64,000 bases of DNA, taken from positions 124,001-188,000 of the forward strand of contig JAHDQJ010000010.1 in NCBI GenBank assembly GCA_018433865.1, read 5' to 3'. A model generated the notes under the pieces. That model saw only the letters and a program-made list of their open reading frames with translations. It was not told where the DNA came from and did not search any database. The stretch is from Spirochaetales bacterium. GTDB lineage: Bacteria > Spirochaetota > Spirochaetia > Sphaerochaetales > Sphaerochaetaceae. Below, piece by piece: positions 1 through 64,000 of the stretch; position 1 is the first letter of the stretch; the number at the start of each line of letters is the position of its first letter. Made by a program: the position numbers and the translations under genes.

Positions 1-1
1 G

Positions 2-592
2 ATGACGATCATCCGCGGAGCCGCGATGGTCATCACCAGTGCAAAGGCGGTCCAGACCCCCTTGAAGTCGTTCAAGGTGATCGGAACCGGCTACTGGGGG
101 CCGTTCCCGATTCCCGTGATCATCACCGTGGTGTTGGCCCTGTTGTTCTACTTCATCCTCCACCACACTACGTTCGGACGGTATATCTATGCTGTCGGCG
201 GCAATGGCGAGGCTGCCAAGCTCTCCGGGTTGCCGGTCGGCCGCATCAAGCTCACCTCCTATGTGCTCTGCGGCGCATTGACCGCCTTGAGCGCCTACAT
301 CCTCGCTTCCCGGATGAACTCCGGACAACCGAACGCGGGTGTCGGGTTCGAGATGGAGGTCATCGGAGCGGTCATCCTCGGCGGCATCAGCTTGACCGGA
401 GGAGTGGGCTCGCTCATCGGCGCACTGATCGGAATCTTGATCCTCGGTGTGCTGAGCAACGGGTTGATACTGCTGAACGTCTCATCGTTCTGGCAGGACA
501 TCGCACGCGGTGCGGTGATCATCCTTGCGGTATACCTCGATACCTACAGAAGGGGCAAGCAGCAGCAGAAGCTCGTCCAGGCGACGAAATGA
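2..592 (+). CDS. Ribose-type ABC transporter permease, 5' end outside window
   Basis: This is the C-terminal part (about 196 residues) of an inner-membrane permease of the RbsC/BPD_transp_2 family; the gene begins upstream of the window. The family hallmark is visible as the segment FGRYIYAVGGNGEAAKLSG followed by several hydrophobic helices and a glycine-rich GGISLTGGVGSLIGAL stretch. It should form the translocation channel for a monosaccharide-like substrate together with the ATPase encoded next, with which it overlaps by an ATGA. The binding protein and any partner permease must lie upstream and are not visible, so the substrate cannot be named. Confidence 0.93.
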   Translation: MTIIRGAAMVITSAKAVQTPLKSFKVIGTGYWGPFPIPVIITVVLALLFYFILHHTTFGRYIYAVGGNGEAAKLSGLPVGRIKLTSYVLCGALTALSAYILASRMNSGQPNAGVGFEMEVIGAVILGGISLTGGVGSLIGALIGILILGVLSNGLILLNVSSFWQDIARGAVIILAVYLDTYRRGKQQQKLVQATK

Positions 593-2127
593 TGAGTGAT
601 GGGGGATTTGCAGACATGGAACAGCATAACGGAATGTCGGTGACGCCTCTGCTTGAACTGCGGGACGTACACAAGAAGTTTCCCGGAGTCCATGCACTGA
701 AAGGTGTGAGCTTCAACCTGAAACCGGGGGAGGTCCACGCGCTCATCGGCGAGAACGGCGCAGGGAAGTCGACGTTGATCAAGATCATCGCAGGCGTCTA
801 CGATTTCGAGGGAACCTATCTGGTCGAAGGACAACCGGCACAGATCTCGAGTCCTTCGGATGCCATCGCGAAGGGCGTCGCGGTCATCTACCAGGAATTC
901 AATATTGCGCAGGATCTTTCCATCGCGGAGAATATTTTCTTCGGAGCGCTTCCCCATGACAAGTTCGGACGGGTGCGTTGGAAGGAACTGTACCGGAAGA
1001 CCAGCGAGTATCTTGAACAGGTCGGCTTGCACGAGGACCCGCGCAAGAAGATGCGATTCCTTACGGTGGCGAAGCAGCAGATGGTCGAGATCGCGAAGGC
1101 ACTGAGTCGCAATGCGAAGGTCGTGATCATGGACGAACCTACCAGTGCGCTCTGTGGCAGCGAGATCGAGAATCTCTTCGCACTGGTGAGGAAAATGAAA
1201 TCCCGGGGAGTGGGAATCATCTACGTCTCCCACAAGCTGGAGGAGATCACCGAACTTGCCGATCGAGTCACGGTATTCCGCGACGGTGCCTACATCGGTA
1301 CCGATCCGATCGCGGTGCTCGATGAAAAAGCCATGATCTCGAAGATGGTTGGCAGGGAACTGACGAACATGTTCCCCAAGCGCAGTGCCCATCGGGGCAA
1401 GCTCGCGCTCGAGGTGAAGAACCTGTCCACCCACAAGGTGTTCAATGTCTCTTTCGCCGTGCATGAGGGGGAGATAGTCGGGTTCGCAGGCCTGATGGGA
1501 GCGGGAAGGACCGAGATGACCCACGCGGTCCTCGGTGTCGATCATCGCATGCACGGTGATGTATCGATCTACGGAGTTCCCCTTCCACCCAACTCGCCGG
1601 TGAAGGCACGCAAGATGGGTGTGGGTTTGGTCCCCGAGGACCGCAAGAAGGATGGCATCTTTGCCGACCTTTCGGTCAGTGACAACATGTCCATTGTCTC
1701 GCTCGACGAGGTGAGCAAGTTCGGCGTCATCCATGGGAAAGACGAATCGGGCAAGATCGACTCGCTGATCAGGAAATTGACGATCAGGACACCGTCGGCG
1801 CGGCAAAAGATCAGCAAGCTGAGCGGAGGGAACCAACAGAAGGTGATCTTGGCGCGGTGGTTGCTGAAGAAGAACCTCAAGGTCCTGATCATCGATGAAC
1901 CTACCAGGGGAATCGATGTGGGGGCGAAAGCCGAGATATACTCGATCCTGAATGAGTTGGCGCAACAGGGCCTGGCGATCGTGGTCGTCTCCTCGGAGAT
2001 GCCCGAGGTCATGGGGGTGTGTGACCGGATTTATATCATGGCAGGCGGAACCATCACCAACGAATTGCAAAAGGACGAGTTCAGTGAGGAAACGATACTG
2101 TCCAGTTGCATCGACATACATAATTGA
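589..2127 (+). CDS. Ribose-type ABC transporter ATPase (tandem NBD, RbsA/MglA family)
   Basis: This is a cytoplasmic ATPase of 512 residues with two nucleotide-binding domains, the usual layout and length for monosaccharide importers. The first domain has Walker A GENGAGKST at about residues 54-62 and Walker B VVIMDEPTSAL; its signature motif is degenerate (TVAKQQMVEIAKAL), as is normal in RbsA. The second has signature LSGGNQQKV near residue 411 and Walker B VLIIDEPTRGIDVG, with a degenerate P-loop. The start used overlaps the permease stop as ATGA; an internal ATG at 616 preceded by GGGGGA is an equally possible start. The URO-D family gene follows after 10 bases, so the three genes form one operon. 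Confidence 0.95.
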   Translation: MMSDGGFADMEQHNGMSVTPLLELRDVHKKFPGVHALKGVSFNLKPGEVHALIGENGAGKSTLIKIIAGVYDFEGTYLVEGQPAQISSPSDAIAKGVAVIYQEFNIAQDLSIAENIFFGALPHDKFGRVRWKELYRKTSEYLEQVGLHEDPRKKMRFLTVAKQQMVEIAKALSRNAKVVIMDEPTSALCGSEIENLFALVRKMKSRGVGIIYVSHKLEEITELADRVTVFRDGAYIGTDPIAVLDEKAMISKMVGRELTNMFPKRSAHRGKLALEVKNLSTHKVFNVSFAVHEGEIVGFAGLMGAGRTEMTHAVLGVDHRMHGDVSIYGVPLPPNSPVKARKMGVGLVPEDRKKDGIFADLSVSDNMSIVSLDEVSKFGVIHGKDESGKIDSLIRKLTIRTPSARQKISKLSGGNQQKVILARWLLKKNLKVLIIDEPTRGIDVGAKAEIYSILNELAQQGLAIVVVSSEMPEVMGVCDRIYIMAGGTITNELQKDEFSEETILSSCIDIHN

Positions 2128-2137
2128 GGAGACAATC

Positions 2138-3298
2138 ATGACTTCGAGGGAAAGGCTACTTGCTGCGTTCGATCACCAGAAGACTGACAGGCTTCCTGTC
2201 ACGTCCCACCACATCATGCCGTACTTTCTGAAAAAGTACATGAACAATATCTCCCGGAAGGAATTCTTCGACCGGATGGGCATGGACCCGATTCACTGGG
2301 ACATCCCCGTGAAGCCTGATCCGGCCAGGAAGGAGTACTTCGCTCCCGGTCAGGGAGAGCTCGATTTCCTGCAGATCTACAAGATATTCTCCGACAGTTG
2401 GAGAATCGAATCCCATCCGGTCGACCACCCCGACTTCATCACCCGCAGGGATACCATCATCACTCCGAAGGGGAACCTGAGTGCGGTCATCCAGGGAAAC
2501 GATTATACCGAATGGGTTGCCGAGTATCCGCTGAAGGAGAAGAAGGATATCGAGTTGCTCGCTGAGTTCCAGCCCTATCCCATCTGTGATGTCGATTCCG
2601 TGAACAGGCAGGTCGAGGCCCTTGGGGATTGGGGTATCATGCGCGGATTCATCATCCCGAACGATATCTACGGCCAGCCCGGCTGCTGGCAGGATTTCTG
2701 TTGCATGCGGGGAACCGAGCAGGCGATCATGGATACGTATGATGATCCTGAGTGGGTCCACGAGGCCCTGAAGGTCTTCCAGGCGAGAAAGATCCACTAT
2801 GCCAAGAGTCTGAAAGGCTCCAAGCTGGATATCACGGAGTTGGGGGGAGGAGATGCCTCCACCACGATCATCAGCCCGAAGATCTTCGAAGAGTTCGTTG
2901 CCCCGTATGATGAGCCGATCATCCGTGCCGCACAGGATGTCGGGGGAGTCAGGGTCACCTATCATACCTGCGGCGGGATGATGCCGATCCTCGAGATGAT
3001 CGCCGACATGCGTCCGGTGGCGATGGAGACTTTCACACCTCCGGGGCTTGGCGGGGACACGGATCTTGCCGAGGCGAAACGGAGGATCGGAGATCGGGTC
3101 TGCATGATCGGAGGGTTCGATCAGGGCCAGTACTTCTCAGGATGTACTCCCGAGGAGACACGAAAGCAGGTTCGCAGATGCTTCGAGGAAGCTGGTGAGG
3201 GCGGCGGTTACATCATTGCTCCTTCGGATCACTTCTTCGACGCCGATCCTGCATTGGTCAAGGCATTCGTCGATGAAGCGAAGGCTTGCCGGTATTGA
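2138..3298 (+). CDS. Uroporphyrinogen decarboxylase (URO-D) family protein, HxC type
   Basis: This 386-residue protein belongs to the URO-D/MtaA superfamily of TIM barrels. It starts MTSRERLLAAF, typical of the non-haem branch, and carries H276-T-C278-G, which matches the first two ligands of the His-X-Cys zinc motif of corrinoid-dependent methyltransferases such as MtaA. Its place after a sugar ABC transporter makes haem synthesis unlikely; a role in transferring or removing a methyl group, or another lyase reaction on the imported compound, is inference. The start at 2138 has a clear GAGGAGA site and excludes an upstream extension that would overlap the ATPase. A strong terminator follows. 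Confidence 0.88.
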   Translation: MTSRERLLAAFDHQKTDRLPVTSHHIMPYFLKKYMNNISRKEFFDRMGMDPIHWDIPVKPDPARKEYFAPGQGELDFLQIYKIFSDSWRIESHPVDHPDFITRRDTIITPKGNLSAVIQGNDYTEWVAEYPLKEKKDIELLAEFQPYPICDVDSVNRQVEALGDWGIMRGFIIPNDIYGQPGCWQDFCCMRGTEQAIMDTYDDPEWVHEALKVFQARKIHYAKSLKGSKLDITELGGGDASTTIISPKIFEEFVAPYDEPIIRAAQDVGGVRVTYHTCGGMMPILEMIADMRPVAMETFTPPGLGGDTDLAEAKRRIGDRVCMIGGFDQGQYFSGCTPEETRKQVRRCFEEAGEGGGYIIAPSDHFFDADPALVKAFVDEAKACRY

Positions 3299-3326
3299 TC
3301 GTCCATAAGGATCTGCGTGACGAACA

Positions 3327-3356
3327 CAATGGGGAGGGGGGAAACCCTCCCCATTG
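3327..3356 (+). terminator. Terminator of the first ABC/URO-D operon
   Basis: A perfect 12-bp inverted repeat (CAATGGGGAGGG with its complement, loop GGGAAA) lies 28 bases after the URO-D stop codon. It lacks a long T-run, but its strength and position support transcription termination. Confidence 0.75.
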
Positions 3357-3475
3357 CTATATCCGTAGTCTTGGAACATGTGTCTTGATACTTCATATGC
3401 CCAAGAGGATTCGTTTGATAGACTAAACTCCGCATCATCTCCAGCATCAAGGAGTTTGCATGCAAAGGAAGTTCC

Positions 3476-4156
3476 TTGCACATGTCGCAGGACAAGGCTT
3501 CTCACGATGCAATAGTCGCATCGGTCAGGAAAGCCGACCTGGGAATCCAGGATATCATCGTGAAGGAATTGACCGAGCAATCGCTCCCCCAAGATATTCC
3601 TCTACAGTTGAGAAGACGTTACATCGAAGAGAGAACCCGGGATGGCATGAAATCGTATGCCAACACGGAAACGATCCACAACCTGTATGATAAGGAACAC
3701 AAGGTCATCGGTACGCGCAGATTCCTGATGGACGAACATGAATCGCATGGAACCCGGAAGTATTTCCACTTGGCGGCGCCGATCCTTGAGGCCTTGGAGG
3801 GTGGAAAGGTCTTGGTGATCGACGAGTTCGACTCCCGCTTGCATCCCCACTTGGTCTTGTCCTTGTTTTCCCTGTTCAACACTCCCGAAGTGAACCGACA
3901 TGGTGCGCAGCTTTTGGTGACCCCACACAACACCAGCCTCCTGCAGAACCATGTAGTGAGAAAGGATCAGGTCTGGTTTGTGGAAAAGGACCGTTTCGAG
4001 GCCTCACATCTCTTCTCACTAGCAGATTTCAAGTCTACAAAGGTGCGTAGTGCCGAGAACTATGAATCCAACTACCGGAAGGGCAAATATGGAGCGACTC
4101 CCTATACCGAAGCATGGAGATCCTGGAACGACTTGGTCGGTGAGGGGGATGACTGA
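3476..4156 (+). pseudogene. N-terminally truncated AAA15-like ATPase (COG1106 type)
   Basis: The 226-residue reading frame matches only the C-terminal half of the ABC-class ATPases seen in abortive-infection-like modules. The Walker B/signature region VLVIDEFDSRLHPHL, a downstream LLVTPHNTSLLQN (H-loop region) and the typical end RKGKYGATP are present. No P-loop is encoded here or in the 177 bases upstream, which hold only the terminator of the previous operon. A full-length homologue is usually about 400 residues, so this is a remnant, although the surviving frame is open. The usual partner RloB is absent; only a 9-codon frame, MASREVEKK, follows the stop. It is unlikely to be functional. 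Confidence 0.6.
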
Positions 4157-4221
4157 TGGCATCGCGGGAGGTGGAGAAGAAATGAGCACACATTATGTGT
4201 TCATAAGCATGGGAATCATGT

Positions 4222-4935
4222 TCATGCCGTATTTGTCGCAGATACCAGAGAATTCCTGATGGATATGATGATGTTTTCCCAATTCGGTATCTCCGTTACT
4301 CGTTTGTAATTGTCAAGAGAATTGCTGATGTGTTGACAGATGAATTTCTCGGTAAGTCTCAAATTACCCTCTTCCAATGCATTCAATATGAGGTCATGTT
4401 CCTTGTACGATTTTCTATACCTATCGGGTGTGAGAATTGATAACCACCGAATCCGTTCGCTTCGTAATTCCAAGTCTTTCATCAAATTGATGGCGACCAC
4501 GTTCCCAGAAAACTCCACTACGGTAGAATGGAATACTGAATCGGGATGGAAATTGGATTCGAGGTTCGTGTTTTCAAGATTTTCCTGAAAATTATGATGT
4601 ATGCTTCTCAATACGGACCTTTGTTCCTCCGATAATCCACCATTCCTGATTATGTTTCTGACTGCCAATAGTTCCATTGCCTCCCGAATCTCAAAAACAT
4701 CGGAAATGACAGCGTATGGAATGTGGGTTACCAGGAATTTTGAATTGACTCGTTCGACCAGGCCTGCACCGACCAACAGTTGGATCGCTTCCCGTACAGG
4801 TGTTCGGCTCATCGATAATTTTAGGGTGATTGCTGAGTCAGACACTACATCTCCGGGTTTCAGTTCATACCGGTTGATCTGGTCCCTGATGAAATTGAAT
4901 GCAAGCTCAACAGCATCACTCTTCGGTCGCGCCAT
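4222..4935 (-). CDS. GntR-family transcriptional regulator (FadR/FCD type)
   Basis: This 237-residue regulator has an N-terminal winged helix (about residues 8-75, with KLSMSRTPVREAIQLLVGAGLV) followed by an all-helical FCD ligand-binding domain containing the His-rich metal-site segments expected in this class (for example the H in FHSTVVEFSGN and in ICQHI). It is transcribed away from the TRAP operon starting at 5222 and is the obvious candidate to control it. FCD regulators usually release DNA on binding an organic acid, which fits a TRAP substrate such as a sugar acid. A TTGTATACAA palindrome at the divergent promoter is a likely operator. Confidence 0.9.
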   Translation of the reverse strand: MARPKSDAVELAFNFIRDQINRYELKPGDVVSDSAITLKLSMSRTPVREAIQLLVGAGLVERVNSKFLVTHIPYAVISDVFEIREAMELLAVRNIIRNGGLSEEQRSVLRSIHHNFQENLENTNLESNFHPDSVFHSTVVEFSGNVVAINLMKDLELRSERIRWLSILTPDRYRKSYKEHDLILNALEEGNLRLTEKFICQHISNSLDNYKRVTEIPNWENIIISIRNSLVSATNTA

Positions 4936-5110
4936 GAAAATTTCTCCACATAATTAAATACAATTGTTCTCAGCCAATTATGTCTGAATGTTTTCATTTT
5001 GTCAAATATTAAATTGGAGATTATCTCTTATTGGTGTATGCAAGCAATTTTACTAGATCTGATCGGCATGATATATATAGGGTATCATGATAAATTGAAT
5101 AAAATTTTTG

Positions 5111-5149
5111 TTGACAAGAGAAATTTATTGTCTCATGATTTGTATACAA
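5111..5149 (+). promoter_or_regulatory. Promoter and palindromic operator of the first TRAP operon
   Basis: A -35 TTGACA (5111-5116) is followed after 17 bases by a -10 CATGAT (5134-5139). The perfect palindrome TTGTATACAA occupies 5140-5149, covering the expected transcription start, where a repressor would block initiation. The divergent GntR protein is the likely binder. The intergenic stretch 4936-5221 is AT-rich and holds no other gene. Confidence 0.65.
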
Positions 5150-5221
5150 TCAACAGGTTGTTATTGGTGAGACGATCTTCTGCTCCCAACAGCCAAAACC
5201 GGATTGGGAGGTGTATTACAG

Positions 5222-6439
5222 ATGGTACCTGTTTCAATCATCCAAAAAGAGGTTCCCGAATCTCCAGAATTGTATTCTTCAAAGAGTATCTTGGTTATCC
5301 AGGATATGTTGATGGAAACCTTCATGAATCTGGGAGGATTTCATGAAGTGGTCGGCCGTCCGAAGTCTGTGATCATCAAGCCGAACTTGGTTGAAGTCCC
5401 TTTCCACACGACAGGAGGATCTGTCCTTACCGACCCCAGAGTATTGGTTGCGTTGATACACCTGTTGAAGGATCACGGAGTGGCAGACATCATTGTTGCG
5501 GAAGGGAAGTCCGTGAATTTGAAGCATATCCACTCGAGTGCGATCGATGCTTTCAATAAATCGGGAATTGGACATGCGGTACGAAAGGCGGGTGGGCGGC
5601 TCGTCGGTTGGGATGAAGAACCATTTGTTGACGTTCCTCTTCCAGATGGAGAAGTTCTCGCTTCTGTAAAAGTTCCGAAGTCCATCTTGGATAGTGAATA
5701 TTTCATCAATGTCCCGAAGCTGAAGACGCATTGTCAAACGGAAGTGACACTGGCGATCAAGAGCATGCAGGGAGTATTCGGAGTTGATGATAAGATACTG
5801 CTGCATAACGAAGCCTTCCCATGGAAGATGATGGATATGTTGAAGGCTGCATTGCCTGATCTGAATATCGTAGACGGGATCATCTGTGGAGAAGGGTATG
5901 GTCCGATTTATACTGAGCCAGTCAAACTGAATGTGATAGTAGGATCAAAGGATGTGGTTGCGACTGACGCGGTGTGCGGAAAACTCATGGATATTGATCC
6001 CATTGAAGTGCCGATTACGCGGTTGGCAATGGTCCAGGGGATCGGTGAGGGGGAACTTTCCAAGATTGAGATTATCGGAGACTCCATCGAGAAAGTCGCC
6101 AAACGTTTCAAGAGAGCCAATCTTTGGAATCCGATCGGATTGCACAAACATATCAAAGTGTTTGCCGGGTGTGCTTGCAGGTTCGAACTGGCTCAGATCG
6201 GTGCTGCCGTTCGACGACTTGAATTGGATGGGAAACTCCATCTGCTGAAGCAGGATGTCTGCCTCATTGTGGGTAGCAAGGCTCCCGTACCTGTCAAGAA
6301 CTATGAAAATGTAGTCATCGTCGGAGACGATGCAATGGATCATCCTTGGTATGGCAAGTTCCAATTTATTCCTGGATGCCCTCCGCTCCCATCGGTACAG
6401 ATTGTACATGCCATTGAACAATATCTCGATAAAAATTGA
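5222..6439 (+). CDS. DUF362 domain protein
   Basis: This 405-residue protein is a DUF362 member. It shows KSVIIKPNLVEVPFHTTGGSVLTDP near the N-terminus, the central FINVPKLKTHCQTEVTLAIKSMQGV and the late VVATDAVCGKLMDIDP, all family landmarks. DUF362 proteins often carry a ferredoxin domain; none is present here, and only scattered cysteines (AGCAC near residue 318) remain. The catalytic activity of the family is not established. The ATG at 5222 was chosen because GGGAGGTG lies eight bases upstream; an upstream TTG has no such site. It is the first gene of the TRAP operon. Confidence 0.85.
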   Translation: MVPVSIIQKEVPESPELYSSKSILVIQDMLMETFMNLGGFHEVVGRPKSVIIKPNLVEVPFHTTGGSVLTDPRVLVALIHLLKDHGVADIIVAEGKSVNLKHIHSSAIDAFNKSGIGHAVRKAGGRLVGWDEEPFVDVPLPDGEVLASVKVPKSILDSEYFINVPKLKTHCQTEVTLAIKSMQGVFGVDDKILLHNEAFPWKMMDMLKAALPDLNIVDGIICGEGYGPIYTEPVKLNVIVGSKDVVATDAVCGKLMDIDPIEVPITRLAMVQGIGEGELSKIEIIGDSIEKVAKRFKRANLWNPIGLHKHIKVFAGCACRFELAQIGAAVRRLELDGKLHLLKQDVCLIVGSKAPVPVKNYENVVIVGDDAMDHPWYGKFQFIPGCPPLPSVQIVHAIEQYLDKN

Positions 6440-6459
6440 ATATCCAAGGGTGAGTTGAC

Positions 6460-7605
6460 ATGAAAATTAAATCGGTTAAAGCATTTCCCATCGAGTTTCC
6501 GTTAGATTTCCCCGCACAGGATGCCACAGGAATTTGGTATAACTGGAGTACGGTCATTGTGAAGGTGACCGCCGAGAATGGGGTGGCCGGATACGGTGAG
6601 ATCGGGCCTATCCACGGAGGCGGGATTCCTGCTTTCACCGGACTCATCGAGCATAGACTCAAGGATCTGGTGATCGGACAGGATTGTTTTGATCGGGAAC
6701 GCTTATACGAACGTATGGTCGGCAGGGGAACGAGCGCGTATGCATTCGGTGCCAAAGGTGCGGCGGTAAGTGCTGCCGCTGGCATAGATATCGCACTGTG
6801 GGACCTTACCGGGAAACTGTTGCAGACCCCTGTGTGGAATCTTCTCGGAGGTTGTGTACATGATAAGATTCCGGCCTACGCTTCAGGATTCTTCGGAATA
6901 AAGGGGCGAGCCTTGACCGCTGAGGAATCTGGAGAGGAAGCCAAGAGCTATGCTGACCAGGGCTTCAAGGGTGTCAAGATGAAAATCGGGTTCGGATTGG
7001 AACAAGACATGAAGAATCTGGAAGCAGTCCGGAATGCGCTTGGCCCTGATCTTGGGATCATGGTTGATGCCAACCAATGTTTTGATTATCCGGACCTGAT
7101 GCGCAACATGGAGTACTATAAGGCCTTCAACCTGACTTTCATTGAAGAACCTATCAGGATCAACGATCTGTACAACATGGCTAACCTTGCAGTCAATGCA
7201 GGAGTTCCGATTGCCGCAGGAGAGAATTACTACACCAAGTATGAATTCCGGGAAGTTATCGAAAAACGAGCTGTGAACATCATCCAACCCGATATCATCC
7301 ATGCAGGTGGAATTTCCGAGACGAAAAAGATCGCTGCGATGGCGGATGCCTATGACATTCCTCTCTGCCCACACATCCACGCCTCGGTTGCGGTTTCCGC
7401 AGCGATCCACCTCTTGGCCTCGTGTAGCAATTCGTTGGCTTCAGAATATATCACCTCAGGTGGTTCCTACGGTCTCAGAAAAGAATTGTGTGGTAATTGT
7501 TGCATGGTCAAGGATGGGTTCGTTCCGGTTCCACAAGAACCTGGGTTGGGAATCGTCGTGAATGAGAAAGTTTTTGAGAAGTATTATCCCAAGTGGTTGA
7601 GGTAA
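6460..7605 (+). CDS. Mandelate racemase/muconate lactonizing enzyme family protein (enolase superfamily)
   Basis: This 381-residue enzyme has the capping domain plus modified TIM barrel of the enolase superfamily. Visible active-site residues are the K173-x-K175 pair in VKMKIG, metal ligands D203 (VDANQ), E229 (IEEP) and E255 (AGENYY), and the D278/H305 dyad (QPDIIHAGG and CPHIHAS). This set fits the mandelate racemase subgroup, which contains acid-sugar dehydratases and 2-epimerases/racemases. The TRAP importer next to it is consistent with a carboxylic acid substrate. The exact reaction cannot be deduced from the sequence. Confidence 0.9.
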   Translation: MKIKSVKAFPIEFPLDFPAQDATGIWYNWSTVIVKVTAENGVAGYGEIGPIHGGGIPAFTGLIEHRLKDLVIGQDCFDRERLYERMVGRGTSAYAFGAKGAAVSAAAGIDIALWDLTGKLLQTPVWNLLGGCVHDKIPAYASGFFGIKGRALTAEESGEEAKSYADQGFKGVKMKIGFGLEQDMKNLEAVRNALGPDLGIMVDANQCFDYPDLMRNMEYYKAFNLTFIEEPIRINDLYNMANLAVNAGVPIAAGENYYTKYEFREVIEKRAVNIIQPDIIHAGGISETKKIAAMADAYDIPLCPHIHASVAVSAAIHLLASCSNSLASEYITSGGSYGLRKELCGNCCMVKDGFVPVPQEPGLGIVVNEKVFEKYYPKWLR

Positions 7606-7643
7606 TACAAGCATATATCATGATTTCGTCAAGGAGGAGAAAC

Positions 7644-8666
7644 ATGAAAAGAATCGTCGGTATCGCAGTGTTGCTGGCTCTCATCTTGGTACCTCTGACA
7701 GCAGCAGGAAAAACTGAGGCTCCAGAGTTCATCATCAAGGCCACTACTTCACACTCTGAGTCAGTCGACAGCGCGGAACTCGTCTATCTTGGTATTCTTA
7801 AGGAGGCAATGGAATCCAAGACCAATGGTCGTGTCAAGTTTGATATTTATCCAAGTGAACAGCTTGGAAACCAAACCGAGATGGTGCAAGGAGTCCAGGC
7901 TGGTACAATTGAGATTGCTTCCTTCAACTACGCAATACTCAACAGCTATTTCCAAGAAACCATGCTTCCGACTGTGCCAGGATTCCTGTCCGACGCCACG
8001 GAAGTGAATGCAATCATGAATGGTCCTTGGGGCGATGCGCTTCACGCAAGGATGGAAGCCGCAACAGGTATCAAAGTCTTGTCAGCCTTGTCCAACGGAT
8101 TCCGCTGTTTCACAAGCAACAAGCCGCTGAACACCATCGCAAGTGCAAAGGGACAGACTTTCCGCACCATGCAGAATCAGATTTCCGTGAAGATGGTTGA
8201 AGCATTGGGCGCCAATGCAGTACCGATGGCGAGTGGTGAAATGTACTCTGCGATGCAGAACGGGATTGTCGATGGACAGGAAAACCCCGTAAACAATATC
8301 CTCGTTGACAAGACCTATGAAGTACAGAAATACATGGTGATGGATAACCACATGGCCAGTATCTGCGCAATCATCATCAACGCAAAACTCTACAACAGCT
8401 TGCCGGCAGACATCCGCAAGGTACTGGATGAGGCCGTCGCTGAGGCGGAGAAAGCAGCAATTGAGATGTATAAGGTTATTGAAGTCGAAGGTATCAAGAA
8501 ATTGCAGGACTACGGGCTCCAGATCTATTTCCCGACTTCTGAAGAACTCTTGGCCTGGCAGGCTCCGATCATGAAGGCGACCGAAAGTTTCGCTCGTCAG
8601 CAGCTCGGAAATGGACCGGTGGATGAGTTCCAGAAGGTCATCGCTGATTATCGTGCAAGCAAATAA
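7644..8666 (+). CDS. TRAP transporter substrate-binding protein (DctP family)
   Basis: This 340-residue periplasmic solute receptor of a tripartite (TRAP) importer begins with a Sec signal peptide (MKRIVGIAVLLALILVPLTAAG) that has no lipobox cysteine. The mature part contains the DctP-family segments GGMYSAMQNGIVDGQENP-like (here SGEMYSAMQNGIVDGQ) and the arginine-bearing FRTMQNQISVKM near the ligand carboxylate site. AAGGAGGAG precedes the ATG at 7644, which excludes the 17-codon upstream extension. A hairpin separates it from the small membrane subunit. Confidence 0.95.
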   Translation: MKRIVGIAVLLALILVPLTAAGKTEAPEFIIKATTSHSESVDSAELVYLGILKEAMESKTNGRVKFDIYPSEQLGNQTEMVQGVQAGTIEIASFNYAILNSYFQETMLPTVPGFLSDATEVNAIMNGPWGDALHARMEAATGIKVLSALSNGFRCFTSNKPLNTIASAKGQTFRTMQNQISVKMVEALGANAVPMASGEMYSAMQNGIVDGQENPVNNILVDKTYEVQKYMVMDNHMASICAIIINAKLYNSLPADIRKVLDEAVAEAEKAAIEMYKVIEVEGIKKLQDYGLQIYFPTSEELLAWQAPIMKATESFARQQLGNGPVDEFQKVIADYRASK

Positions 8667-8680
8667 CTACTATGACAGGA

Positions 8681-8702
8681 CCGGGATCCTCATCGATCCC
8701 GG
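8681..8702 (+). promoter_or_regulatory. Intercistronic hairpin after DctP gene
   Basis: CCGGGATC (8681-8688) and GATCCCGG (8695-8702) form an 8-bp stem with a 6-base loop, followed by CCCGATTTT, between the binding-protein and DctQ genes. It can act as a partial terminator or as protection of the upstream mRNA against 3' decay. Confidence 0.6.
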
Positions 8703-8722
8703 CCCGATTTTGTGAGGAGAGC

Positions 8723-9283
8723 ATGTTAAGACCAACGTATCTCGCTTTGGCCAGGGTTTCGCGAATCATGACACGAATTGTGGAGGCGATCATCGCATTA
8801 TTGATCGCGACATGTGCCTTGGATGTTGTGTATCAAGTTGCCTACCGGTTCATCATCGTGAAATTCTTCACGATTTCCTCGCCCTTTACCGAGGAATATG
8901 CCAGATATGCCATGATATGGTCTGCGTATTTGGGAATTGCACTGTGTTTCAGGGAGGCAAACATGCCCTCACTGAATTTATTGCATGAGGCTCTTAAAGG
9001 AATCTATAAGTATGTGCTGTATGCAGTGGTAAGAATGTTAATCCTGATCTTTCTCGTCATTGGAATACGCTGGGGATATTCTGCCATGATAAACATGCAA
9101 AACTACCGGTCTCCGGTGATGATGCTTCCTGGAATCATGCTGTACTCAGCCCCGTTTGCAGCTTGCGTCATGCTGGCATTCGAATTTGTCGTGGATGTGA
9201 TCGGAGTTGTGAGTGGCGAATTGCAGCCATTCCAAGGCAGACCTCCAGTAGATTCGTCTGAAATACATATGGAGGCAACTTGA
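8723..9283 (+). CDS. TRAP transporter small membrane subunit (DctQ family)
   Basis: This 186-residue protein has four hydrophobic segments and the DctQ-typical PFTEEYARYAMIWSAYLGIA stretch after the second predicted helix. It bridges the binding protein and the large permease. The ATG at 8723 has GAGGAG six to nine bases upstream; a start 17 codons earlier would read through the intercistronic hairpin and is rejected. The stop overlaps the start of the next gene as TGATG. Confidence 0.9.
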   Translation: MLRPTYLALARVSRIMTRIVEAIIALLIATCALDVVYQVAYRFIIVKFFTISSPFTEEYARYAMIWSAYLGIALCFREANMPSLNLLHEALKGIYKYVLYAVVRMLILIFLVIGIRWGYSAMINMQNYRSPVMMLPGIMLYSAPFAACVMLAFEFVVDVIGVVSGELQPFQGRPPVDSSEIHMEAT

Positions 9284-10563
9284 TGGCTGGTTTATTACTC
9301 CTGTCCATATTCATCGGAACGATCATAATCGGATTGCCAGTATTCTTCTCGATGGGAATCATCACCATTGTCGGACTCAACAGCCTTGGGATGACCAACC
9401 TGATGGTCATTGCCCAAAAGATGTTCTCAGGCATTGACAACTTTACATATCTCTGCATCCCGTTGTTCGTGCTTTCTGGTGAGATCATGAGTCGGTGTGG
9501 TATGTTGAAGAGCTTGGAAGACTTCTGTTCCAGTCTTGTCGGTCATATCCGTGGTGGCCTCGCGCAGGTCAATGTCCTTGGCAGCATGTTGTTTGCAGGA
9601 ATTTCTGGGTCTGCAACCGCTGACATGACGAGTCTTGGAAAAATTGAAATTGAGATGATGACTGAAGCTGGTTACAATCGCGTATATGCGACGACCGTAA
9701 CCGCGGCATCTGCCATCATTGCACCGATCATCCCTCCGAGCAATATCATGATCATCTATGCCGTTTGTGCAAGCAACGTTTCGGTTACGGCGATGTTCTT
9801 GGGCGGAATTCTTCCTGGGATTCTGCTGGGTGCCGTTGAGATGGCTTTATGTTATCTTTACGCTATCAAGTACAAGCATCCACGAGATCGGAAGTTTTCA
9901 TGGAAGGAGCGACTGCAGGTTACTTGGGAGACCCTGCCTGCTCTCGGGTTGCCTGTGATCATCCTTGGGGGAATAGTCTTTGGAATCTTCACGGCTACAG
10001 AAGCCAGTGCGGTGGCGGTGTTGTATGCATTGATCGTTGCCATATCCAAGAAGTCCATCACGTGGAAGTCTTTCTACCAATGCTGTGTCAGCACAGGCAA
10101 AGCTACCGCGAACGTGTTGGCAATAATCGGAATAGCGAGCGCCATGGGATATGCTATTACGGTCTTGAGAATTCCCCAGGATCTGGTACAGTTCTTTTCG
10201 CAATATCTGAATTCCAGGATTACATTCCTGATTTTCGTAAACATTCTTCTGTTACTTTTAGGGTTGTTCATGGATCAAGCCCCTGCCTTGCTGGTCATCA
10301 CTCCGGTAATCTTGCCATTGGCAATCAAGTTCGGTATCGATCCCATCCACTTCGGTATTCTGGTATGTTTCAACTTGACTATCGGATTGATCACTCCTCC
10401 TGTTGGCATGCAGTTGTTTGTAGGTGCCAATGTCGGACGTGTCAAACTTTCCGAATTGTACAGAAGCATCTGGCCCTTTGTAGTTGTAGGAATGATCGTA
10501 CTATTGCTCATTACGTACATTCCTGGAATTGTCACCTTGATCCCACATGCATTAGGATATTAG
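9283..10563 (+). CDS. TRAP transporter large permease (DctM family)
   Basis: This 426-residue polytopic membrane protein has many hydrophobic helices and the DctM landmarks GISGSATADMTSLGKIEIEMM, APIIPPSNIMIIYAV and GLITPPVGMQLFVGANVG. It is the sodium- or proton-driven channel subunit of the importer. The ATG at 9283 overlaps the DctQ stop and follows GGAGGC. With the adjacent DctP and DctQ it gives a complete TRAP system whose likely substrate is an organic or sugar acid. Confidence 0.95.
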   Translation: MAGLLLLSIFIGTIIIGLPVFFSMGIITIVGLNSLGMTNLMVIAQKMFSGIDNFTYLCIPLFVLSGEIMSRCGMLKSLEDFCSSLVGHIRGGLAQVNVLGSMLFAGISGSATADMTSLGKIEIEMMTEAGYNRVYATTVTAASAIIAPIIPPSNIMIIYAVCASNVSVTAMFLGGILPGILLGAVEMALCYLYAIKYKHPRDRKFSWKERLQVTWETLPALGLPVIILGGIVFGIFTATEASAVAVLYALIVAISKKSITWKSFYQCCVSTGKATANVLAIIGIASAMGYAITVLRIPQDLVQFFSQYLNSRITFLIFVNILLLLLGLFMDQAPALLVITPVILPLAIKFGIDPIHFGILVCFNLTIGLITPPVGMQLFVGANVGRVKLSELYRSIWPFVVVGMIVLLLITYIPGIVTLIPHALGY

Positions 10564-10567
10564 GAAT

Positions 10568-11836
10568 ATGGGTAGTGTAAATAGAATGCTCGAAGGGGTT
10601 CCGATCCCTCGGTTCGTGAAAATCAAACAGAAATTCGATGCTTCCTGTCTTGAGGATGTGGCAGCTGCCGTACGGCAAGAACTTGAGCGTACGGAAATTG
10701 TCGAGAGGATACTGCCAGGAATGCGAATTGCCATAACGGCCGGAAGCCGCGGAGTAGCAAATCTTGCTCTGGTGATACGCGAAACCGTTTCATTCTTGAA
10801 GAAACATGGAGCGAAACCGTTCGTATTTCCAGCGATGGGTAGTCATGGAGGAGCCGTTGCTGAGGGTCAGTTGGCCATTATCCATGAATATGGTGTTACT
10901 GAGGAGTATGTCGGTTGTCCGGTAATCGCAACCATGGAGACGGTGTGCATTGGGTACCTCGATGATGGGAGACCCATTCATATCAACCGACTGGCAGCTG
11001 AAGCAGATGGTATCATTGCCCTCAACAGGATAAAGCCACATACGGCATTCCGAGGGAAATTCGAAAGTGGTGTGATGAAGATGATGACCATTGGGTTAGG
11101 AGCGCAGCTTGGAGCTCAAGTGTGTCATCGTCAAGGTATCATGCACTTGGGGCCGAATGTTGAAAAATTCGCATTCGGAATCCTCAAGCATGCAAAGATC
11201 CTGCTTGGCATAGGTTTGGTCGAGAATGCCTTTGATCGTACCTGCAAGGTGCGGGTGATGACGAAGGAACAGATACCTTTGGAGGAACCGGGTTTGCTCG
11301 AAGAAGCCAAGCAACGGATGGCACGAATCCTGTTTGATTCAGTCGATGTCATGATTGTTGATTATATTGGCAAGGACATCAGTGGAGAGGGCATGGATCC
11401 GAATATTTCCGGTCGTTGGATCGTACCCAACATCACTGGTGGCATTGACGCCCAACGTATTGGTATCCTGGATATCACCGATGAGACGATGGGGAATGTC
11501 GTGGGGCTGGGAATGGCAGATGTCTGTGCCAAACGGGTAGTTGAGAAAATGGATCGGGATACCACCTATCCGAATTCACTCACCAGTACGGTAACGAGCC
11601 TCTGTAAGATTCCGATGTACTTCGATAATCATAAATTGACAATCCAAGCAGCGATCAAGATGAGCGCAGGAGTGGAACCGGAAGATATTGAAATTATTCG
11701 GATCGCACATACATTGGCGTTGGACACATTCTGGATATCAGAAAATATGGTGGAAAGGGCTCGGAAACATCCCGATATTGAAATTGTTGGGGAACCGGAA
11801 GAATTGGAATTCAATGCTGAAGGTGATCTGTTTTAG
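10568..11836 (+). CDS. LarA-like protein (lactate racemase N-terminal domain, DUF2088)
   Basis: This 422-residue protein resembles the nickel-pincer racemase family LarA/DUF2088. It shows RIAITAGSRGVANL, VFPAMGSHGGAVAEGQ and the conserved HTAFRGKFESGVMKMMTIGLG stretch with candidate catalytic His and Lys residues. It starts four bases after the TRAP permease and is the last gene of the operon. LarA needs a pincer cofactor made by LarB, LarC and LarE; none of those is in the window. A racemase or epimerase acting on the imported hydroxy acid is a reasonable inference. The DUF362 gene at the operon's start often travels with this family. Confidence 0.8.
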   Translation: MGSVNRMLEGVPIPRFVKIKQKFDASCLEDVAAAVRQELERTEIVERILPGMRIAITAGSRGVANLALVIRETVSFLKKHGAKPFVFPAMGSHGGAVAEGQLAIIHEYGVTEEYVGCPVIATMETVCIGYLDDGRPIHINRLAAEADGIIALNRIKPHTAFRGKFESGVMKMMTIGLGAQLGAQVCHRQGIMHLGPNVEKFAFGILKHAKILLGIGLVENAFDRTCKVRVMTKEQIPLEEPGLLEEAKQRMARILFDSVDVMIVDYIGKDISGEGMDPNISGRWIVPNITGGIDAQRIGILDITDETMGNVVGLGMADVCAKRVVEKMDRDTTYPNSLTSTVTSLCKIPMYFDNHKLTIQAAIKMSAGVEPEDIEIIRIAHTLALDTFWISENMVERARKHPDIEIVGEPEELEFNAEGDLF

Positions 11837-12133
11837 AAATCTGGGATGCATTTGAATGCTCACGAATCATCTTGAGTCGTAGACAGTGAATCTGCCTCAA
11901 AGGTTCGATCAGGGGCGGACATCTTGTGAAGATCCTCTCCGGAACTCTTGGATTGACCAAGCCTCAGGGCAATGGGTTCCACGCGATTTCCTGCTCGATT
12001 CGGATGAAAGGGTCGTCGTCAAGCCGGTTCGATTCGTTAAGAACCGAAAACCTTCAAAGTTCCCAAAGGCTTCTTCTTCGATTGAAGCTTACAGACATTG
12101 ATCGTACATGGGGATACACAGGGAAAATATGTT
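11837..12133. other. Intergenic region without a recognisable gene
   Basis: This stretch between the end of the LarA-like operon and the terminator of the convergent TIM-barrel gene holds short open frames on both strands, but none has a good ribosome site or a recognisable family. No clear terminator for the plus-strand operon was identified in it. Confidence 0.5.
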
Positions 12134-12155
12134 GGGGAGGGAATCACCCCTCCCC
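12134..12155 (-). terminator. Terminator of the minus-strand TIM-barrel gene
   Basis: GGGGAGGG and CCCTCCCC form an 8-bp stem with loop AATCAC just after the stop of the minus-strand gene at 12165. Read on the minus strand it is followed by a TTTT tract a few bases on. It may also stop transcripts arriving from the plus-strand operon. Confidence 0.65.
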
Positions 12156-12164
12156 ATGTCTGAA

Positions 12165-13043
12165 TCAGGCTTCCTCGAGCAATTTCTCGAAACGTTGTCC
12201 GTAGGTGATGAAATTCTGCATGCGCTTCTCTTCGTTGCTGATGGCGCTGCTGTCGTGGAATACGACCTCCATATGCGGTTCGATGCTGTAGTACCCAGCG
12301 TATCCGCTGCGTTTCAATTCTCCGACGATCTTTCGCACATGACCGTTGCCTTCTCCTGGGAAGCGGTAGAGCTCTGTCTTTCCATCATCTGCGAACAAGG
12401 CATCCTTGATATGGACGTGGACGATATGTTCCTTCACCGCTGAGAAGAACTCGTAGGAGTCCTGCGGACGGTAGGGGTAGGGTGTGCGGGCATCGGAAGT
12501 GATCGGAGGATTGCCGGTATCAAAGACCAACTTCAATGCGGGAACATGCTCGAGCATCCTGAGCGTATGGTCGGGGCTCATGCCACCGTAGGTATGGCAG
12601 TTCTCATGCACAGGGATCAGGCCGTGGTCTCCGAATGCCTCGCAGATCCAGTTGAGGCGCCTGAACCGTTCCCGTTCCTGCTGTTCATCGAGGATCTTTC
12701 CATTCGCATCCTCGATGACTTTGTAGCTCATGATCCTCACATAGTTCGTTTTGAGCCGTTTCATCCGGACTATTGTCCTGCGGACCACTTCTTGGGTCAC
12801 CTCGAAAGGTTCCGTGATCGGTTTGGACCAATTCGCGATTCCTGAGCCGAGGCACGCTACCGTGATGTGGTTCTCTTCAAGGTAATCGGCGACCTTGGCA
12901 AACCGGTCCTCGCTCAGATCATGTGCGAGCACCTTGTCCACTGCGCGCAGTTCGATGGAATTCCACCCCATCCTCTTCAGCACCGACACCTGTCCTTCGA
13001 TCCCATCAGCAGCCTCATCGGCAAATCCTGTGAATAACCTCAT
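12165..13043 (-). CDS. Sugar phosphate isomerase/epimerase-like TIM-barrel protein
   Basis: This 292-residue protein belongs to the AP_endonuc_2/xylose-isomerase-like TIM barrels. It has the metal-site style motifs VHENCHTYG (about residue 146), LVFDTGNPP and HVHIKDA, and ends with a YYSIEPHM segment bearing the last acidic ligand. Such proteins isomerise or epimerise ketoses, inositol or sugar-acid intermediates. It lies downstream of the GntR gene on the same strand with a 170-base gap, and its job is probably linked to the divergent TRAP operon. The exact substrate is unknown. Confidence 0.88.
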   Translation of the reverse strand: MRLFTGFADEAADGIEGQVSVLKRMGWNSIELRAVDKVLAHDLSEDRFAKVADYLEENHITVACLGSGIANWSKPITEPFEVTQEVVRRTIVRMKRLKTNYVRIMSYKVIEDANGKILDEQQERERFRRLNWICEAFGDHGLIPVHENCHTYGGMSPDHTLRMLEHVPALKLVFDTGNPPITSDARTPYPYRPQDSYEFFSAVKEHIVHVHIKDALFADDGKTELYRFPGEGNGHVRKIVGELKRSGYAGYYSIEPHMEVVFHDSSAISNEEKRMQNFITYGQRFEKLLEEA

Positions 13044-13069
13044 GACATCTCCAAGCTATGTATTGTTCA

Positions 13070-13124
13070 AGACAGGTGCAGCTGCAGCTGCAGGAGCAAG
13101 CCAGACGACGCTGGACGCCTGTCT
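13070..13124. repeat. Long inverted repeat with CAGCTG-rich core
   Basis: AGACAGG (13070-13076) pairs with CCTGTCT (13118-13124) around a CAGCTGCAGCTGCAG tract and a CCAG/CTGG mini-stem. It lies between the GntR and TIM-barrel genes and could be a terminator or a processing structure; function is not clear. Confidence 0.35.
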
Positions 13125-13213
13125 CTCATGAAAAAATGATCTGTTTTAGCATATTGGCCCATAGGCCTCATGCATGCGACATCCTTTTCTGCAAGAACAT
13201 GAGATACCGATCT

Positions 13214-13876
13214 TCAGTTGAAGAATCCCTCATCGAATTTCATCAAGTCACCCTGCATGCCGTGCTGGATATGCTTGTGCATCGCTTCCTGGGCGCGAGC
13301 GGGATCGAGGGAGAATATCTCGTTGACCAGATCCTTGTGCCAAGTCTTCCAGTTGATTTCCCTAACTTCCCACACTTTCTTGGGATCCTGGTAGAGCAGG
13401 CTCCAGAGCGAGAGCCGTTTCAATTCCACAAGCAGCTGGTTGTTGCCCGTACTTTCGGCCATGTAGAGATGGAACTTCCGGTGTCGCTTCGAAAGTTTCT
13501 CGATGTTCTCCGTTACGCTGGTATCGATGTTGTCGATCTCATCGGCAATCTGATAGAGGTCCTCAGCGGCTTTGCGGTCATTTTTCGTACAGAGCATATA
13601 AGCGACCATGACTTCGAGCGCTTCGCGGATACCGTAGAGGTCCTTGATCCTGGTGCGTGTTTCAACCGGGATCCTGACACCCCACTTCGGTATGGACTCG
13701 ATCAGGTGTTCATACTCCAGTCGCTTCAGTGCCTCGCGTACGGAAATGATGGAAGTATCGGCCAATTCTGCCAACATCCGTTGGGAAAGGAATTCTCCTC
13801 TCGGCAACGTCCCCTCCAGGATGACCTTCAGTATCGCTTGATATGCTTTCTCGGAACTCGTAGTCAGATTGTCCAT
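13214..13876 (-). CDS. GntR-family transcriptional regulator (FCD type)
   Basis: This 220-residue protein has an N-terminal winged helix (about residues 8-75, LAELADTSIISVREALKRLEYEHLI) and a helical FCD domain with REALEVMVAYML, KRHRKFHLYMAESTGN and KHIQHGM, which supply the expected metal or ligand histidines. It is transcribed away from the second TRAP operon and is its likely regulator. A 16-bp palindrome and a good promoter lie in the divergent gap 13877-14177. Confidence 0.9.
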   Translation of the reverse strand: MDNLTTSSEKAYQAILKVILEGTLPRGEFLSQRMLAELADTSIISVREALKRLEYEHLIESIPKWGVRIPVETRTRIKDLYGIREALEVMVAYMLCTKNDRKAAEDLYQIADEIDNIDTSVTENIEKLSKRHRKFHLYMAESTGNNQLLVELKRLSLWSLLYQDPKKVWEVREINWKTWHKDLVNEIFSLDPARAQEAMHKHIQHGMQGDLMKFDEGFFN

Positions 13877-14054
13877 GCTGTATTCTACCTTATCTTATTT
13901 CCACCCATACGCAAAGAATATAATGACATGGTTATGATTTGTTACACATTTCCATGACTATTCTTCTTCCATGACAGATGCGCCTGTATTCCTTCGGAGC
14001 CATTGTCCGAGCCAAGGTCACGTCCCATCATGCACGCGATTCAAATATATCATG

Positions 14055-14070
14055 TTCTTATGCATAAGAA
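14055..14070. promoter_or_regulatory. 16-bp perfect palindrome, candidate GntR operator
   Basis: TTCTTATGCATAAGAA is a perfect palindrome in the divergent region between the GntR regulator and the second TRAP operon, about 50 bases upstream of the -35 box. Its position suggests a regulator site. Confidence 0.5.
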
Positions 14071-14120
14071 AAGAGAAAAAATAACCGTTATAACACAAAT
14101 AACAAAAATAAAAGTTATAC

Positions 14121-14148
14121 TTGACATAACAGATAGTCGTGTTAGACT
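14121..14148 (+). promoter_or_regulatory. Promoter of the second TRAP operon
   Basis: A consensus -35 TTGACA (14121-14126) is followed after 16 bases by TAGACT (14143-14148). Transcription would start near 14155, giving a short leader with AAAGGAG before the ATG at 14178. Confidence 0.65.
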
Positions 14149-14177
14149 GAACCTACATTCAATGAAAGGAGACTAGT

Positions 14178-15200
14178 ATGAAAAGGACAATCGGGAAAAC
14201 GTTGACATTGCTACTTGTCTTGTTGGTGTTCACGACACCGTTGCTGTTCTCTGCCGGCACTCCGGAAGCAAAGAAAGAGGCAATCATCTTTTCTGGAGTT
14301 TTCAACATCGGGCAACCCCAAGTACATTCCCAGATGAAATTCAAGGAATTGTTCGAGGCTCGCTCGAATGGGAAGTATGAGGTCAGGGTCATAACGGGAA
14401 TGGCCATGGGAGGCGCCAGGGAGCACCTCGAGGCTCTGAAAGAGGGATCGATCCATCTTAGTGTGTCGGGTCCTGAAGGTACGGCGATCTTCAATCCCAC
14501 CTATGATGTGGAGAACATTCCTTTCGTTTTCGAGAGTTGGGATCACCTGTACAGGTACTTGGATGGCGAACCTGGAAAGATCGTGAATCAGAAGATACTC
14601 GATACCCTCGGGGTCCGCAATCTTGGCTATCAGGTTCGTGGTGCACGCCAGTTGACCGCTGACCGGCCGATCTATTCTCGCGAAGACCTGAAAGGCTTGC
14701 GCATGCGCCTATCTGAGACAGAACCTCTGCTCCGCATCTGGGGTGCAGTAGGAGCTTCTCCAACCCCGATCGCCTTCAATGAGCTGTATACGGCGTTGCA
14801 GACCAAGATGGTCAGGGCGCAGGAGAATCCCGTTGAAACTATCTATGGCATGAAGTTCTACGAGGTCCAGGACTACATGATGGAAACTGATCACGTCCTT
14901 ACGATCTCCTATTTCCAGGCTTCTGAAAAGTGGCTGAGTGCGCTTGCTGAGGCCGATCGCGAGTTGCTGCTGGAGTGTATGAAAGAAGCGATCGCGTATG
15001 GTAATGAAATTGCTTTGGGGAATATTGTCAAACTGAAGCAGGAGATCATCGACAAGGGTTGGATGACAGTCATTCCGAAGTCGGAGATCGACATCGAAAG
15101 CATTCGGAAGCCGGCTCTGGCTGAGGTTGAGAAGATGGTAGCAGAGGGCAAGTATGACAAGACCCTCTACCAGATGGCTCAGGATCTGAAGAATCCCTGA
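14178..15200 (+). CDS. TRAP transporter substrate-binding protein (DctP family)
   Basis: This 340-residue solute receptor has a Sec signal peptide (residues 1 to about 24, ending LLFSAG). The mature protein has the DctP segments GLRMRLSETEPLLRIWGAVGASPTPI-like ligand arginine region and FNELYTALQTKMVRAQENP. Its length equals that of the first DctP in the window but the sequences differ clearly, so a different substrate is likely. AAAGGAG precedes the start. An 11-bp hairpin follows the gene. Confidence 0.95.
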   Translation: MKRTIGKTLTLLLVLLVFTTPLLFSAGTPEAKKEAIIFSGVFNIGQPQVHSQMKFKELFEARSNGKYEVRVITGMAMGGAREHLEALKEGSIHLSVSGPEGTAIFNPTYDVENIPFVFESWDHLYRYLDGEPGKIVNQKILDTLGVRNLGYQVRGARQLTADRPIYSREDLKGLRMRLSETEPLLRIWGAVGASPTPIAFNELYTALQTKMVRAQENPVETIYGMKFYEVQDYMMETDHVLTISYFQASEKWLSALAEADRELLLECMKEAIAYGNEIALGNIVKLKQEIIDKGWMTVIPKSEIDIESIRKPALAEVEKMVAEGKYDKTLYQMAQDLKNP

Positions 15201-15223
15201 TATGTTCTGTATGATCTGAATGG

Positions 15224-15259
15224 GGGGATATCCGGCTGTAACAGGATTCGGATATCCCC
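15224..15259 (+). promoter_or_regulatory. Intercistronic hairpin after second DctP gene
   Basis: GGGGATATCCG (15224-15234) and CGGATATCCCC (15249-15259) form a perfect 11-bp stem with a 14-base loop between the binding-protein and DctQ genes. No T-run follows, so mRNA stabilisation or partial termination is more likely than full termination. Confidence 0.65.
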
Positions 15260-15310
15260 TGGCAAGGGAAGTGGAGGCGGTTTTGGCATGAAAAGTTGGG
15301 AGAGATGCAA

Positions 15311-15793
15311 ATGAAGGTGAGTAGTATTGCTGAGAAAGTCATCACGCTGATTTCGAATGTGCTTTTCGCAGCGATGTTCTTGGTTGTTGTGCTGCAAGTG
15401 ATCGGTCGTTATGTGATGAGGAATCCATTCATCTGGACTGAAGAGCTAGCGCGATTCTTGTATGTGTGGTTGATATTCTTTGGGTCTGCCACCCTCATAA
15501 AGGGGTATGAGCACATTACCATCGATTTTCTTCCAAGAAAATTATCCAGCCAGGGACAGAAGATCTACAAAGTGGTCATTGATGTGCTTGCGTTTGTCTT
15601 CGTACTGCTCATGGTTCTTGGAGGAATAAAGATGATGAGAAACTCCGGGAATGCCCGGCTGCCGAGCAATCCGAATATCAAATTGGCATATATGTATCTG
15701 TCGATGGTGGTCGGTTCCTTGCTTTCCATGTTGTTTCTCTGTGAAAACATCGTAAAGAACCTCATGGCCTTGAGAAAGAAAGGGGATAGTTGA
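15311..15793 (+). CDS. TRAP transporter small membrane subunit (DctQ family)
   Basis: This 160-residue protein has four predicted membrane helices and the DctQ core PFIWTEELARFLYVWLIFFGSA. The ATG at 15311 was chosen because GGGAGA lies seven bases upstream; ATG 15305 and TTG 15296 are less well placed. It abuts the next gene directly (TGA then ATG), which indicates translational coupling. Confidence 0.9.
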   Translation: MKVSSIAEKVITLISNVLFAAMFLVVVLQVIGRYVMRNPFIWTEELARFLYVWLIFFGSATLIKGYEHITIDFLPRKLSSQGQKIYKVVIDVLAFVFVLLMVLGGIKMMRNSGNARLPSNPNIKLAYMYLSMVVGSLLSMLFLCENIVKNLMALRKKGDS

Positions 15794-17086
15794 ATGCAGA
15801 CGCTCTTGATTTTGGTTGGTGGGTTATTGTTCTTCATGTTGGCAGGTGTGCCGGTAGTCTACTCATTGGGAATTTCGTCGATCCTCTATATGCTCTTGGA
15901 TAGCAGCATGACATTCAATGTCGCTGTCATCGCCCAGGGCATGCTCAACGGTATCAACAACTTTACCTTGCTCGCGGTCCCGTTCTTCATATTCGCTGCG
16001 AATGTCATGAACGGAGGAGGTATCACCGATCGCATCTACAAGTTTGCCAATACCGTGGTCGGGCACTTGCCCGGAGGTCTCGGTCAAGTAAACGTACTCG
16101 GCAGCATCATATTCGCCGGCATGAGTGGGTCGGCAAGTGCAGATGCGGCAGGAATAGGGGCAATTGAGATCAAGGCCATGCGTGATGCGGGTTATGAGGA
16201 TGGATTCACTGTCGCCGTAACCGGTGCTTCTTCACTGATCGGACCGATCATTCCTCCCTCGATTCCCCTGGTCCTCTACGCGGTTGCTTCCAATTCATCG
16301 ACGGGTGCCATCCTGATTGCGGGTATCTTGCCTGGAATTCTTTTAGGAGCGATGGAGATGATCTACGTGGCCATCTATGCAAAGATCAAGAAATTCCCGC
16401 GTGAGAGGAAATATTCCCTGAAAGAGATCGGAGCAAGTTTCCTGCATGCCTTCTTCCCGCTGCTTACTCCTGTACTCTTGATTGGTGGTATCCTGAGCGG
16501 CTGGTTCACAGCGACTGAAGCTGCCGCAGTGTGCGCAGTATATGGGATGGTGGTTGCATTCATGTATGGTGACATCAAGATGAAGGATCTTCCGGGTATC
16601 ATCTATGAGACCATGAAGCTCTCGGTGTGTGCGATCATCATTGTCACGACGGCGAACCTGTATGGGTGGCTGGTCATGCGAGCTGGTGTTCCTCAGTATG
16701 CCTCGGAGTTTATCTCCTCCATCACCGTCAATCCGACCCTCACTCTGTTCATCATAGTCGGATTCCTCTTGCTCATGGGAACCATCATGGATCCAATTCC
16801 GGGAATCCTGATCATGACGCCGATCCTGGCTCCGCACGTGATGTCCCTCGGGGTCAGCCCGGTCCATTTCGGTATCATCATGGTATTGAGCCTGATGTTG
16901 GGTTTGCTCACTCCCCCGGTAGGCATGGTGCTGTATATCCTGCAGAAGGTGACGAAAATACCTTTCGAGCAAATCGTGAAGTCGATGGTTCCGTTCTACA
17001 TTCCGATTGTCGGGACTTTGATTCTCTTGATCCTGTTCCCTGCAATCACCCTCTTCGTTCCAAATCTGTTTTTCAAAGGATACTAG
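15794..17086 (+). CDS. TRAP transporter large permease (DctM family)
   Basis: This 430-residue polytopic membrane protein has DctM landmarks GMSGSASADAAGIGAIEIKAM, IGPIIPPSIPLVLYAV and GLLTPPVGMVLYILQKV. It completes the second TRAP importer with the preceding DctP and DctQ. The operon continues after about 130 bases with a TIM-barrel isomerase and a URO-D protein. Confidence 0.95.
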   Translation: MQTLLILVGGLLFFMLAGVPVVYSLGISSILYMLLDSSMTFNVAVIAQGMLNGINNFTLLAVPFFIFAANVMNGGGITDRIYKFANTVVGHLPGGLGQVNVLGSIIFAGMSGSASADAAGIGAIEIKAMRDAGYEDGFTVAVTGASSLIGPIIPPSIPLVLYAVASNSSTGAILIAGILPGILLGAMEMIYVAIYAKIKKFPRERKYSLKEIGASFLHAFFPLLTPVLLIGGILSGWFTATEAAAVCAVYGMVVAFMYGDIKMKDLPGIIYETMKLSVCAIIIVTTANLYGWLVMRAGVPQYASEFISSITVNPTLTLFIIVGFLLLMGTIMDPIPGILIMTPILAPHVMSLGVSPVHFGIIMVLSLMLGLLTPPVGMVLYILQKVTKIPFEQIVKSMVPFYIPIVGTLILLILFPAITLFVPNLFFKGY

Positions 17087-17217
17087 GATCGAGAAGGAAG
17101 TTTCCCGTCGCGTCGCAACATCTGTGGTGGAATCACCGAGGTTTGATGCGAGTGCAGAATCCTTGTATGTAAGTTGTTTACTACGTAATGATACCACAAG
17201 TTATTGGAGGAAAAGAA

Positions 17218-18087
17218 ATGATCAGGCCCTGTTTGTTCAATGACGATTTGTCGCACAATTTTGATAAATCTGTAGAGATCGCCGAAAGGTTGGGAGTCGG
17301 GTATTTGAAGCTGCGGAACGTGAATGGGAAACGGATCAGCCATATCACCGCACAAGACGTCAAGGACATCAAGGCGGTTCTGAAGAATACTTCGGTCAAG
17401 CTCTCCTGCATCGGTTCCCCCGCATTCTCAAAAGGATGTGAGATCGCGGATGAAGAGATGTACAAGGAGCAGAGAAGGGTGCTCGATACGTTGTTCATCC
17501 TGTGCCAGGAACTCGAACTCGACAAGGTGCGGGTATTCGGATTCGACAAACCGAAGGGAGAATTCAAGAAACATCACCTGAATGATTACTTCGAACAGAT
17601 CGTGGAGAAATATCTTGAGCCGGTGAAGCTCGCGGAGAAAGCTGGGGTCACCTTGATGCTCGAGCCCGAGCATGAAACCTATCTCGGGACCTCAGAGGAA
17701 CTTTCGAGGATGGTCAAGGCATTGGACAGCAAGAACGTACGGATTTGCTGGGACGTCTCTAATGCATGGAACGCAGGCGACAAGCCCTATCCGGAGGGGT
17801 ACGAATTCGTCAAGGATTATATCGTGCACGTGCACGTGAAGGATGCAAAGATAGATCCGGTGACCAGGACGGTCGCCAGCGATCGCATCACCATCGGGAC
17901 CGGAGGTATTCCTTGGGTCGATATCTTCGCAAGATTGCACAAGGATGGATACGACGGGGAAGCTACGATCGAATGCCCGTTCGCTCCCTGGACCGCTGAA
18001 CTGCGACCCTATCTCATGGAAGCCATCACCGCCGATGTCGTAGGATTGCATGCGATCCTGGACAAGGCGGGAGTCCCTCGCGCGTAA
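17218..18087 (+). CDS. Sugar phosphate isomerase/epimerase-like TIM-barrel protein
   Basis: This 289-residue AP_endonuc_2-type TIM barrel shows the metal-ligand style motifs MLEPEHETYLGTS, ICWDVSNAWNAG, HVHVKDAKID and ATIECPF. It is a probable epimerase or isomerase for the compound brought in by the TRAP system upstream. ATG 17218 has TTGGAGG eight bases before it; an earlier ATG ten codons upstream has no good site. Its closest neighbour in kind is the 12165 protein across the locus, but the two are not near-identical. Confidence 0.88.
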   Translation: MIRPCLFNDDLSHNFDKSVEIAERLGVGYLKLRNVNGKRISHITAQDVKDIKAVLKNTSVKLSCIGSPAFSKGCEIADEEMYKEQRRVLDTLFILCQELELDKVRVFGFDKPKGEFKKHHLNDYFEQIVEKYLEPVKLAEKAGVTLMLEPEHETYLGTSEELSRMVKALDSKNVRICWDVSNAWNAGDKPYPEGYEFVKDYIVHVHVKDAKIDPVTRTVASDRITIGTGGIPWVDIFARLHKDGYDGEATIECPFAPWTAELRPYLMEAITADVVGLHAILDKAGVPRA

Positions 18088-18179
18088 TTTTCCTGCGGGG
18101 ATACACATCGAATGCGATCGGTGGTGCATGGGCTTCGGTGCATGTACCGCAGACGCATGCTTCAGAGGATGATCATGCT

Positions 18180-19340
18180 ATGAAGAAGACAATGACTTCA
18201 CGGGAACGGGTCCTGACAACGCTGAGCTTGCAGGAACCGGACAGGGTGCCGATAGATCTCGGACAGGCGGGGGGAGACGGCATCACCATCGGGGCATACA
18301 GGAACCTGCTCAACTACCTCGGCCTGGAAGATCGTGAGATCAGGGTGGAGGACAGGTCCAGCCAGACTGCCTTGGTCGATGAGGACGTCCTGCAACTGCT
18401 GAAGGTGGATTTCCGTCGTCTGGATTTGGGACGGCCCGATGGTTGGAAAGAGACCGATTTGGGTGATGATTCTTATCGGGACGAGTTCGGATTGGTGAAA
18501 CGAAAGCCTGAAGGAGGTCTCTACTACGACCTGGTCAGCTCCCCCATGGCCGATATCGACACGCTCGAGGGCATCGATGCATTCCCTTGGCCCGACCCGG
18601 CGAACCCCGGACGCTTCCGTGGTCTTCGCGAACGGGCGAGGAAGCTGCATGAAGAGACCGACTATGCCGTGGTGCTCCAGATAAACAGCTCCTTCTTCCT
18701 CCGTTGTTGCGAGCTGCGTGGGTGGGAAAACTTCTACATGGACCTCGCCATCAATGAAGAGTTCGCAGTCGCACTGATGAATCGGTATCTTGACTATAAG
18801 CTGAAGATCGCAGAGATTGCCCTGGGGGAAGTCGGTGAGCATATCGACATCGTCCTGGTCAGCACCGACGACCTGGGCATGACCGACCGGACCATCATCT
18901 CTCCCGACATGTACCGGGATCTGGTAAAACCCATCCAGAAGCGGATGTTCGATTTCTTCAGGGAACATACCCATGCCAAGCGGTTCTATCACACCGACGG
19001 AGCTGTGTATCCCCTGATAGAAGATTTCATCGAGATCGGGGCGGAGGTGTTGAATCCCATCCAGGTCTCGACCGCGGGAATGGGCGATACCGCGAAGATG
19101 AAACGGGATTTCGGTGACCGTCTCGCATTCTGGGGAGCCATCGATACCCACCGCGTCCTCCCGTACGGAACTCCCGAGGATGTGCGTGAGGAGGTGCGAC
19201 GGCGCATCGGCGATCTTGGGCCGGGCGGCGGCTATGTACTGTGCTCGGTGCACAACATCCAACCCGATGTACCTCCCGAGAACATGATGGCCATGTTCGA
19301 AAGTGCCTACGAATACGGGGCTTATCCCTTGAAGCTCTAG
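18180..19340 (+). CDS. URO-D family protein, HxD type
   Basis: This 386-residue TIM-barrel protein of the URO-D/MtaA superfamily starts with MTSRERVLTTLSLQEPDRVPIDLG. Where methyltransferases have His-X-Cys, it has H271-T-D273-G, so one thiol zinc ligand is replaced by Asp. It closes the second TRAP operon. A decarboxylase, lyase or methyltransferase role on the imported compound is possible; haem synthesis is unlikely. It has the same length as the 2138 protein. Confidence 0.87.
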   Translation: MKKTMTSRERVLTTLSLQEPDRVPIDLGQAGGDGITIGAYRNLLNYLGLEDREIRVEDRSSQTALVDEDVLQLLKVDFRRLDLGRPDGWKETDLGDDSYRDEFGLVKRKPEGGLYYDLVSSPMADIDTLEGIDAFPWPDPANPGRFRGLRERARKLHEETDYAVVLQINSSFFLRCCELRGWENFYMDLAINEEFAVALMNRYLDYKLKIAEIALGEVGEHIDIVLVSTDDLGMTDRTIISPDMYRDLVKPIQKRMFDFFREHTHAKRFYHTDGAVYPLIEDFIEIGAEVLNPIQVSTAGMGDTAKMKRDFGDRLAFWGAIDTHRVLPYGTPEDVREEVRRRIGDLGPGGGYVLCSVHNIQPDVPPENMMAMFESAYEYGAYPLKL

Positions 19341-19360
19341 CTGGATCAGCTTAAAAGGAA

Positions 19361-19386
19361 GAGACCCCCTGGTATCAGGGGGCCTC
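19361..19386. terminator. Bidirectional terminator between convergent genes
   Basis: GAG-A-CCCCCTG pairs with CAGGGGG-C-CTC around a 4-base GTAT loop, with one internal mismatch. It sits between the convergent ends of the URO-D gene and the dehydrogenase gene; TTCTT follows on the plus strand and TTCCTTTT on the minus strand. Confidence 0.75.
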
Positions 19387-19406
19387 GTTCTTGATCACCC
19401 AGGTGA

Positions 19407-20420
19407 TCAGAGGGCGACTTTCTTGTGTGTCTCTGCGGATTTGATCTCGGCGAGGGCGGTCTTCAGCGATTGCATCGCCGCCTCGGCGGTCACGACCGTC
19501 GGGGCCTTGCGCGTGGCCACGTTGCCGACGAACGAGCGCAGTTCGAAGAAGTAGCCATCCCGCACATCGAGTTCAGGATACACCTTCCCTTCGCCCGGGA
19601 TGTAGAGTGTCAACGGCTTCGATTGCGTGGTGTCGAGGTTGATCACCGCCTTCTCCATCACGATCAATGCGCGCATGATCAGGCCGAAGGTGTCGACACA
19701 GAGCCAATCTCCGACCGAAGTCACCGTCATCCCAGGATAATCATAGATCGTCGCGAGGTGACCGAACCCACCACCCGCTGCTTCCACGCCGCTCGAGGTG
19801 ACTCCCTTCGGGGCTCCGAACCACCAGTGGATCATGTCGACATCGTGTATGTGCAGGTCAAGTCCCGCACTCCCCGAGAGTTCTCCCTTCTCGATCCACC
19901 CGTCGACGCTCCAGGTTGGGGAAGGCGAATAGCGTGCGAGCTCTGCGCTGATCACCTTGCCGTACTTGCCTGAGTCGAGCAGCTCCTTCACTTTCACGTA
20001 CATCGGCCAGAAGCGGAGACATTGTCCGATGGTGAGCAGCTTGCCCGTCTTCTTCATCGTCGCGATCATCGCGTCGGCTTCCTCTCCGGTACGGGCCATC
20101 GGTTTCTCGCAGAACACATCATATCCTGCTTCCATTGCCAGGACTGCGTACTCCTTGTGCAGGTGTGTCGGGATGCACAAGTCCACATAATCGAAACCGC
20201 CGGCCGCGAGCATCGCCTTGAAGCTGGTGAACTTCCGGGCTTTGGAGAGATCCGTCTTCATCTCTCCTACCGCGATGTTCCCGCCGCCCTTGCGGGACAT
20301 ATCCATATTCTCCTCATGCACGTCACACAAGGCGGTGACCTGCACGTTCTCGATCGTACCGTAGATGCTCAGGTGCATCCTCCCCATGAATCCCAAACCA
20401 ACCAGTGCTACCTTTGTCAT
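19407..20420 (-). CDS. Gfo/Idh/MocA family NAD(P)-dependent oxidoreductase
   Basis: This 337-residue protein has an N-terminal Rossmann fold with VALVGLGFMGRMHL, followed by the family EKPMA motif (FCEKPMARTGEEAD near residue 100) and a C-terminal sugar-binding domain with DLHIHDVDMIHWWFG. Such enzymes oxidise sugars, inositols or their derivatives. It is the last gene of the minus-strand operon that begins with the CUT1 binding protein, so it probably acts on the imported sugar. Confidence 0.93.
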   Translation of the reverse strand: MTKVALVGLGFMGRMHLSIYGTIENVQVTALCDVHEENMDMSRKGGGNIAVGEMKTDLSKARKFTSFKAMLAAGGFDYVDLCIPTHLHKEYAVLAMEAGYDVFCEKPMARTGEEADAMIATMKKTGKLLTIGQCLRFWPMYVKVKELLDSGKYGKVISAELARYSPSPTWSVDGWIEKGELSGSAGLDLHIHDVDMIHWWFGAPKGVTSSGVEAAGGGFGHLATIYDYPGMTVTSVGDWLCVDTFGLIMRALIVMEKAVINLDTTQSKPLTLYIPGEGKVYPELDVRDGYFFELRSFVGNVATRKAPTVVTAEAAMQSLKTALAEIKSAETHKKVAL

Positions 20421-20430
20421 GTGCTCCCCC

Positions 20431-21273
20431 TTACATCCTCTCGATGATCCTCAGCGAGGCGATCGCCTTCTCCGCAGCGCCGAGCGTCGCCGGTACATAC
20501 TCGGCGGTGAATGCGCTGTCATACCCGATCTCCTTGAACGCAGCCATGACGAGCGGGTACGGTACGTCTCCGGCAAGCAAGTCGACGAATCCGTTGAGGT
20601 TGCCCACCTCCACGCGGAAGTCCTTCAGGTGGACCGCGAATATCCGCTTCCCGAGGATCTTGATCCAGTGTTGCGGGTGACCGTAGAGCATCACGTTGCC
20701 GACATCGAAATAGGATCCCACATACTCGCTCTTGAACGAATCGATGAAGGCAGCCATTTCGACAGGGCTCAAGAGGAAACGGTTCCACACATTCTCCACA
20801 CCGATGCGGACCTTCAGTATCTCGGCGGTCGGCAACACGGCTCGCAACGACTCGGCAGCCCATTTCTGTACCAGGTCATAGCTCTGCGGTGCGAAGTCGG
20901 GGACGAAGCAGGCGCTCACCATGCCCGGAAGATAGAGGATCGTATCACAACCGAGCCACGAGGCTATCTGCAGTTGCCGCTTCGCATTCTCGACCGCTTT
21001 CGCACGGACCGCGGGATCGGGACTGCTCGGGGAGACTCCCCACGCGAGACCTGCTGCGAGGGTGCGCAGGATGATCTTGCGCTCATCTGCCGCCTTGCGC
21101 AGCGTGCGCGCCTCCTTCTCGGTGGTATCGGGAGTGACCGCCCCGACTCCGTCGACCGTGAACTCCACGGCATCGTAGCCGAGTTCCTTCGCCCGGTCGA
21201 GCACTTCGATGCCGCTCAACGGCGTTCCGTCGGCATGTGGTGGGAAAGCCCAGTAGTTGATTCCTTTTATCAT
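20431..21273 (-). CDS. Sugar phosphate isomerase/epimerase-like TIM-barrel protein
   Basis: This 280-residue TIM-barrel protein of the AP_endonuc_2 family has RIGVENVWNRFLLSP, GSYFDVGNVMLYG, FAVHLKDFRVE and AEYVP, the usual order of metal-binding acidic and His residues. A much longer open frame extends upstream on the same strand but overlaps the permease gene entirely; the ATG at 21273 has GGAGGCAACC before it and is the real start. It is likely an epimerase or isomerase working with the dehydrogenase downstream. Confidence 0.92.
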   Translation of the reverse strand: MIKGINYWAFPPHADGTPLSGIEVLDRAKELGYDAVEFTVDGVGAVTPDTTEKEARTLRKAADERKIILRTLAAGLAWGVSPSSPDPAVRAKAVENAKRQLQIASWLGCDTILYLPGMVSACFVPDFAPQSYDLVQKWAAESLRAVLPTAEILKVRIGVENVWNRFLLSPVEMAAFIDSFKSEYVGSYFDVGNVMLYGHPQHWIKILGKRIFAVHLKDFRVEVGNLNGFVDLLAGDVPYPLVMAAFKEIGYDSAFTAEYVPATLGAAEKAIASLRIIERM

Positions 21274-21290
21274 GTGGTTGCCTCCTTCGG

Positions 21291-22130
21291 TTATCCTTTG
21301 ACTGCACCGCCGGCGAGACCGGCGACCAATTGTTTCTCGATGATGAAGAACAATACGAGCACGGGGATCAGAGCGATGAATGCCGCGACATTGAGCATCT
21401 CCCACTGGGTCGACCATCTGCCCACGAACTGGTAGATCCCGAGCGTGAGCGGCATTTTCTTCTGTGCGTTGATGAACGAAAGGGGGAAGAGGAAGTCGTT
21501 CCACGCCTGGATGAACGTATAGATCATCGCCGTGACCAACCCTGGTGCCGCGATGGGGATCATGATCCGCGTGAGCGTTCCCATCCGTGTGCATCCGTCG
21601 ATCCTCGCCGCATCCTCGATCTCCTTCGGGATCGAGGCGAAGTACCCGAACATCAGCCACGTGGTGAAGGATAGGGTGATCACCGTATTCGCGAGGATCA
21701 GTCCGCCCAACTTGTCGAGCAGGTTCAGCTTCACATAAATCCTGAAGAGGCTGATGATGATGATCACCGGGCTGAACATCTGCATCGCCAGCAGCGAGTA
21801 GAGGGCGAACGAACGGCCGCGGAAGCGGAACCGGGCGATCGCATAGGCCGCGGGGATGATGATGATCGAGTTCAACGCCGTGGTCCCGAGTCCCACGAGG
21901 AGGCTGTTCATGAAATAGCCGAACAGGTGGTACTCGCTCCAGACCTTGACGAAGTTGCCGAACGCAAAGGTCTTCGGGATCCAATAGGGAGGCCTGACAT
22001 AGATTTCGGTACTTCCCTTGAACATCGTGGAAAGCATCACGAAGAAGGGAAAGAGCATGACGAACAACAGTGCGAGGGTGAGCAGCACGACGGGTATCTT
22101 GTAGCGATTGCGGTAGGTAAGCTTTTTCAT
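21291..22130 (-). CDS. CUT1-type sugar ABC transporter permease (MalG-like)
   Basis: This 279-residue inner-membrane protein has six predicted helices and the EAA loop EIEDAARIDGCTRMGTLTRI, which docks the ATPase. The C-terminal VAGLAGGAVKG is typical of MalG-type subunits. It overlaps the MalF-like gene by four bases. No ATPase is encoded in the operon, so a shared MsmX/UgpC-type ATPase elsewhere must energise it. Confidence 0.95.
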   Translation of the reverse strand: MKKLTYRNRYKIPVVLLTLALLFVMLFPFFVMLSTMFKGSTEIYVRPPYWIPKTFAFGNFVKVWSEYHLFGYFMNSLLVGLGTTALNSIIIIPAAYAIARFRFRGRSFALYSLLAMQMFSPVIIIISLFRIYVKLNLLDKLGGLILANTVITLSFTTWLMFGYFASIPKEIEDAARIDGCTRMGTLTRIMIPIAAPGLVTAMIYTFIQAWNDFLFPLSFINAQKKMPLTLGIYQFVGRWSTQWEMLNVAAFIALIPVLVLFFIIEKQLVAGLAGGAVKG

Positions 22131-23026
22131 AGCGCGTCATCTCCTCCCCTGAAGTAGGTACGGGCATACACGAGGGCGAACACCATCAGGATGATGAAAG
22201 TCACCACCGCCATGACCGCGGCGTCGCTGAATCGGAGCCACTCGAACCCATTCTTGTAGATGGAGGTGATCAGGATGTCAGTGGCACCTGCGGGGCCGCC
22301 GCGGGTGAGGATATAGATCGTATTGAAATCATTGAAAGTCCACAGGCTCGACAGAAGCGTCGCGATGAAGACGATCTGCTTGATGCAAGGGATCGTGATG
22401 AAGAAGAATTTCTGCGGCGCGTTCACACCGTCGACCTCAGCCGATTCGTACAGGTCGCGTGATACCGATTGCATGCCGGCAAGGAACACCAGCGCCATGA
22501 ACGGAATGCCGATCCAGATGTCGACCCAGATGCAGGCGACGAACGACCAGGTCGGCATGCCGAGCCATACCGGCGGATTGCTGATGCCGAGGAGGGTGAG
22601 CGTATGGTTCAACAGACCGAACTCGTGGTCGTATACCCACTTCCAGAGCATCGCGCTGATGGGGACCGATGAGGCCCATGGGATGATGAAGAGCATCCGC
22701 GCGAACTTCCGTCCGGCGAACTCGACGTTCAGGCAGAGCGCGATGATCATGCCGACGACGGTCTTCACGATGACCGCGATCGCGGTCCAGAGCAACGAGC
22801 GTCCCGTCACTTGCCAGAAGACCGGATCCTTCATCAGTCTGGTGAAGTTGTCGAACCAGACCCACTGTTGGAGGATGCCGAGCTTGTTGGTCTTGAACAG
22901 CGACATCATGATGACGTAGAAGACGGGGTAGAGCATGAACACCGCGATGAACAGTGCCGCGGGAGCTATCAGCGCATATGCCATCTTGGCGTCAGCGGTG
23001 AGTCGATGGGTAGGAAGGTGCTTCAT
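22127..23026 (-). CDS. CUT1-type sugar ABC transporter permease (MalF-like)
   Basis: This 299-residue inner-membrane protein has six predicted helices and the EAA-like loop DLYESAEVDGVNAPQKFFFI. It pairs with the MalG-like subunit encoded next. A short cytoplasmic N-terminus with HRLTADAKMAYALIAPA leads into the first helix. A GC-rich hairpin separates the gene from the upstream binding-protein gene. Confidence 0.95.
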   Translation of the reverse strand: MKHLPTHRLTADAKMAYALIAPAALFIAVFMLYPVFYVIMMSLFKTNKLGILQQWVWFDNFTRLMKDPVFWQVTGRSLLWTAIAVIVKTVVGMIIALCLNVEFAGRKFARMLFIIPWASSVPISAMLWKWVYDHEFGLLNHTLTLLGISNPPVWLGMPTWSFVACIWVDIWIGIPFMALVFLAGMQSVSRDLYESAEVDGVNAPQKFFFITIPCIKQIVFIATLLSSLWTFNDFNTIYILTRGGPAGATDILITSIYKNGFEWLRFSDAAVMAVVTFIILMVFALVYARTYFRGGDDAL

Positions 23027-23077
23027 GTATGGCGTTCCTCATGGTCCGCGGATCAGGTCCCGGCCGGCCGAAAGGGC

Positions 23078-23100
23078 CGCCCGGAACCTGGATCCGGGCG
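23078..23100 (-). promoter_or_regulatory. Intercistronic hairpin after CUT1 binding-protein gene
   Basis: CGCCCGGA (23078-23085) and TCCGGGCG (23093-23100) form a perfect 8-bp stem with a 7-base loop; an overlapping CCGGGCGGCC/GGCCGGCCGG alternative is also possible. It separates the binding-protein gene from the permeases. Confidence 0.6.
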
Positions 23101-23116
23101 TGTGAAAGATGAAAGG

Positions 23117-24364
23117 TTATTCGTAGGTTGCCTTGATCGCGTCGACTTGCTTCGCTGCATCGTCCAAGGCCTGCTTCGGAGTCTTCTGTCCGAGATATGC
23201 CATGGAGACCGCGTCCCAGATCACGTCCGACATCTCGGCGAATCCCTCGATCAGCGGCCAGGGCTTCGCGACGGCAGCAGCCTCGTTCAATGCCTGGTAG
23301 AGCGGAGACTGGAACTGCGGGAGCGTCGCTGCGCTCTTGGTCACAGGCGGGAATCCGATCAGTTCGTCGAACTTGGCCTTCCACTCGTCGCGATAGAAGA
23401 AGTCGAGGAACAGTCCGGCCTCTTTCTTGTTCTTCGCGCCGCTGAAGATGGCGATCGAGTCGGTGATCACCAACGGAGCGGGCTTCGCACCGGCGAACGG
23501 CGGAATCTGTGCATAGGTCACGTCGAACGAGGCACCGGCCTGCTTGAGCGCCGAATCCACCCACGCGCCGATCATGACGTAGCCTGCATCACCGGCGTAG
23601 AACACCGGGTGGCTCTCCATGCGGGTCTGTGAGAGATAGCCGGCCGGGACCGACTTGTCCTTGTTCGCCACATCGACCATGTAGGTGAGGGCCTTGACTC
23701 CCGCTGCGTTGTTGATGATGCACTTTCCGTAGCTGCCATCTGCATTGATCTCGAAGAAATCACCGCCGGCCGAATAGAGATAATAGGCGAAGTCGGTCAG
23801 TTCGGTGTGCTTCTTTCCGGGCATGATCAATCCGTACTTGCCGGTTGCGTTCTTGATCCTCAATGCCTCGGTGCGCATCTCCTCCATGGTCGCGGGGACC
23901 TTCTTGGTCAACGTGTTGTTGATCGCGAGGATGCGGGCTCCGGCTGCAACGGGGAGTCCCCACAGCTGCCCGTTGATGAACGCTTCCTTCGTTCCGTCGA
24001 AGATGTTGTCCAGTGTCGTCTTGCTCACCCACTTGTCTACCGGTTCCACCGCGTCGAGGGCCAGCAGCTCGAGGATCCAGCGGGTTCCGATGACACTCAG
24101 CTCCGGCGGATTTCCTCCCGCGAGGCTGGTGGTGAGCTTGTCGTAGACCTGGTCCCAGGGGATCGGCACGATGTCGAGCTCGATGTTCGGATACTCCTTC
24201 ATGAACGCATCCTGCAGATTCTGGCGGTACTCTTCCGTCAGGCCATCATACAGCGCCCAGAAGACGGTCACTTTCGGCTTCGCAGCTTCTTGCTGTCCTG
24301 CGGCGAAGAGTGTCGTCGTTGCCAACAGTGCAACAAGGACCATCACCAAGAATGCCTTTTTCAT
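23117..24364 (-). CDS. CUT1-type sugar ABC transporter substrate-binding protein
   Basis: This 415-residue extracellular solute-binding protein of family 1 has a Sec signal peptide (MKKAFLVMVLVALLATTTLFAAG) directly followed by QQEA. There is no lipobox cysteine. The mature protein has the family's WDQVYDKLTTSLAGGNPPELSVIGT segment. ATG 24364 has AAAGGAGGAG before it, which rules out the 13-codon extension. It is the first gene of the operon and has a strong promoter of its own. Confidence 0.95.
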   Translation of the reverse strand: MKKAFLVMVLVALLATTTLFAAGQQEAAKPKVTVFWALYDGLTEEYRQNLQDAFMKEYPNIELDIVPIPWDQVYDKLTTSLAGGNPPELSVIGTRWILELLALDAVEPVDKWVSKTTLDNIFDGTKEAFINGQLWGLPVAAGARILAINNTLTKKVPATMEEMRTEALRIKNATGKYGLIMPGKKHTELTDFAYYLYSAGGDFFEINADGSYGKCIINNAAGVKALTYMVDVANKDKSVPAGYLSQTRMESHPVFYAGDAGYVMIGAWVDSALKQAGASFDVTYAQIPPFAGAKPAPLVITDSIAIFSGAKNKKEAGLFLDFFYRDEWKAKFDELIGFPPVTKSAATLPQFQSPLYQALNEAAAVAKPWPLIEGFAEMSDVIWDAVSMAYLGQKTPKQALDDAAKQVDAIKATYE

Positions 24365-24433
24365 AAGGTACTCCTCCTTTGTGTATTTCACTGAGCTTTG
24401 CATTACTCAGTGTTAATCATAACTCCACTATCG

Positions 24434-24462
24434 ATTCTATTTCAGCACTGTTTCATTGTCAA
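24434..24462 (-). promoter_or_regulatory. Promoter of the CUT1 operon
   Basis: On the minus strand TTGACA (24457-24462) and TAGAAT (24434-24439) are separated by exactly 17 bases. The motif AAACAGTGCT (minus strand, 24444-24453) lies within the spacer and could be a repressor site. Confidence 0.7.
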
Positions 24463-24503
24463 CAAATAAGTTTTCCCGATTGTGTCAACCCCTAAAACAG
24501 CGC

Positions 24504-24533
24504 TTGACAGCGGTTCATCCCCCATATTAGTAT
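24504..24533 (+). promoter_or_regulatory. Promoter of the URO-D/ROK/amino-sugar operon
   Basis: TTGACA (24504-24509) and TAGTAT (24528-24533) are separated by 18 bases. AAACAGCGCT (24495-24504) overlaps the first base of the -35 box and is an inverted copy of the motif in the divergent promoter. Confidence 0.55.
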
Positions 24534-24589
24534 CAAAGCGGCAGAAAAATGATTAACGTACAGTTAGTCATGGACAAGGGGAGCGCGCT

Positions 24590-25666
24590 TTGCTGGACAA
24601 GGATACGGTACTCAGGGCAGTCCGATTCGATCATCCCACGACCATTCCGGTGATTTTCCATATCAACATGGCATGCTGGGATTCCTATGACCGCACCTGG
24701 CTTGCCTCCCTGGTCGACGCGCACCCGGCACTCTTTCCCCATGGCGTTCCCCTGTTCGTGCGATCAGGAGATCCGACCCCGTATCCCGAGTGGTGCAGGG
24801 CGAACGGGCGGTGGACCGACCCCTGGGGCTGTGTCTGGGAAACGCGCACCGGTGGCTTCATCGGTACCGTGGTACAGCATCCGATCAAGGACCTTTCGGA
24901 AATCGCTGCCTACCGGCCGCCCGATCCCGAGCATACCACCCACTGGTACCCCGTCACCTGGAAGAAGGGTGTCTCGCCGACCGGCGGTTCGATCGGATTC
25001 TTCGACTTCCTCCGTTCGGGAGAGATCGGACACGGGCACACCTTCCTCAAGCTCATCGACATCCTCGGGTATGAGAAGGCTCTCTACGCGATGGAGGACG
25101 AGGAGCCGCCACTCGCTGTACTTTTGGACATGATCGGGAAGTTCAACCTCGGTTTGGTACAGCGGTTCATCAGCTACGCCGATGTCGAGTGGCTCGGCTA
25201 TGCGGAGGACCTGGGCATGCAAGTCGGTCCGATGCTCTCTCCGGCGATGTTCCGCAAGTGGATCCTTCCGGTCTACCGCCGGATCATGGAACCGGCCGAG
25301 CAGCATGGGTGCGTGATCCACATGCATTCGGATGGTGACATCCGTGCACTCGCCGATGATTTGCTGACACTCCCGGTAGATGTCTTCAACATCCAGGACA
25401 CTGCCAACACGATCGGGTGGTTGGCACGGCACATGAAGGGAAAGGTGGCGATCGATCTCGACATCGATCGGATGCACATCACCCAGAAAGAGGATCCCCG
25501 TGCCGTGCGCGCATACCTTACGCACGTGATGCGCACGATGTACGATCGTGCAGGAGGGTTGATCCTCACCTATGGACTCTACCCCGGAACGCCGCAGGCC
25601 AATATTGAAACGATGATGGATTTCCTGGAAGATGTGGCCACAGGAGGCAAGATGTGGACCAACTGA
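24590..25666 (+). CDS. URO-D family protein, HxD type
   Basis: This 358-residue URO-D/MtaA superfamily protein begins MLDKDTVLRAVRFDHPTTIPV and has H246-S-D248-G in the position of the methyltransferase His-X-Cys motif. The start is a TTG at 24590 with AGGGGAG six bases upstream. It is the first gene of a seven-gene plus-strand run that includes a ROK repressor and amino-sugar enzymes. Its reaction is unknown. Its 3' end overlaps the ROK gene by 13 bases. Confidence 0.85.
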   Translation: MLDKDTVLRAVRFDHPTTIPVIFHINMACWDSYDRTWLASLVDAHPALFPHGVPLFVRSGDPTPYPEWCRANGRWTDPWGCVWETRTGGFIGTVVQHPIKDLSEIAAYRPPDPEHTTHWYPVTWKKGVSPTGGSIGFFDFLRSGEIGHGHTFLKLIDILGYEKALYAMEDEEPPLAVLLDMIGKFNLGLVQRFISYADVEWLGYAEDLGMQVGPMLSPAMFRKWILPVYRRIMEPAEQHGCVIHMHSDGDIRALADDLLTLPVDVFNIQDTANTIGWLARHMKGKVAIDLDIDRMHITQKEDPRAVRAYLTHVMRTMYDRAGGLILTYGLYPGTPQANIETMMDFLEDVATGGKMWTN

Positions 25667-26907
25667 TCCTCAACAGCGCGGTGAACGCCAACTTGCAAAA
25701 CACCATCAATACCTCATTGATCCTCAATCACGTGCGGCAGTTGGGCTCGACCTACCGCTCGGAGATCTCGAAAGCATTGAACCTGAGCCTTCCCGCCGTC
25801 TCGCGCGCGGTCGACCAGCTGATCGAGTCGGGCTACCTCATCGAGCGCAAGATCATCACCGACCGCGGCCGGCAGGCACATGAGGTGGAGATCAACGCGC
25901 AGCTCGGCATCTCGGTAGGCATCTCGATCGAGCTGCCGATGATGAAGATCGCGCGGATGGACATGGCGGGAAACATCCTCCACGTCGAGGAGATCGTCCT
26001 CGACACCGAAGGGAAACATATCGAGCAGCTGGTGATGGAACAGCTCGAGTACTTCTTGAAGCAGAAGCAGGTGATCGATGACCAAGAGATCCCGGTCGTC
26101 GCGATCACCATCGCAGTCCCCGCTGCGATCGACCTCGATCACGGGGAGGTCCATGCGGTGCTCTATCGGAACATGAAGGAATTGAACATCAAGCAGATGT
26201 TCGAGAAGACATTCACCGTTCCCGTGTTCCTGGAGAACAACGAGAATCTCGCCGCGATCGCGGAAAAGCACTATGGTGATGGCATTCCGGAGAATGATTT
26301 CATCTACATGACGATCCACCACGGCATCGGCGCGGGATGCTTTCTCAACGGGAGGCTCTATCGCGGATTCAACGGCGCCGCAGGTGAGATCGGATACCAG
26401 CACCTCGGGTCGAACTGGTTCTCCGGGGTCAAGGAGCGCAGCACCTTCGAGTCGATCGCCGCGGTGCACCAGATCCAACGCATCGCCCTGAACCTGATCC
26501 ATGGCGGGCAAGGGGAGGAGATCTTCCAGGCAGCCAACTACTCCTACGAGCAGATCACGCACCGGTTGATCGGGGATCTCGCTGTGCAGGGCAACGAAGT
26601 CGCCCGCAGCATCCTCGACGAGTTCTCCAAGCTGCTCTCCGTCGGTGTCGGGAACGTGTTGGTCACGATCAATCCCGAGCTGGTGATCTTCGGCGGTCAG
26701 CTGCTGGATATCCCGGGGTGCAACCGATTCATCATCGAACCGATGAAAACCCATCTTGCAGAGCTGATTCCCTTCCCCCTGCCGACCTTCCGCCTGACGC
26801 GGCTCGGCAGGGAGGCCGCGGTGATCGGTGCCTGCCAGATGGGGTTGGAACGTACGATTCTCCGCCACTTCCCCTACAGCATCACGGGGGGAGGACGAGA
26901 CACATGA
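25654..26907 (+). CDS. ROK-family transcriptional repressor
   Basis: This 417-residue protein has an N-terminal winged helix (about residues 20-75, [30 protein letters not shown]) followed by a ROK sugar-sensing domain ([31 protein letters not shown]-like glycine-rich region). The cysteine cluster that binds zinc in most ROK proteins is missing: after the GEIGYQH region there is [14 protein letters not shown]. The kinase-type phosphate loop is also not conserved, which fits a regulator. The start is GTG 25654 with AGGAGG six bases before it. It likely controls both divergent operons from 24434-24533. Confidence 0.9.
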
Positions 26908-26929
26908 CCACAAGAGGAGGACAGAGACC

Positions 26930-27859
26930 ATGAGGAACGTGAGCAAGGTAGCCAAGGACTGGTGGGATTACACGACACTCGATACCGAACTGCTCGACGC
27001 GGCGGCGAGGATCACCGTGAAGGATCTGCCGAAGCTGCAGAGAAGCGGCTTCTCGATCAAGCTCTACGATACGCGTGAGTCGTTCTTTCTCGCCGAGGCC
27101 CTCGAATACATCCAAGCCTTCAGTGCCTCCAGCGCAGACGATCCGAAAGGACTCTGCGGTCCCATCGGGCCGACCGAACAGCTGCCTCTCGTCGCCCAGA
27201 TGATCAACGAGCTCGAGATCGATGTCCGTGACGCCCACTTCTGGGGAATGGACGAATGGGTGGTGGATGGCAAGGAGGTCGACGGGACCCATCCGCTGAG
27301 CTTCAAGCGTGCCGACATGGAGCTGCTGTTCAATCGCATCGACAAACGCTTCAGGATGCCCGATTCCCATTTGCACTTCCCCTCGGTGGAAGGCCTGGCA
27401 GACTACAGCGCCTCCTTCGACCAGGTGAAGTGCCTCGTCATGCAAGGAGGCCAGGGCGAGACGAAGCACTGGGCATTCAACGATCCGGTGCAGCGCACGG
27501 GTTCGTATGCACAGGATCCTCCCACTCCCGCCGAATACCGCAAGCTCGCTGCACGTGTGTTGGAAATACACCCCATGACGATGATCCAGAACGCCCGCAC
27601 CAGCGGCGGCGGCGTGGTCTCCAACATTCCGAGCCACGCGGTCACCGTCGGTCCCGTCGAGACCTGGAAGTCGGAGAAGGTGAGCATCTGGCACCCCGGC
27701 TGGCACGACAATCCGTTCGGCATGCGCCTGAGTGCCTATATGCTCAGCCACCGGATCGCTGACGCGACGGTCCCGATGTCGCTCCTGTCCGATCATCCGC
27801 AGGTCGAGTTCCACTATCTGGTACCCAACTTCGGAACCTGTACGGTGGAGATGCACTGA
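26930..27859 (+). CDS. NagB-like glucosamine-6-phosphate deaminase homologue
   Basis: This 309-residue protein belongs to the NagB/RpiA-type sugar isomerase fold. It has [11 protein letters not shown] (D108, equivalent to the proton-transfer Asp72 of E. coli NagB) and [14 protein letters not shown], which aligns with the GVGVDGHIAFNEP loop. In that loop the catalytic Asp141 is replaced by T178, while the His is kept (H180) and Glu148 becomes D185. Activity on the standard substrate is therefore doubtful. The ATG at 26930 follows AGAGGAGG and gives an N-terminus free of overlap with the ROK gene. Confidence 0.8.
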
Positions 27860-27873
27860 AGGAGGAGTCGGAC

Positions 27874-29178
27874 ATGATGATGGCAGGCTACGCAGAGCAG
27901 GTGCTCCCCGTTCCCTCCGGACAGCCGATGATGGGGCACACCCGCGTCCGCTACGAGGCGCGTCTGACACACGACCCGCTGCTCTGCAAAGCCCTCATCT
28001 TCCGAGATGGCTGTCGTGAGGTCGGTATCGTGATGCTCGATCTCTGCATGGTGGATGCCGAGTTCGTCGCTGAGGCAAAGCGGGCGATAGCCAATGGGGA
28101 GGCACTGCTCATCGCGGCGACCCACACGCATGCGGGTCCTGCGGTGTTCAGCCTGTATGAGGCGCCGGTGATGGATACGACGGTCCGTCAGGCGATCATC
28201 GATACGATCGCGCACACGGTGGAGCTTGCACGCACACGTACTACCTCGGTGCAACTGCGGTACGGGAGTGCCGCATGTGCCACCCCGATCGGTTTCTACC
28301 GAAGGCTGGGAAAGCGTGACGGATCGACGGCGATGAACTGGGAACCGTTCGCACCCGATGAGATCGCCTCTCCGTTGGGACACTTCGACGCACGTGTGCG
28401 CGTCCTTGAGCTGAGTACCGAGGGATCGCATGTGGTCGTGGTGAACTACCCGCTGCACCCGGCGATACTCGATTACACCAACGATCGCTACAGTCGCGAC
28501 TATCCCTATTATCTTGAGATGTCGCTGAAACAGATGCTCGGCGAGAATACCCAAGTCCTCTTCGCCAACGGATGCTGCGGGAACATCAACCACATCAACT
28601 ATGCCGATCCGGATTCCCCGCGGCGCGGGTATGCCGCGAGCGAGCGTGTCGGATTCATCCTCGCCTCGGCGGTGATGGAGGCGTTGCGCACGGCAAGCGC
28701 GTGCGATGCAGATCGGGTGGGACGTGCGGTCATCCCGATCGAGTTGGAGAGCTTCGGCGTCCCCGAAGATCTGCTCATGCGGGCCCGGCGTGCGTTGCAG
28801 GAGCCTCAGAGGCAGGATGAGACCGACGGACTGCCGTTCACGCTGCAAGCCCCCTCGATCGTCCGTCTTGCCGAACTGGAGCACGAGAAGCTCGCGACCA
28901 CGGCCAGCGTGACTTGCATCGGGCCTCTGGCGGTGTTCGGCTTCCCCGGTGAGGTGACACATGAGATCGAGCGCGAGCTCGCCGGATTGGCGGGGAGCAT
29001 GCCGTGGATGGCCATCGAGCTGGCCGATGATGCGATCGGGTATATTGCCCACCGCGATGCGTATGCGGAGGGTGGGTATGAGGTGCAAGCGGGAGCGACG
29101 AAAGTCGCCTCCGGCGCTGCGGAGGCGATGCTTGCACACGCATGGGAAGGATACGTACATCTTGTCGGAAGGATGTGA
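27874..29178 (+). CDS. Neutral/alkaline ceramidase-like (N-terminal domain) protein
   Basis: This 434-residue protein resembles the amidase domain of neutral ceramidases and related proteins found in carbohydrate loci. It starts with a short Q-x-x-x-P-x-S/G-x-P-M-M-G-H-T segment and has ATHTHAGPAVFS (zinc-site His pair), NYPLHPAILD and LFANGCCGNINHIN. It lacks a signal peptide, so it should act in the cytoplasm, unlike true ceramidases. In this context it may cleave an amide, for example on an N-acylated amino sugar; that is inference. It sits 15 bases after the NagB-like gene with GGAGGAG before its ATG. Confidence 0.75.
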   Translation: MMMAGYAEQVLPVPSGQPMMGHTRVRYEARLTHDPLLCKALIFRDGCREVGIVMLDLCMVDAEFVAEAKRAIANGEALLIAATHTHAGPAVFSLYEAPVMDTTVRQAIIDTIAHTVELARTRTTSVQLRYGSAACATPIGFYRRLGKRDGSTAMNWEPFAPDEIASPLGHFDARVRVLELSTEGSHVVVVNYPLHPAILDYTNDRYSRDYPYYLEMSLKQMLGENTQVLFANGCCGNINHINYADPDSPRRGYAASERVGFILASAVMEALRTASACDADRVGRAVIPIELESFGVPEDLLMRARRALQEPQRQDETDGLPFTLQAPSIVRLAELEHEKLATTASVTCIGPLAVFGFPGEVTHEIERELAGLAGSMPWMAIELADDAIGYIAHRDAYAEGGYEVQAGATKVASGAAEAMLAHAWEGYVHLVGRM

Positions 29179-29204
29179 GGATACACAAGAGAAGGAGGTT
29201 TTCC

Positions 29205-30479
29205 ATGGCTGAGAAACAGGATCTGGTAATGAATGCGGATGGGGCTGCCAAGTTGGGTTTTCCGATGTGGCCGCAGTTCGCACCTGAGACGTTGCAGGAT
29301 ATACAGGGGCCGATCGCAAGCGGTCTGGTCAACTACTGGACGGGCAAGCGGGGAATGGAGTTCGAGAAGAAGTTCGCCGAATGGGAGGGCTCTGCGTATG
29401 CGATCAGCTGCACGAACGGGACCGCAGCGTTGCACATCGCCCTCGCGAGCCTCGGCGTCGGCCCGGGAGATGAGGTGATCGTCCCATCCTACTCATTCAT
29501 CGCCTCCTCCTTCTGCGCGGTCCAGGCCGGTGCGATTCCCGTCTTCGCCGATGTGACGGAGGAACACACCCTCGATCCGACACAATTGCCGAAGCTGCTG
29601 ACCAAGAGGACGAAGGCCATCGTGGTGGTCCATCTCTATGGAGTGGTCGCTGACATGGGGCCGATCCTCGAGTTCGCAAAGCAACACAAGCTCTACGTGG
29701 TGGAGGATTGCGCGCAGTGTTTCGGCGGCACCTACGAGGGCAGGAAGGTCGGCGTCCTTGGTGATGTCGGATGCTTCAGCTTCTGCCAGAGCAAGCACTT
29801 CACCACAGGGGGCGAAGGCGGCATGGTCGTTACGAACAATGAGGAACTCGCGTGGGAGTGCCGTTCGTTCAGGGACCATGGCTACGATGTGAAAGAGCGG
29901 CTGAACCTGTTGGCCATGGAGGAGAAGCTCACCTATGTGCACAACCGGGTCGGGTTCAACTACCGGATGACGGAGATCCAATCGATCATCGGCATCAACG
30001 AGCTGAAACGGTTCGACGCATGGAATCTTGCCCGGAGGAGGGCCTTCGCCAGGATCTATGACGAGGCGTTCACCTCCCTGCGCGGGATCAAGGCGATTCC
30101 GGTCAATACCCCGCAACGGCAGAATGCCTATTGGTGGTACCCGATCCTCCTGGACCTCAAGGAGCTCGACATCGATGCTCCCGCGTTCAGCAAGGAGCTG
30201 GTGGCATTGGGAATTCCGTGTTACGGTATCCAGTGGCCGGAAGCGTATGAGGAGCGTGCCTACAAGCTGCACAACGGATTCGGACGCGTCAAGTTCCCGT
30301 TCAGGAGCACGGAGTATGCCGATCCGAAGGCGGTAGCCTACGACCAGGTGCTGTGCAAGACTGCGAAGGGACTGCGCGCGCAGACGCTCAGCCTCTTCTT
30401 GCACCCGACGTGGGAGGAAGAACATATAAGACGCTGCATCGATGCAGTCAAGCGTGTGCTCGCGAAGCACTACCGGTGA
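29205..30479 (+). CDS. DegT/DnrJ/EryC1/StrS-family PLP aminotransferase
   Basis: This 424-residue sugar aminotransferase-family protein has SCTNGTAALHIALASLGVGPGDEV, the PLP-phosphate and ring-binding VVEDCAQCFGG, and the Schiff-base lysine in CQSKHFTTGGEGGM. Family members transfer amino groups to keto-sugars; here, next to a Gfo/Idh/MocA dehydrogenase and a deacetylase, it may run in the catabolic direction and remove the amino group from a 3-amino or similar sugar. AAGGAGG precedes ATG 29205. Confidence 0.92.
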   Translation: MAEKQDLVMNADGAAKLGFPMWPQFAPETLQDIQGPIASGLVNYWTGKRGMEFEKKFAEWEGSAYAISCTNGTAALHIALASLGVGPGDEVIVPSYSFIASSFCAVQAGAIPVFADVTEEHTLDPTQLPKLLTKRTKAIVVVHLYGVVADMGPILEFAKQHKLYVVEDCAQCFGGTYEGRKVGVLGDVGCFSFCQSKHFTTGGEGGMVVTNNEELAWECRSFRDHGYDVKERLNLLAMEEKLTYVHNRVGFNYRMTEIQSIIGINELKRFDAWNLARRRAFARIYDEAFTSLRGIKAIPVNTPQRQNAYWWYPILLDLKELDIDAPAFSKELVALGIPCYGIQWPEAYEERAYKLHNGFGRVKFPFRSTEYADPKAVAYDQVLCKTAKGLRAQTLSLFLHPTWEEEHIRRCIDAVKRVLAKHYR

Positions 30480-30493
30480 CGGGGAGGCCTGTG

Positions 30494-31561
30494 ATGGAGA
30501 AGATCAGATACGGTATCGTCGGATTCGGCGGGATCGCAGAGAACCGGATCGCGAAGGAGGGTTTCGCATTGGATCGCTGCAGGTTCAGCAATCCGGATCT
30601 TCCGATGGTCCTCATCGGAGCCACGGACCTGAACCCGAAGCGCAAGGAGGCAGCCCTCGCACTCGGGCTCAAGTGGTTCGACAGCTATGATGAGATGCTC
30701 GCCAGCGACAGCATCGATGCGATCTATGTGGCTACGAGCAACTCGACCCATTTCACGGTGGCGATGCAGGCGTTGGAATCGGGCAAGCACGTGCTCGTGG
30801 AGAAACCGATGACCACGACGGTCGAGGATGCACGGAAGCTCTGCGAGGTTGCCCAGCGAAAGCGGCTGAGTCTCTCGGTGAACCTCATGATGCCGAAGAA
30901 CATCTACAATGTGAAGGCACGGGAATTGCTGCAACAGGAGGCGGTCGGCACGGTCGAGTACGCTTCGTTGCACATGGAGTTCCTCTACGGCAAGGATCCT
31001 GCCGAGCGTGCGACCTGGCGCTGTGCTTCCCCGGCGGAGGTCGGCGGACCGATCGGCGATGTGGGAGGGCACTGCCTGGACCTCGCTGAGTTCCTCTTCG
31101 AAGAGCGTATCGTCAGCGTGCGGTGCGTCTACTACCCGAAGACCCTCGACATCGCAGTCGAGGACGGGGCGTTCATCATCTTTCGGCTCTCAGGAGGCTT
31201 GGAGGGGGCGATCCGTGTGGCGTTCAACCAACCGCGGGGCGGATTGTTCGGGACGATCGACAACCTCGGATATGAGATCTATGGGGACAACGGCGTACTG
31301 CGGGGACACGGGACGGCCTTCCAGCTCTCAGGTCACAAGGACGAACCGGTCGCGATCGGGTTGGAGGTGAAGACCTCCGACTACATGAAGTCCTACGCGA
31401 TGACGCAGGTGCACAACATCTATCAGGCGCAGATCGCAGAACATGCCGAATCGATCAGGCACCACAAGCCGATCGACGGGATGCAAGGGTTGCACAACAT
31501 CGCATTGGTGCTCGCCTGTCACGAATCGGCGACCAACGGCGGAAAGGAGGTACTCCTCTGA
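30494..31561 (+). CDS. Gfo/Idh/MocA family NAD(P)-dependent oxidoreductase
   Basis: This 355-residue protein has an N-terminal Rossmann fold (YGIVGFGGIAENRIAKEG), VLVEKPMTTTVEDA near residue 107 and a C-terminal domain with GDVGGHCLDLAEFLF. It follows the DegT aminotransferase by 14 bases, a pairing known from kanosamine and 3-amino-sugar pathways, where the dehydrogenase interconverts the hydroxyl and the keto group used by the aminotransferase. GGGGAGG lies before ATG 30494. Confidence 0.92.
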   Translation: MEKIRYGIVGFGGIAENRIAKEGFALDRCRFSNPDLPMVLIGATDLNPKRKEAALALGLKWFDSYDEMLASDSIDAIYVATSNSTHFTVAMQALESGKHVLVEKPMTTTVEDARKLCEVAQRKRLSLSVNLMMPKNIYNVKARELLQQEAVGTVEYASLHMEFLYGKDPAERATWRCASPAEVGGPIGDVGGHCLDLAEFLFEERIVSVRCVYYPKTLDIAVEDGAFIIFRLSGGLEGAIRVAFNQPRGGLFGTIDNLGYEIYGDNGVLRGHGTAFQLSGHKDEPVAIGLEVKTSDYMKSYAMTQVHNIYQAQIAEHAESIRHHKPIDGMQGLHNIALVLACHESATNGGKEVLL

Positions 31562-31563
31562 CC

Positions 31564-32349
31564 ATGGATGCACAGGTACGGAAACCGAAGGTGGCGATGG
31601 CGATCGGATGCCACCCCGACGATATCGAGTTCATGATGGCGGGAACCCTGTTCCTGCTGAAAGACCGCGGTCTCGAGCTGCATTACATGAACGTGGCGAA
31701 TGGCAATTGCGGGACCCGGGAGTACGGGAGGGATGAGATCGAGGTGATCCGCCGCAAGGAGGCGCAGAGTGCCGCACGGGTGCTTGGCGCCTCCTGGGAG
31801 GCGAGCATCGCGAACGATCTTGAGGTGACCTACGATATCTCGTTGGTGAAGCAAGTCCTCGCGGTGCTCCGTCGCGTACAGCCCGACATCATCCTGATTC
31901 CCGCCCTGCATGACTACATGGAGGACCACATGAACACCGCGAGGATCGCGGTGACCGCGGCTTTCACGATGTCCATGCCGAACTTCGTCTCCATCCCCGC
32001 CGAACAGGCGGTGCTGAAGGAGACGGCTCTGTATCATGCGATGCCCTACGGATTGCACGATGGGCTCTCACGGAAGATCACCGGGCATTTCTATGTCGAC
32101 ACGACCGCCTCGATCGACCGGAAGGAGCAGATGCTTGCTTGCCACGTCTCCCAGCGCAACTGGCTGGATGACAGCCAGAAGCTCGATTCCTATGTGCAGA
32201 CGATGCGGGACATGGGGCGGCAGATGGGAGACGATTCGCAGCGCTTCACCTATGCGGAGGGGTGGATACGGCACAACCCGCTCGGGTACAGCGCTCCGTC
32301 TTACAAACCGCTGGAGACGGTCCTCGCAGACTCGATCGTCTATAGGTGA
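31564..32349 (+). CDS. PIG-L/LmbE family deacetylase
   Basis: This 261-residue zinc-dependent deacetylase-family protein has the N-terminal metal motif CHPDDIEFMMAG and the downstream DYMEDHMNTA, where the His completes the metal site. PIG-L enzymes remove N-acetyl groups from GlcNAc-type sugars. The location next to the aminotransferase and NagB-like genes supports an N-acetylated amino-sugar substrate. It is the last plus-strand gene of the operon and its 3' end overlaps the convergent hydrolase gene by 10 bases. Confidence 0.92.
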   Translation: MDAQVRKPKVAMAIGCHPDDIEFMMAGTLFLLKDRGLELHYMNVANGNCGTREYGRDEIEVIRRKEAQSAARVLGASWEASIANDLEVTYDISLVKQVLAVLRRVQPDIILIPALHDYMEDHMNTARIAVTAAFTMSMPNFVSIPAEQAVLKETALYHAMPYGLHDGLSRKITGHFYVDTTASIDRKEQMLACHVSQRNWLDDSQKLDSYVQTMRDMGRQMGDDSQRFTYAEGWIRHNPLGYSAPSYKPLETVLADSIVYR

Positions 32350-33446
32350 GTGTCGAGCCAGGCGAAGGCATCCTCCTGCATGTCCTGATGGAACTGATGC
32401 GTTCCCTCATAATGGGCGAACCTGAGATGATCGGGTTCGCCCTCTTCGTCGTAGCGACGACGCAGCTGCGCCTCGGCAGCAGCTACCTCGTCCTGGTCGA
32501 ACAGTTCGTCGCTGGTGCAGTTGCAGATCATCAGCGGGTGCGGGGCAGCCAGGGCGGCGATCCCGGAAAAGTCGAGTGAACGGCCGATCCCCGGGACAAA
32601 GGCCATCCAGGTATGATCGATCGCATGGGTGCGGATCATGTCGCCCCACGTGGTCATGAAGCCCGCGGCGACCGCAGCGGCGATTCCCCCGGTGGAAGCG
32701 CTGAGGTAGATGCTGCGCAAGCCCCCGAGGCTGAGACCGCAGACGCCGATCCGTCCGGGATCGACCGCACTGTTGCTTCTCAGGATATCCAGCGCGATGC
32801 GGTCCTCGGCAACGGTGAGTCCGCTCCATGTCAGTCCTGCCGCATACAGCGCCTTGGCGATCAGGTGCTCCATCTGCCGGGCGCACCGGTTGTAGGCATC
32901 GATCGAAGAGGCCGTATCATCCAAGCCGGGCGGCAATGCATCTTCGAACAGGTTCTTCACGACCTGAGGCGGCAGGTCGCTGAAGCGCAGTCTCCTGCTT
33001 TCGAAGGGGAAGACATCGTGTACCAGCACCGCGTAACCGCGCAGGGCAAGGTCGTTCGCCCAAGCACGTCCGCCGTAGTACTGCTGTTGGTAGGGGAGGA
33101 TCTGTGGGGGTGTCTCCCCTTCGATGTGCACGAGTTTCTGTTTGCCGAAGAATTTCTGTCCCCCATGATCGTGCAGCGCGAGGACTGCGGGCAATCTGCC
33201 TGCGTGGTGAAGCGGCATGAGGAGGTACGCTTCGGTGGCGTTCCCGAACGGAAGGTTCCAGGAAAGTTTCTCGATCGAGAGGGCTCCTTCCGTCCTTTTC
33301 CACAACACGGAAACCTCAGGAGGAGAAAAATCGGGTGCAGCCAGCGCCTCAAGGAAGCGATCGCGTGCTGCCGAGGCAGTGAGGGGGACCTTGGGGAGGT
33401 CCGACAGGTAGGCGCTGAGATCACCGAGCATCAGGGGAGTATTCAT
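32340..33446 (-). CDS. Alpha/beta hydrolase (acetyl-esterase/dienelactone hydrolase-like)
   Basis: This 368-residue alpha/beta hydrolase has the oxyanion-region LALHDHGGQKFFGK, the nucleophile elbow GVCGLSLGG (Ser in G-L-S-L-G), CTSDELFDQDE with the candidate acid and a late HYEGTHQFH carrying the catalytic His. The size and long N-terminal lid resemble abhydrolase_7 or acetyl-xylan-esterase-like enzymes. A deacylation step on the imported glycoside is likely. The ATG at 33446 overlaps the stop of the upstream URO-D gene as ATGA; a longer upstream frame lies inside that gene and is rejected. Confidence 0.88.
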   Translation of the reverse strand: MNTPLMLGDLSAYLSDLPKVPLTASAARDRFLEALAAPDFSPPEVSVLWKRTEGALSIEKLSWNLPFGNATEAYLLMPLHHAGRLPAVLALHDHGGQKFFGKQKLVHIEGETPPQILPYQQQYYGGRAWANDLALRGYAVLVHDVFPFESRRLRFSDLPPQVVKNLFEDALPPGLDDTASSIDAYNRCARQMEHLIAKALYAAGLTWSGLTVAEDRIALDILRSNSAVDPGRIGVCGLSLGGLRSIYLSASTGGIAAAVAAGFMTTWGDMIRTHAIDHTWMAFVPGIGRSLDFSGIAALAAPHPLMICNCTSDELFDQDEVAAAEAQLRRRYDEEGEPDHLRFAHYEGTHQFHQDMQEDAFAWLDTHL

Positions 33447-34489
33447 CGTGTCACCACCGTGATGCCGCGCATGTCCCACGCGGCCTTGAGCATCGCAAAG
33501 TATTTTTCCCGCGGCATGTAGTCGGGGACGGAGTTCCCTGTACCGAGTGCGAAAGAACCCTCTTCGGCACTCAGTTCCAACATGGCGCGCGAGCGGTTGT
33601 AAATCGCCTGTTCCGATTCCATGATGAGATAGTTCACGTCGATGCCTCCGAGGATCGCGATCTCGGTGTGGTAGCGCCTGTAGGCCTCTTCGACGGGGAG
33701 GATGGAATCTTCGTAGGAGTGCTTTCCTTCGTAGTTCTCGGTGATCCAATCAAAGACGGGGTAGACGTTCCCGCAGGAATGGATGAGCGCCGGCTTGCCA
33801 TGGCGGTGGATCGCCGCCGCTATCTTGCGGTGCCAGGGGATGAGCCACCGTTCCATCTGGGCAGGGGAGAGGAGGGTCTGGGTATTGAATCCCCAATCGT
33901 CGTTGGACAGGCATGCTCCCACGCGATCGAAGGAGGCGACCTCATCATAATAGCGCACCAGGCGCGAGCCGACCTCTTCGAAGAGTCTGTCGACGAGGTC
34001 CTCCTCGTCGACCATCAGGTAGCAGAGGTTCTCGTAGCCGGTGAGGGAGATGACGACTTCCTCGACCCCTCCCGGGCCGCTGGGGATGAGTTGCATCCCG
34101 TCGGGGAGGTGGGCGGCCACCTGCTCGAGATAGCGGTAGTCACCCGCATCGTAGTCGGGCCATGGGTAGCGTTCGAAGGAGTCCCATGAGTCGATGCATG
34201 AACCTTCGTTGAGCGAGTAGGTCCTCTTGTCTTCGTGGTGTTCCCGGAGCTCGGGGAAGTAGTGGTGCTTGCCCGGCAACAGGGTGGCGTGATCGTATCC
34301 GAGGCGGTGGAACGCAAGTGCCATCTTCATCCGCTTATGGAACTCTTCGTCGCCGCGAGGGACCTCGAAGTCACGGACCACCGAATCGTAGACCGTGTCG
34401 TTCATGTAGAACTCGTAGAGAACCGGGCGGTCCGGCTTTTCACGTCCGAGAACCTTCAGCAGTTGGGAGAAATCACTGTGGATCGGCAT
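33443..34489 (-). CDS. URO-D family protein, HxC type
   Basis: This 348-residue URO-D/MtaA-type TIM-barrel protein has H237-S-C239-G, the His-X-Cys zinc motif start of corrinoid-dependent methyltransferases, and an N-terminus FSQLLKVLGREKPDRPVLYEFY. It is the first gene of a two-gene minus-strand unit with the alpha/beta hydrolase, with which it overlaps by four bases. Start ATG 34489 has GAGCGCAGG-type purines upstream. It is the fourth URO-D family protein of the window. Confidence 0.87.
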   Translation of the reverse strand: MPIHSDFSQLLKVLGREKPDRPVLYEFYMNDTVYDSVVRDFEVPRGDEEFHKRMKMALAFHRLGYDHATLLPGKHHYFPELREHHEDKRTYSLNEGSCIDSWDSFERYPWPDYDAGDYRYLEQVAAHLPDGMQLIPSGPGGVEEVVISLTGYENLCYLMVDEEDLVDRLFEEVGSRLVRYYDEVASFDRVGACLSNDDWGFNTQTLLSPAQMERWLIPWHRKIAAAIHRHGKPALIHSCGNVYPVFDWITENYEGKHSYEDSILPVEEAYRRYHTEIAILGGIDVNYLIMESEQAIYNRSRAMLELSAEEGSFALGTGNSVPDYMPREKYFAMLKAAWDMRGITVVTR

Positions 34490-34533
34490 CCTGCGCTCAC
34501 CTCCGTGCAGAGAATTATACCAGTGGTTTTTGC

Positions 34534-34562
34534 TTGCTGTACAGGATTTATTGTCCTATGAT
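34534..34562 (+). promoter_or_regulatory. Possible promoter of the CBM9-like gene
   Basis: TATGAT (34557-34562) is a good -10 box; the -35 (TTGCTG, 17 bases upstream) is weak. It lies in the divergent gap between the URO-D gene and the CBM9-like gene. Confidence 0.4.
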
Positions 34563-34612
34563 TGCTATGAATATACTGTCGGCTCACCGGTGGGCCCAAA
34601 AGAGGTGTTGCT

Positions 34613-35251
34613 ATGGCATGTTCGTTGAGAATCCCCCGCTTGCCCGGGGTGCGGCAGTTGGACCTGCAGGCGCTTCGCAGCCGTTTGCTTGCAGAGGGTG
34701 AACACGGTTCCCTGCAGTCGCAGAGCTGGGAAGAGTTCCGGGTCGATGATGTGGAAGTCAAGTTTTCGATCGGGTATGCCTACACCACGGTCTACCTGCT
34801 CTTCGAGGTGCATGAGCCGGAGATCCGTGCGACGTACCGGAATCATCTGGATCCGGTCTACCGTGACAGCTGCGTGGAATTCTTCATCGCGGATGCACAA
34901 GGAAGGTACCTGAATGTCGAGTGCAATCCCTTCGGGGCGGTCCTCTCGGGTATCGGAACCGGCAGGGGCGGCCGCACCTTGATGGAGCCTGAGTTCTTCG
35001 GCAAGCTGCAGGTCGATACTTCGCTGTACGAGGGCAACGAAAGCGGGTGGGAAGCGCTCTTGCGCATCCCCTTGGATGGTGCGGGTCTGGTGAAGTCCTC
35101 GGACGATCTGTCGAGGCTTCCGTTCACCGGGAATCTGTATAAATGCGGTGACGACCTGCAGCGGCCCCATTATCTCAGCTGGTCACCGATAGGAACAAAG
35201 CAGCCCGACTTCCACCAAAGCGCCTATTTCGGTTCCTTCACATTTTCCTGA
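34613..35251 (+). CDS. CBM9-like carbohydrate-binding protein
   Basis: This 212-residue protein matches the stand-alone family 9-like carbohydrate-binding fold: VEVKFSIGYAYTTVYLLFEVHEPE, then DSCVEFFIA and YLNVECNPFGAVL, and YLSWSPIGTKQPDFHQSAYFGSF at the end. There is no signal peptide, so it is probably cytoplasmic. Its precise role is unknown; such proteins are often linked to glycan-use loci. Its last 28 bases overlap the convergent PTS gene. Confidence 0.82.
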   Translation: MACSLRIPRLPGVRQLDLQALRSRLLAEGEHGSLQSQSWEEFRVDDVEVKFSIGYAYTTVYLLFEVHEPEIRATYRNHLDPVYRDSCVEFFIADAQGRYLNVECNPFGAVLSGIGTGRGGRTLMEPEFFGKLQVDTSLYEGNESGWEALLRIPLDGAGLVKSSDDLSRLPFTGNLYKCGDDLQRPHYLSWSPIGTKQPDFHQSAYFGSFTFS

Positions 35252-36585
35252 GCGAGCGCCTGCAGGTACCGCTTGCGGCTCAGGAGCATGAGCGGGATGA
35301 CGATCAGGATCACCAGGATCGCGATGATGTTGCCTTGGAACAGCATGTAGCCCCAGTAGCGTACGGGGTTGCCGCCGTCGGTGAGGGCGGTGATCAACAC
35401 GCCATCCGGTCCCGGTGCACCCACCTGGGCGGCGAGCGTGGTGATCAGTGGCGCGAGGTTCGTCGCGATGAGCAGGTAGCCGATCACCAGGGGGATGCCT
35501 GCGATCACCGAACGGAAGACATTCCCGCGGCACACGAGGACGATGATGCCGACTTGGCTGATCAGTGCAGGCAGGTCGCCGAGGGGGAGCGTCCTGTTGC
35601 CCGGGAGGACCAGAGCGATCAGCAGCGCGATGGGCATGAGGATGATGCCGGTGGTGAGGACCGACTTGTGCTCCATCAGGACTTCTGCGTTGAGTGCGAC
35701 TTGGAGTCCGACTTTCTTGGGGAACCGTTTTTCGATGGTCCTGCGCAGGGTCCGTGAGACCTCGCCCATCCCGTCTCCGATCAGACCGCCGCATTTGGGG
35801 AGGATGAACATCACCGCAGCGATGTGGACGCTCAGCTCGAGCGTCTCTTTCAGCGGGTAGGCGGCAAGGATGCCCAACAACAGTCCGACGATGATGCCGA
35901 TCACCATCGGTTCGGCGAATATGAGTTGTGTGTTCCGCTCGTGGTGGGGATTGAATGCGATCTTGCGTACTCCGGGGATCCTGTCGAACAGCCAGTCGAT
36001 ACCGTGCGCGTAGGGCAGCAGTCCGACAGACGAGAGGGGAGAGATGGTCAGTCCGGTGATGCCGGTCTCACGGTGGACCACCGGTCCTGCCCAATCGCTC
36101 ATCTTGATCGTGTAGATGCCGATCAGCGCAGTGGCGAGCAGCCCGAGAGCCAGCGATCGGCTGCTTCCCATGACCAAGGCACCGAGCATCGCGAAGTGCC
36201 AATAGTTCCAGATGTCGATGTAGATGGTCTTGGTGAGGTTCGTGCTGAGCATCACGATGTTGATCACGATGATCATCGGGATCGTGATGTGGGCGATCGG
36301 GGAGGCCCAGGTGATCGCAGCCAACGGTGGCCAGCCGACGTCGAGGACGGGAAAGTCGAGACCGCGCACCACGATCAGTGACTGGACCGCGGGGTTGATG
36401 ACCTGCACGAAGAAATCGAAGGCGATGAAGATCCCTGCGAATCCTGCGGCCAGACGTAGAGCAGCCATCAAGGCCTTGCCCAGTTTCATCCCGATGATCA
36501 GCGAGAGGATGAAGATGATGATCGGCAGCATGACATACGCCTTGAACTGAAAGAACCCGTTGATGATCGATCTCAACAACTCCAT
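35224..36585 (-). CDS. PTS transporter IIC subunit, galactitol (GatC) type
   Basis: This 453-residue membrane protein belongs to the galactitol-family EIIC, with about ten hydrophobic segments and motifs such as WPPLAAITWASPIAHITIP and ITALTDGGNPVRYWGYMLFQGN near the C-terminus. It should move a sugar or polyol and phosphorylate it with EIIA and EIIB partners, but neither is nearby. The ATG at 36585 was chosen because CAGGAGT lies eight bases before it; a GTG six bases earlier would be too close to that site. Confidence 0.9.
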   Translation of the reverse strand: MELLRSIINGFFQFKAYVMLPIIIFILSLIIGMKLGKALMAALRLAAGFAGIFIAFDFFVQVINPAVQSLIVVRGLDFPVLDVGWPPLAAITWASPIAHITIPMIIVINIVMLSTNLTKTIYIDIWNYWHFAMLGALVMGSSRSLALGLLATALIGIYTIKMSDWAGPVVHRETGITGLTISPLSSVGLLPYAHGIDWLFDRIPGVRKIAFNPHHERNTQLIFAEPMVIGIIVGLLLGILAAYPLKETLELSVHIAAVMFILPKCGGLIGDGMGEVSRTLRRTIEKRFPKKVGLQVALNAEVLMEHKSVLTTGIILMPIALLIALVLPGNRTLPLGDLPALISQVGIIVLVCRGNVFRSVIAGIPLVIGYLLIATNLAPLITTLAAQVGAPGPDGVLITALTDGGNPVRYWGYMLFQGNIIAILVILIVIPLMLLSRKRYLQALAQENVKEPK

Positions 36586-37252
36586 GGTCACGACTCCTGA
36601 AAGGATACGGATGCATCCAAGTATACCAGATGGTGGGGGAGAAGGGAGGAAAAATGTGGGGCACCCTGAGCCGCAAAAACAGAGTAACCGGATACAGCTC
36701 TGTGCCGTGTTATCCGGTTGATAGGATGCGTGTCATGGGATTCATCATATAGGTAACCTGAGCTGCACTTCACTCAAGAAGTGGGTTATGGATCAATATC
36801 ATATCTTGGAAGGAGGATTCCAAAGTATGAACGTTCATAAAAACATGGTTATGAGCGTATGGAAATAGTTGGGGTTATCGCTAGTTCCAAGGTCGGTTCA
36901 CAAGTTTGTTAAATATGTATTATGTGATTATATATTAATCATTTAGAATATTTTCTTCGTTTCTATTATACAGTATGTGAGAAATACTTTAGGGTATGCG
37001 ACCAATTTGTGATGCAGACTGATCTATTGAGTATGGTGAGAAAGATTATACATTTTCTTCATTGTATGTGCTATGAGTCGCAATATTTCACTATAGATCA
37101 GGAGTTCTCTATGTTTAATTAATAAAACATACATAAATGATTAAAATGGAGAAAAAAATCTTGTAATACTGAAAACTGTATGATATTGTAATTATAACGT
37201 TCAAATATATCATAAAAGATTGGATGAAACGTAAGAGAATGAGGGGGAAATT
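36586..37252. other. AT-rich intergenic region with repeats and no clear gene
   Basis: This 667-base region is far more AT-rich than its neighbours. It holds an extended -10 (TGGTATACT on the minus strand, 36620-36628) for the PTS gene, a 9-bp inverted repeat AACCGGATA/TATCCGGTT (36686-36694 and 36711-36719), a TTGGAA/TTCCAA hairpin (36806-36823), a 14-bp palindrome (36826-36839) and a 13-codon open frame at 36827 preceded by AGGAGG. The promoter of the downstream ABC operon must lie here; TTGTAA-17-TATTGT at 37161-37189 is the best but weak candidate. Confidence 0.5.
36826..36839. promoter_or_regulatory. 14-bp palindrome, candidate DeoR-family operator
   Basis: TATGAACGTTCATA is a perfect palindrome upstream of the ABC/MttB/UlaG operon. 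The half-site TATGAAC(A/G)T recurs at 43568 before the kinase gene and, inverted, at 48168 in the promoter of the DeoR gene. Confidence 0.45.
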
Positions 37253-38344
37253 ATGAACAAGAAGCTTCTGATGGTCATGGTGCTGCTCTTTGCTTCTGTT
37301 GCTTTGGTGAGTGCCGCAGGACAGAAGGATGCAGGCAGTGTATCGGATCGTGGAACCGTTGAAGTGTTCGGCGGAGAGTTTTCTGTCTCCGGTGGACCGT
37401 ATACGGTAGCGCTCTCGAACTATTCCGTGGGAAACTCCTGGCGGATGCAGATGGTAGCGGAGTTTGAGAATGCTTGTGAAGAGCTCAAGGCTCTCGGAGT
37501 TGTCGACAAGTACTATGTCACCAACTCGAATGGTGACATCGCCAAGCAGATCAGCGATGTCCGAGACCTGATCACCAAGGGTGTCGACATCATAGCGATC
37601 ACGTGTGCCTCCGGATCGGCTCTGACCGATGTCGTTGACCAAGCGATGGAAGAGGGTATCAAGGTTGTCTCATTTGACAACTACCTTGTCTACGATGATG
37701 GTCAGGTACATGAGACTGCCCGTACCGGCGTCAAACAGGAAGAGTTTGGAAGGATCTGGGCCGAGTGGCTTGTCGAACAGCTCAATGGCAAGGGCGACAT
37801 CATCCTCCTGCAGGGCATGGTCGGTGCTTCCGGTGGGTTGCAGCGCTGGGCTGGTGCCGAGGAAGTCTTCAAGAACTATCCCGGCATCAAGATCCTTGGT
37901 GAAGGCTATGGGGATTGGGACTATGCGAAGGGAAAGATCATCGCAGAGCAACTCATCGCGGCACACGGCAGCAATATCGACGGTGTGTGGTCGCAAGGCG
38001 GAGCGATGACGCAGGGTGCGATTGAGGCTTTCAACGAGCGCGGACTCAAGATGGTTCCGATGACTGGCGAGGCGAACAACGGTATGCTGAAGGCTTGGGT
38101 CGCGAATCGTGACAAGGGTTTCACCAGCGTCGCTCCCGACTCTCCCTCCTACGTGAGCGTCGAAGCTCTCAAGCTTGGCATGAAGGCTGCCGAGGGTATG
38201 GATGTCGCCGGATATCATGCGTTCCCGTTGCAGGTCGTGACCGAGGAAAATCTTGACCAGTATGTGAAGCCCAATCTTCCCGACAGTTTCTGGGTGTTCA
38301 CCAACCTCACTGACGATCAGGTTGCAGAACTCTTCAGCCGCTGA
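37253..38344 (+). CDS. Ribose-type ABC transporter substrate-binding protein
   Basis: This 363-residue periplasmic binding protein of the RbsB type (Peripla_BP_4) has a Sec signal peptide (MNKKLLMVMVLLFASVALVSAAG) without a lipobox cysteine, followed by QKDA. Family landmarks are the long NGDIAKQISDVRDLITKGVDIIAIT region, FDNYLVYDD and GVWSQGGAMTQGAIEAF. It begins the importer of this locus. GAGGGGGAAA lies before its ATG and a hairpin follows its stop. Confidence 0.95.
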   Translation: MNKKLLMVMVLLFASVALVSAAGQKDAGSVSDRGTVEVFGGEFSVSGGPYTVALSNYSVGNSWRMQMVAEFENACEELKALGVVDKYYVTNSNGDIAKQISDVRDLITKGVDIIAITCASGSALTDVVDQAMEEGIKVVSFDNYLVYDDGQVHETARTGVKQEEFGRIWAEWLVEQLNGKGDIILLQGMVGASGGLQRWAGAEEVFKNYPGIKILGEGYGDWDYAKGKIIAEQLIAAHGSNIDGVWSQGGAMTQGAIEAFNERGLKMVPMTGEANNGMLKAWVANRDKGFTSVAPDSPSYVSVEALKLGMKAAEGMDVAGYHAFPLQVVTEENLDQYVKPNLPDSFWVFTNLTDDQVAELFSR

Positions 38345-38360
38345 TCCGACTGTCATGCGA

Positions 38361-38388
38361 AAGGGTGGGACCTCCGTGTTCCACCCTT
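38361..38388 (+). promoter_or_regulatory. Intercistronic hairpin after RbsB-type gene
   Basis: AAGGGTGG (38361-38368) pairs with CCACCCTT (38381-38388) across a 12-base loop, 17 bases after the binding-protein stop. It probably stabilises the upstream mRNA or limits read-through to the ATPase gene. Confidence 0.6.
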
Positions 38389-38453
38389 CGTCTGCCCATA
38401 TGGAGCATAGCTACATGGATCATGTTGCGATACACTGGGACGAGGGGGAATGA

Positions 38454-39950
38454 ATGAACGCGGATACTATCCTGGACATGCAGAAGATCAGCAAGCACTT
38501 CGGTGGAGTCATCGCGCTGCATGAGGTTGATTTTTCCTGTAGGGTCAATGAGATCCACTGTATCGCAGGAGAGAACGGGGCGGGCAAGAGCACACTGCTG
38601 AAGATCATCTCCGGGTTGCTCAGTGCCGATCATGGACAGATGTTCCTCCATGGCAAAGAGGTGCAATTCAAAAGTCCGCACGAAGCGCAGAAACACGGGA
38701 TCGCCATGGTGTATCAGGAGTTGACCCTGATTCCCGAACTCACCGTGGAGGAGAATATCTTCCTGAACATCGAACCGAAGAACAGGTTCTCCATCATCGA
38801 CAGGAAGAAAGTTTCGGCTCAACTAGCGCATCTGATGCAGGAATATGATATCGAATTGGCTCCCAAGGCTGTGGTGAAGACACTGAGCATCGCCCAACAG
38901 CAGATGACCGAGATACTGAAGATCCTGGTGCGCAATCCCAACATCATCATCCTGGATGAGCCCACGTCGGCATTGGCACAGGGCGAGGTCGAGAAACTGT
39001 TCCATATCATGCGGACGATGAAGGAGCGGGGCAAGACACTGCTGTTCATCTCCCACCGTCTGGATGAGATCTTCAGCATCACCGATCGGGTGACCGTGCT
39101 CAAGGACAGTCGCTTGGTCGGAACCTACGAGACCAAAGATCTGGATCATGGCAAACTGATCCGTGCCATGGTCGGCAGGTCCCTCACCAGCATATTTCCG
39201 AAGCCGAACGAGATCGACATCGAGCGGACGGTATTCGCGGTCGAATCGTTCAGCGTCGGCAATAAGGTCAAGGATGTCAGTTTTTCCGTTTATCATGGGG
39301 AGGTGGTCGGTATCGCAGGATTGCAAGGGCATGGGCAGACTGAGCTGCTCAACGGCATAGCAGCCTTGATGTCCCATACGGTTGGCAAGATATTCATCAA
39401 TGGGGAACAGGTCGTGGCCAACACTCCTTGGGATGCGATACGGGCAGGTATTGCCTTGGTCCCGGTAGACAGGAAGACTGAGGGCCTGTTGCTCGAGCTC
39501 TCCGTGAAAGACAACCTGGCACTTGCCAGCCTTGACAAGCGGAAGAACAGCCTCTTCCTTGATCGGAAGGCAGAGCGGTCCTTCGCCAAGGAGATGGTCG
39601 GTCGATTGTCGATCAAGTGTGCGGGTGAACAGGTGGCCGTGAAGAATCTCTCCGGGGGAAACCAGCAAAAGGTGGTCCTTGGCAAGGAATTGGGTATCGA
39701 ACCCAAGGTATTGCTTTTCAATGAGCCGACTCGGGGCATCGATATCGAGGCGAAAAGCGAGTTCTATGCGATCATGCGCAAGCTCACTTCCGAAGGTGTG
39801 GGCATCATCGTGGTTTCCAGCGATCTCATGGAAGTGATCGGGATCTGCGACCGGGTAATCGTCCTCTACGAGGGAAAGGTAAGTGGCATATTGGCCAAGG
39901 AAGAAATGTCTGAGGAATCGATCATGCGTTGTGCAGTCGGATTGGGTTGA
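38454..39950 (+). CDS. Ribose-type ABC transporter ATPase (tandem NBD)
   Basis: This 498-residue tandem-domain ATPase has Walker A GENGAGKST at about residues 39-47, IILDEPTSALAQGE in the first Walker B, and signature LSGGNQQKV at about residue 399 with VLLFNEPTRGIDIE after it. The second Walker B thus has Asn where Asp is usual (FNEP in place of IDEP), in the domain that carries the intact signature. It energises the two permeases encoded next. Confidence 0.95.
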   Translation: MNADTILDMQKISKHFGGVIALHEVDFSCRVNEIHCIAGENGAGKSTLLKIISGLLSADHGQMFLHGKEVQFKSPHEAQKHGIAMVYQELTLIPELTVEENIFLNIEPKNRFSIIDRKKVSAQLAHLMQEYDIELAPKAVVKTLSIAQQQMTEILKILVRNPNIIILDEPTSALAQGEVEKLFHIMRTMKERGKTLLFISHRLDEIFSITDRVTVLKDSRLVGTYETKDLDHGKLIRAMVGRSLTSIFPKPNEIDIERTVFAVESFSVGNKVKDVSFSVYHGEVVGIAGLQGHGQTELLNGIAALMSHTVGKIFINGEQVVANTPWDAIRAGIALVPVDRKTEGLLLELSVKDNLALASLDKRKNSLFLDRKAERSFAKEMVGRLSIKCAGEQVAVKNLSGGNQQKVVLGKELGIEPKVLLFNEPTRGIDIEAKSEFYAIMRKLTSEGVGIIVVSSDLMEVIGICDRVIVLYEGKVSGILAKEEMSEESIMRCAVGLG

Positions 39951-39962
39951 GGTGTATCGAAG

Positions 39963-40922
39963 ATGAACCAGAGAATCAAACGTGTGAACATACAGCAGAT
40001 GATGCAGCGAAACACGCATGTCATGTACATGTACCTGTTCTTGCTGGTCATGGTCATCGTGTCGGGGGTCCTCGATCCCGACTTCCTCTCGGTACGGAAC
40101 ATCAACAATCTCATCTTGAGCTCGTTGCCCATATTCATCGTTTCCTGTGCCCAGATGATCATATTGCTGATGGGGGACATCGATCTCTCCCTGGGCAGCA
40201 TCATCGGTCTGGTCAATGTGGTCTTCGTGATGCTCATGCGTCCTGACCAGCCGTTCGGGTATGTGACGGCCCTCCTCGTGGCGCTGGCCGTAGGGACGCT
40301 CTGTGGGTTTGTCAATGGATTCCTCATCACCAAATTGCGTCTTCCGTCGGTTATCGTGACGATCGCGACTTCGAACGTATTCGGCGGATTGGCGCTCTTC
40401 GCATGCCCGGTACCGGGAGGAAAGGTGCACAATCTGTTCTCGCGATTTGTCATGGGCCGGCAAGGATTTCCCTTCCCGATCGTCCTGATGGTGATCACGC
40501 TCGTCACCATCTACCTGCTTACGAGCCGTTCCACGTTCGGGATGAAAGTGCGGGCGGTAGGAGGCAATCAATTCGCTGCCTATACCACGGGCATCTCAAT
40601 CGCGCGGATCAAGCTTACTGCCTACTGCCTGGCAGGATTCCTCGCGAGTCTCTCTGCCATCTTCCTGACTTCTCAAATGCGCTGTTCCGACGCGACGGTG
40701 GGAAACTCGTTCACGGTGAATTCACTCACGGTAGCTGTGGTCGGCGGAACCGCGCTCTCGGGATCTGTCGGGGGAGTCTCCGGTGTGATCGGAGGCTCGT
40801 TCATCATCATGATCATCAACAATATCCTGAACCTGATCAACGTCTCCTCGTTCTATCAGTATGTGATCCAGGGTCTGGTTCTGATTTTCGCGCTTGCCAT
40901 CAGTTCGAAGAGGAAGAAATGA
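39963..40922 (+). CDS. Ribose-type ABC transporter permease
   Basis: This 319-residue RbsC-family membrane protein has LLMGDIDLSLGSIIGLVNVVF, FGMKVRAVGGNQFAAYTTGI and a glycine-rich GGTALSGSVGGVSGVIGG loop. It is one of two different permeases in this operon and probably forms a heterodimer with the 40999 product. GAGGTG precedes the ATG. Confidence 0.94.
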   Translation: MNQRIKRVNIQQMMQRNTHVMYMYLFLLVMVIVSGVLDPDFLSVRNINNLILSSLPIFIVSCAQMIILLMGDIDLSLGSIIGLVNVVFVMLMRPDQPFGYVTALLVALAVGTLCGFVNGFLITKLRLPSVIVTIATSNVFGGLALFACPVPGGKVHNLFSRFVMGRQGFPFPIVLMVITLVTIYLLTSRSTFGMKVRAVGGNQFAAYTTGISIARIKLTAYCLAGFLASLSAIFLTSQMRCSDATVGNSFTVNSLTVAVVGGTALSGSVGGVSGVIGGSFIIMIINNILNLINVSSFYQYVIQGLVLIFALAISSKRKK

Positions 40923-40998
40923 ACAGGGAATGGCAAGCAGGATTCGCATCGCGTCTCTCATCACAGGGAACGTACGACGATTTGGGAAGGTATCACAT

Positions 40999-41967
40999 AT
41001 GGAACTGAAACATAGGAACATGCTGGTGCAAAAAATCTCAGGGAGCAACTACCTGGTGGGCATCGTGTTGTTGCTCATGCTCGTAGGGGCACAGATCATC
41101 ATTCCCGGTTTCCTCGGGATCAGGAATGTCGGCAATATCCTGAAGGTTGCCTCATTCATCGGAATCGCCGCGATAGGACAGACCTTGGCGATCCTGATCG
41201 GTGGCATCGACATGTCGATCTCCAATGTCATCACGTTGGTCAATATCGTGACCGCGCAGATGATGGTCGGGGACAATGCAAACATTCCGCTCACGATGAT
41301 CGTCATCCTCTGTATCGGTGTGGTGGTGGGCTGTATCAACGCATTCGGCATCACCTACTTCAAGATACCGCCCATCGTCATGACGATCGGCATGGGTACG
41401 GTTCTCCAGGGAATTGCGTTGCTCTACAGCAAAGGGGCACCGAAAGGGAATGCCGCACCGCTGCTGCGCCACCTCGTGAACGAACCGAAGGTATTCGGAT
41501 TCACCACATGGGTGGTCGTTTTTTGGGTCGTGCTTGCGGCCTTGGTGATCGTGGTGCTCAGGATGACTGCCTTCGGCCGAAGAGTGTTTGCCATCGGAAA
41601 CAACCGGACGACTGCACGGTTCTCAGGTATCAGGATCAACCAGATCATCTTCACCTGCTATATCCTCTCGGGTGTATTCGCGGCCATCACCGGAGTGATC
41701 CTTACCGGGTACACGGGAACCGCATCAGCGGAGGCTGGCGCACAATACTCCATGAACTCCATCGTGGCAGTCGTGGTGGGCGGTACTGCAATCACCGGAG
41801 GACGTGGCGGGTACGGAGGTACGATTCTGGGTGTCATCATCCTGACCATCCTCAACAACATCCTCACCGTGATGAACATTCCGATATCGGGGGTGATGAT
41901 CGCACAAGGCCTCATCATCATCGTGATGGTCTATGTGTACGGCAAGGAGAAGGCGAAGACTTGGTGA
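40999..41967 (+). CDS. Ribose-type ABC transporter permease
   Basis: This 322-residue RbsC-family membrane protein has ILIGGIDMSISNVITLVNIV, FGRRVFAIGNNRTTARFSGI and GGTAITGGRGGYGGTILGV. Several in-frame starts exist upstream, overlapping the previous permease; ATG 40999 was chosen because GGGAAGG lies eight bases before it and the first helix then follows after a normal N-terminus. The methyltransferase homologue follows. Confidence 0.93.
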   Translation: MELKHRNMLVQKISGSNYLVGIVLLLMLVGAQIIIPGFLGIRNVGNILKVASFIGIAAIGQTLAILIGGIDMSISNVITLVNIVTAQMMVGDNANIPLTMIVILCIGVVVGCINAFGITYFKIPPIVMTIGMGTVLQGIALLYSKGAPKGNAAPLLRHLVNEPKVFGFTTWVVVFWVVLAALVIVVLRMTAFGRRVFAIGNNRTTARFSGIRINQIIFTCYILSGVFAAITGVILTGYTGTASAEAGAQYSMNSIVAVVVGGTAITGGRGGYGGTILGVIILTILNNILTVMNIPISGVMIAQGLIIIVMVYVYGKEKAKTW

Positions 41968-42010
41968 ACATGCAAGTTGTCGGAAGGTATCATACACAGG
42001 AGGTTCATGC

Positions 42011-43522
42011 ATGAGAGAGGGATTGGGACACGATTTCCCGTATGTCGATATTATCAGTGACCGCTCGGTCGAGCGGGTGATCAAGGGAAGTCTCTCTGTC
42101 CTTGCCGATACAGGAGTAGTGGTGCAGGACAAGCAGATGCAACAGACGCTCGTTGCATACGGATGCCGTGTGGACACGTCGACCGATAGGGTCCGCATGG
42201 ACGAAGCGGTCGTGACTCGTGCGCTTTCGAGCGCTCCGGGCAGTTTCGAGGGGAAGGCCATGGATCCTTCCGAATCGATCCGTTTCAGTCCCGGAGAGAC
42301 TACCTATTTCATCAATGGCTGCGGCAAGGCGCTCGTCGATGTCGATACCTGGGAGATGCATGATCCGACTCGTGAAGAATTTTACCGTCACATCAGGGTG
42401 ATCGATGCGCTTCCCCACATCGATATCCAGAACTGCTTTCCCTTCTTCGGATTCGCAAAGGTTCCCGAATGCATGCGCCTGATCGAATCGGCGGCGGCGA
42501 AGTTCCGGGTATCGGGAAAGGTTCAGATCGAGGGGACCCTCTTCGACAACTACCGGTTCACTTGTGCGATGGCCGATCTCTTCAAGGTCGATCTGTTCCA
42601 GATCGTGAACTCTGCGGCTCCCTTGACCTATTATGCGGAGACTGCGGATCAGATGCGGACTTATACCGAGCACAACCTCCCGTTCCATTTCGCGACCGGA
42701 GTGACACGGGGAATGACCGGTCCGATGACTTCACTCGGTTCGGTGATCCTCAACAATGCGGAGGCTCTGGCTGGCATCGTGATGTCACAGGCCTTGCAGG
42801 AAGGTTCCCGCGTGTGGGTGAACAGCATGATGCTCACCCCCAACATGAGCAACGGAATGCCGGCATTCGGTGATATCGGAAACAGCATCACCGATATGGC
42901 ATTCAACCAAGTGTGGAGACACTTGGACATTCCGTGTTGGTCGAATGCAGCGTCCTGGACCAGTTCCAAGATGATCGACTACCAGGCAGGATATGAACTG
43001 ACCAGCGCTTTGGTGCTCCAGATTCTCAGCGGAGCAACCGCGATTTCCTTTCAAGGCGGGTTGCATGACGAGATCGGCGTAAGTACGGTGAAGGCGATCA
43101 TCGACGATGACGTGGTTGCTTCGCTCAAGCGGCTGATGCGTGGTTTGAACGACTCTGAGGAGGGTTTGGCAGTCGATCTCATCAATGAGATCGGACCATT
43201 GCCCGGCTCCTATCTCGATACCGACTTGACACTCGAGCACTGGCGGGATGAGTGTCATATCCCGACCGTCGGCATCAGGGATCCGTATCCTCAGTGGGTG
43301 GAAGGGAACAAACGCGGTTCTGTCGTCGAACGTGCGAAAGAGAGGATGGAACAGCTTCTTGCGGACCATAAGGAGACTGTACTCACTGAGTCCCAAGAGC
43401 AGGAGCTTGAATATATCCTCGAGGAAGCCAGGACCTACTATCGGAAAAAGGGACTCATTTCGGACGAGGAGTGGCGGATCTATCAGGAGGATCTGGCGAG
43501 CCCGGGTTATCCGTTCTCGTGA
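42011..43522 (+). CDS. MttB-family (trimethylamine methyltransferase-like) corrinoid methyltransferase homologue
   Basis: This 503-residue protein belongs to the MttB superfamily, with LFKVDLFQIVNSAAPLTYYAE, PFHFATGVTRGMTGPMTSLGSVILNNAEALAG and a late KAIIDDDVVASLKRLMRGL as landmarks. There is no in-frame TAG, so it is the non-pyrrolysine type, which in characterised members demethylates quaternary amines such as glycine betaine or carnitine and passes the methyl group to a corrinoid protein. No corrinoid protein or reactivase is in the window. AGGAGG lies seven bases before ATG 42011. The gene belongs to the ABC operon. Confidence 0.88.
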   Translation: MREGLGHDFPYVDIISDRSVERVIKGSLSVLADTGVVVQDKQMQQTLVAYGCRVDTSTDRVRMDEAVVTRALSSAPGSFEGKAMDPSESIRFSPGETTYFINGCGKALVDVDTWEMHDPTREEFYRHIRVIDALPHIDIQNCFPFFGFAKVPECMRLIESAAAKFRVSGKVQIEGTLFDNYRFTCAMADLFKVDLFQIVNSAAPLTYYAETADQMRTYTEHNLPFHFATGVTRGMTGPMTSLGSVILNNAEALAGIVMSQALQEGSRVWVNSMMLTPNMSNGMPAFGDIGNSITDMAFNQVWRHLDIPCWSNAASWTSSKMIDYQAGYELTSALVLQILSGATAISFQGGLHDEIGVSTVKAIIDDDVVASLKRLMRGLNDSEEGLAVDLINEIGPLPGSYLDTDLTLEHWRDECHIPTVGIRDPYPQWVEGNKRGSVVERAKERMEQLLADHKETVLTESQEQELEYILEEARTYYRKKGLISDEEWRIYQEDLASPGYPFS

Positions 43523-43567
43523 GTCATGGAATCACGAAGATCACCCATACGCATGAAATGATTGTTA

Positions 43568-43642
43568 TATGAACATAATAGTGTAATAGTAATTAAAAAA
43601 ATCATAAAAACATTGACAAATAGTGCATATACTTAGTATGCT
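43568..43642 (+). promoter_or_regulatory. Promoter of the kinase/UlaG unit with upstream TATGAACAT site
   Basis: TTGACA (43613-43618) and TATGCT (43637-43642) are 18 bases apart, giving the kinase gene its own promoter within a short AT-rich gap. TATGAACATAATA (43568-43580) lies 32 bases upstream of the -35 box and matches half of the palindrome at 36826. Confidence 0.55.
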
Positions 43643-43659
43643 GTACAAAAGGTAATCGA

Positions 43660-45144
43660 ATGATAGTTGTCTTGGATATCGGAACCTCCAACATCCGCGC
43701 CGCACTGCTTGACGGGACTGCACAGGTCCTGCACCTGGGACGCGTCAAGTATTCATTGGAGATCGCTAGTTCGGGACACGCGGAGATGGACATGAGGCTG
43801 TTCGATGATGCCTTGCATGCTGTCCTCGCTTCCGTTGCTGCTTACGCTCGCACGCATGCGATCACGGTGTGCGGCATCTCCTTGACCAGCCAACGATCCT
43901 CGGTCATCCCGGTGGATGCAGATGGCCATGCACTGTACAATGCCCTGATGTGGCAGGATACGCGATCCGCAGGTATCTGTGAGGAATTCGCACCGTACCG
44001 GGAAGAGATCTACCGGCTAACCGGAGTCAGGCTCTCTCCGGTGTTCTCCGCTCCGAAGATGGTGTATCTCAAGCGGTTCATGCCGGACATCCATGAGAAG
44101 AGTCACAAATTGATCGGATTCGCTGAGTATACGATCCATGCGCTGTGTGGAGTATTCGCGACGGACACATCGTTTGCAAGCAGGACCGCGCTGTTCGACA
44201 TCAATGATCTTTCCTGGTCCGATCGGTTGCTGGACCTGTTCGGATTGGATAGGGGCAAGCTCTGTCCTGTCGTCCCGGTCGGTTCTGTGATCGCATCCAC
44301 CGTCGGGTGGGTCCGGGATTTATTCGGTTATCCGATTCCCGTCCTCTCGGCAGGTGGCGACCAACAGTGCGCAGCACTTGGGAACGGATGCATCCATCCT
44401 GGCGATATCATGGCGAACCTGGGAACCGGGGCCTATGTCTTGGCTTTGACAGACCATGTCAAGAGTGATCGGCGGATGCGACTGAGCATCAACGTTTCCG
44501 CGATCCACGGCATGTGGATCTACGAGGGTGCGGTGTTGAGTGCGGGAAGGACGCTCGATTGGGTGAATGATACCTTCTTTGCCGATCCGACAGAGGATCA
44601 TCCCTACCAACGGTTCACCGCCGCTTCACGGAACTCACCGGAGGGAGCGAACGGATTGCGATTCGACATCCACTTCGCAGGGAAGGGTACCCCTGACTGG
44701 GATCCAAAGCGACGTGGACGCATCGACAACCTGAGCTTTTCCCATACGAAGGACGACATTGCACGCGCAGTCATGGAGGGCATCGCCTACGCAGTGGCCG
44801 AATGCGTCGAGGTGATTGAGGAGACCAACGCTTCGTGCGCAGCGGTACTCCACGTCTCCGGCGGATTGAGCAAGGATGCACTGCAGGACGACATACTGTC
44901 TGCGGTGCTGCACAAGGAGGTCGTCTGTGCCGAAGGAATCGAAGCGACGATCCTCGGAGCTTGGATCAGTTCGGCTGCGATGCTCGGGATCCACGACTCG
45001 GTAGGTGCCGCGTATGCTGCGGCCTCCGGTTCCATAACCGAGCTACGCTACCGTGCAAGCGAGGATACCATGCATACATACCGTACTATCTTGCAGAAGA
45101 CGAATGAACACGGAGATAAAGGAGAGAGAGATGTCCAAGGTTGA
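43660..45144 (+). CDS. FGGY-family carbohydrate kinase
   Basis: This 494-residue kinase has the N-terminal phosphate loop [15 protein letters not shown], the FGGY-1 landmarks [17 protein letters not shown] and [33 protein letters not shown] and a C-terminal HVSGGLSKD. Family members phosphorylate sugars such as xylulose, rhamnulose or ribulose. Directly before a UlaG lactonase it would supply the phosphorylated sugar or lactone that PTS uptake supplies in the enterobacterial ascorbate pathway. The end overlaps the UlaG gene by 14 bases. Confidence 0.92.
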
Positions 45145-46195
45145 TGAGATTACCCGAGAATCGTGGGTGTTGGATACATTCCCTGAGTGGGGAACTTGGT
45201 TGAACGAAGAGATTGAGCAGGAAGTGGTCAAGGATAACACCGTCGCGATGTGGTGGCTCGGGTGTGTCGGCTTATGGGTCAAGACTCCCCAGGACTGTAA
45301 CATCAGCATCGATTTCTGGTGTGGAAAAGGCAAGCGGACAAAGCATGTGAAGAACATGGTGGCAGGTCATCAGATGGCAAACATGTGCGGTTGCCGCGAG
45401 TTGCAGCCAAACCTCCGTGCCTCTGTCTTCGTGATGGATCCCTTCGCGGTGAAGAAGGTGGATGCGGTGCTTGCGACCCATTATCACCAGGACCACATGG
45501 ATCCCAACTTCGCCTCTGCGGTGTTGCACAACATCCGGGAGAAAGTTCCGTTCATCGGCCCGAAGAAGTCGGTGGAGACCTGGATCAAGTGGGGAGTACC
45601 TGCTGACCGTTGCATCACCGTGAAGCCAGGGGATTCGATCAAGATCAAGGATATGGAGATCATAGCGGTCGATTCCTTCGACCGTACCTGTCTGGTCACG
45701 ACGGATGGATACCAGGATATCCGCGATACCTGCCCGAACGATATGGATGACAAAGCAGTCAACTATATCATCAAGACCCCAGGAGGAAACATCTACCACA
45801 GCGGGGACAGCCATTACTCGATCTATTTCGCCAAGCATGGCAAGGACTATGAAATCGATGTCGCGCTCGGATCCTATGGGGAGAATCCGGTCGGCATCGC
45901 TGACAAGATGACCAGCGTCGATATCTTGAGGATGGCTGAGGCACTGCGCACGAAGGTGGTCATTCCCGTACACTACGATGTGTGGACCAACTTCATGGCC
46001 GATCTCAATGAGATCAAGGTCCTCTGGGATATGAAGAAGGACCGGCTCGGATACCAGTTCCATCCGTTCTTCTGGGAAGTCGGCGGGAAATATGTCTATC
46101 CGACAGACAAGGACAGGTTGTATTACCATCATGATCGTGGATTCCACGATTGCTTCGAGCATGAACCGAACACGCCGTTCCGTTCCATTCTCTGA
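45131..46195 (+). CDS. ulaG: L-ascorbate-6-phosphate lactonase (UlaG) homologue
   Basis: This 354-residue metallo-beta-lactamase-fold enzyme has the same length as E. coli UlaG and shares long stretches from its start ([20 protein letters not shown]) through [11 protein letters not shown] and [16 protein letters not shown] to [16 protein letters not shown] and [18 protein letters not shown]. The metal motif reads THYHQDHMD, the family HxHxDH. UlaG opens the lactone ring of L-ascorbate-6-phosphate to 3-keto-L-gulonate-6-phosphate. The downstream decarboxylase and epimerases (UlaD, E, F) are not in the window. Substrate identity with ascorbate is likely by similarity but not proven. Confidence 0.9.
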
Positions 46196-46210
46196 GGATA
46201 GGGTAGCCGG

Positions 46211-47248
46211 ATGAACCTGAAGAAGTTGCGCACCTATCCCCTGGACAAGTGTTATGCGATTGCAGAAATCTCCTACCGGGGCGAACCACATTTCGTGGTT
46301 GCCGCGGAGAAGGTGGACAAGTGTCTGTTGTTCACTAGGGAAGGCGACTTGGTTGATACGATCTGGGAGGGACCGGGAGGGACGATGTCGATCGTCCCCT
46401 TGCCATCCGACCCGGGATCATTTCTCGCTACGCAGCGGATGTATTCACCCAATGATGCCCAGGATGCCGTGATCGTCGCAGTATCTCCGAAAGAGGGCGG
46501 CGGATGGATGGTCAACGAGATCGCGAAGGTCCCCTTCGCCCACCGCTTTGACCTCCTCTCCACTCCTGCGGGTAAGTATCTGGTCGTCGCGACGATCAAG
46601 AGCGGACACTCACATACAGATGATTGGTCGACTCCGGGACAATTCCTCGTTGCACCGTTCGAAGGCTTGGATACAGACACTCCGTTGCGCTTCTCTGTGG
46701 TTATGGACGATGTGTTTCACAACCATGGCTATCTTCGCCGCCAAAGCGCTGATGGTGACTATGCTGTCATATCGGGAGACCAAGGGGTGTTTGCCATATA
46801 CCCGCCGAAAGAGGAATCCGGATCGTGGGTGGTCAAGCAACTGCTAGCAGAAGGGGTGAGCGATATGGCTTTCGTCGATTTCGATGGCGATGGCAAGGAG
46901 GAGATGATCACCATCTGTCCATTCCATGGTGATACGATCCGCATCTACAAGGATATCGGGAAGGATCTTCTTGAGCAAGTATGGGAATTACCGGAAAAAC
47001 GGGAATTCTCCCACTCCATCCATGCAGGAACAGTTGGTGGTAAACCGATCGCAATCATCGGGCACCGGAAGGGGTCGAGCAGGGACCTCATGGGCTTTTC
47101 CTACGACGGAACCGGGTATCGGATGGAAATCCTGGATAAGGATTGCGGAAGTACAAATATCTTGCTTCATGAGCAGGATGGCGCCTATACATTGGTCTCC
47201 ACAAACAGGGAAATCAATGAGATTGCATTCTATCGCTTGGAAGTCTGA
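46211..47248 (+). CDS. Cytoplasmic beta-propeller-like (FG-GAP/VCBS-type) protein of unknown function
   Basis: This 345-residue protein has no signal peptide or membrane segment. It has repeating beta-rich blocks and a calcium-loop-like DFDGDGKEEMIT near residue 222, the signature of FG-GAP/VCBS propeller blades, together with HNHGYLRR and HSIHAGTVGGKPIAIIGHRKG. It follows the UlaG gene by 15 bases, so it is probably part of the same pathway. It may be a sugar-lactone-binding or hydrolytic propeller, but no catalytic motif can be named. Confidence 0.7.
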   Translation: MNLKKLRTYPLDKCYAIAEISYRGEPHFVVAAEKVDKCLLFTREGDLVDTIWEGPGGTMSIVPLPSDPGSFLATQRMYSPNDAQDAVIVAVSPKEGGGWMVNEIAKVPFAHRFDLLSTPAGKYLVVATIKSGHSHTDDWSTPGQFLVAPFEGLDTDTPLRFSVVMDDVFHNHGYLRRQSADGDYAVISGDQGVFAIYPPKEESGSWVVKQLLAEGVSDMAFVDFDGDGKEEMITICPFHGDTIRIYKDIGKDLLEQVWELPEKREFSHSIHAGTVGGKPIAIIGHRKGSSRDLMGFSYDGTGYRMEILDKDCGSTNILLHEQDGAYTLVSTNREINEIAFYRLEV

Positions 47249-47279
47249 TTACAAGCAGATTCTTGAAATCCATGAACGA

Positions 47280-47314
47280 AGCCGGTCATGCCCGAAAGGA
47301 CAATTTGACCGGCT
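47280..47314. terminator. Bidirectional terminator-like hairpin
   Basis: AGCCGGTCA (47280-47288) and TGACCGGCT (47306-47314) form a perfect 9-bp stem with a 17-base loop between the convergent propeller and DeoR genes. The following CTCTGTTTGTC is only weakly T-rich. Confidence 0.55.
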
Positions 47315-47349
47315 CTCTGTTTGTCATGCATGCAGCTGATGAGAGGGTA

Positions 47350-48153
47350 TCACGATTTTGATTTGCCTTCGGTGGTCTTGTCTGCAAGGATGACCGTGAT
47401 TCCCAAAGCCTTGAGCTTGCCTACCTCCTCCTCATTCGCCGAGGAGTCGGTGATGACGATATCGATATTTTTCATCGCTGTGGAGTTGAAGCTGTAGGTC
47501 TTGCCGAGCTTCGAACCGTCGGCGACCACTATCTTCAATCCTTTGCTTTGCTTGAGGAACTCTTCGTTGATCATGGTCTCAGGATAATAGGCGGTGGTGA
47601 CTCCCTCTTCTGCAGACAATCCGTTCACTCCCAATATGGTGATGTTGGAGAATATCTTGTTGATCAGGTTCGTGGCCAAAGGTCCGGCGAATGCCCGGTT
47701 CTTTGAATTGAACTCTCCCCCGGTACAGATCAGCTTGGCCGGTGTGTTGACGAGGATCTCGGAAGCGGGGGCGCTGTTGGTGACGATGGTGATCGGTTTG
47801 TCCTTGATTACCTTGATGACCTCCAACGTGGTAGTGCCCGCATTGATGAAAACCGTATCGTTGTCTTCGATATGGGTGGCTGCCACTTTGGCAATCATCT
47901 GCTTCTGCTGATGATTGAGGCTGTCCTTGCTGGAGAATTCGGGGGTTTGCTCAACCGTAGCGTTCAACCGTGCCCCACCATGAAAGCGGGTGACCAACCC
48001 TTTGGAAGCCATCAGCTCGAAGTCCCTGCGGATGGTGAGTTCCGAAAGTTCGAGTTGTTTGGCAACCTCCGTCACATACAATGTCGGTTCCTGCTCGAAC
48101 ATATGGAATATCCGTTGCTGCCGTTGTTTCACGATAGCTTTGCTTTGTTTCAT
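47350..48153 (-). CDS. DeoR/GlpR-family transcriptional regulator
   Basis: This 267-residue regulator has the DeoR-type N-terminal winged helix (about residues 10-70: VTEVAKQLELSELTIRRDFELMASKGLVTRFHGGA) and a C-terminal sugar-phosphate sensor domain with VFINAGTTTLEV and VVADGSKLGK. UlaR, the repressor of the ascorbate genes in E. coli, is from the same family. Its convergent position next to the UlaG unit and the TATGAAC motif in its own promoter suggest it controls this locus. Confidence 0.9.
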   Translation of the reverse strand: MKQSKAIVKQRQQRIFHMFEQEPTLYVTEVAKQLELSELTIRRDFELMASKGLVTRFHGGARLNATVEQTPEFSSKDSLNHQQKQMIAKVAATHIEDNDTVFINAGTTTLEVIKVIKDKPITIVTNSAPASEILVNTPAKLICTGGEFNSKNRAFAGPLATNLINKIFSNITILGVNGLSAEEGVTTAYYPETMINEEFLKQSKGLKIVVADGSKLGKTYSFNSTAMKNIDIVITDSSANEEEVGKLKALGITVILADKTTEGKSKS

Positions 48154-48167
48154 AAAGTGTTCCTTTT

Positions 48168-48203
48168 CATGTTCATATTACTACTTATATGATAATTTGA
48201 CAA
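48168..48203 (-). promoter_or_regulatory. Promoter of the DeoR gene with overlapping TATGAACATG site
   Basis: On the minus strand TTGTCA (48198-48203) and TAATAT (48175-48180) are 17 bases apart. TATGAACATG (48168-48177) overlaps the -10 box, a position suited to autorepression. Confidence 0.5.
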
Positions 48204-48300
48204 ATGAAAAAGATCATTAAATTATCAAATGTCTAGAAAAGTATAGAATAAGTATCCAAAGATGGATGGTTTTCCTGACTGGTTTCCAGAATCGGGTTTC

Positions 48301-48867
48301 TCACGGCCAGATGATTCGATCGAATTCCAAGGTGTCTTCTAGACATCCGAGCCAGATAGTCTTCGCTGTTTCCCTGTCGATACCGGAGAGTGTACCGTCA
48401 GCAAACATGTTCAAAACGTCTACAAGAGTGATGCAACGTATGTTTCCTTTATCGATACCAGTATTCAGCAGAGCATCCACTTTCCGTTGCAGCTTCTTTT
48501 CGTCACTGAGGAAATAGTCGATTCCTTTTGTCTTGGCTGCTGCCAAGGAGTACACCTCTCCCATATGATGGTCGGTTTTCCGTGGGTCTACCATGGTTCG
48601 TTTCAATATTTCAACCGTCTGAGAATAAACCATGGAATCAAATGGGTTCCACAGCTTATCGTCAAGCAATTCAATTTTTCCATCCCGTAGCATGGTGTCT
48701 ATTTGACTTATCGCGTGTTCCGGCCACTTGACCTCATCTTTCACAGAAGGGTGTATGAAGATGGTATCGGAAATCAGCGGTATCACCAGTTCGATGAATC
48801 GTCCTGAAGTTATCTTTCCTAGTTTGATGCACACATCGGCGTCCAGGATGATTCCATCAAGCTTCAC
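48301..48867 (-). CDS. PIN-domain-like protein (putative toxin nuclease)
   Basis: This 188-residue protein shows the PIN pattern of spaced acidic residues: D in ILDADVCIKLG, the E of HHMGEVYSLAAAKTKG and the D of YFLSDEKKLQ. PIN proteins are metal-dependent RNases, commonly toxins. Its start overlaps the end of the ImmA/IrrE gene by four bases, making it the third gene of an XRE/ImmA-IrrE/PIN operon. The assignment rests on motif spacing only. Confidence 0.7.
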   Translation of the reverse strand: MKLDGIILDADVCIKLGKITSGRFIELVIPLISDTIFIHPSVKDEVKWPEHAISQIDTMLRDGKIELLDDKLWNPFDSMVYSQTVEILKRTMVDPRKTDHHMGEVYSLAAAKTKGIDYFLSDEKKLQRKVDALLNTGIDKGNIRCITLVDVLNMFADGTLSGIDRETAKTIWLGCLEDTLEFDRIIWP

Positions 48868-49697
48868 GAACCTCCATCCTCCTTCCTGGGTACATCACCC
48901 AAGTGGAGATGCAGTTGCTTCGTCTCCGAGGGTATTCCAACTTGTTCACTATCCAAATCAGCGAGCCCAAGCAAGTAATCCAGCCGATCCTTGTTGATCA
49001 GGTCTCTCTCGAATGCTTCTATGGCCAATTCCGGAAGGTTCCCCATCCTGATCCTTCCTGTTGCTTCGTAGGAGGGATACCCGAGTCGTCGTCTCCATTG
49101 ATCGACTTCCACGGGTGGAGTGGATAGAAGTTTCATTGCGTCCTGGAAAGGGATTGTATCGATCTCGTACAATCTCCTCACCATCATGCGATACGGGACG
49201 GTGAAAGAGTTGGCAAGACGAATGACTTCTTTGGCTCCGATGGATGAACGATCGATCTTCAACACTCGGATCTCCCTTTCCAACAAGGTCCGGGAGACCA
49301 AGAGTTCCGCAGCGAACCTATTGGCCCTCTGTTCATTCAGCGGCAACGGGACTTCCTCATTACCGAAGCCTTCTTGTACCGTTATCAATTCTTCATTGCC
49401 ATTGTACCAGATATGGTACAGCTCATGTGCAGCTACAAAGACTTGCTGTTCCAGGGACAGGCTTGTGTTGATGCAACTGAAACAGGTGTCTCCCTGTTTG
49501 GTCATGAATCCCCAGATATCGATGTTGCTGAATGGGAACAGGATGAGCATGCTTTGCTGCTCTAGGATCGTGAAGATATACGCCCCGATGATGTCATTCG
49601 ATTTGTTCAGTTCGTCCAGTTTGTCGATTGCCTTATAGCTCAGCTCTCGTTCAGTTTTTTTGTCCAGTGATCCCAGACCGCTTGCATGCCTACTCAT
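48864..49697 (-). CDS. ImmA/IrrE-family metallo-endopeptidase
   Basis: This 277-residue protein has the zinc-protease motif HELYH (HExxH) in VFVAAHELYHIWYNG and the downstream NEQRANRFAAELLVS helix that carries the third ligand. COG2856 proteases cleave or inactivate their partner XRE-type regulators. The gene overlaps the XRE gene by eight bases and the PIN gene by four, so all three are translationally coupled. The C-terminal 90 residues have no recognised domain. Confidence 0.9.
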   Translation of the reverse strand: MSRHASGLGSLDKKTERELSYKAIDKLDELNKSNDIIGAYIFTILEQQSMLILFPFSNIDIWGFMTKQGDTCFSCINTSLSLEQQVFVAAHELYHIWYNGNEELITVQEGFGNEEVPLPLNEQRANRFAAELLVSRTLLEREIRVLKIDRSSIGAKEVIRLANSFTVPYRMMVRRLYEIDTIPFQDAMKLLSTPPVEVDQWRRRLGYPSYEATGRIRMGNLPELAIEAFERDLINKDRLDYLLGLADLDSEQVGIPSETKQLHLHLGDVPRKEDGGS

Positions 49698-50037
49698 CCA
49701 ACAAGTCCTTCAGAAAGAGCATTTCATCGATGGCAGTGCGTATCCTTTCAAACTCTTCCTTTGTCTTTTCGCAGGCAATCTCACCCATGAATCCAAACGC
49801 AACCACCGGTGGTTCCATCTGAGAGAGCGAGGGAATCAAGGTATCGACAGGTACGCCGAGTGATCGAGCGATCGATCCCAGCTCTATGGCATTGATGGCC
49901 TTCGAGCCCTTGATGATCTTGTGCATGACCTGTTTGGAAATATTCAGGTCATCGGCAAGGCTCTGTTGGGAACGATCTTGTGATATGAGTATGTGTGAGA
50001 TTCTTGAGCCGATCTCCCTGAAAAAATCGGGTTCCAT
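49690..50037 (-). CDS. XRE-family HTH regulator (antitoxin-like)
   Basis: This 115-residue protein has a helix-turn-helix at about residues 20-70 (QQSLADDLNISKQVMHKIIKGSKAINAIELGSIARSLGV) and a short C-terminal helical region. It is the first gene of the operon with the ImmA/IrrE protease and the PIN protein, and is the likely autoregulator and protease substrate. GGGAGG precedes the ATG. A promoter with a palindromic spacer lies just upstream. Confidence 0.88.
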   Translation of the reverse strand: MEPDFFREIGSRISHILISQDRSQQSLADDLNISKQVMHKIIKGSKAINAIELGSIARSLGVPVDTLIPSLSQMEPPVVAFGFMGEIACEKTKEEFERIRTAIDEMLFLKDLLDE

Positions 50038-50055
50038 GTGTTGCCTCCCGGTTAC

Positions 50056-50084
50056 ATGATAGGGCTGCCTATCGATAGAGTCAA
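50056..50084 (-). promoter_or_regulatory. Promoter of the XRE/ImmA-IrrE/PIN operon with palindromic spacer
   Basis: On the minus strand TTGACT (50079-50084) and TATCAT (50056-50061) are 17 bases apart. The spacer contains the perfect 10-bp palindrome CTATCGATAG (50069-50078), a natural site for autorepression by the XRE protein. Confidence 0.65.
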
Positions 50085-50302
50085 CGAAAAGATGATCCGA
50101 TTTGAGAAATTATATGTAAAAGTACATGAACTGTTTACTAATATTTGTTGAATGGAATGAACAAGCGAATGTTCTTCCTGATTCCACCGATTTTATTTTT
50201 TCGCCGAGAAACTAGCCAGATAGTGTCTGGCGGCGATATGAATGAGAAGACTTGTTCCTTTGAGACTCATATGACTTGACGTCTCTGTGATGAGTACTGT
50301 CA

Positions 50303-51487
50303 TCAGTAGGAGAACCCCAATAACCACATGGGAATGTTCTTCCCTCCCGGGTAGTCTGTATCATCACGGATCACGAAGTCTGCCTTCTTGGGACATTTTG
50401 AAGCTCCTCCGATCTCTACCTTGAACGAACTCGAGGAAAATCCGATAGACTTGGTGAGAACGAAGTCCCCCGGTGGTCTCATCCTTCGTTGCCTCGACCG
50501 TGTATCCTCCATAGGAACAGAGCATGACTGCCAGTGTTTCCCTCGCGTTGCCTTTGTCGCCGTTGAGTACCGCATAGAATGCAGGATCTGAGAAGAACAG
50601 CTTCTCTCCTGCTGTCTTTGCTTTCCTGTCATGCTCCTTCCGGACAATGCGTAACAGATCCACCGATTCCATGACCGTGAGCATGTGATACAGCTTGTCA
50701 GCTCCGATACCCCAATCACTGCAGAGCGATCGTACCTGCGATCGTGGTATCGATGCGTCGGCCAGCGTGCCGGTCACCGCCTTCATCAACCTGAGGTTCC
50801 CGTCGGTGACCGAGGGGAGGAAAAAGGGGATGTCTCCATAAAGCGTGTTGTCGAGGATGGAAAGCATGCGATCTTCGAAGTCTCCCTCACGATAGAATGG
50901 ACGAGTTCCGCTTTGCATGTATCGTCGGAATGCCGTAAGCAAAGAGGGGGAGGGCTGCACGGGAAGCTGTACGTTCGATGCAAAGGGGTTGCAGGCAGGA
51001 TACTCGTTGCCAGTTTCAAGAAACAGGAATTCCCGGAAGGAGAGCAGGGGCATTTCGATATGCATGAATCTTCGGGAGAGATCACCTGTTCCCACGCGCA
51101 AGACCAATGATAAAGCATCACATGCCCACAGCAAGTTTTCAGGGAATTCGTCATGCAGGGCCTTCAGTCCTGTGCGAAGTGAACTTCATCGATGATCACT
51201 CCATCGTATCCTGCAAGGAATATGGTTGAGACGATCTCTTGTAACGGTTTTCCGCCGAGCTTGGGACTATCTGAAGAGAGATAGTGGATCCGTTTTCCTT
51301 GCTCTGCCAGGACCTTCTGTGCGTGATAGAGCAGATACGTGGTTTTCCCAACTCATCGCGCTTCGGTGATCATGCATGCGCGGGGAAGTGTGTCCCGGTG
51401 TCCCACGAACGGTCGGAACCGTGTGGGCTATGCATGCAACAGGCGCTTCATGGTGACGTCCAACACTGCAATTCTCTCATTGGTCAT
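50303..51487 (-). pseudogene. Decayed AAA ATPase with DUF4143 domain
   Basis: The minus strand encodes a broken ATPase of the AAA_14/DUF4143 family. The N-terminus starts at ATG 51487 (MTNERIAVLDVTMKRLLHA) and reaches a P-loop EAR-stop-VGKTTYLLYHAQKV. Lesions are an in-frame TAG at 51428-51430, a TGA in the P-loop at 51353-51355, a 1-base deletion at the TGA at 51164-51166 (QDW expected) and a 1-base insertion in a run of five C (plus strand, 50467-50471). After the last shift the typical C-terminus GGASKCPKKADFVI through IPMWLLGFSY follows. With four lesions it cannot make a normal protein. Confidence 0.8.
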
Positions 51488-51562
51488 GGCATACCAAGAA
51501 TCCCCCGGATATGTTCCTGTGACAAGAACAAAATTAAGCTATTGTTCCTACCATAGGAACGG

Positions 51563-51703
51563 TTAGGCGAGAGTGGCTGTGGTACGTAAAGTCAAGACCA
51601 GGCCGCCATCCCCGAACAGTTCATCCCGGGTGATGCCATTGAGGTCCAGCTGCTCGATGATGTCATCAAGTGCTTCCTTCTCCCGTTTGCTTCTCTTGGT
51701 CAT
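51563..51703 (-). pseudogene. N-terminal scrap of an IS256-type transposase
   Basis: A 46-codon minus-strand frame starts MTKRSKREKEALDDIIEQL and contains NGITRDELFGDGGLV, which resembles the conserved start of IS256/Mutator-type transposases. It breaks off after that segment into unrelated sequence, so nearly all of the transposase is gone. No terminal inverted repeats were identified. It lies between the decayed and the intact DUF4143 ATPase genes. The assignment is tentative because it rests on a short stretch. Confidence 0.45.
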
Positions 51704-51781
51704 GTGCCGCTCCTTTCAGCAGCATGGCAAATTTCCATCTGCACAACCTATGTTACCTCCTCCCCTCCGATTGAAACACCC

Positions 51782-53095
51782 TTATCCCTTCAGTAACCAA
51801 GAATAGGCGGGTACGATGTGGATGGTCCTTCCCGTCTTCTCATCCTTGAACTCTTCTTCCTCGTATGCGGTGATGATCCACGACTCCTGAAGCCCAAGTT
51901 CCTCCATCCCATCAAGAAGCGGTGAAAGTTCCCGTTCCCTCGTCCGCCCATCCTTGCCCAGACTCCAACTGACCTGTATGAGGCGGATGTCCGAATCGGG
52001 GCCAACGGTAAAATCGATCTCATCACCTTGTGACGTCTTGTAGTAGTAGATCTGCTCAGAGACCCGCCTGAGTGCCATGAACACCATGTTCTCCAACACC
52101 AGCCCGCTGTTCTCCGAAGTGGCACGACAATAGGCTTGGACCAACGCATGGTCGACACAGTACACTTTCCTTGGGTTGACCGACTGGACCGCCGTGTTGT
52201 ACGAACGGATGGGAACCGTGAAGAGCAAGTAACAGTCGGTAAGCTTTTCGATATAATTGCTGATGAGTTCAGGCGAAAGCTTGTTCCGTTCCCCCGCAAG
52301 CCGCTGTTTCAGCTTGTTGACCGTGATGAGCCGGGAATAACTGCTCATCAACATATGCACGAGCCGTTTCAATTGGACAGGATGTTGGATATTGTATCTG
52401 AGCAAGATATCATGGCTTATCACATCATTCACCAGGTTCTGGAAATAGATCGGCGCCATGGAGCCTTTCGGAAGAACCAACCGCTCGGGCATGCCTCCCT
52501 TTTCAACGTACGCATCAAATGCACCGATGACGGCATCCCTGCTCGCGATATCCGTGATCGCCTGGGGTTTCCCGGTTGCCCGCAGGAATTCCTTGAATGA
52601 GAACGGAAACATCTCCCACGTGAAGGTCCTCCCCCCCAGCTCCGTCGCGATCTCCTTTGAAAGCAGCTTGGCTGAGGATCCGGTGATATACACCTCGCAC
52701 AGCTGTGTCGTCTGTATCCTGTTGACGAACTGTGCCCAGCGATTCACATACTGCAATTCGTCGAAGAAGAAATAGACCCGCTCTTCGTGTTTGAGGGGAT
52801 ACATCCCATAGTAGGTATCCGCAATCACCGAAGGATCAGACCCTTCAAGCCTGAGAAAATCCAGCCGGTCATCAGAAAAGTCAATGTAACAGATGTTTTC
52901 TGCATCCACCCCATCATCAAGAAGGGACTCGATCTTCTCATGCTGCCAGGTGGATTTTCCGCAGCGTCGGATTCCTATGATCACGGTCGCCTTCCGCGGA
53001 ACCGCAAGTATCTGTATGTCCCTTGAAATGATGGCGAAGTGGCTTCTCAGGTTTTTCTGTTGCTGGGCGATGATCAGGCGTAACAGGTCATTCAT
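51782..53095 (-). CDS. AAA ATPase with C-terminal DUF4143 domain
   Basis: This 437-residue protein has Walker A GIRRCGKST near residue 42, Walker B YFFFDELQYV, the sensor ITGSSAKLL and ELGGRTFTWEMFPFSFKEFL, then a C-terminal DUF4143 domain with the nuclease-like acidic pattern DEIDFTV and LIQVSW. Such proteins are widespread in accessory regions; their role is uncharacterised. The promoter lies so close that the mRNA may be leaderless. It is a distant relative of the broken gene at 50303-51487. Confidence 0.92.
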   Translation of the reverse strand: MNDLLRLIIAQQQKNLRSHFAIISRDIQILAVPRKATVIIGIRRCGKSTWQHEKIESLLDDGVDAENICYIDFSDDRLDFLRLEGSDPSVIADTYYGMYPLKHEERVYFFFDELQYVNRWAQFVNRIQTTQLCEVYITGSSAKLLSKEIATELGGRTFTWEMFPFSFKEFLRATGKPQAITDIASRDAVIGAFDAYVEKGGMPERLVLPKGSMAPIYFQNLVNDVISHDILLRYNIQHPVQLKRLVHMLMSSYSRLITVNKLKQRLAGERNKLSPELISNYIEKLTDCYLLFTVPIRSYNTAVQSVNPRKVYCVDHALVQAYCRATSENSGLVLENMVFMALRRVSEQIYYYKTSQGDEIDFTVGPDSDIRLIQVSWSLGKDGRTRERELSPLLDGMEELGLQESWIITAYEEEEFKDEKTGRTIHIVPAYSWLLKG

Positions 53096-53467
53096 ACGTG
53101 CATGATACCTGCAAACAGCGTATAAGTCAAATAGTTTTCAATTATTTGTAAACCTTTATATAATAGTTCCCAATATTTTGAAAATTCTGGCACCTTATAC
53201 CACTACAGACCCATACGCTCATGGACTGTGCTCCCACAGAATGACTTCAATGGGAGAAAACCAATCCTTCGTGGGAGAATAAGGACGATCAGTACGTGAA
53301 ACCCTATCGTTGAATCATCAGAAAATTGCAGTTGTGCTCAATTACCCTTGGGTGGTCTGATCACAGTTGATGATTTTTCAACTCAATCGTTCTCTGACTA
53401 TCATTCAACTTGTGTACGAATGTCCGTGTACCGGTATCCCATGCAAGCATGATCAACGAAGCAGTCC
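53096..53467. other. Intergenic region without a gene
   Basis: This AT-rich 372-base stretch between the DUF4143 ATPase and MFS genes holds the ATPase promoter at 53102-53130 and short imperfect repeats with GTGGGAG and GGGAGAA. No open frame with a ribosome site or recognisable family was seen. Confidence 0.5.
53102..53130 (-). promoter_or_regulatory. Promoter of the DUF4143 ATPase, probably leaderless
   Basis: On the minus strand TTGACT (53125-53130) and TATCAT (53102-53107) are 17 bases apart. The -10 box ends seven bases before the ATG at 53095, so transcription would start at or next to the initiator codon; no ribosome site is present between them. Confidence 0.6.
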
Positions 53468-54646
53468 TCATGCACCGACTGCTTCCACCGTAGTCCTTCT
53501 TCGCGTCACCTGGACCATCGCCAGTGCCATGACCAATGTGTAGGCGATGAGGATGTACGGAAGGCTCTGGAGGGAGAGCATGCCGAAGAGGGCCGAGGTG
53601 ATCGCAGGTCCCACGATCGCTCCGATGCTCCCAGCTCCCACCAGGTACATCACCAGGTGCATGTCCTCGAACCGGGTGGCGCAGTGCTCGATCAGCAGGG
53701 GCCACACGGGGCCGCACCCCAGTCCGATCAGCCACATCAATATGGCCATCGAGACGATGGTTGCATGACGACCGACCACTGCAAAGAGCACGAGGCTGAC
53801 CAGGATCAGCAGGGTGTGCACATCCAGGGGAACGGAGGTACTCTTCTTCTTGAAGTAGATGTAGAAGAACCGCGAGACACTCAGACCGATCCAGAAGCTG
53901 GTAAGCATCAGAGAAGAGTCGGAGGGGGAGAAGCGGTAGGCTTTCTCCAGGAACGTGGGTATCCAGCTGCCGATCACGCTCTCCATCACCACATACGCCA
54001 TGATCGCGATGAACATCCAGCGGAAGGTCGCTCCGTGGTACGCTCCCTTCAGGTTCGTTGTCATCGCGTCAGGATTTGCGGTACTCCGTTTTTCCTCCTT
54101 TCCCATCAGTACCAGGATCATCACCGTCACTCCCACCATCGCGGCGAAGCCGCCAATGATCGCACCGATGCGCGGTACGGTGGAGCCGAGCTTCATGAAC
54201 ACGCCGACGATCAAAGGAGCGACGAACGCACCGACGGCGAAGAGGAACTGGCTGGTGTAGATCATCCGTCCCTGTTCGTCGGATTCGGAGAGCAAGGCGG
54301 TACCGATCGACTCTACCGATCCTCCTGCTCCTCCGACCATCATCATCAGCAGCGCGAGCGCGAAGAAGGATCCGATCGTACCGATGAGCATGATGCCGAT
54401 CGATGCGAGCAAAAGCGCGAAGATCAGGATGCCCACCAGAGGCAGGTCCTTGCGTTTCTGCAGTTTCCCGATGCCTATCGAGCAGAGGGTGAACCCCCCA
54501 TACTGTACGAAAAAGACCGCACCGAACCACTTCGAGGGAATCGAGAGGGAGTCTGAGAACCAGGTCACCAAGGAGGGCAGGGTATTCGCCGTCACCGCGA
54601 ATCCTGCCAAGCTGATTACCAGTGCGATCTTTCGTGTCTTGCTCAT
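53468..54646 (-). CDS. MFS transporter
   Basis: This 392-residue membrane protein has about twelve hydrophobic helices, an early short loop KLQKRKDLPLVG between helices 2 and 3, and the SESDEQGRMIYTSQFLFAVGAFVAPLIVG region. The best general match is the FHS/sugar-type branch of the major facilitator superfamily. It overlaps the upstream LacI gene by four bases and is the last gene of the M24/LacI/MFS unit, so it likely moves the compound that the M24 protein acts on. Confidence 0.9.
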   Translation of the reverse strand: MSKTRKIALVISLAGFAVTANTLPSLVTWFSDSLSIPSKWFGAVFFVQYGGFTLCSIGIGKLQKRKDLPLVGILIFALLLASIGIMLIGTIGSFFALALLMMMVGGAGGSVESIGTALLSESDEQGRMIYTSQFLFAVGAFVAPLIVGVFMKLGSTVPRIGAIIGGFAAMVGVTVMILVLMGKEEKRSTANPDAMTTNLKGAYHGATFRWMFIAIMAYVVMESVIGSWIPTFLEKAYRFSPSDSSLMLTSFWIGLSVSRFFYIYFKKKSTSVPLDVHTLLILVSLVLFAVVGRHATIVSMAILMWLIGLGCGPVWPLLIEHCATRFEDMHLVMYLVGAGSIGAIVGPAITSALFGMLSLQSLPYILIAYTLVMALAMVQVTRRRTTVEAVGA

Positions 54647-55656
54647 GTCAGGGTTACCCTCACGCTTGATTGTCGTACCTGCAACTCTGCGGTCACCAGC
54701 GTCCTTTCTACCCCCTTCTCCTCCGGGTTGTCAATCAGGTACTGCAATCGTTGTGCGGCCAAAAGTCCGATCTTCGAGTCCACACGCGAAAGGGTCGTCA
54801 GCGGAGGGTCCAGTGCATCGACCAGCTCCAGGTAGTCGAAACTCGCCACCGCGATATCGTGGGGGATGCGCAAATCCCGCTCACGAAGCACCGCATAGAG
54901 ACCGAGTGCCATCAGTGAGTTCGCGGTGATGATTCCATCGAGTCCGGAGGTACAGCGGTCCAGCAATTCCATCGCCGCCCTCCGGCCTCCCTGTACCGTC
55001 CAGTCACCCGTGACCACCTGGGTCGGGTGGACCGGCAATTCCAAGGTGGCCATCGCCTGGAGGAAACCCTCGTGGCGGTGTGCACCCGAGGTCTCCGCCA
55101 GGGGACCGCTGATGAATCCTATCGAGCGACACCCCTGGGCGCAGAGGTGTTCGGTCAGACGCTTGCTGTTGGCCATGTCGTCATGAAGCACGAGGTCGGT
55201 ATCGGCCCCCTCGAGGATATTGTCGATCACGACCACGGGAATCCGGTAGTGCTCACGGATCAGCTGTACATGATCCGCAGTCGAGCCGACGGTCGCGAGG
55301 ATGATCCCGTCGACCTGTTTGGCCACCAGACTGTCCAGTGCGTCGATCTCCATCCGGTGGCTTCCCTCGCTGAAACTGATCAGGGTGCTGTAGCCGGATG
55401 GCTTGAGATGGTTATGGACGGCCCGGCCGACCTCTCCGAAGAAGAGGTTGGTAAGATCGGGCACGACCAAACCGATCGTACAGGAGCGGTTCTGTCGCAG
55501 ACTCCGCGCCGCGTTGTTCGGCAGATAATGGTGCGTCCGCGCTATCTCGAGGATCCGCTCGCGTGTCGCCTTGCTGATATCGGGGTATCCGTTGATCGCA
55601 CGCGAGGCGGTCTTGATCGATACTCCGGCGATCGTTGCGATCTCCTTCAGTGTCAC
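54643..55656 (-). CDS. LacI-family transcriptional regulator
   Basis: This 337-residue regulator has an N-terminal LacI helix-turn-helix (LKEIATIAGVSIKTASRAINGYPDISKATRERI) with the hinge NAARSLRQNRSCTIGLVVPDL, and a periplasmic-binding-protein-like sensor domain. It lies between the M24 gene and the MFS gene on the same strand. The near-perfect 26-bp palindrome at 56968-56993 in the promoter of this unit is the best candidate for its operator. Confidence 0.93.
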   Translation of the reverse strand: MTLKEIATIAGVSIKTASRAINGYPDISKATRERILEIARTHHYLPNNAARSLRQNRSCTIGLVVPDLTNLFFGEVGRAVHNHLKPSGYSTLISFSEGSHRMEIDALDSLVAKQVDGIILATVGSTADHVQLIREHYRIPVVVIDNILEGADTDLVLHDDMANSKRLTEHLCAQGCRSIGFISGPLAETSGAHRHEGFLQAMATLELPVHPTQVVTGDWTVQGGRRAAMELLDRCTSGLDGIITANSLMALGLYAVLRERDLRIPHDIAVASFDYLELVDALDPPLTTLSRVDSKIGLLAAQRLQYLIDNPEEKGVERTLVTAELQVRQSSVRVTLT

Positions 55657-55681
55657 GTCCGCTCCTCCTTCAGTATTCCTC

Positions 55682-56851
55682 TCAGCAGGATATCTCGTGG
55701 ATCTGGCCGATCGGGTTGCTCAGCAACTGACATCCGGTTTCGGTAATCACGATCCCCGTCTCCCACCGCATTCCGTAAGAGGGTCCGGAGGCGAAGGTGT
55801 CGACCTGGAACGTCATGTTCGGTTGCAACAGATAGGTGGAGGAGGTCTCCATCCAAGGGGCTTCGACCTCGATCATCCCCGTTCCGTGGCACGGACCGTA
55901 CACGAAGTTGTCCACCCTGCCGGCATCAATATACTTCTGGTAGAAATCGGAGGCAACCTTGCTTGCCGGTACTCCCGGCTTCAACTGGTCGTAGGTCCAC
56001 ATGTGCATGTCGCGGCAGAACTCGACCAATGCACGTTTCTCGCCGGTCAGCGGTCCCATGCTCACCGGGACTCCCACGCTCGGCGAGTACCCTTCGATCT
56101 TTGCCGAGAGGTTCAGCTGGACCAGGTCTCCCTTCCCGATGGTACGGTAGGTGGAACGGCTGATCGCGTGGCTCGTCGATTTCTCGCTGAACACATACAT
56201 CGGCAGCCCCTCATACTCCGCACCATTCTCGTAGATGCACTTCTGGGCGACACCGACCATCTGCAATTCGGTCATGCCGGGACGGAGGGCCTTGATGACC
56301 TCCTTCGTGGCAAGCTCGACGATCCTGAAACCTTCGCGCATGCAGGCCAGTTCGTTCTCGCTCTTGATCGTCCTGAGGCTCCGCACGATATCGTCGGCAC
56401 GGACGATCTCGGCGTCGGGGAAATTCTTTCTCAGGCCTTCGAGCTGGACCGGGTTGGTCACCAAGTACCCTGCGATGCCGATGCGCAACTTCTTCCCGCT
56501 CACCCCGATCGACTTGAACACGTGTGCGAAGGTATCGGGGGTCAGCTGCGGATAGGCCGGGTCCGCCGATTCGCGGTACTCTATCAAGGTGAAGATGTTC
56601 GAGAGGACGCTCCGGTCCGCAGCGAACTTCGTACTCTCCGGGCCCACCATCAGCGCGGCTTTGCCGTTGGGGGCGATCGCCACCCCGGCGGTCTCGAACA
56701 GCGGCCAGAAGTTGGTGAAGTAACGTACGAAGGAGTAATCGGCTTCGTTGCAGTTGGAGATCAGGACGTCCAGTCCTGCCTCGCCGACAAGCTTCGCAGC
56801 CTTTGCGATGCGCTCGAAATACTCCGACTGTGGAATCATGACCCGTTTCAT
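55682..56851 (-). CDS. M24-family creatinase/Xaa-Pro-peptidase-like protein lacking metal ligands
   Basis: This 389-residue protein has the two-domain architecture of creatinases and prolidases. In the pita-bread domain the first two metal Asp positions of the peptidases are N247 (GDLVQLNLSA) and S258 (EGYSPSVGV). H322 (GPCHGTGM) and E364 (RWETGI) are kept. Creatinase itself is metal-independent, so the protein is more likely an amidinohydrolase-like or other hydrolase than a peptidase. ATG 56851 has GGGAGGAC before it; an upstream extension of 29 codons is rejected. It is the first gene of the unit. Confidence 0.85.
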   Translation of the reverse strand: MKRVMIPQSEYFERIAKAAKLVGEAGLDVLISNCNEADYSFVRYFTNFWPLFETAGVAIAPNGKAALMVGPESTKFAADRSVLSNIFTLIEYRESADPAYPQLTPDTFAHVFKSIGVSGKKLRIGIAGYLVTNPVQLEGLRKNFPDAEIVRADDIVRSLRTIKSENELACMREGFRIVELATKEVIKALRPGMTELQMVGVAQKCIYENGAEYEGLPMYVFSEKSTSHAISRSTYRTIGKGDLVQLNLSAKIEGYSPSVGVPVSMGPLTGEKRALVEFCRDMHMWTYDQLKPGVPASKVASDFYQKYIDAGRVDNFVYGPCHGTGMIEVEAPWMETSSTYLLQPNMTFQVDTFASGPSYGMRWETGIVITETGCQLLSNPIGQIHEISC

Positions 56852-56967
56852 CTCTTGTCCTCCCTGGATTGTGCTCTCTTGGCGGGATGTCTCGTGTGGG
56901 CAGCTGTGGTCAATCGGATTGTCCGGGGAATTTCCCATGGTACTACCCGAAAGATCCTCATCCCTAA

Positions 56968-56993
56968 GGTAAACGTTGACGTCAACCTTTACC
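56968..56993. promoter_or_regulatory. 26-bp near-perfect palindrome, candidate LacI operator
   Basis: GGTAAA-C-GTTGACGTCAAC-C-TTTACC is symmetrical except for one position per arm. It lies just downstream of the promoter of the M24/LacI/MFS unit, covering the expected transcription start. Confidence 0.65.
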
Positions 56994-56998
56994 CATGT

Positions 56999-57027
56999 AG
57001 TAGAACATCAGTTTCCCCTCTTGTCAA
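56999..57027 (-). promoter_or_regulatory. Promoter of the M24/LacI/MFS unit
   Basis: On the minus strand TTGACA (57022-57027) and TCTACT (56999-57004) are 17 bases apart, followed directly by the palindrome at 56968-56993. Confidence 0.6.
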
Positions 57028-57039
57028 CCGTGAATGCAC

Positions 57040-58074
57040 TCAGGTTTTCTCGAGGGGGCGGACGGAAGAGCGGACTTTCAGCTCGGGGGTGAGGATGATC
57101 TGGACCATTTCCGATTCCGGCTTCTCGATGCTGTCGAGCAGCATGTTGATCGCATAGAGGCCGGTCTGTTCCTTCGGCTGGTTCACGGTGGTAAGCGGGG
57201 GGGACAGGTACTTGGTCGCCAGGATATTGTCGTAGCCGACCACGCTGTAGGTACCGGGGATGGAGAAGTGGTGGGTAAGGGCCGCCTCATAGACACCGAT
57301 GGCGATCACATCGCTGAGGGTGACGATCGCGGTGAACTCGTCACCGCGGACGGTATCCTTGCCTTCGAGGATCCGTTCGATCTGCTGCGCGGTGATCTTG
57401 ATGTCGATCAGGTTGTGCTTCACCAGATTGGGGCGGTAGGGGATCCCGAAGCTCGCGAGCGTCTCGATGTATCCGCGCTTGAACCGTTGGGAGGAGGGCA
57501 GGTGTTCGGGCCCGTTGAGCAACAGGATGTCACGATGCCCGGCGGCGATCACGTGGCCGACCGCCTGCGCCGCCGCGGCTTCGTGGTCGACATAGACGCA
57601 GCATATATCGTTGCGTGCGGGACGGTTGTCGATGAATACCGTCTTGACCCCTTCGTTGACCAACAGCTCGATGTTCTCCGATTCCTCGCTCACCGAGGAG
57701 ACGATGAGTCCCTCGACTCCCTGACTGATCATCGTCGAGATGTTCTTCTTCTCCAACTGCTCATCGTACTTCGAGTCGGCGAGGAACATCGTATAGCCCT
57801 TCTTGTGCAACACATCGCCGATCGCCTTGTAGATTTCCGAGTAGAACGGACTCTGCAGGTCGTTGAGGATCACTCCGATGGTATGGGTCCTACGGCTGCG
57901 CAGTCCTTTGGCGAGGATGTTCGGACGGTAGTTGTACAGCGCGGCGATCGCCTTGATCCGTTCGCGGGTCGCACTGTTGATCGCAGGATCATCGTGCAGC
58001 GCCTTCGCGACGGTAGAGAAGGAGACTCCGGCTTTCTGTGCAATGAACTTGATCGTGACGTTCTGCTGTTTCAT
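57040..58074 (-). CDS. LacI-family transcriptional regulator
   Basis: This 344-residue regulator has a LacI-type helix-turn-helix (IKFIAQKAGVSFSTVAKALHDDPAINSATRERI), the hinge NILAKGLRSRRTHTIGVIL and a sugar-binding sensor domain. An upstream in-frame extension of 32 codons is rejected because ATG 58074 has GAGGCAC before it and starts MKQQNVTIKFIA, a normal LacI N-terminus. The divergent gap holds three copies of ACAACGTTGT-type palindromes that it probably binds. Confidence 0.93.
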   Translation of the reverse strand: MKQQNVTIKFIAQKAGVSFSTVAKALHDDPAINSATRERIKAIAALYNYRPNILAKGLRSRRTHTIGVILNDLQSPFYSEIYKAIGDVLHKKGYTMFLADSKYDEQLEKKNISTMISQGVEGLIVSSVSEESENIELLVNEGVKTVFIDNRPARNDICCVYVDHEAAAAQAVGHVIAAGHRDILLLNGPEHLPSSQRFKRGYIETLASFGIPYRPNLVKHNLIDIKITAQQIERILEGKDTVRGDEFTAIVTLSDVIAIGVYEAALTHHFSIPGTYSVVGYDNILATKYLSPPLTTVNQPKEQTGLYAINMLLDSIEKPESEMVQIILTPELKVRSSVRPLEKT

Positions 58075-58101
58075 CGATGTGCCTCGGGGATACGTTGGTA
58101 T

Positions 58102-58130
58102 ATCATAAACAAGGCCTCCAACGTTGTCAA
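58102..58130 (-). promoter_or_regulatory. Promoter of the LacI gene with overlapping operator O1
   Basis: On the minus strand TTGACA (58125-58130) and TATGAT (58102-58107) are 17 bases apart. The palindromic site CTCCAACGTTGTCA (58116-58129) overlaps the -35 box, suggesting autorepression. Confidence 0.65.
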
Positions 58131-58180
58131 ACGGAAAGGCTGAAAACGGAAAAATTGCGAAAATCATCACGAAATTTTGC

Positions 58181-58208
58181 TTGACAACCGGTTTTTCCCA
58201 TGTATCAT
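58181..58208 (+). promoter_or_regulatory. Promoter of the fourth-locus ABC operon
   Basis: TTGACA (58181-58186) and TATCAT (58203-58208) are separated by 16 bases. An operator begins nine bases after the -10 box. Confidence 0.7.
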
Positions 58209-58216
58209 GAGAGTAG

Positions 58217-58264
58217 TTACAACGTTGTCAGGCGATTCTGTGGGAATAATTGACAACGTTGTAA
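58217..58264. promoter_or_regulatory. LacI operators O2 and O3
   Basis: TTACAACGTTGTCA (58217-58230) and TGACAACGTTGTAA (58251-58264) share the ACAACGTTGT palindrome with O1 and lie 34 bases apart centre to centre. O2 covers the expected transcription start of the ABC operon. Confidence 0.7.
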
Positions 58265-58317
58265 TACAGTGGCCAAGGGGATTGCGGTCCTCGCATCTGC
58301 CGCTGAGAGAGGAGTGT

Positions 58318-59796
58318 ATGAGTGCATATGTGCTTGAAATGAAGGGGATTACCAAGACGTTCCCCGGTGTCGTGGCTCTCGACGACGTGACGCTCTCGGT
58401 AGAGAAGGGGACTGTCCACGCGCTGATCGGAGAGAACGGCGCGGGCAAATCGACGCTGATGAAAATCCTCAACGGTGTCTATACCGCTACCAAGGGCGAG
58501 CTCTTCCTTGAGGGGCAGCCGCTGCACCTCCAGGGAGTGCGTGACGCGCAGGAGAAGGGAATCAGCACGATCTTCCAGGAGTTCAACCTGATCAATGCCC
58601 TCTCGGTCGCCGAGAACATCTTCCTCGGCCGGTTCGAGGGCAAGGGGCAGATCAAGTGGAACCGGATCAATCGCAAGGCCCGGGAGCTTCTGGAGAAACT
58701 GGGATTCAACTTCGACGTGAGCAAGCCGGTCGGCAAGCTGAGTACCGCCGAAAAACAGCTCGTGGAGATCGCGAAGGCGCTCTCCTACGATGCGAAGATC
58801 ATCGTGATGGACGAACCGACCTCCTCGCTGACGAAGAAGGAGATCGAGCTTTTCTTCCCGATCATCGAGAAGCTGCGCAAAGGTGGGATCACGGTGATCT
58901 ACATCTCGCACAAGCTCGATGAGATCTTCCATATCTGCGATCGCGTCTCGATCATGCGCGACGGCAAGCTGGTGGGTGAGAGTCTGGTTAGCGAGATCAC
59001 CCGGGAGCGGATCATCGAGCTGATGGTCGGCCGTTCGATGGAGATGGAGTACCCTGCACGCACCGCATCACCCGGTGAACCGGTGCTTGAGGTGAAGAAC
59101 CTCACGCGCGAGCCGCTGTTGCATGATATCTCCTTCACCTTGCACAAGGGGGAGATCCTCGGGATCGCGGGTCTGGTCGGTGCGGGACGCACCGAGCTTG
59201 CCGAGACGATCTTCGGAGCGGCCGTGGCCGACTCCGGATCGATCGAGATCAACGGGAAGGCGGTCTCGATCCGCTCCACGATGGATGGGAAGGCCAACTC
59301 GATCGGGATGGTCACCGAAGATCGCAAGGAGACGGGCCTGGTGCTCGACATGAGCGTGACGCGCAACATCACGGTGACGAAGCTCGATGAGGTGACCACG
59401 GGAATCGTGCTGAGCAAGCAGAAGGAGGGCGAGGTCGCCTCCGAGTATGTGCAGAAGCTGAATATCAAGACACCTTCGATCAACCAGACGCTCTACAACC
59501 TGTCGGGAGGGAACCAACAGAAGGTGGTCCTTTCGAAATGGCTCTTCTCCAACGTGGAGATACTGATCCTCGATGAGCCGACGCGCGGCATCGACGTGGG
59601 TGCGAAGTATGAGATCTACTGCCTGATGAACGAGCTCACCGAGCAGGGCAAGTCGATCATCATGATCAGCAGCGAATTGCCCGAAGTCCTGAGCATGAGC
59701 GACAGGATACTGGTCATGCACAAGGGGATGATCAAGGGTGAGCTGACGGGAGCGAAGATGACTGCTGACAACGTCATGCAATTGGCAATCGATTAA
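58318..59796 (+). CDS. Ribose-type ABC transporter ATPase (tandem NBD)
   Basis: This 492-residue ATPase has Walker A GENGAGKST at about residues 38-46, IIVMDEPTSSLTKKE in the first Walker B and signature LSGGNQQKV at about residue 395 followed by ILILDEPTRGIDVG. It powers the two permeases encoded next. ATG 58318 follows GAGAGGAG; the open frame extends upstream through the operators but that part is rejected. Confidence 0.95.
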   Translation: MSAYVLEMKGITKTFPGVVALDDVTLSVEKGTVHALIGENGAGKSTLMKILNGVYTATKGELFLEGQPLHLQGVRDAQEKGISTIFQEFNLINALSVAENIFLGRFEGKGQIKWNRINRKARELLEKLGFNFDVSKPVGKLSTAEKQLVEIAKALSYDAKIIVMDEPTSSLTKKEIELFFPIIEKLRKGGITVIYISHKLDEIFHICDRVSIMRDGKLVGESLVSEITRERIIELMVGRSMEMEYPARTASPGEPVLEVKNLTREPLLHDISFTLHKGEILGIAGLVGAGRTELAETIFGAAVADSGSIEINGKAVSIRSTMDGKANSIGMVTEDRKETGLVLDMSVTRNITVTKLDEVTTGIVLSKQKEGEVASEYVQKLNIKTPSINQTLYNLSGGNQQKVVLSKWLFSNVEILILDEPTRGIDVGAKYEIYCLMNELTEQGKSIIMISSELPEVLSMSDRILVMHKGMIKGELTGAKMTADNVMQLAID

Positions 59797-59809
59797 GGTG
59801 GGAATACAG

Positions 59810-60787
59810 ATGAATCGCACAAGAGTGATAGATATCATACGGAGCAACGGAATCTTGCTGGTGATCCTCCTGCTGATCATCGTGACGGGAATCACCGAGC
59901 GCAACTTCCTGACCGTGGGCAACCTGCTGAATGTCCTGCGTCAGGTCGCGGTGGTCGGGATCGTCGCCTGCGGGATGACCTACTGCATCATCGGAGGGGC
60001 GTTCGACCTCTCCGTCGGATCGGTCGTTTCGCTTGCCGGGGTGATCACGATCCTGAATATCAACGCGGGGACCAACGAGTACGTTGCAGTCGCCTACGGG
60101 CTGCTCGCGGGGGTCGCGACCGGTGTGATCAACGGTACGCTGATCAGCCTGATCAACGGGCGGAGCAGCGAGGCATTCATCGTCACGTACGGGATGCAGG
60201 TCGTGGTCGCCTCGATCGCGTTGTTCCCCTCGAACGGACTGTTCATCGCGGGTCGTGTCTCCGATGGATTCTTCAAGAGTCTCGGACAGGGCTTCATGCC
60301 CATCGTCATCTTCCTGGGGATCGCCACGATCATGCAATTCGTCCTGATGAAGACGAAGTATGGACGCCATATGTGCTTCATCGGAAGCAACATGGATGTG
60401 GCGAAGATGAGCGGCATCAACGTGAAACTGAACCGGATCAGCTACTTCGCCCTCTCCGGGCTTCTCGCGGGCATCGGGGGAATCGTCCTGTGCAGCCGCG
60501 TGACCAGTTCGAACCCGACCGCAGGGTTGAATTATGAGATGGATGTGATCGCGGCGGTCGTCGTCGGCGGTACGCCGATGAGCGGAGGGAAGGGGAGTGT
60601 GTACCGGACGGTGGTCGGAGCGGTGATCATCGGCATCATGAGCAATGCGCTGAACATCCTCGGCATCACCGCCTACCACCAGCAGATCGTCAAGGGACTG
60701 CTGATCATCGCAGCGGTGGCGATGGATATCCTGAACAAGCAGATCAGTCTGAGGGAGATGACCCATGCGAAAGTCTACGTTGGATAA
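59810..60787 (+). CDS. Ribose-type ABC transporter permease
   Basis: This 325-residue RbsC-family membrane protein has IIGGAFDLSVGSVVSLAGV, YGRHMCFIGSNMDVAKMSGI and GGTPMSGGKGSVYRTVVG. It forms the channel with the next permease, which it overlaps by 23 bases. ATG 59810 with AAGGTGGG upstream was preferred to a GTG four codons earlier. Confidence 0.94.
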   Translation: MNRTRVIDIIRSNGILLVILLLIIVTGITERNFLTVGNLLNVLRQVAVVGIVACGMTYCIIGGAFDLSVGSVVSLAGVITILNINAGTNEYVAVAYGLLAGVATGVINGTLISLINGRSSEAFIVTYGMQVVVASIALFPSNGLFIAGRVSDGFFKSLGQGFMPIVIFLGIATIMQFVLMKTKYGRHMCFIGSNMDVAKMSGINVKLNRISYFALSGLLAGIGGIVLCSRVTSSNPTAGLNYEMDVIAAVVVGGTPMSGGKGSVYRTVVGAVIIGIMSNALNILGITAYHQQIVKGLLIIAAVAMDILNKQISLREMTHAKVYVG

Positions 60788-61724
60788 GAAATACATCATC
60801 ACGCTCCTCATCGAGAATGCGGTGACGGTATTCCTCGTCGGATTCGTGATCTTCATGGTGTTCACCAAGCGTTCGTTCTCCACCTGGGACAATATCGTGA
60901 ACATCATCAATGAGAGCTCGATCTATGGCATCGCCGCATGCGCGATGACGGTGGTGGTCATCAGCGGAGAGTTCGATCTCTCCTCGTCCTCGATCTTCGG
61001 ATGGTCGACGGTCATCTTCGTCATCTGCATCAACGCGATGGGGATCGTGCCCGCGTTCTTCATCACCCTGGTCTGCGGAGCTGCGTTCGGCGCACTCAAC
61101 GGCCTGCTGATCGCAAAAGTGAAGATGCCTGCCTTCGTCGCGACGCTCGGTACGATGATCGCGATCAAGGGCCTCGCGTACGTCATGACGAAAGCCCAGC
61201 CGATCAACACCAACAATGCGACATTGAAGGCGATCGGAAGCTTCAATATGGGAGGCATCAGCATCATCCCGATCGTCTACCTGGGTGTGTTGGTCCTCTT
61301 CATCTGGTTCATGCGCTACACGAAGTTCGGACGCGACATCTACGCGACAGGAGGGAATTACGAGGTCGCGCGGCTTTCGGGCATCAACGTGGTCTTCAGC
61401 AAGTTCATCGTCTTCACGATGCTCGGTGCCGCCGCAGCGTTGGCGGGGATGATGTATGGGGTGCGGATCAAGGCAGGATGGGCGCCCTATGGTCAGGACC
61501 TGGCCCTCTACTGCATCACCGCGACGATCATCGGTGGCACGAGCCTGCTCGGTGGTACCGGAAGCGTGGGCAAGACCGTCATCGGGGTACTGGTGCTCGC
61601 GGTCCTGTTCAACGCCCTCACACTGTTGGGAGTGAGCGGCTCGATGCAGAAATTCATCCGCGGCTTGGTACTGATCACGGTGATCATGCTCGACGCGGTG
61701 GTTGCCAAGAGGCAGAAGGAATAA
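60765..61724 (+). CDS. Ribose-type ABC transporter permease
   Basis: This 319-residue RbsC-family membrane protein has VVISGEFDLSSSSIFGWSTV, FGRDIYATGGNYEVARLSGI and GGTSLLGGTGSVGKTVIG. It probably pairs with the 59810 product as a heterodimer. GAGGGAG lies before its ATG, inside the end of the previous gene. Confidence 0.94.
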   Translation: MRKSTLDKKYIITLLIENAVTVFLVGFVIFMVFTKRSFSTWDNIVNIINESSIYGIAACAMTVVVISGEFDLSSSSIFGWSTVIFVICINAMGIVPAFFITLVCGAAFGALNGLLIAKVKMPAFVATLGTMIAIKGLAYVMTKAQPINTNNATLKAIGSFNMGGISIIPIVYLGVLVLFIWFMRYTKFGRDIYATGGNYEVARLSGINVVFSKFIVFTMLGAAAALAGMMYGVRIKAGWAPYGQDLALYCITATIIGGTSLLGGTGSVGKTVIGVLVLAVLFNALTLLGVSGSMQKFIRGLVLITVIMLDAVVAKRQKE

Positions 61725-61766
61725 GTGAGAATGCTGCCGTCGGCAGTATACATAAGGAGGAATGCT

Positions 61767-62720
61767 ATGAAAAAAGCATGTGCAATCGTTCTGATGCTGG
61801 TCCTGTTGGTGTCAGTGGTATCGGCCGGAGGCCAGAAGGAAGCTGGCGGTGCGAAGAAGATCTTCATGTCGAGCGCCTACTACACCGCTCCCTACGGTGC
61901 TCCGTTGCAGGAAGCCGTGCGCGAGAAGGCCAAGGAGCTGGGGTATACGGTACAGATCGTCGATGGTGAGCAGAACGCCGACAAACAGCTGTCGCAGTTC
62001 AAGGCCGCCGTTGCCGATGGCTACGACGCCCTGATCTACTGGCCGGGCGACCAGGCTTCCACGCCCCCGATCGTCGAGTACCTGAACTCCACGGGCAAGC
62101 CGTGGGTAGCGCTCAACACTGTCGTAGATGCATCGGTGCTGGACCAGGTCCCCTGTATGATCGCATCCGATGAGGTTGAGATCGGCCGTTGGCTCGGACG
62201 CCTGATGATCCAGTACTTCGAGAAGAATCCCTCTGCTACCAAGAACGTCGTCTACATCGAAGGAAGCCCCGGTTCCAGCTACACCGAGAACCTGACCATC
62301 GGCGTGAACGAAGTCATCAAGGGTACCGACATCAACATCATGAACGACAGGCAGTTCGCCGAGTACGATCCGTCGAGGGCGATGGCGATCATGGAAGACA
62401 TGCTGACCAAGTACGGTGACAAGATCGAATTGGCCGTCGCACAGGACGGCGGTATGTTCCAGGGTGCCTATTCGGCGATCGAGGCTGCCGGTTACGTTGG
62501 CAAGCTCGGACTGCTTTGCCAGGGTCAGGACCTGATCGTCCGTGACAAGCTGGTCGCAGGAGAGCTCTTCGCATCCGTCGCGCAGGATCCCTTCACCGAA
62601 GGATCCCTGGCAGTCGAGATGCTCGACAAGATCATCCGCGGCGAGAAGGTGGAGAACTGGTTCGCCACCCCGACCGGACCGATCTTCAAGGCCGACATCG
62701 ACAACTATCGCTGGTTCTGA
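61767..62720 (+). CDS. Ribose-type ABC transporter substrate-binding protein
   Basis: This 317-residue RbsB-type binding protein has a Sec signal peptide (MKKACAIVLMLVLLVSVVSAGG) followed by QKEA, with no lipobox cysteine. Landmarks are the VQIVDGEQNADKQLSQFKAAVADGYDALI region and KLGLLCQGQDLIVRD. It is placed after the permeases, unlike the other ABC operons here. AAGGAGG precedes ATG 61767. A strong hairpin follows. Confidence 0.95.
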   Translation: MKKACAIVLMLVLLVSVVSAGGQKEAGGAKKIFMSSAYYTAPYGAPLQEAVREKAKELGYTVQIVDGEQNADKQLSQFKAAVADGYDALIYWPGDQASTPPIVEYLNSTGKPWVALNTVVDASVLDQVPCMIASDEVEIGRWLGRLMIQYFEKNPSATKNVVYIEGSPGSSYTENLTIGVNEVIKGTDINIMNDRQFAEYDPSRAMAIMEDMLTKYGDKIELAVAQDGGMFQGAYSAIEAAGYVGKLGLLCQGQDLIVRDKLVAGELFASVAQDPFTEGSLAVEMLDKIIRGEKVENWFATPTGPIFKADIDNYRWF

Positions 62721-62728
62721 GCACGAAC

Positions 62729-62755
62729 GGGCGGGCGGCGTGCTGCCGCCTGCCC
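62729..62755 (+). promoter_or_regulatory. Intercistronic hairpin after RbsB-type gene
   Basis: GGGCGGGCGGC (62729-62739) and GCCGCCTGCCC (62745-62755) form an 11-bp stem with one G-T pair and a 5-base loop, nine bases after the binding-protein stop. No T-run follows. Confidence 0.65.
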
Positions 62756-62786
62756 ATCACCTATCATGAGTACGAGGAGGCATGGC

Positions 62787-63977
62787 ATGGAGAAGCCGTA
62801 CATACCGCACAGTGAGTTTCGTCAGCGCATCGAAAAGATGCGGGCGTGGATGCACACCCACGGGATCGGACTGTTGTTCGTCTACGGGGATGAGTATCGG
62901 AAGGAGAACCTGCGCTACGTGTCGAACTACTGGCCGATGTTCGAACGTGGTGCCCTGCTCATCGGAACCGAGGGCGATCCGGTCCTCCTCTGTGCGCCGG
63001 AGGGGGAGCAGGTAGCCCGCGAGATGTCGGTCTGGCCCGACATCCGTCTCGTACCCGATTTTCTCTGCGCGACCGTACCCGATGCAATCGACTATCCGTT
63101 GGCAACCTATACCGATTTTCCTTCGCTCGCTGCTGAGTTCCGCTTCCGCCAGGGCACGGTCGGTGCGTTCGGGGTGATCGGGCTCGATGCGATGACCCAT
63201 CCCCTGTATGAGACGCTGGTACGTGCGTTCGGTTCCGTTCCCGTAGACTGCAACCCGTTGATCCATCAATTGCGCCTTACCAAGAGCGCGCATGAGATCG
63301 CTTGCCTCGGTGAGGCGGCGAGGATTGCCGATCATGCGTTCAGGAAGCTCATGGAAGCTCCCTTGATCGGGATGACGGAGAAACAGGCCGCAGGGATTGC
63401 CGAAGGGGCCGCACGTGCCGAAGGAGCGGAGCAGGTGATCTTCACCGTCTTCGGCAGTGGCGAGCGGAGTCACACGATCATCGGTCGTCCCACCGACAAG
63501 GTGATCGAGGATGGCGACATGATCATGTGTGCCCTCGCCATACAGTACGAAGGATATGTGGCGACCTGTGAGGTCCCCTTTGCCGTCGGCACCATCAGCG
63601 AGAAGACCAGGCGGGTGATCGACGTCCTCATCGGAGCGAGCGCGGCGGGACAACCCTATCTGAAGAGCGGTGTCCCGATGCGCGAGTTCGTAAAAGCGGT
63701 GAAGGACCACTTCCGGAAGGCAGGATTGAGCGAATACGACGTCTACCCCCCGCTGCATGGCATCGGGTGTGCCGAGGCGGAGTCTCCCTATCCGAATGAG
63801 AAGACCGAGGCCGTGTTCACCGAGGGAACGACCGTCAATACCGATATCTCCCTCTTCGGACTGGAGGGGGGATCGAACAGGATCGAGGAGGGCTTCGTCA
63901 TCACACGCGATGGTGCCCGTTCGCTCAGTCCCTTCGTACATGAGTACTGTGCCAAGTGGCTCAAGGAGATGCAGTGA
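62787..63977 (+). CDS. M24-family creatinase/Xaa-Pro-peptidase-like protein lacking metal ligands
   Basis: This 396-residue protein has the creatinase/prolidase two-domain layout, with RYVSNYWPMFERGALLIGTEG near the N-terminus as in the 55682 protein. In the pita-bread domain the first two metal Asp positions are A249 (GDMIMCALAIQ) and T260 (GYVATCEV), while the HGIGCAEAESPY His is kept. A peptidase function is therefore unlikely. GAGGAGG lies six bases before ATG 62787. It follows the binding protein in the operon, so its substrate is probably the imported compound. Confidence 0.85.
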   Translation: MEKPYIPHSEFRQRIEKMRAWMHTHGIGLLFVYGDEYRKENLRYVSNYWPMFERGALLIGTEGDPVLLCAPEGEQVAREMSVWPDIRLVPDFLCATVPDAIDYPLATYTDFPSLAAEFRFRQGTVGAFGVIGLDAMTHPLYETLVRAFGSVPVDCNPLIHQLRLTKSAHEIACLGEAARIADHAFRKLMEAPLIGMTEKQAAGIAEGAARAEGAEQVIFTVFGSGERSHTIIGRPTDKVIEDGDMIMCALAIQYEGYVATCEVPFAVGTISEKTRRVIDVLIGASAAGQPYLKSGVPMREFVKAVKDHFRKAGLSEYDVYPPLHGIGCAEAESPYPNEKTEAVFTEGTTVNTDISLFGLEGGSNRIEEGFVITRDGARSLSPFVHEYCAKWLKEMQ

Positions 63978-64000
63978 TGGACCAAAGACCGAGAATATCC
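63977..64000 (+). CDS. Start of a following gene, cut by the window end
   Basis: ATG at 63977 overlaps the stop of the M24 gene by one base (TGATG) and opens MDQRPRIS, with AAGGAG ten bases upstream. Only eight codons are visible, so no family can be named. The overlap suggests that the operon continues. Confidence 0.4.

Follow-up and report, generated by a model that had tools for sequence, protein, structure and literature searches.

The window, meaning the whole 64-kb stretch analysed (C33:124001-188000, C33 being its contig in a 2.91 Mb genome, G000, that is 99.9% complete), contains a gene for an MttB-family protein directly behind the genes of a sugar importer. The sequence-only reading had described this protein as a non-pyrrolysine MttB homologue without a corrinoid partner, and had suggested a new substrate class or a different reaction. 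The genes and sites concerned are listed below.

37253..38344 (+), periplasmic sugar-binding protein (Peripla_BP_4) of a ribose-type ABC importer; family scan
38454..39950 (+), double-ABC ATPase of the importer (AraG/RbsA/XylG type); family scan
39963..40922 (+), importer permease 1; named by inspection and used as the permA query
40999..41967 (+), importer permease 2 (BPD_transp_2), 43 bp upstream of the MttB gene; family scan
42011..43522 (+), MttB-superfamily methyltransferase, non-pyrrolysine, 503 aa; PF06253, fold alignment and AF2 model
43613..43642 (+), promoter-like TTGACA-18-TATGCT between the MttB and FGGY genes; 10/12 matches, weak
43660..45144 (+), FGGY carbohydrate kinase; NCBIfam, best model XylB with 249.6 of 380
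45128..46195 (+), UlaG, L-ascorbate-6-phosphate lactonase; NF008688, 637.8 bits, cut-off 306
46211..47248 (+), 345-aa protein; no Pfam or NCBIfam match
47350..48153 (-), DeoR-type regulator that faces the operon; named by inspection

The MttB-family protein and its operon

The frame at 42011-43522 (+) runs through 503 codons without an internal stop and ends in TGA, and its product matches PF06253 over residues 7-467 with 203.8 bits against a cut-off of 25, which bears out the original description of a 503-residue MttB-family protein with no in-frame amber codon. Identity with MttB in the narrow sense is rejected, since the protein lacks the amber-encoded pyrrolysine of the trimethylamine methyltransferase described by TIGR02369 and scores 212.4 bits where the equivalog cut-off is 525. 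An AF2 model made from an 11-row alignment (pLDDT 77, pTM 0.82) has the MttB/MtgB fold of the superfamily; its best matches in the PDB are MtgB, 4YYC and MttB, with MtgB entry 9yce at the top (E 5e-29). By sequence and by fold, the window protein is a member of the MttB superfamily. It is the only one in its genome at E 0.001 or better, and as a lone query in a scan of genome contigs it found no relative. Counted on the printed fold alignment, Trp316 aligns with Pyl334 of MttB (residue number from the portion of PMC9842639 that was available), where MtgB has a leucine. In alignment A3, of 11 rows, tryptophan occupies this site only in the window protein and in L145, and Glu354 is invariant in all 11. 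Confidence in the model is below 50 at residues 232-237, 276-286, 316-328, 351-353 and 379-435, and the model therefore supports no active-site claim.

A tree of 32 rows was built, 19 of which are the window protein and relatives chosen by their similarity to it; in the tree, an in-frame stop shortens row L065 to 173 aa, and L058 sits on a long branch. A branch supported at 100/99 separates the 19 rows from the remainder, and MtgB lies outside them, beside a protein of G069. Within the clade the window protein pairs with L145, from a Bacillota MAG (100/100), to which it is about 50% identical over 360 residues. Judged by the tree, this is an uncharacterised MttB clade apart from MtgB, with MtpB, MtcB, MtyB and MthB known here by description only. 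The description as a non-pyrrolysine MttB homologue thus stands, with a place outside the MtgB group, and no orthologue with proven activity was found, the nearest solved structure being MtgB at 22% identity. In the phylum, 7/392 genomes, the present one included, have a match to the window protein at E 1e-45 or better. A separate scan yielded 11 loci, on contigs that carry the labels Bacillota, Actinomycetota, Spirochaetota, Chloroflexota (Anaerolineae), Aerophobetes, Desulfohalobiaceae and Thermoplasmata. The MttB on the Thermoplasmata-labelled contig (L149) is nearly identical to one of G145 on a spirochaete contig (L110), with branches of about 0.01, which reflects either a recent transfer or a binning error.

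The binding protein, ATPase, two permeases and MttB gene follow one another with gaps of 109, 12, 76 and 43 bp, and the earlier placement of the gene within a sugar importer operon is upheld. The gap from the MttB gene to the FGGY gene is 137 bp and holds the promoter-like site, a weak signal given that the region yielded 19 such sites where shuffled sequence gave 11.0 on average (sd 3.7). Genes downstream of the site may have their own transcription start and, with this gap and site between them, the MttB gene may belong with the importer only. The FGGY kinase falls below the cut-off in all 13 NCBIfam models that it matched, and the AF2 model of the 345-aa protein consists mostly of beta strands at low confidence (pLDDT 49). 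On the opposite strand, an EIIC-GAT PTS permease gene (window 35224-36591, -) adjoins the importer operon.

A corrinoid module outside the window

Profile searches found no B12-binding or RACo match inside the 64-kb window, in line with the statement that it holds neither a corrinoid protein nor a RamA-type reactivase. The further conclusion that the protein lacks a corrinoid partner does not survive a search of the whole genome, which returned one MttB match, one RACo match and three B12-binding matches. One of these three is a stand-alone (MtgC/MtbC-type) corrinoid protein, encoded at C33:116331-116966; the RACo protein is encoded at C33:113129-114733, so both lie on the same contig, 7-11 kb left of the window start and 49-53 kb from the MttB gene. 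As the module lies just outside the window, the missing partner was a window-edge artefact, and the case illustrates that a partner may look absent when only 64 kb are read. A second B12-binding match, a frame of 1215 aa, is called MetH-like because it holds the only Pterin_bind match of the genome, and the third, a frame of 564 aa, is at a guess a radical-SAM protein.

The whole module (L007:8129-14984) lies 46-53 kb upstream of the MttB gene and 4-11 kb left of the window start. Its genes encode, in order, the RACo protein (domains Fer2, Raco_middle and RACo_C_ter), a PocR/AraC regulator, the corrinoid protein, a fusion of an MtaA/CmuA-like URO-D part with a thioredoxin domain, a CobW GTPase and a protein with a MetH-activation match. 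The corrinoid protein has B12-binding_2 and B12-binding domains and the His-ligand motif DLHDIG, and its best NCBIfam model is MtgC (222 of 370). The single TAG counted in the RACo match was considered as a case of readthrough and rejected: the match ends at C33:114736, 3 bases beyond the listed end of the gene (L007:9733), and the TAG is read as the gene's own stop. Genes for a PfkB-kinase and a mannitol-phosphate-dehydrogenase-like protein precede the module, and a 624-aa protein at L007:137-2011, at the head of a sugar operon, has no Pfam or NCBIfam match. The module is conserved in G002, G007 and G017, and is partly present on a short contig of G003.

Co-occurrence was counted over 101 genomes, i.e. 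the present one and 100 relatives. A genome was scored corrinoid-positive if its best match was an orthologue with 59-87% identity (25/101, own genome included), and weaker matches did not qualify, for example MetH or the G068 and G093 corrinoid proteins (47-48%); any MttB match made a genome MttB-positive, a wider definition than the clade of the window protein. The orthologue is present in 12/12 MttB-positive and 13/89 MttB-negative genomes (Fisher 4e-9, for related genomes). Two of the MttB matches, in G082 and G089, are partial (E 1e-3 and 6e-4), and without them the counts are 10/10 and 15/91 (Fisher 1.7e-7). The genomes are related, unequal in size and completeness, and not independent samples, although kinship weakens the p-values and hardly the pattern. 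The orthologue also occurs in MttB-free genomes, including the genus mates G001 and G002 (86-87% identical, no MttB match); MttB therefore seems to need the corrinoid protein and not the reverse. The same finding counts against the pairing proposed below, as the standing partner of the module is then not the window MttB.

Gene neighbourhoods of the relatives also link the two proteins. A corrinoid gene lies at the fetched locus of 11/19 relatives (7/11 of the closest and 4/8 of a second set, without L147, L148 and L155, which look like the contigs of G145, G137 and G126 that had been counted before) and at 4/9 more distant MttB loci. Five of the eight corrinoid-negative loci are on contigs shorter than 6 kb and another is a 2.8-kb stretch, leaving L116 (19 kb) and L152 (12.5 kb) as real misses at the sensitivity of the search. 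The best match to the window operon is L109, from G137 of another class, whose MttB is a 37% relative and which has the only ribose-type importer among the loci of the 19 relatives. There the corrinoid gene lies directly before the MttB gene and inside the importer operon, in the order short-chain dehydrogenase, binding protein, permease, ATPase, permease, corrinoid protein and MttB, followed by an ADP-ribosylglycohydrolase-family protein, a URO-D protein, a PfkB-like kinase (by inspection) and BtpA. This pairing in another class means that the placement of MttB with a ribose-type importer is not a one-off; the clade spans contigs labelled as seven phyla, one label being doubtful, and is twice placed in ribose-type import operons. 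The locus L110:6977-15585 (G145) groups a corrinoid gene with three genes for MttB and two for URO-D proteins, all side by side.

The preferred reading, given a probability of roughly 0.72, is that the window protein acts as a substrate:corrinoid-protein methyltransferase of an uncharacterised non-pyrrolysine MttB clade and uses the stand-alone corrinoid protein encoded in trans. The pairing is proposed because the genome encodes just one stand-alone corrinoid protein. A new substrate class or a different reaction, as originally suggested, may apply; co-occurrence with corrinoid proteins speaks for the usual transfer of a methyl group to cobalt. The unusual features are the clade, its setting among sugar-import genes and the proposed hub described below, and probably not the basic chemistry.

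A proposed shared hub and the candidate substrates

The genome has about 15 (14-15) URO-D-superfamily matches, on contigs C31, C33, C36 and C39. Four are in the window and were not mentioned in the sequence-only reading.

2138..3298 (+), URO-D-superfamily protein behind a ribose-type ABC ATPase; start and ATPase assigned by inspection
18138..19340 (+), URO-D-superfamily protein with HxD motif; 39% homologue in an ascorbate-type cluster of G084
24590..25666 (+), URO-D-superfamily protein with HxD motif; 74% homologue in the genus mate G002
33443..34489 (-), URO-D-superfamily protein with HxC motif; profile match

HxC or HxD motifs are present in the five URO-D proteins inspected for them. Several of the URO-D genes of this genome adjoin ribose-type or other sugar importers (by inspection), and in G002 the 74% homologue of the protein at 24590-25666 sits in the corrinoid module. 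Over the 101 genomes, the median number of URO-D matches is 11 in the 25 corrinoid-positive genomes and 0 in the 76 others (Mann-Whitney 1e-15); as the best 18 candidates per genome were scored, high counts are to be read as at least the number given. Exceptions are G075 (10), G088 (7), G068 (5) and G028 (4), with several URO-D matches and no orthologue, and G081 (1), with the orthologue and few. From these counts, the corrinoid module would appear to be a hub common to the window MttB and the many URO-D proteins of sugar-import operons, and a hub with mostly URO-D users plus, here, one MttB is the simplest reading. Counting against the preferred reading, the URO-D/thioredoxin protein of the module lacks the His of the usual HxC, having FVC in its place and CAAC in the thioredoxin part in 4/4 sequences, the present one included. 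The link between URO-D and corrinoid proteins suggests that many genes annotated as 'uroporphyrinogen decarboxylase family' in sugar operons may encode corrinoid demethylases, and the hub reading would give a large mis-named family a testable role.

If the preferred reading is right, the substrate would enter through the ribose-type ABC importer encoded directly before MttB, and MttB would then transfer a single methyl group to Co(I) in the MtgC/MtbC-type corrinoid protein encoded ~49 kb away. The RACo protein encoded near the corrinoid gene would keep the corrinoid protein reduced, and the demethylated product would pass into sugar-type catabolism, perhaps with the FGGY kinase and the UlaG lactonase as its next enzymes. 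No separate pterin-binding methyltransferase was found in the genome, its only Pterin_bind match being the MetH-like frame, and a thiol may therefore receive the methyl group by way of the URO-D/thioredoxin protein encoded next to the corrinoid gene.

Amines are the substrates of the six characterised MttB members named in the available part of PMC12155760, and a first guess at the present substrate is therefore a quaternary amine that carries an acidic or sugar-like moiety. The same six members are an argument for a plainer alternative, namely that the protein is an ordinary quaternary-amine demethylase, acting on glycine betaine, carnitine, phosphocholine or a similar compound, and lies beside the sugar operon by chance. 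This is rated as rather unlikely. At the L145 locus of its closest relative (L145:1138-2850), the MttB gene is followed by a BKACE gene and one for a cyclase-family hydrolase, hinting at a beta-keto acid product, and BKACE proteins are known in carnitine breakdown. Trp316, which L145 has in common with the window protein at the pyrrolysine site, could also bind a cation. Against this alternative, no betaine-type importer was seen in the operon, where the binding protein belongs to sugar families, and the window protein does not group with MtgB, the only one of the characterised non-pyrrolysine amine enzymes to be placed in the tree.

A second and quite unlikely alternative is that MttB takes the O-methyl group off a methylated lactone resembling ascorbate, or off a related sugar acid, after which the FGGY kinase would phosphorylate the compound and UlaG would open its ring; for the MttB superfamily this would be a non-amine substrate. 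It draws on the next two enzyme genes, an FGGY kinase and a strong UlaG, and on the surroundings of UlaG elsewhere in the class, where orthologues lie near UlaD, UlaE and UlaF genes. Ten UlaG loci were compared, the window and L131-L139; of the 12 genomes in which UlaG has a match, G051 and G087 (33-34%) fall outside this set. UlaD is found at five (L133-L137) and a homologue of the 345-aa protein at the other five (window, L131, L132, L138, L139), never both, with absences at L137 and L139 being weak so near to contig ends. At L132 the gene for the 345-aa protein lies between UlaG and UlaE, and the protein may replace UlaD (3-keto-L-gulonate-6-phosphate decarboxylase). At L134 the UlaD, UlaE and UlaF genes pass NCBIfam cut-offs, UlaF only in broader 4-epimerase subfamilies, and with UlaD and UlaE over the cut-off the UlaG branch of the window therefore includes ascorbate-type clusters. 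The present genome has UlaE on contig C15 (TIGR00542, 370 bits, cut-off 272) together with an UlaF-like gene that passes the AraD subfamily NF006047 (346 of 257) and is below TIGR00760 and the other 4-epimerase models listed. Against this, UlaD was not found in the genome; the only PF00215 hit is PyrF-like and was rejected as UlaD, as it adjoins a PyrE-like frame (names by inspection).

An ABC importer, FGGY kinase and UlaG are combined at three sister loci (L133, L134 and L136). In two of these, from G084 (L134/L172) and G063 (L136/L171), the gene immediately behind the second permease encodes a URO-D homologue, in the place held by MttB in the window operon, whereas the L133 cluster has no URO-D match. 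In G007 the FGGY-UlaG-345aa set is preceded by a sulfatase, another enzyme that removes a decoration. One reading is that these clusters import decorated ascorbate-like compounds from which a variable enzyme strips the decoration, URO-D or MttB a methyl and the sulfatase a sulfate. O-methylascorbic acid is named in the accessible parts of metabolomics papers and, on chemical grounds, 3-O-methyl ascorbate, a vinylogous ester, would donate its methyl group reasonably well even with no metal involved. Opposed to an ascorbate substrate are the amine activity of the six members in PMC12155760, the 137-bp gap and promoter-like site that separate MttB from the FGGY gene, and a difference in importers, since the G084 binding protein has its only match in the window to a different binding protein, at 23%. 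Furthermore, no UlaG homologue turned up in the loci of the 19 relatives. Among the matches listed in a search of titles and abstract openings, outside the bioRxiv collection and most subscription journals, no corrinoid system for methylated sugars and no MttB-sugar-importer, MttB-ascorbate or UlaG-FGGY-ascorbate system was described.

Both alternatives differ from the preferred reading in substrate only, and their odds therefore lie within its odds. A bolder proposal, considered a long shot, is that a branch of the MttB superfamily has left quaternary amines and O-demethylates imported sugar-like lactones, here methylated ascorbate, with a single corrinoid hub taking up methyl groups from it and from a dozen URO-D demethylases of other sugar-import operons; if true, it would amount to a general corrinoid route for stripping methyl groups from methylated sugars in anaerobes. 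That the protein works without a corrinoid protein and catalyses some other reaction, as first suggested, is highly improbable: its own operon does lack the corrinoid gene found at 11/19 loci of its relatives, but there is a module on the same contig and MttB matches are confined to genomes with the corrinoid orthologue (12/12).

Comparison with known systems

The glycine betaine methyltransferase MtgB of Desulfitobacterium hafniense (PDB 2QNE, 9YCE) has the same fold as the window protein, with homology over residues 10-467, and likewise has no pyrrolysine; against the model it gives a TM of 0.74-0.79 at E 5e-29. It differs in being only 22% identical in the fold alignment, in lying outside the 19-row clade (100/99) and in having Leu for Trp at the pyrrolysine position. 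The E. coli-type ula pathway, compared here from general knowledge, is matched by a strong UlaG and, elsewhere in the genome, by UlaE and an UlaF-like gene, but differs in that no UlaD was found here and that a kinase, an ABC importer and MttB stand beside UlaG.

Like the module described here, the type 1 mlp clusters of PMC10418091 combine a corrinoid protein, RACo and SCMT-like URO-D proteins without an H4folate methyltransferase; in the part of that paper available, they are defined by Mlp2 and Mlp3, as a rule with His-Cys-Cys zinc sites. The core module here has a single SCMT-like protein, fused to thioredoxin and with F-x-C in place of H-x-C, and identity with a type 1 mlp cluster is rejected on account of that single protein and its FVC motif. 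In G002 the homologue of the URO-D protein at 24590-25666 is adjacent to the module; the window copy has HxD and not His-Cys-Cys.

Two further systems were compared by description. The MthB/MthK phosphocholine system, as far as it is set out in the available text of PMC12155760, resembles the window in joining an MttB homologue to a kinase that acts on its substrate, as the FGGY kinase might here. MthK is related to serine kinases, whereas the window kinase is of the FGGY family, and the corrinoid and H4folate proteins of the MthB system are in the same gene cluster, whereas the putative corrinoid partner of the window MttB is encoded at a distance. A parallel in gene arrangement is Eubacterium limosum, where, according to the sections of PMC8604678 at hand, MtpB, MtcB and MtyB operate with MtqC, MtqA and RamQ; MtyB had to be coproduced with its corrinoid protein. 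For the H4folate methyltransferase MtqA, no counterpart was found in the present genome beyond the MetH-like frame with its Pterin_bind match. All three E. limosum substrate methyltransferases use MtqC, which is encoded in a separate cluster, and this shared partner makes a corrinoid protein in trans plausible for the window protein also. By analogy, the window protein most likely works as MtpB, MtcB and MtyB do, with its corrinoid partner supplied from elsewhere in the genome.
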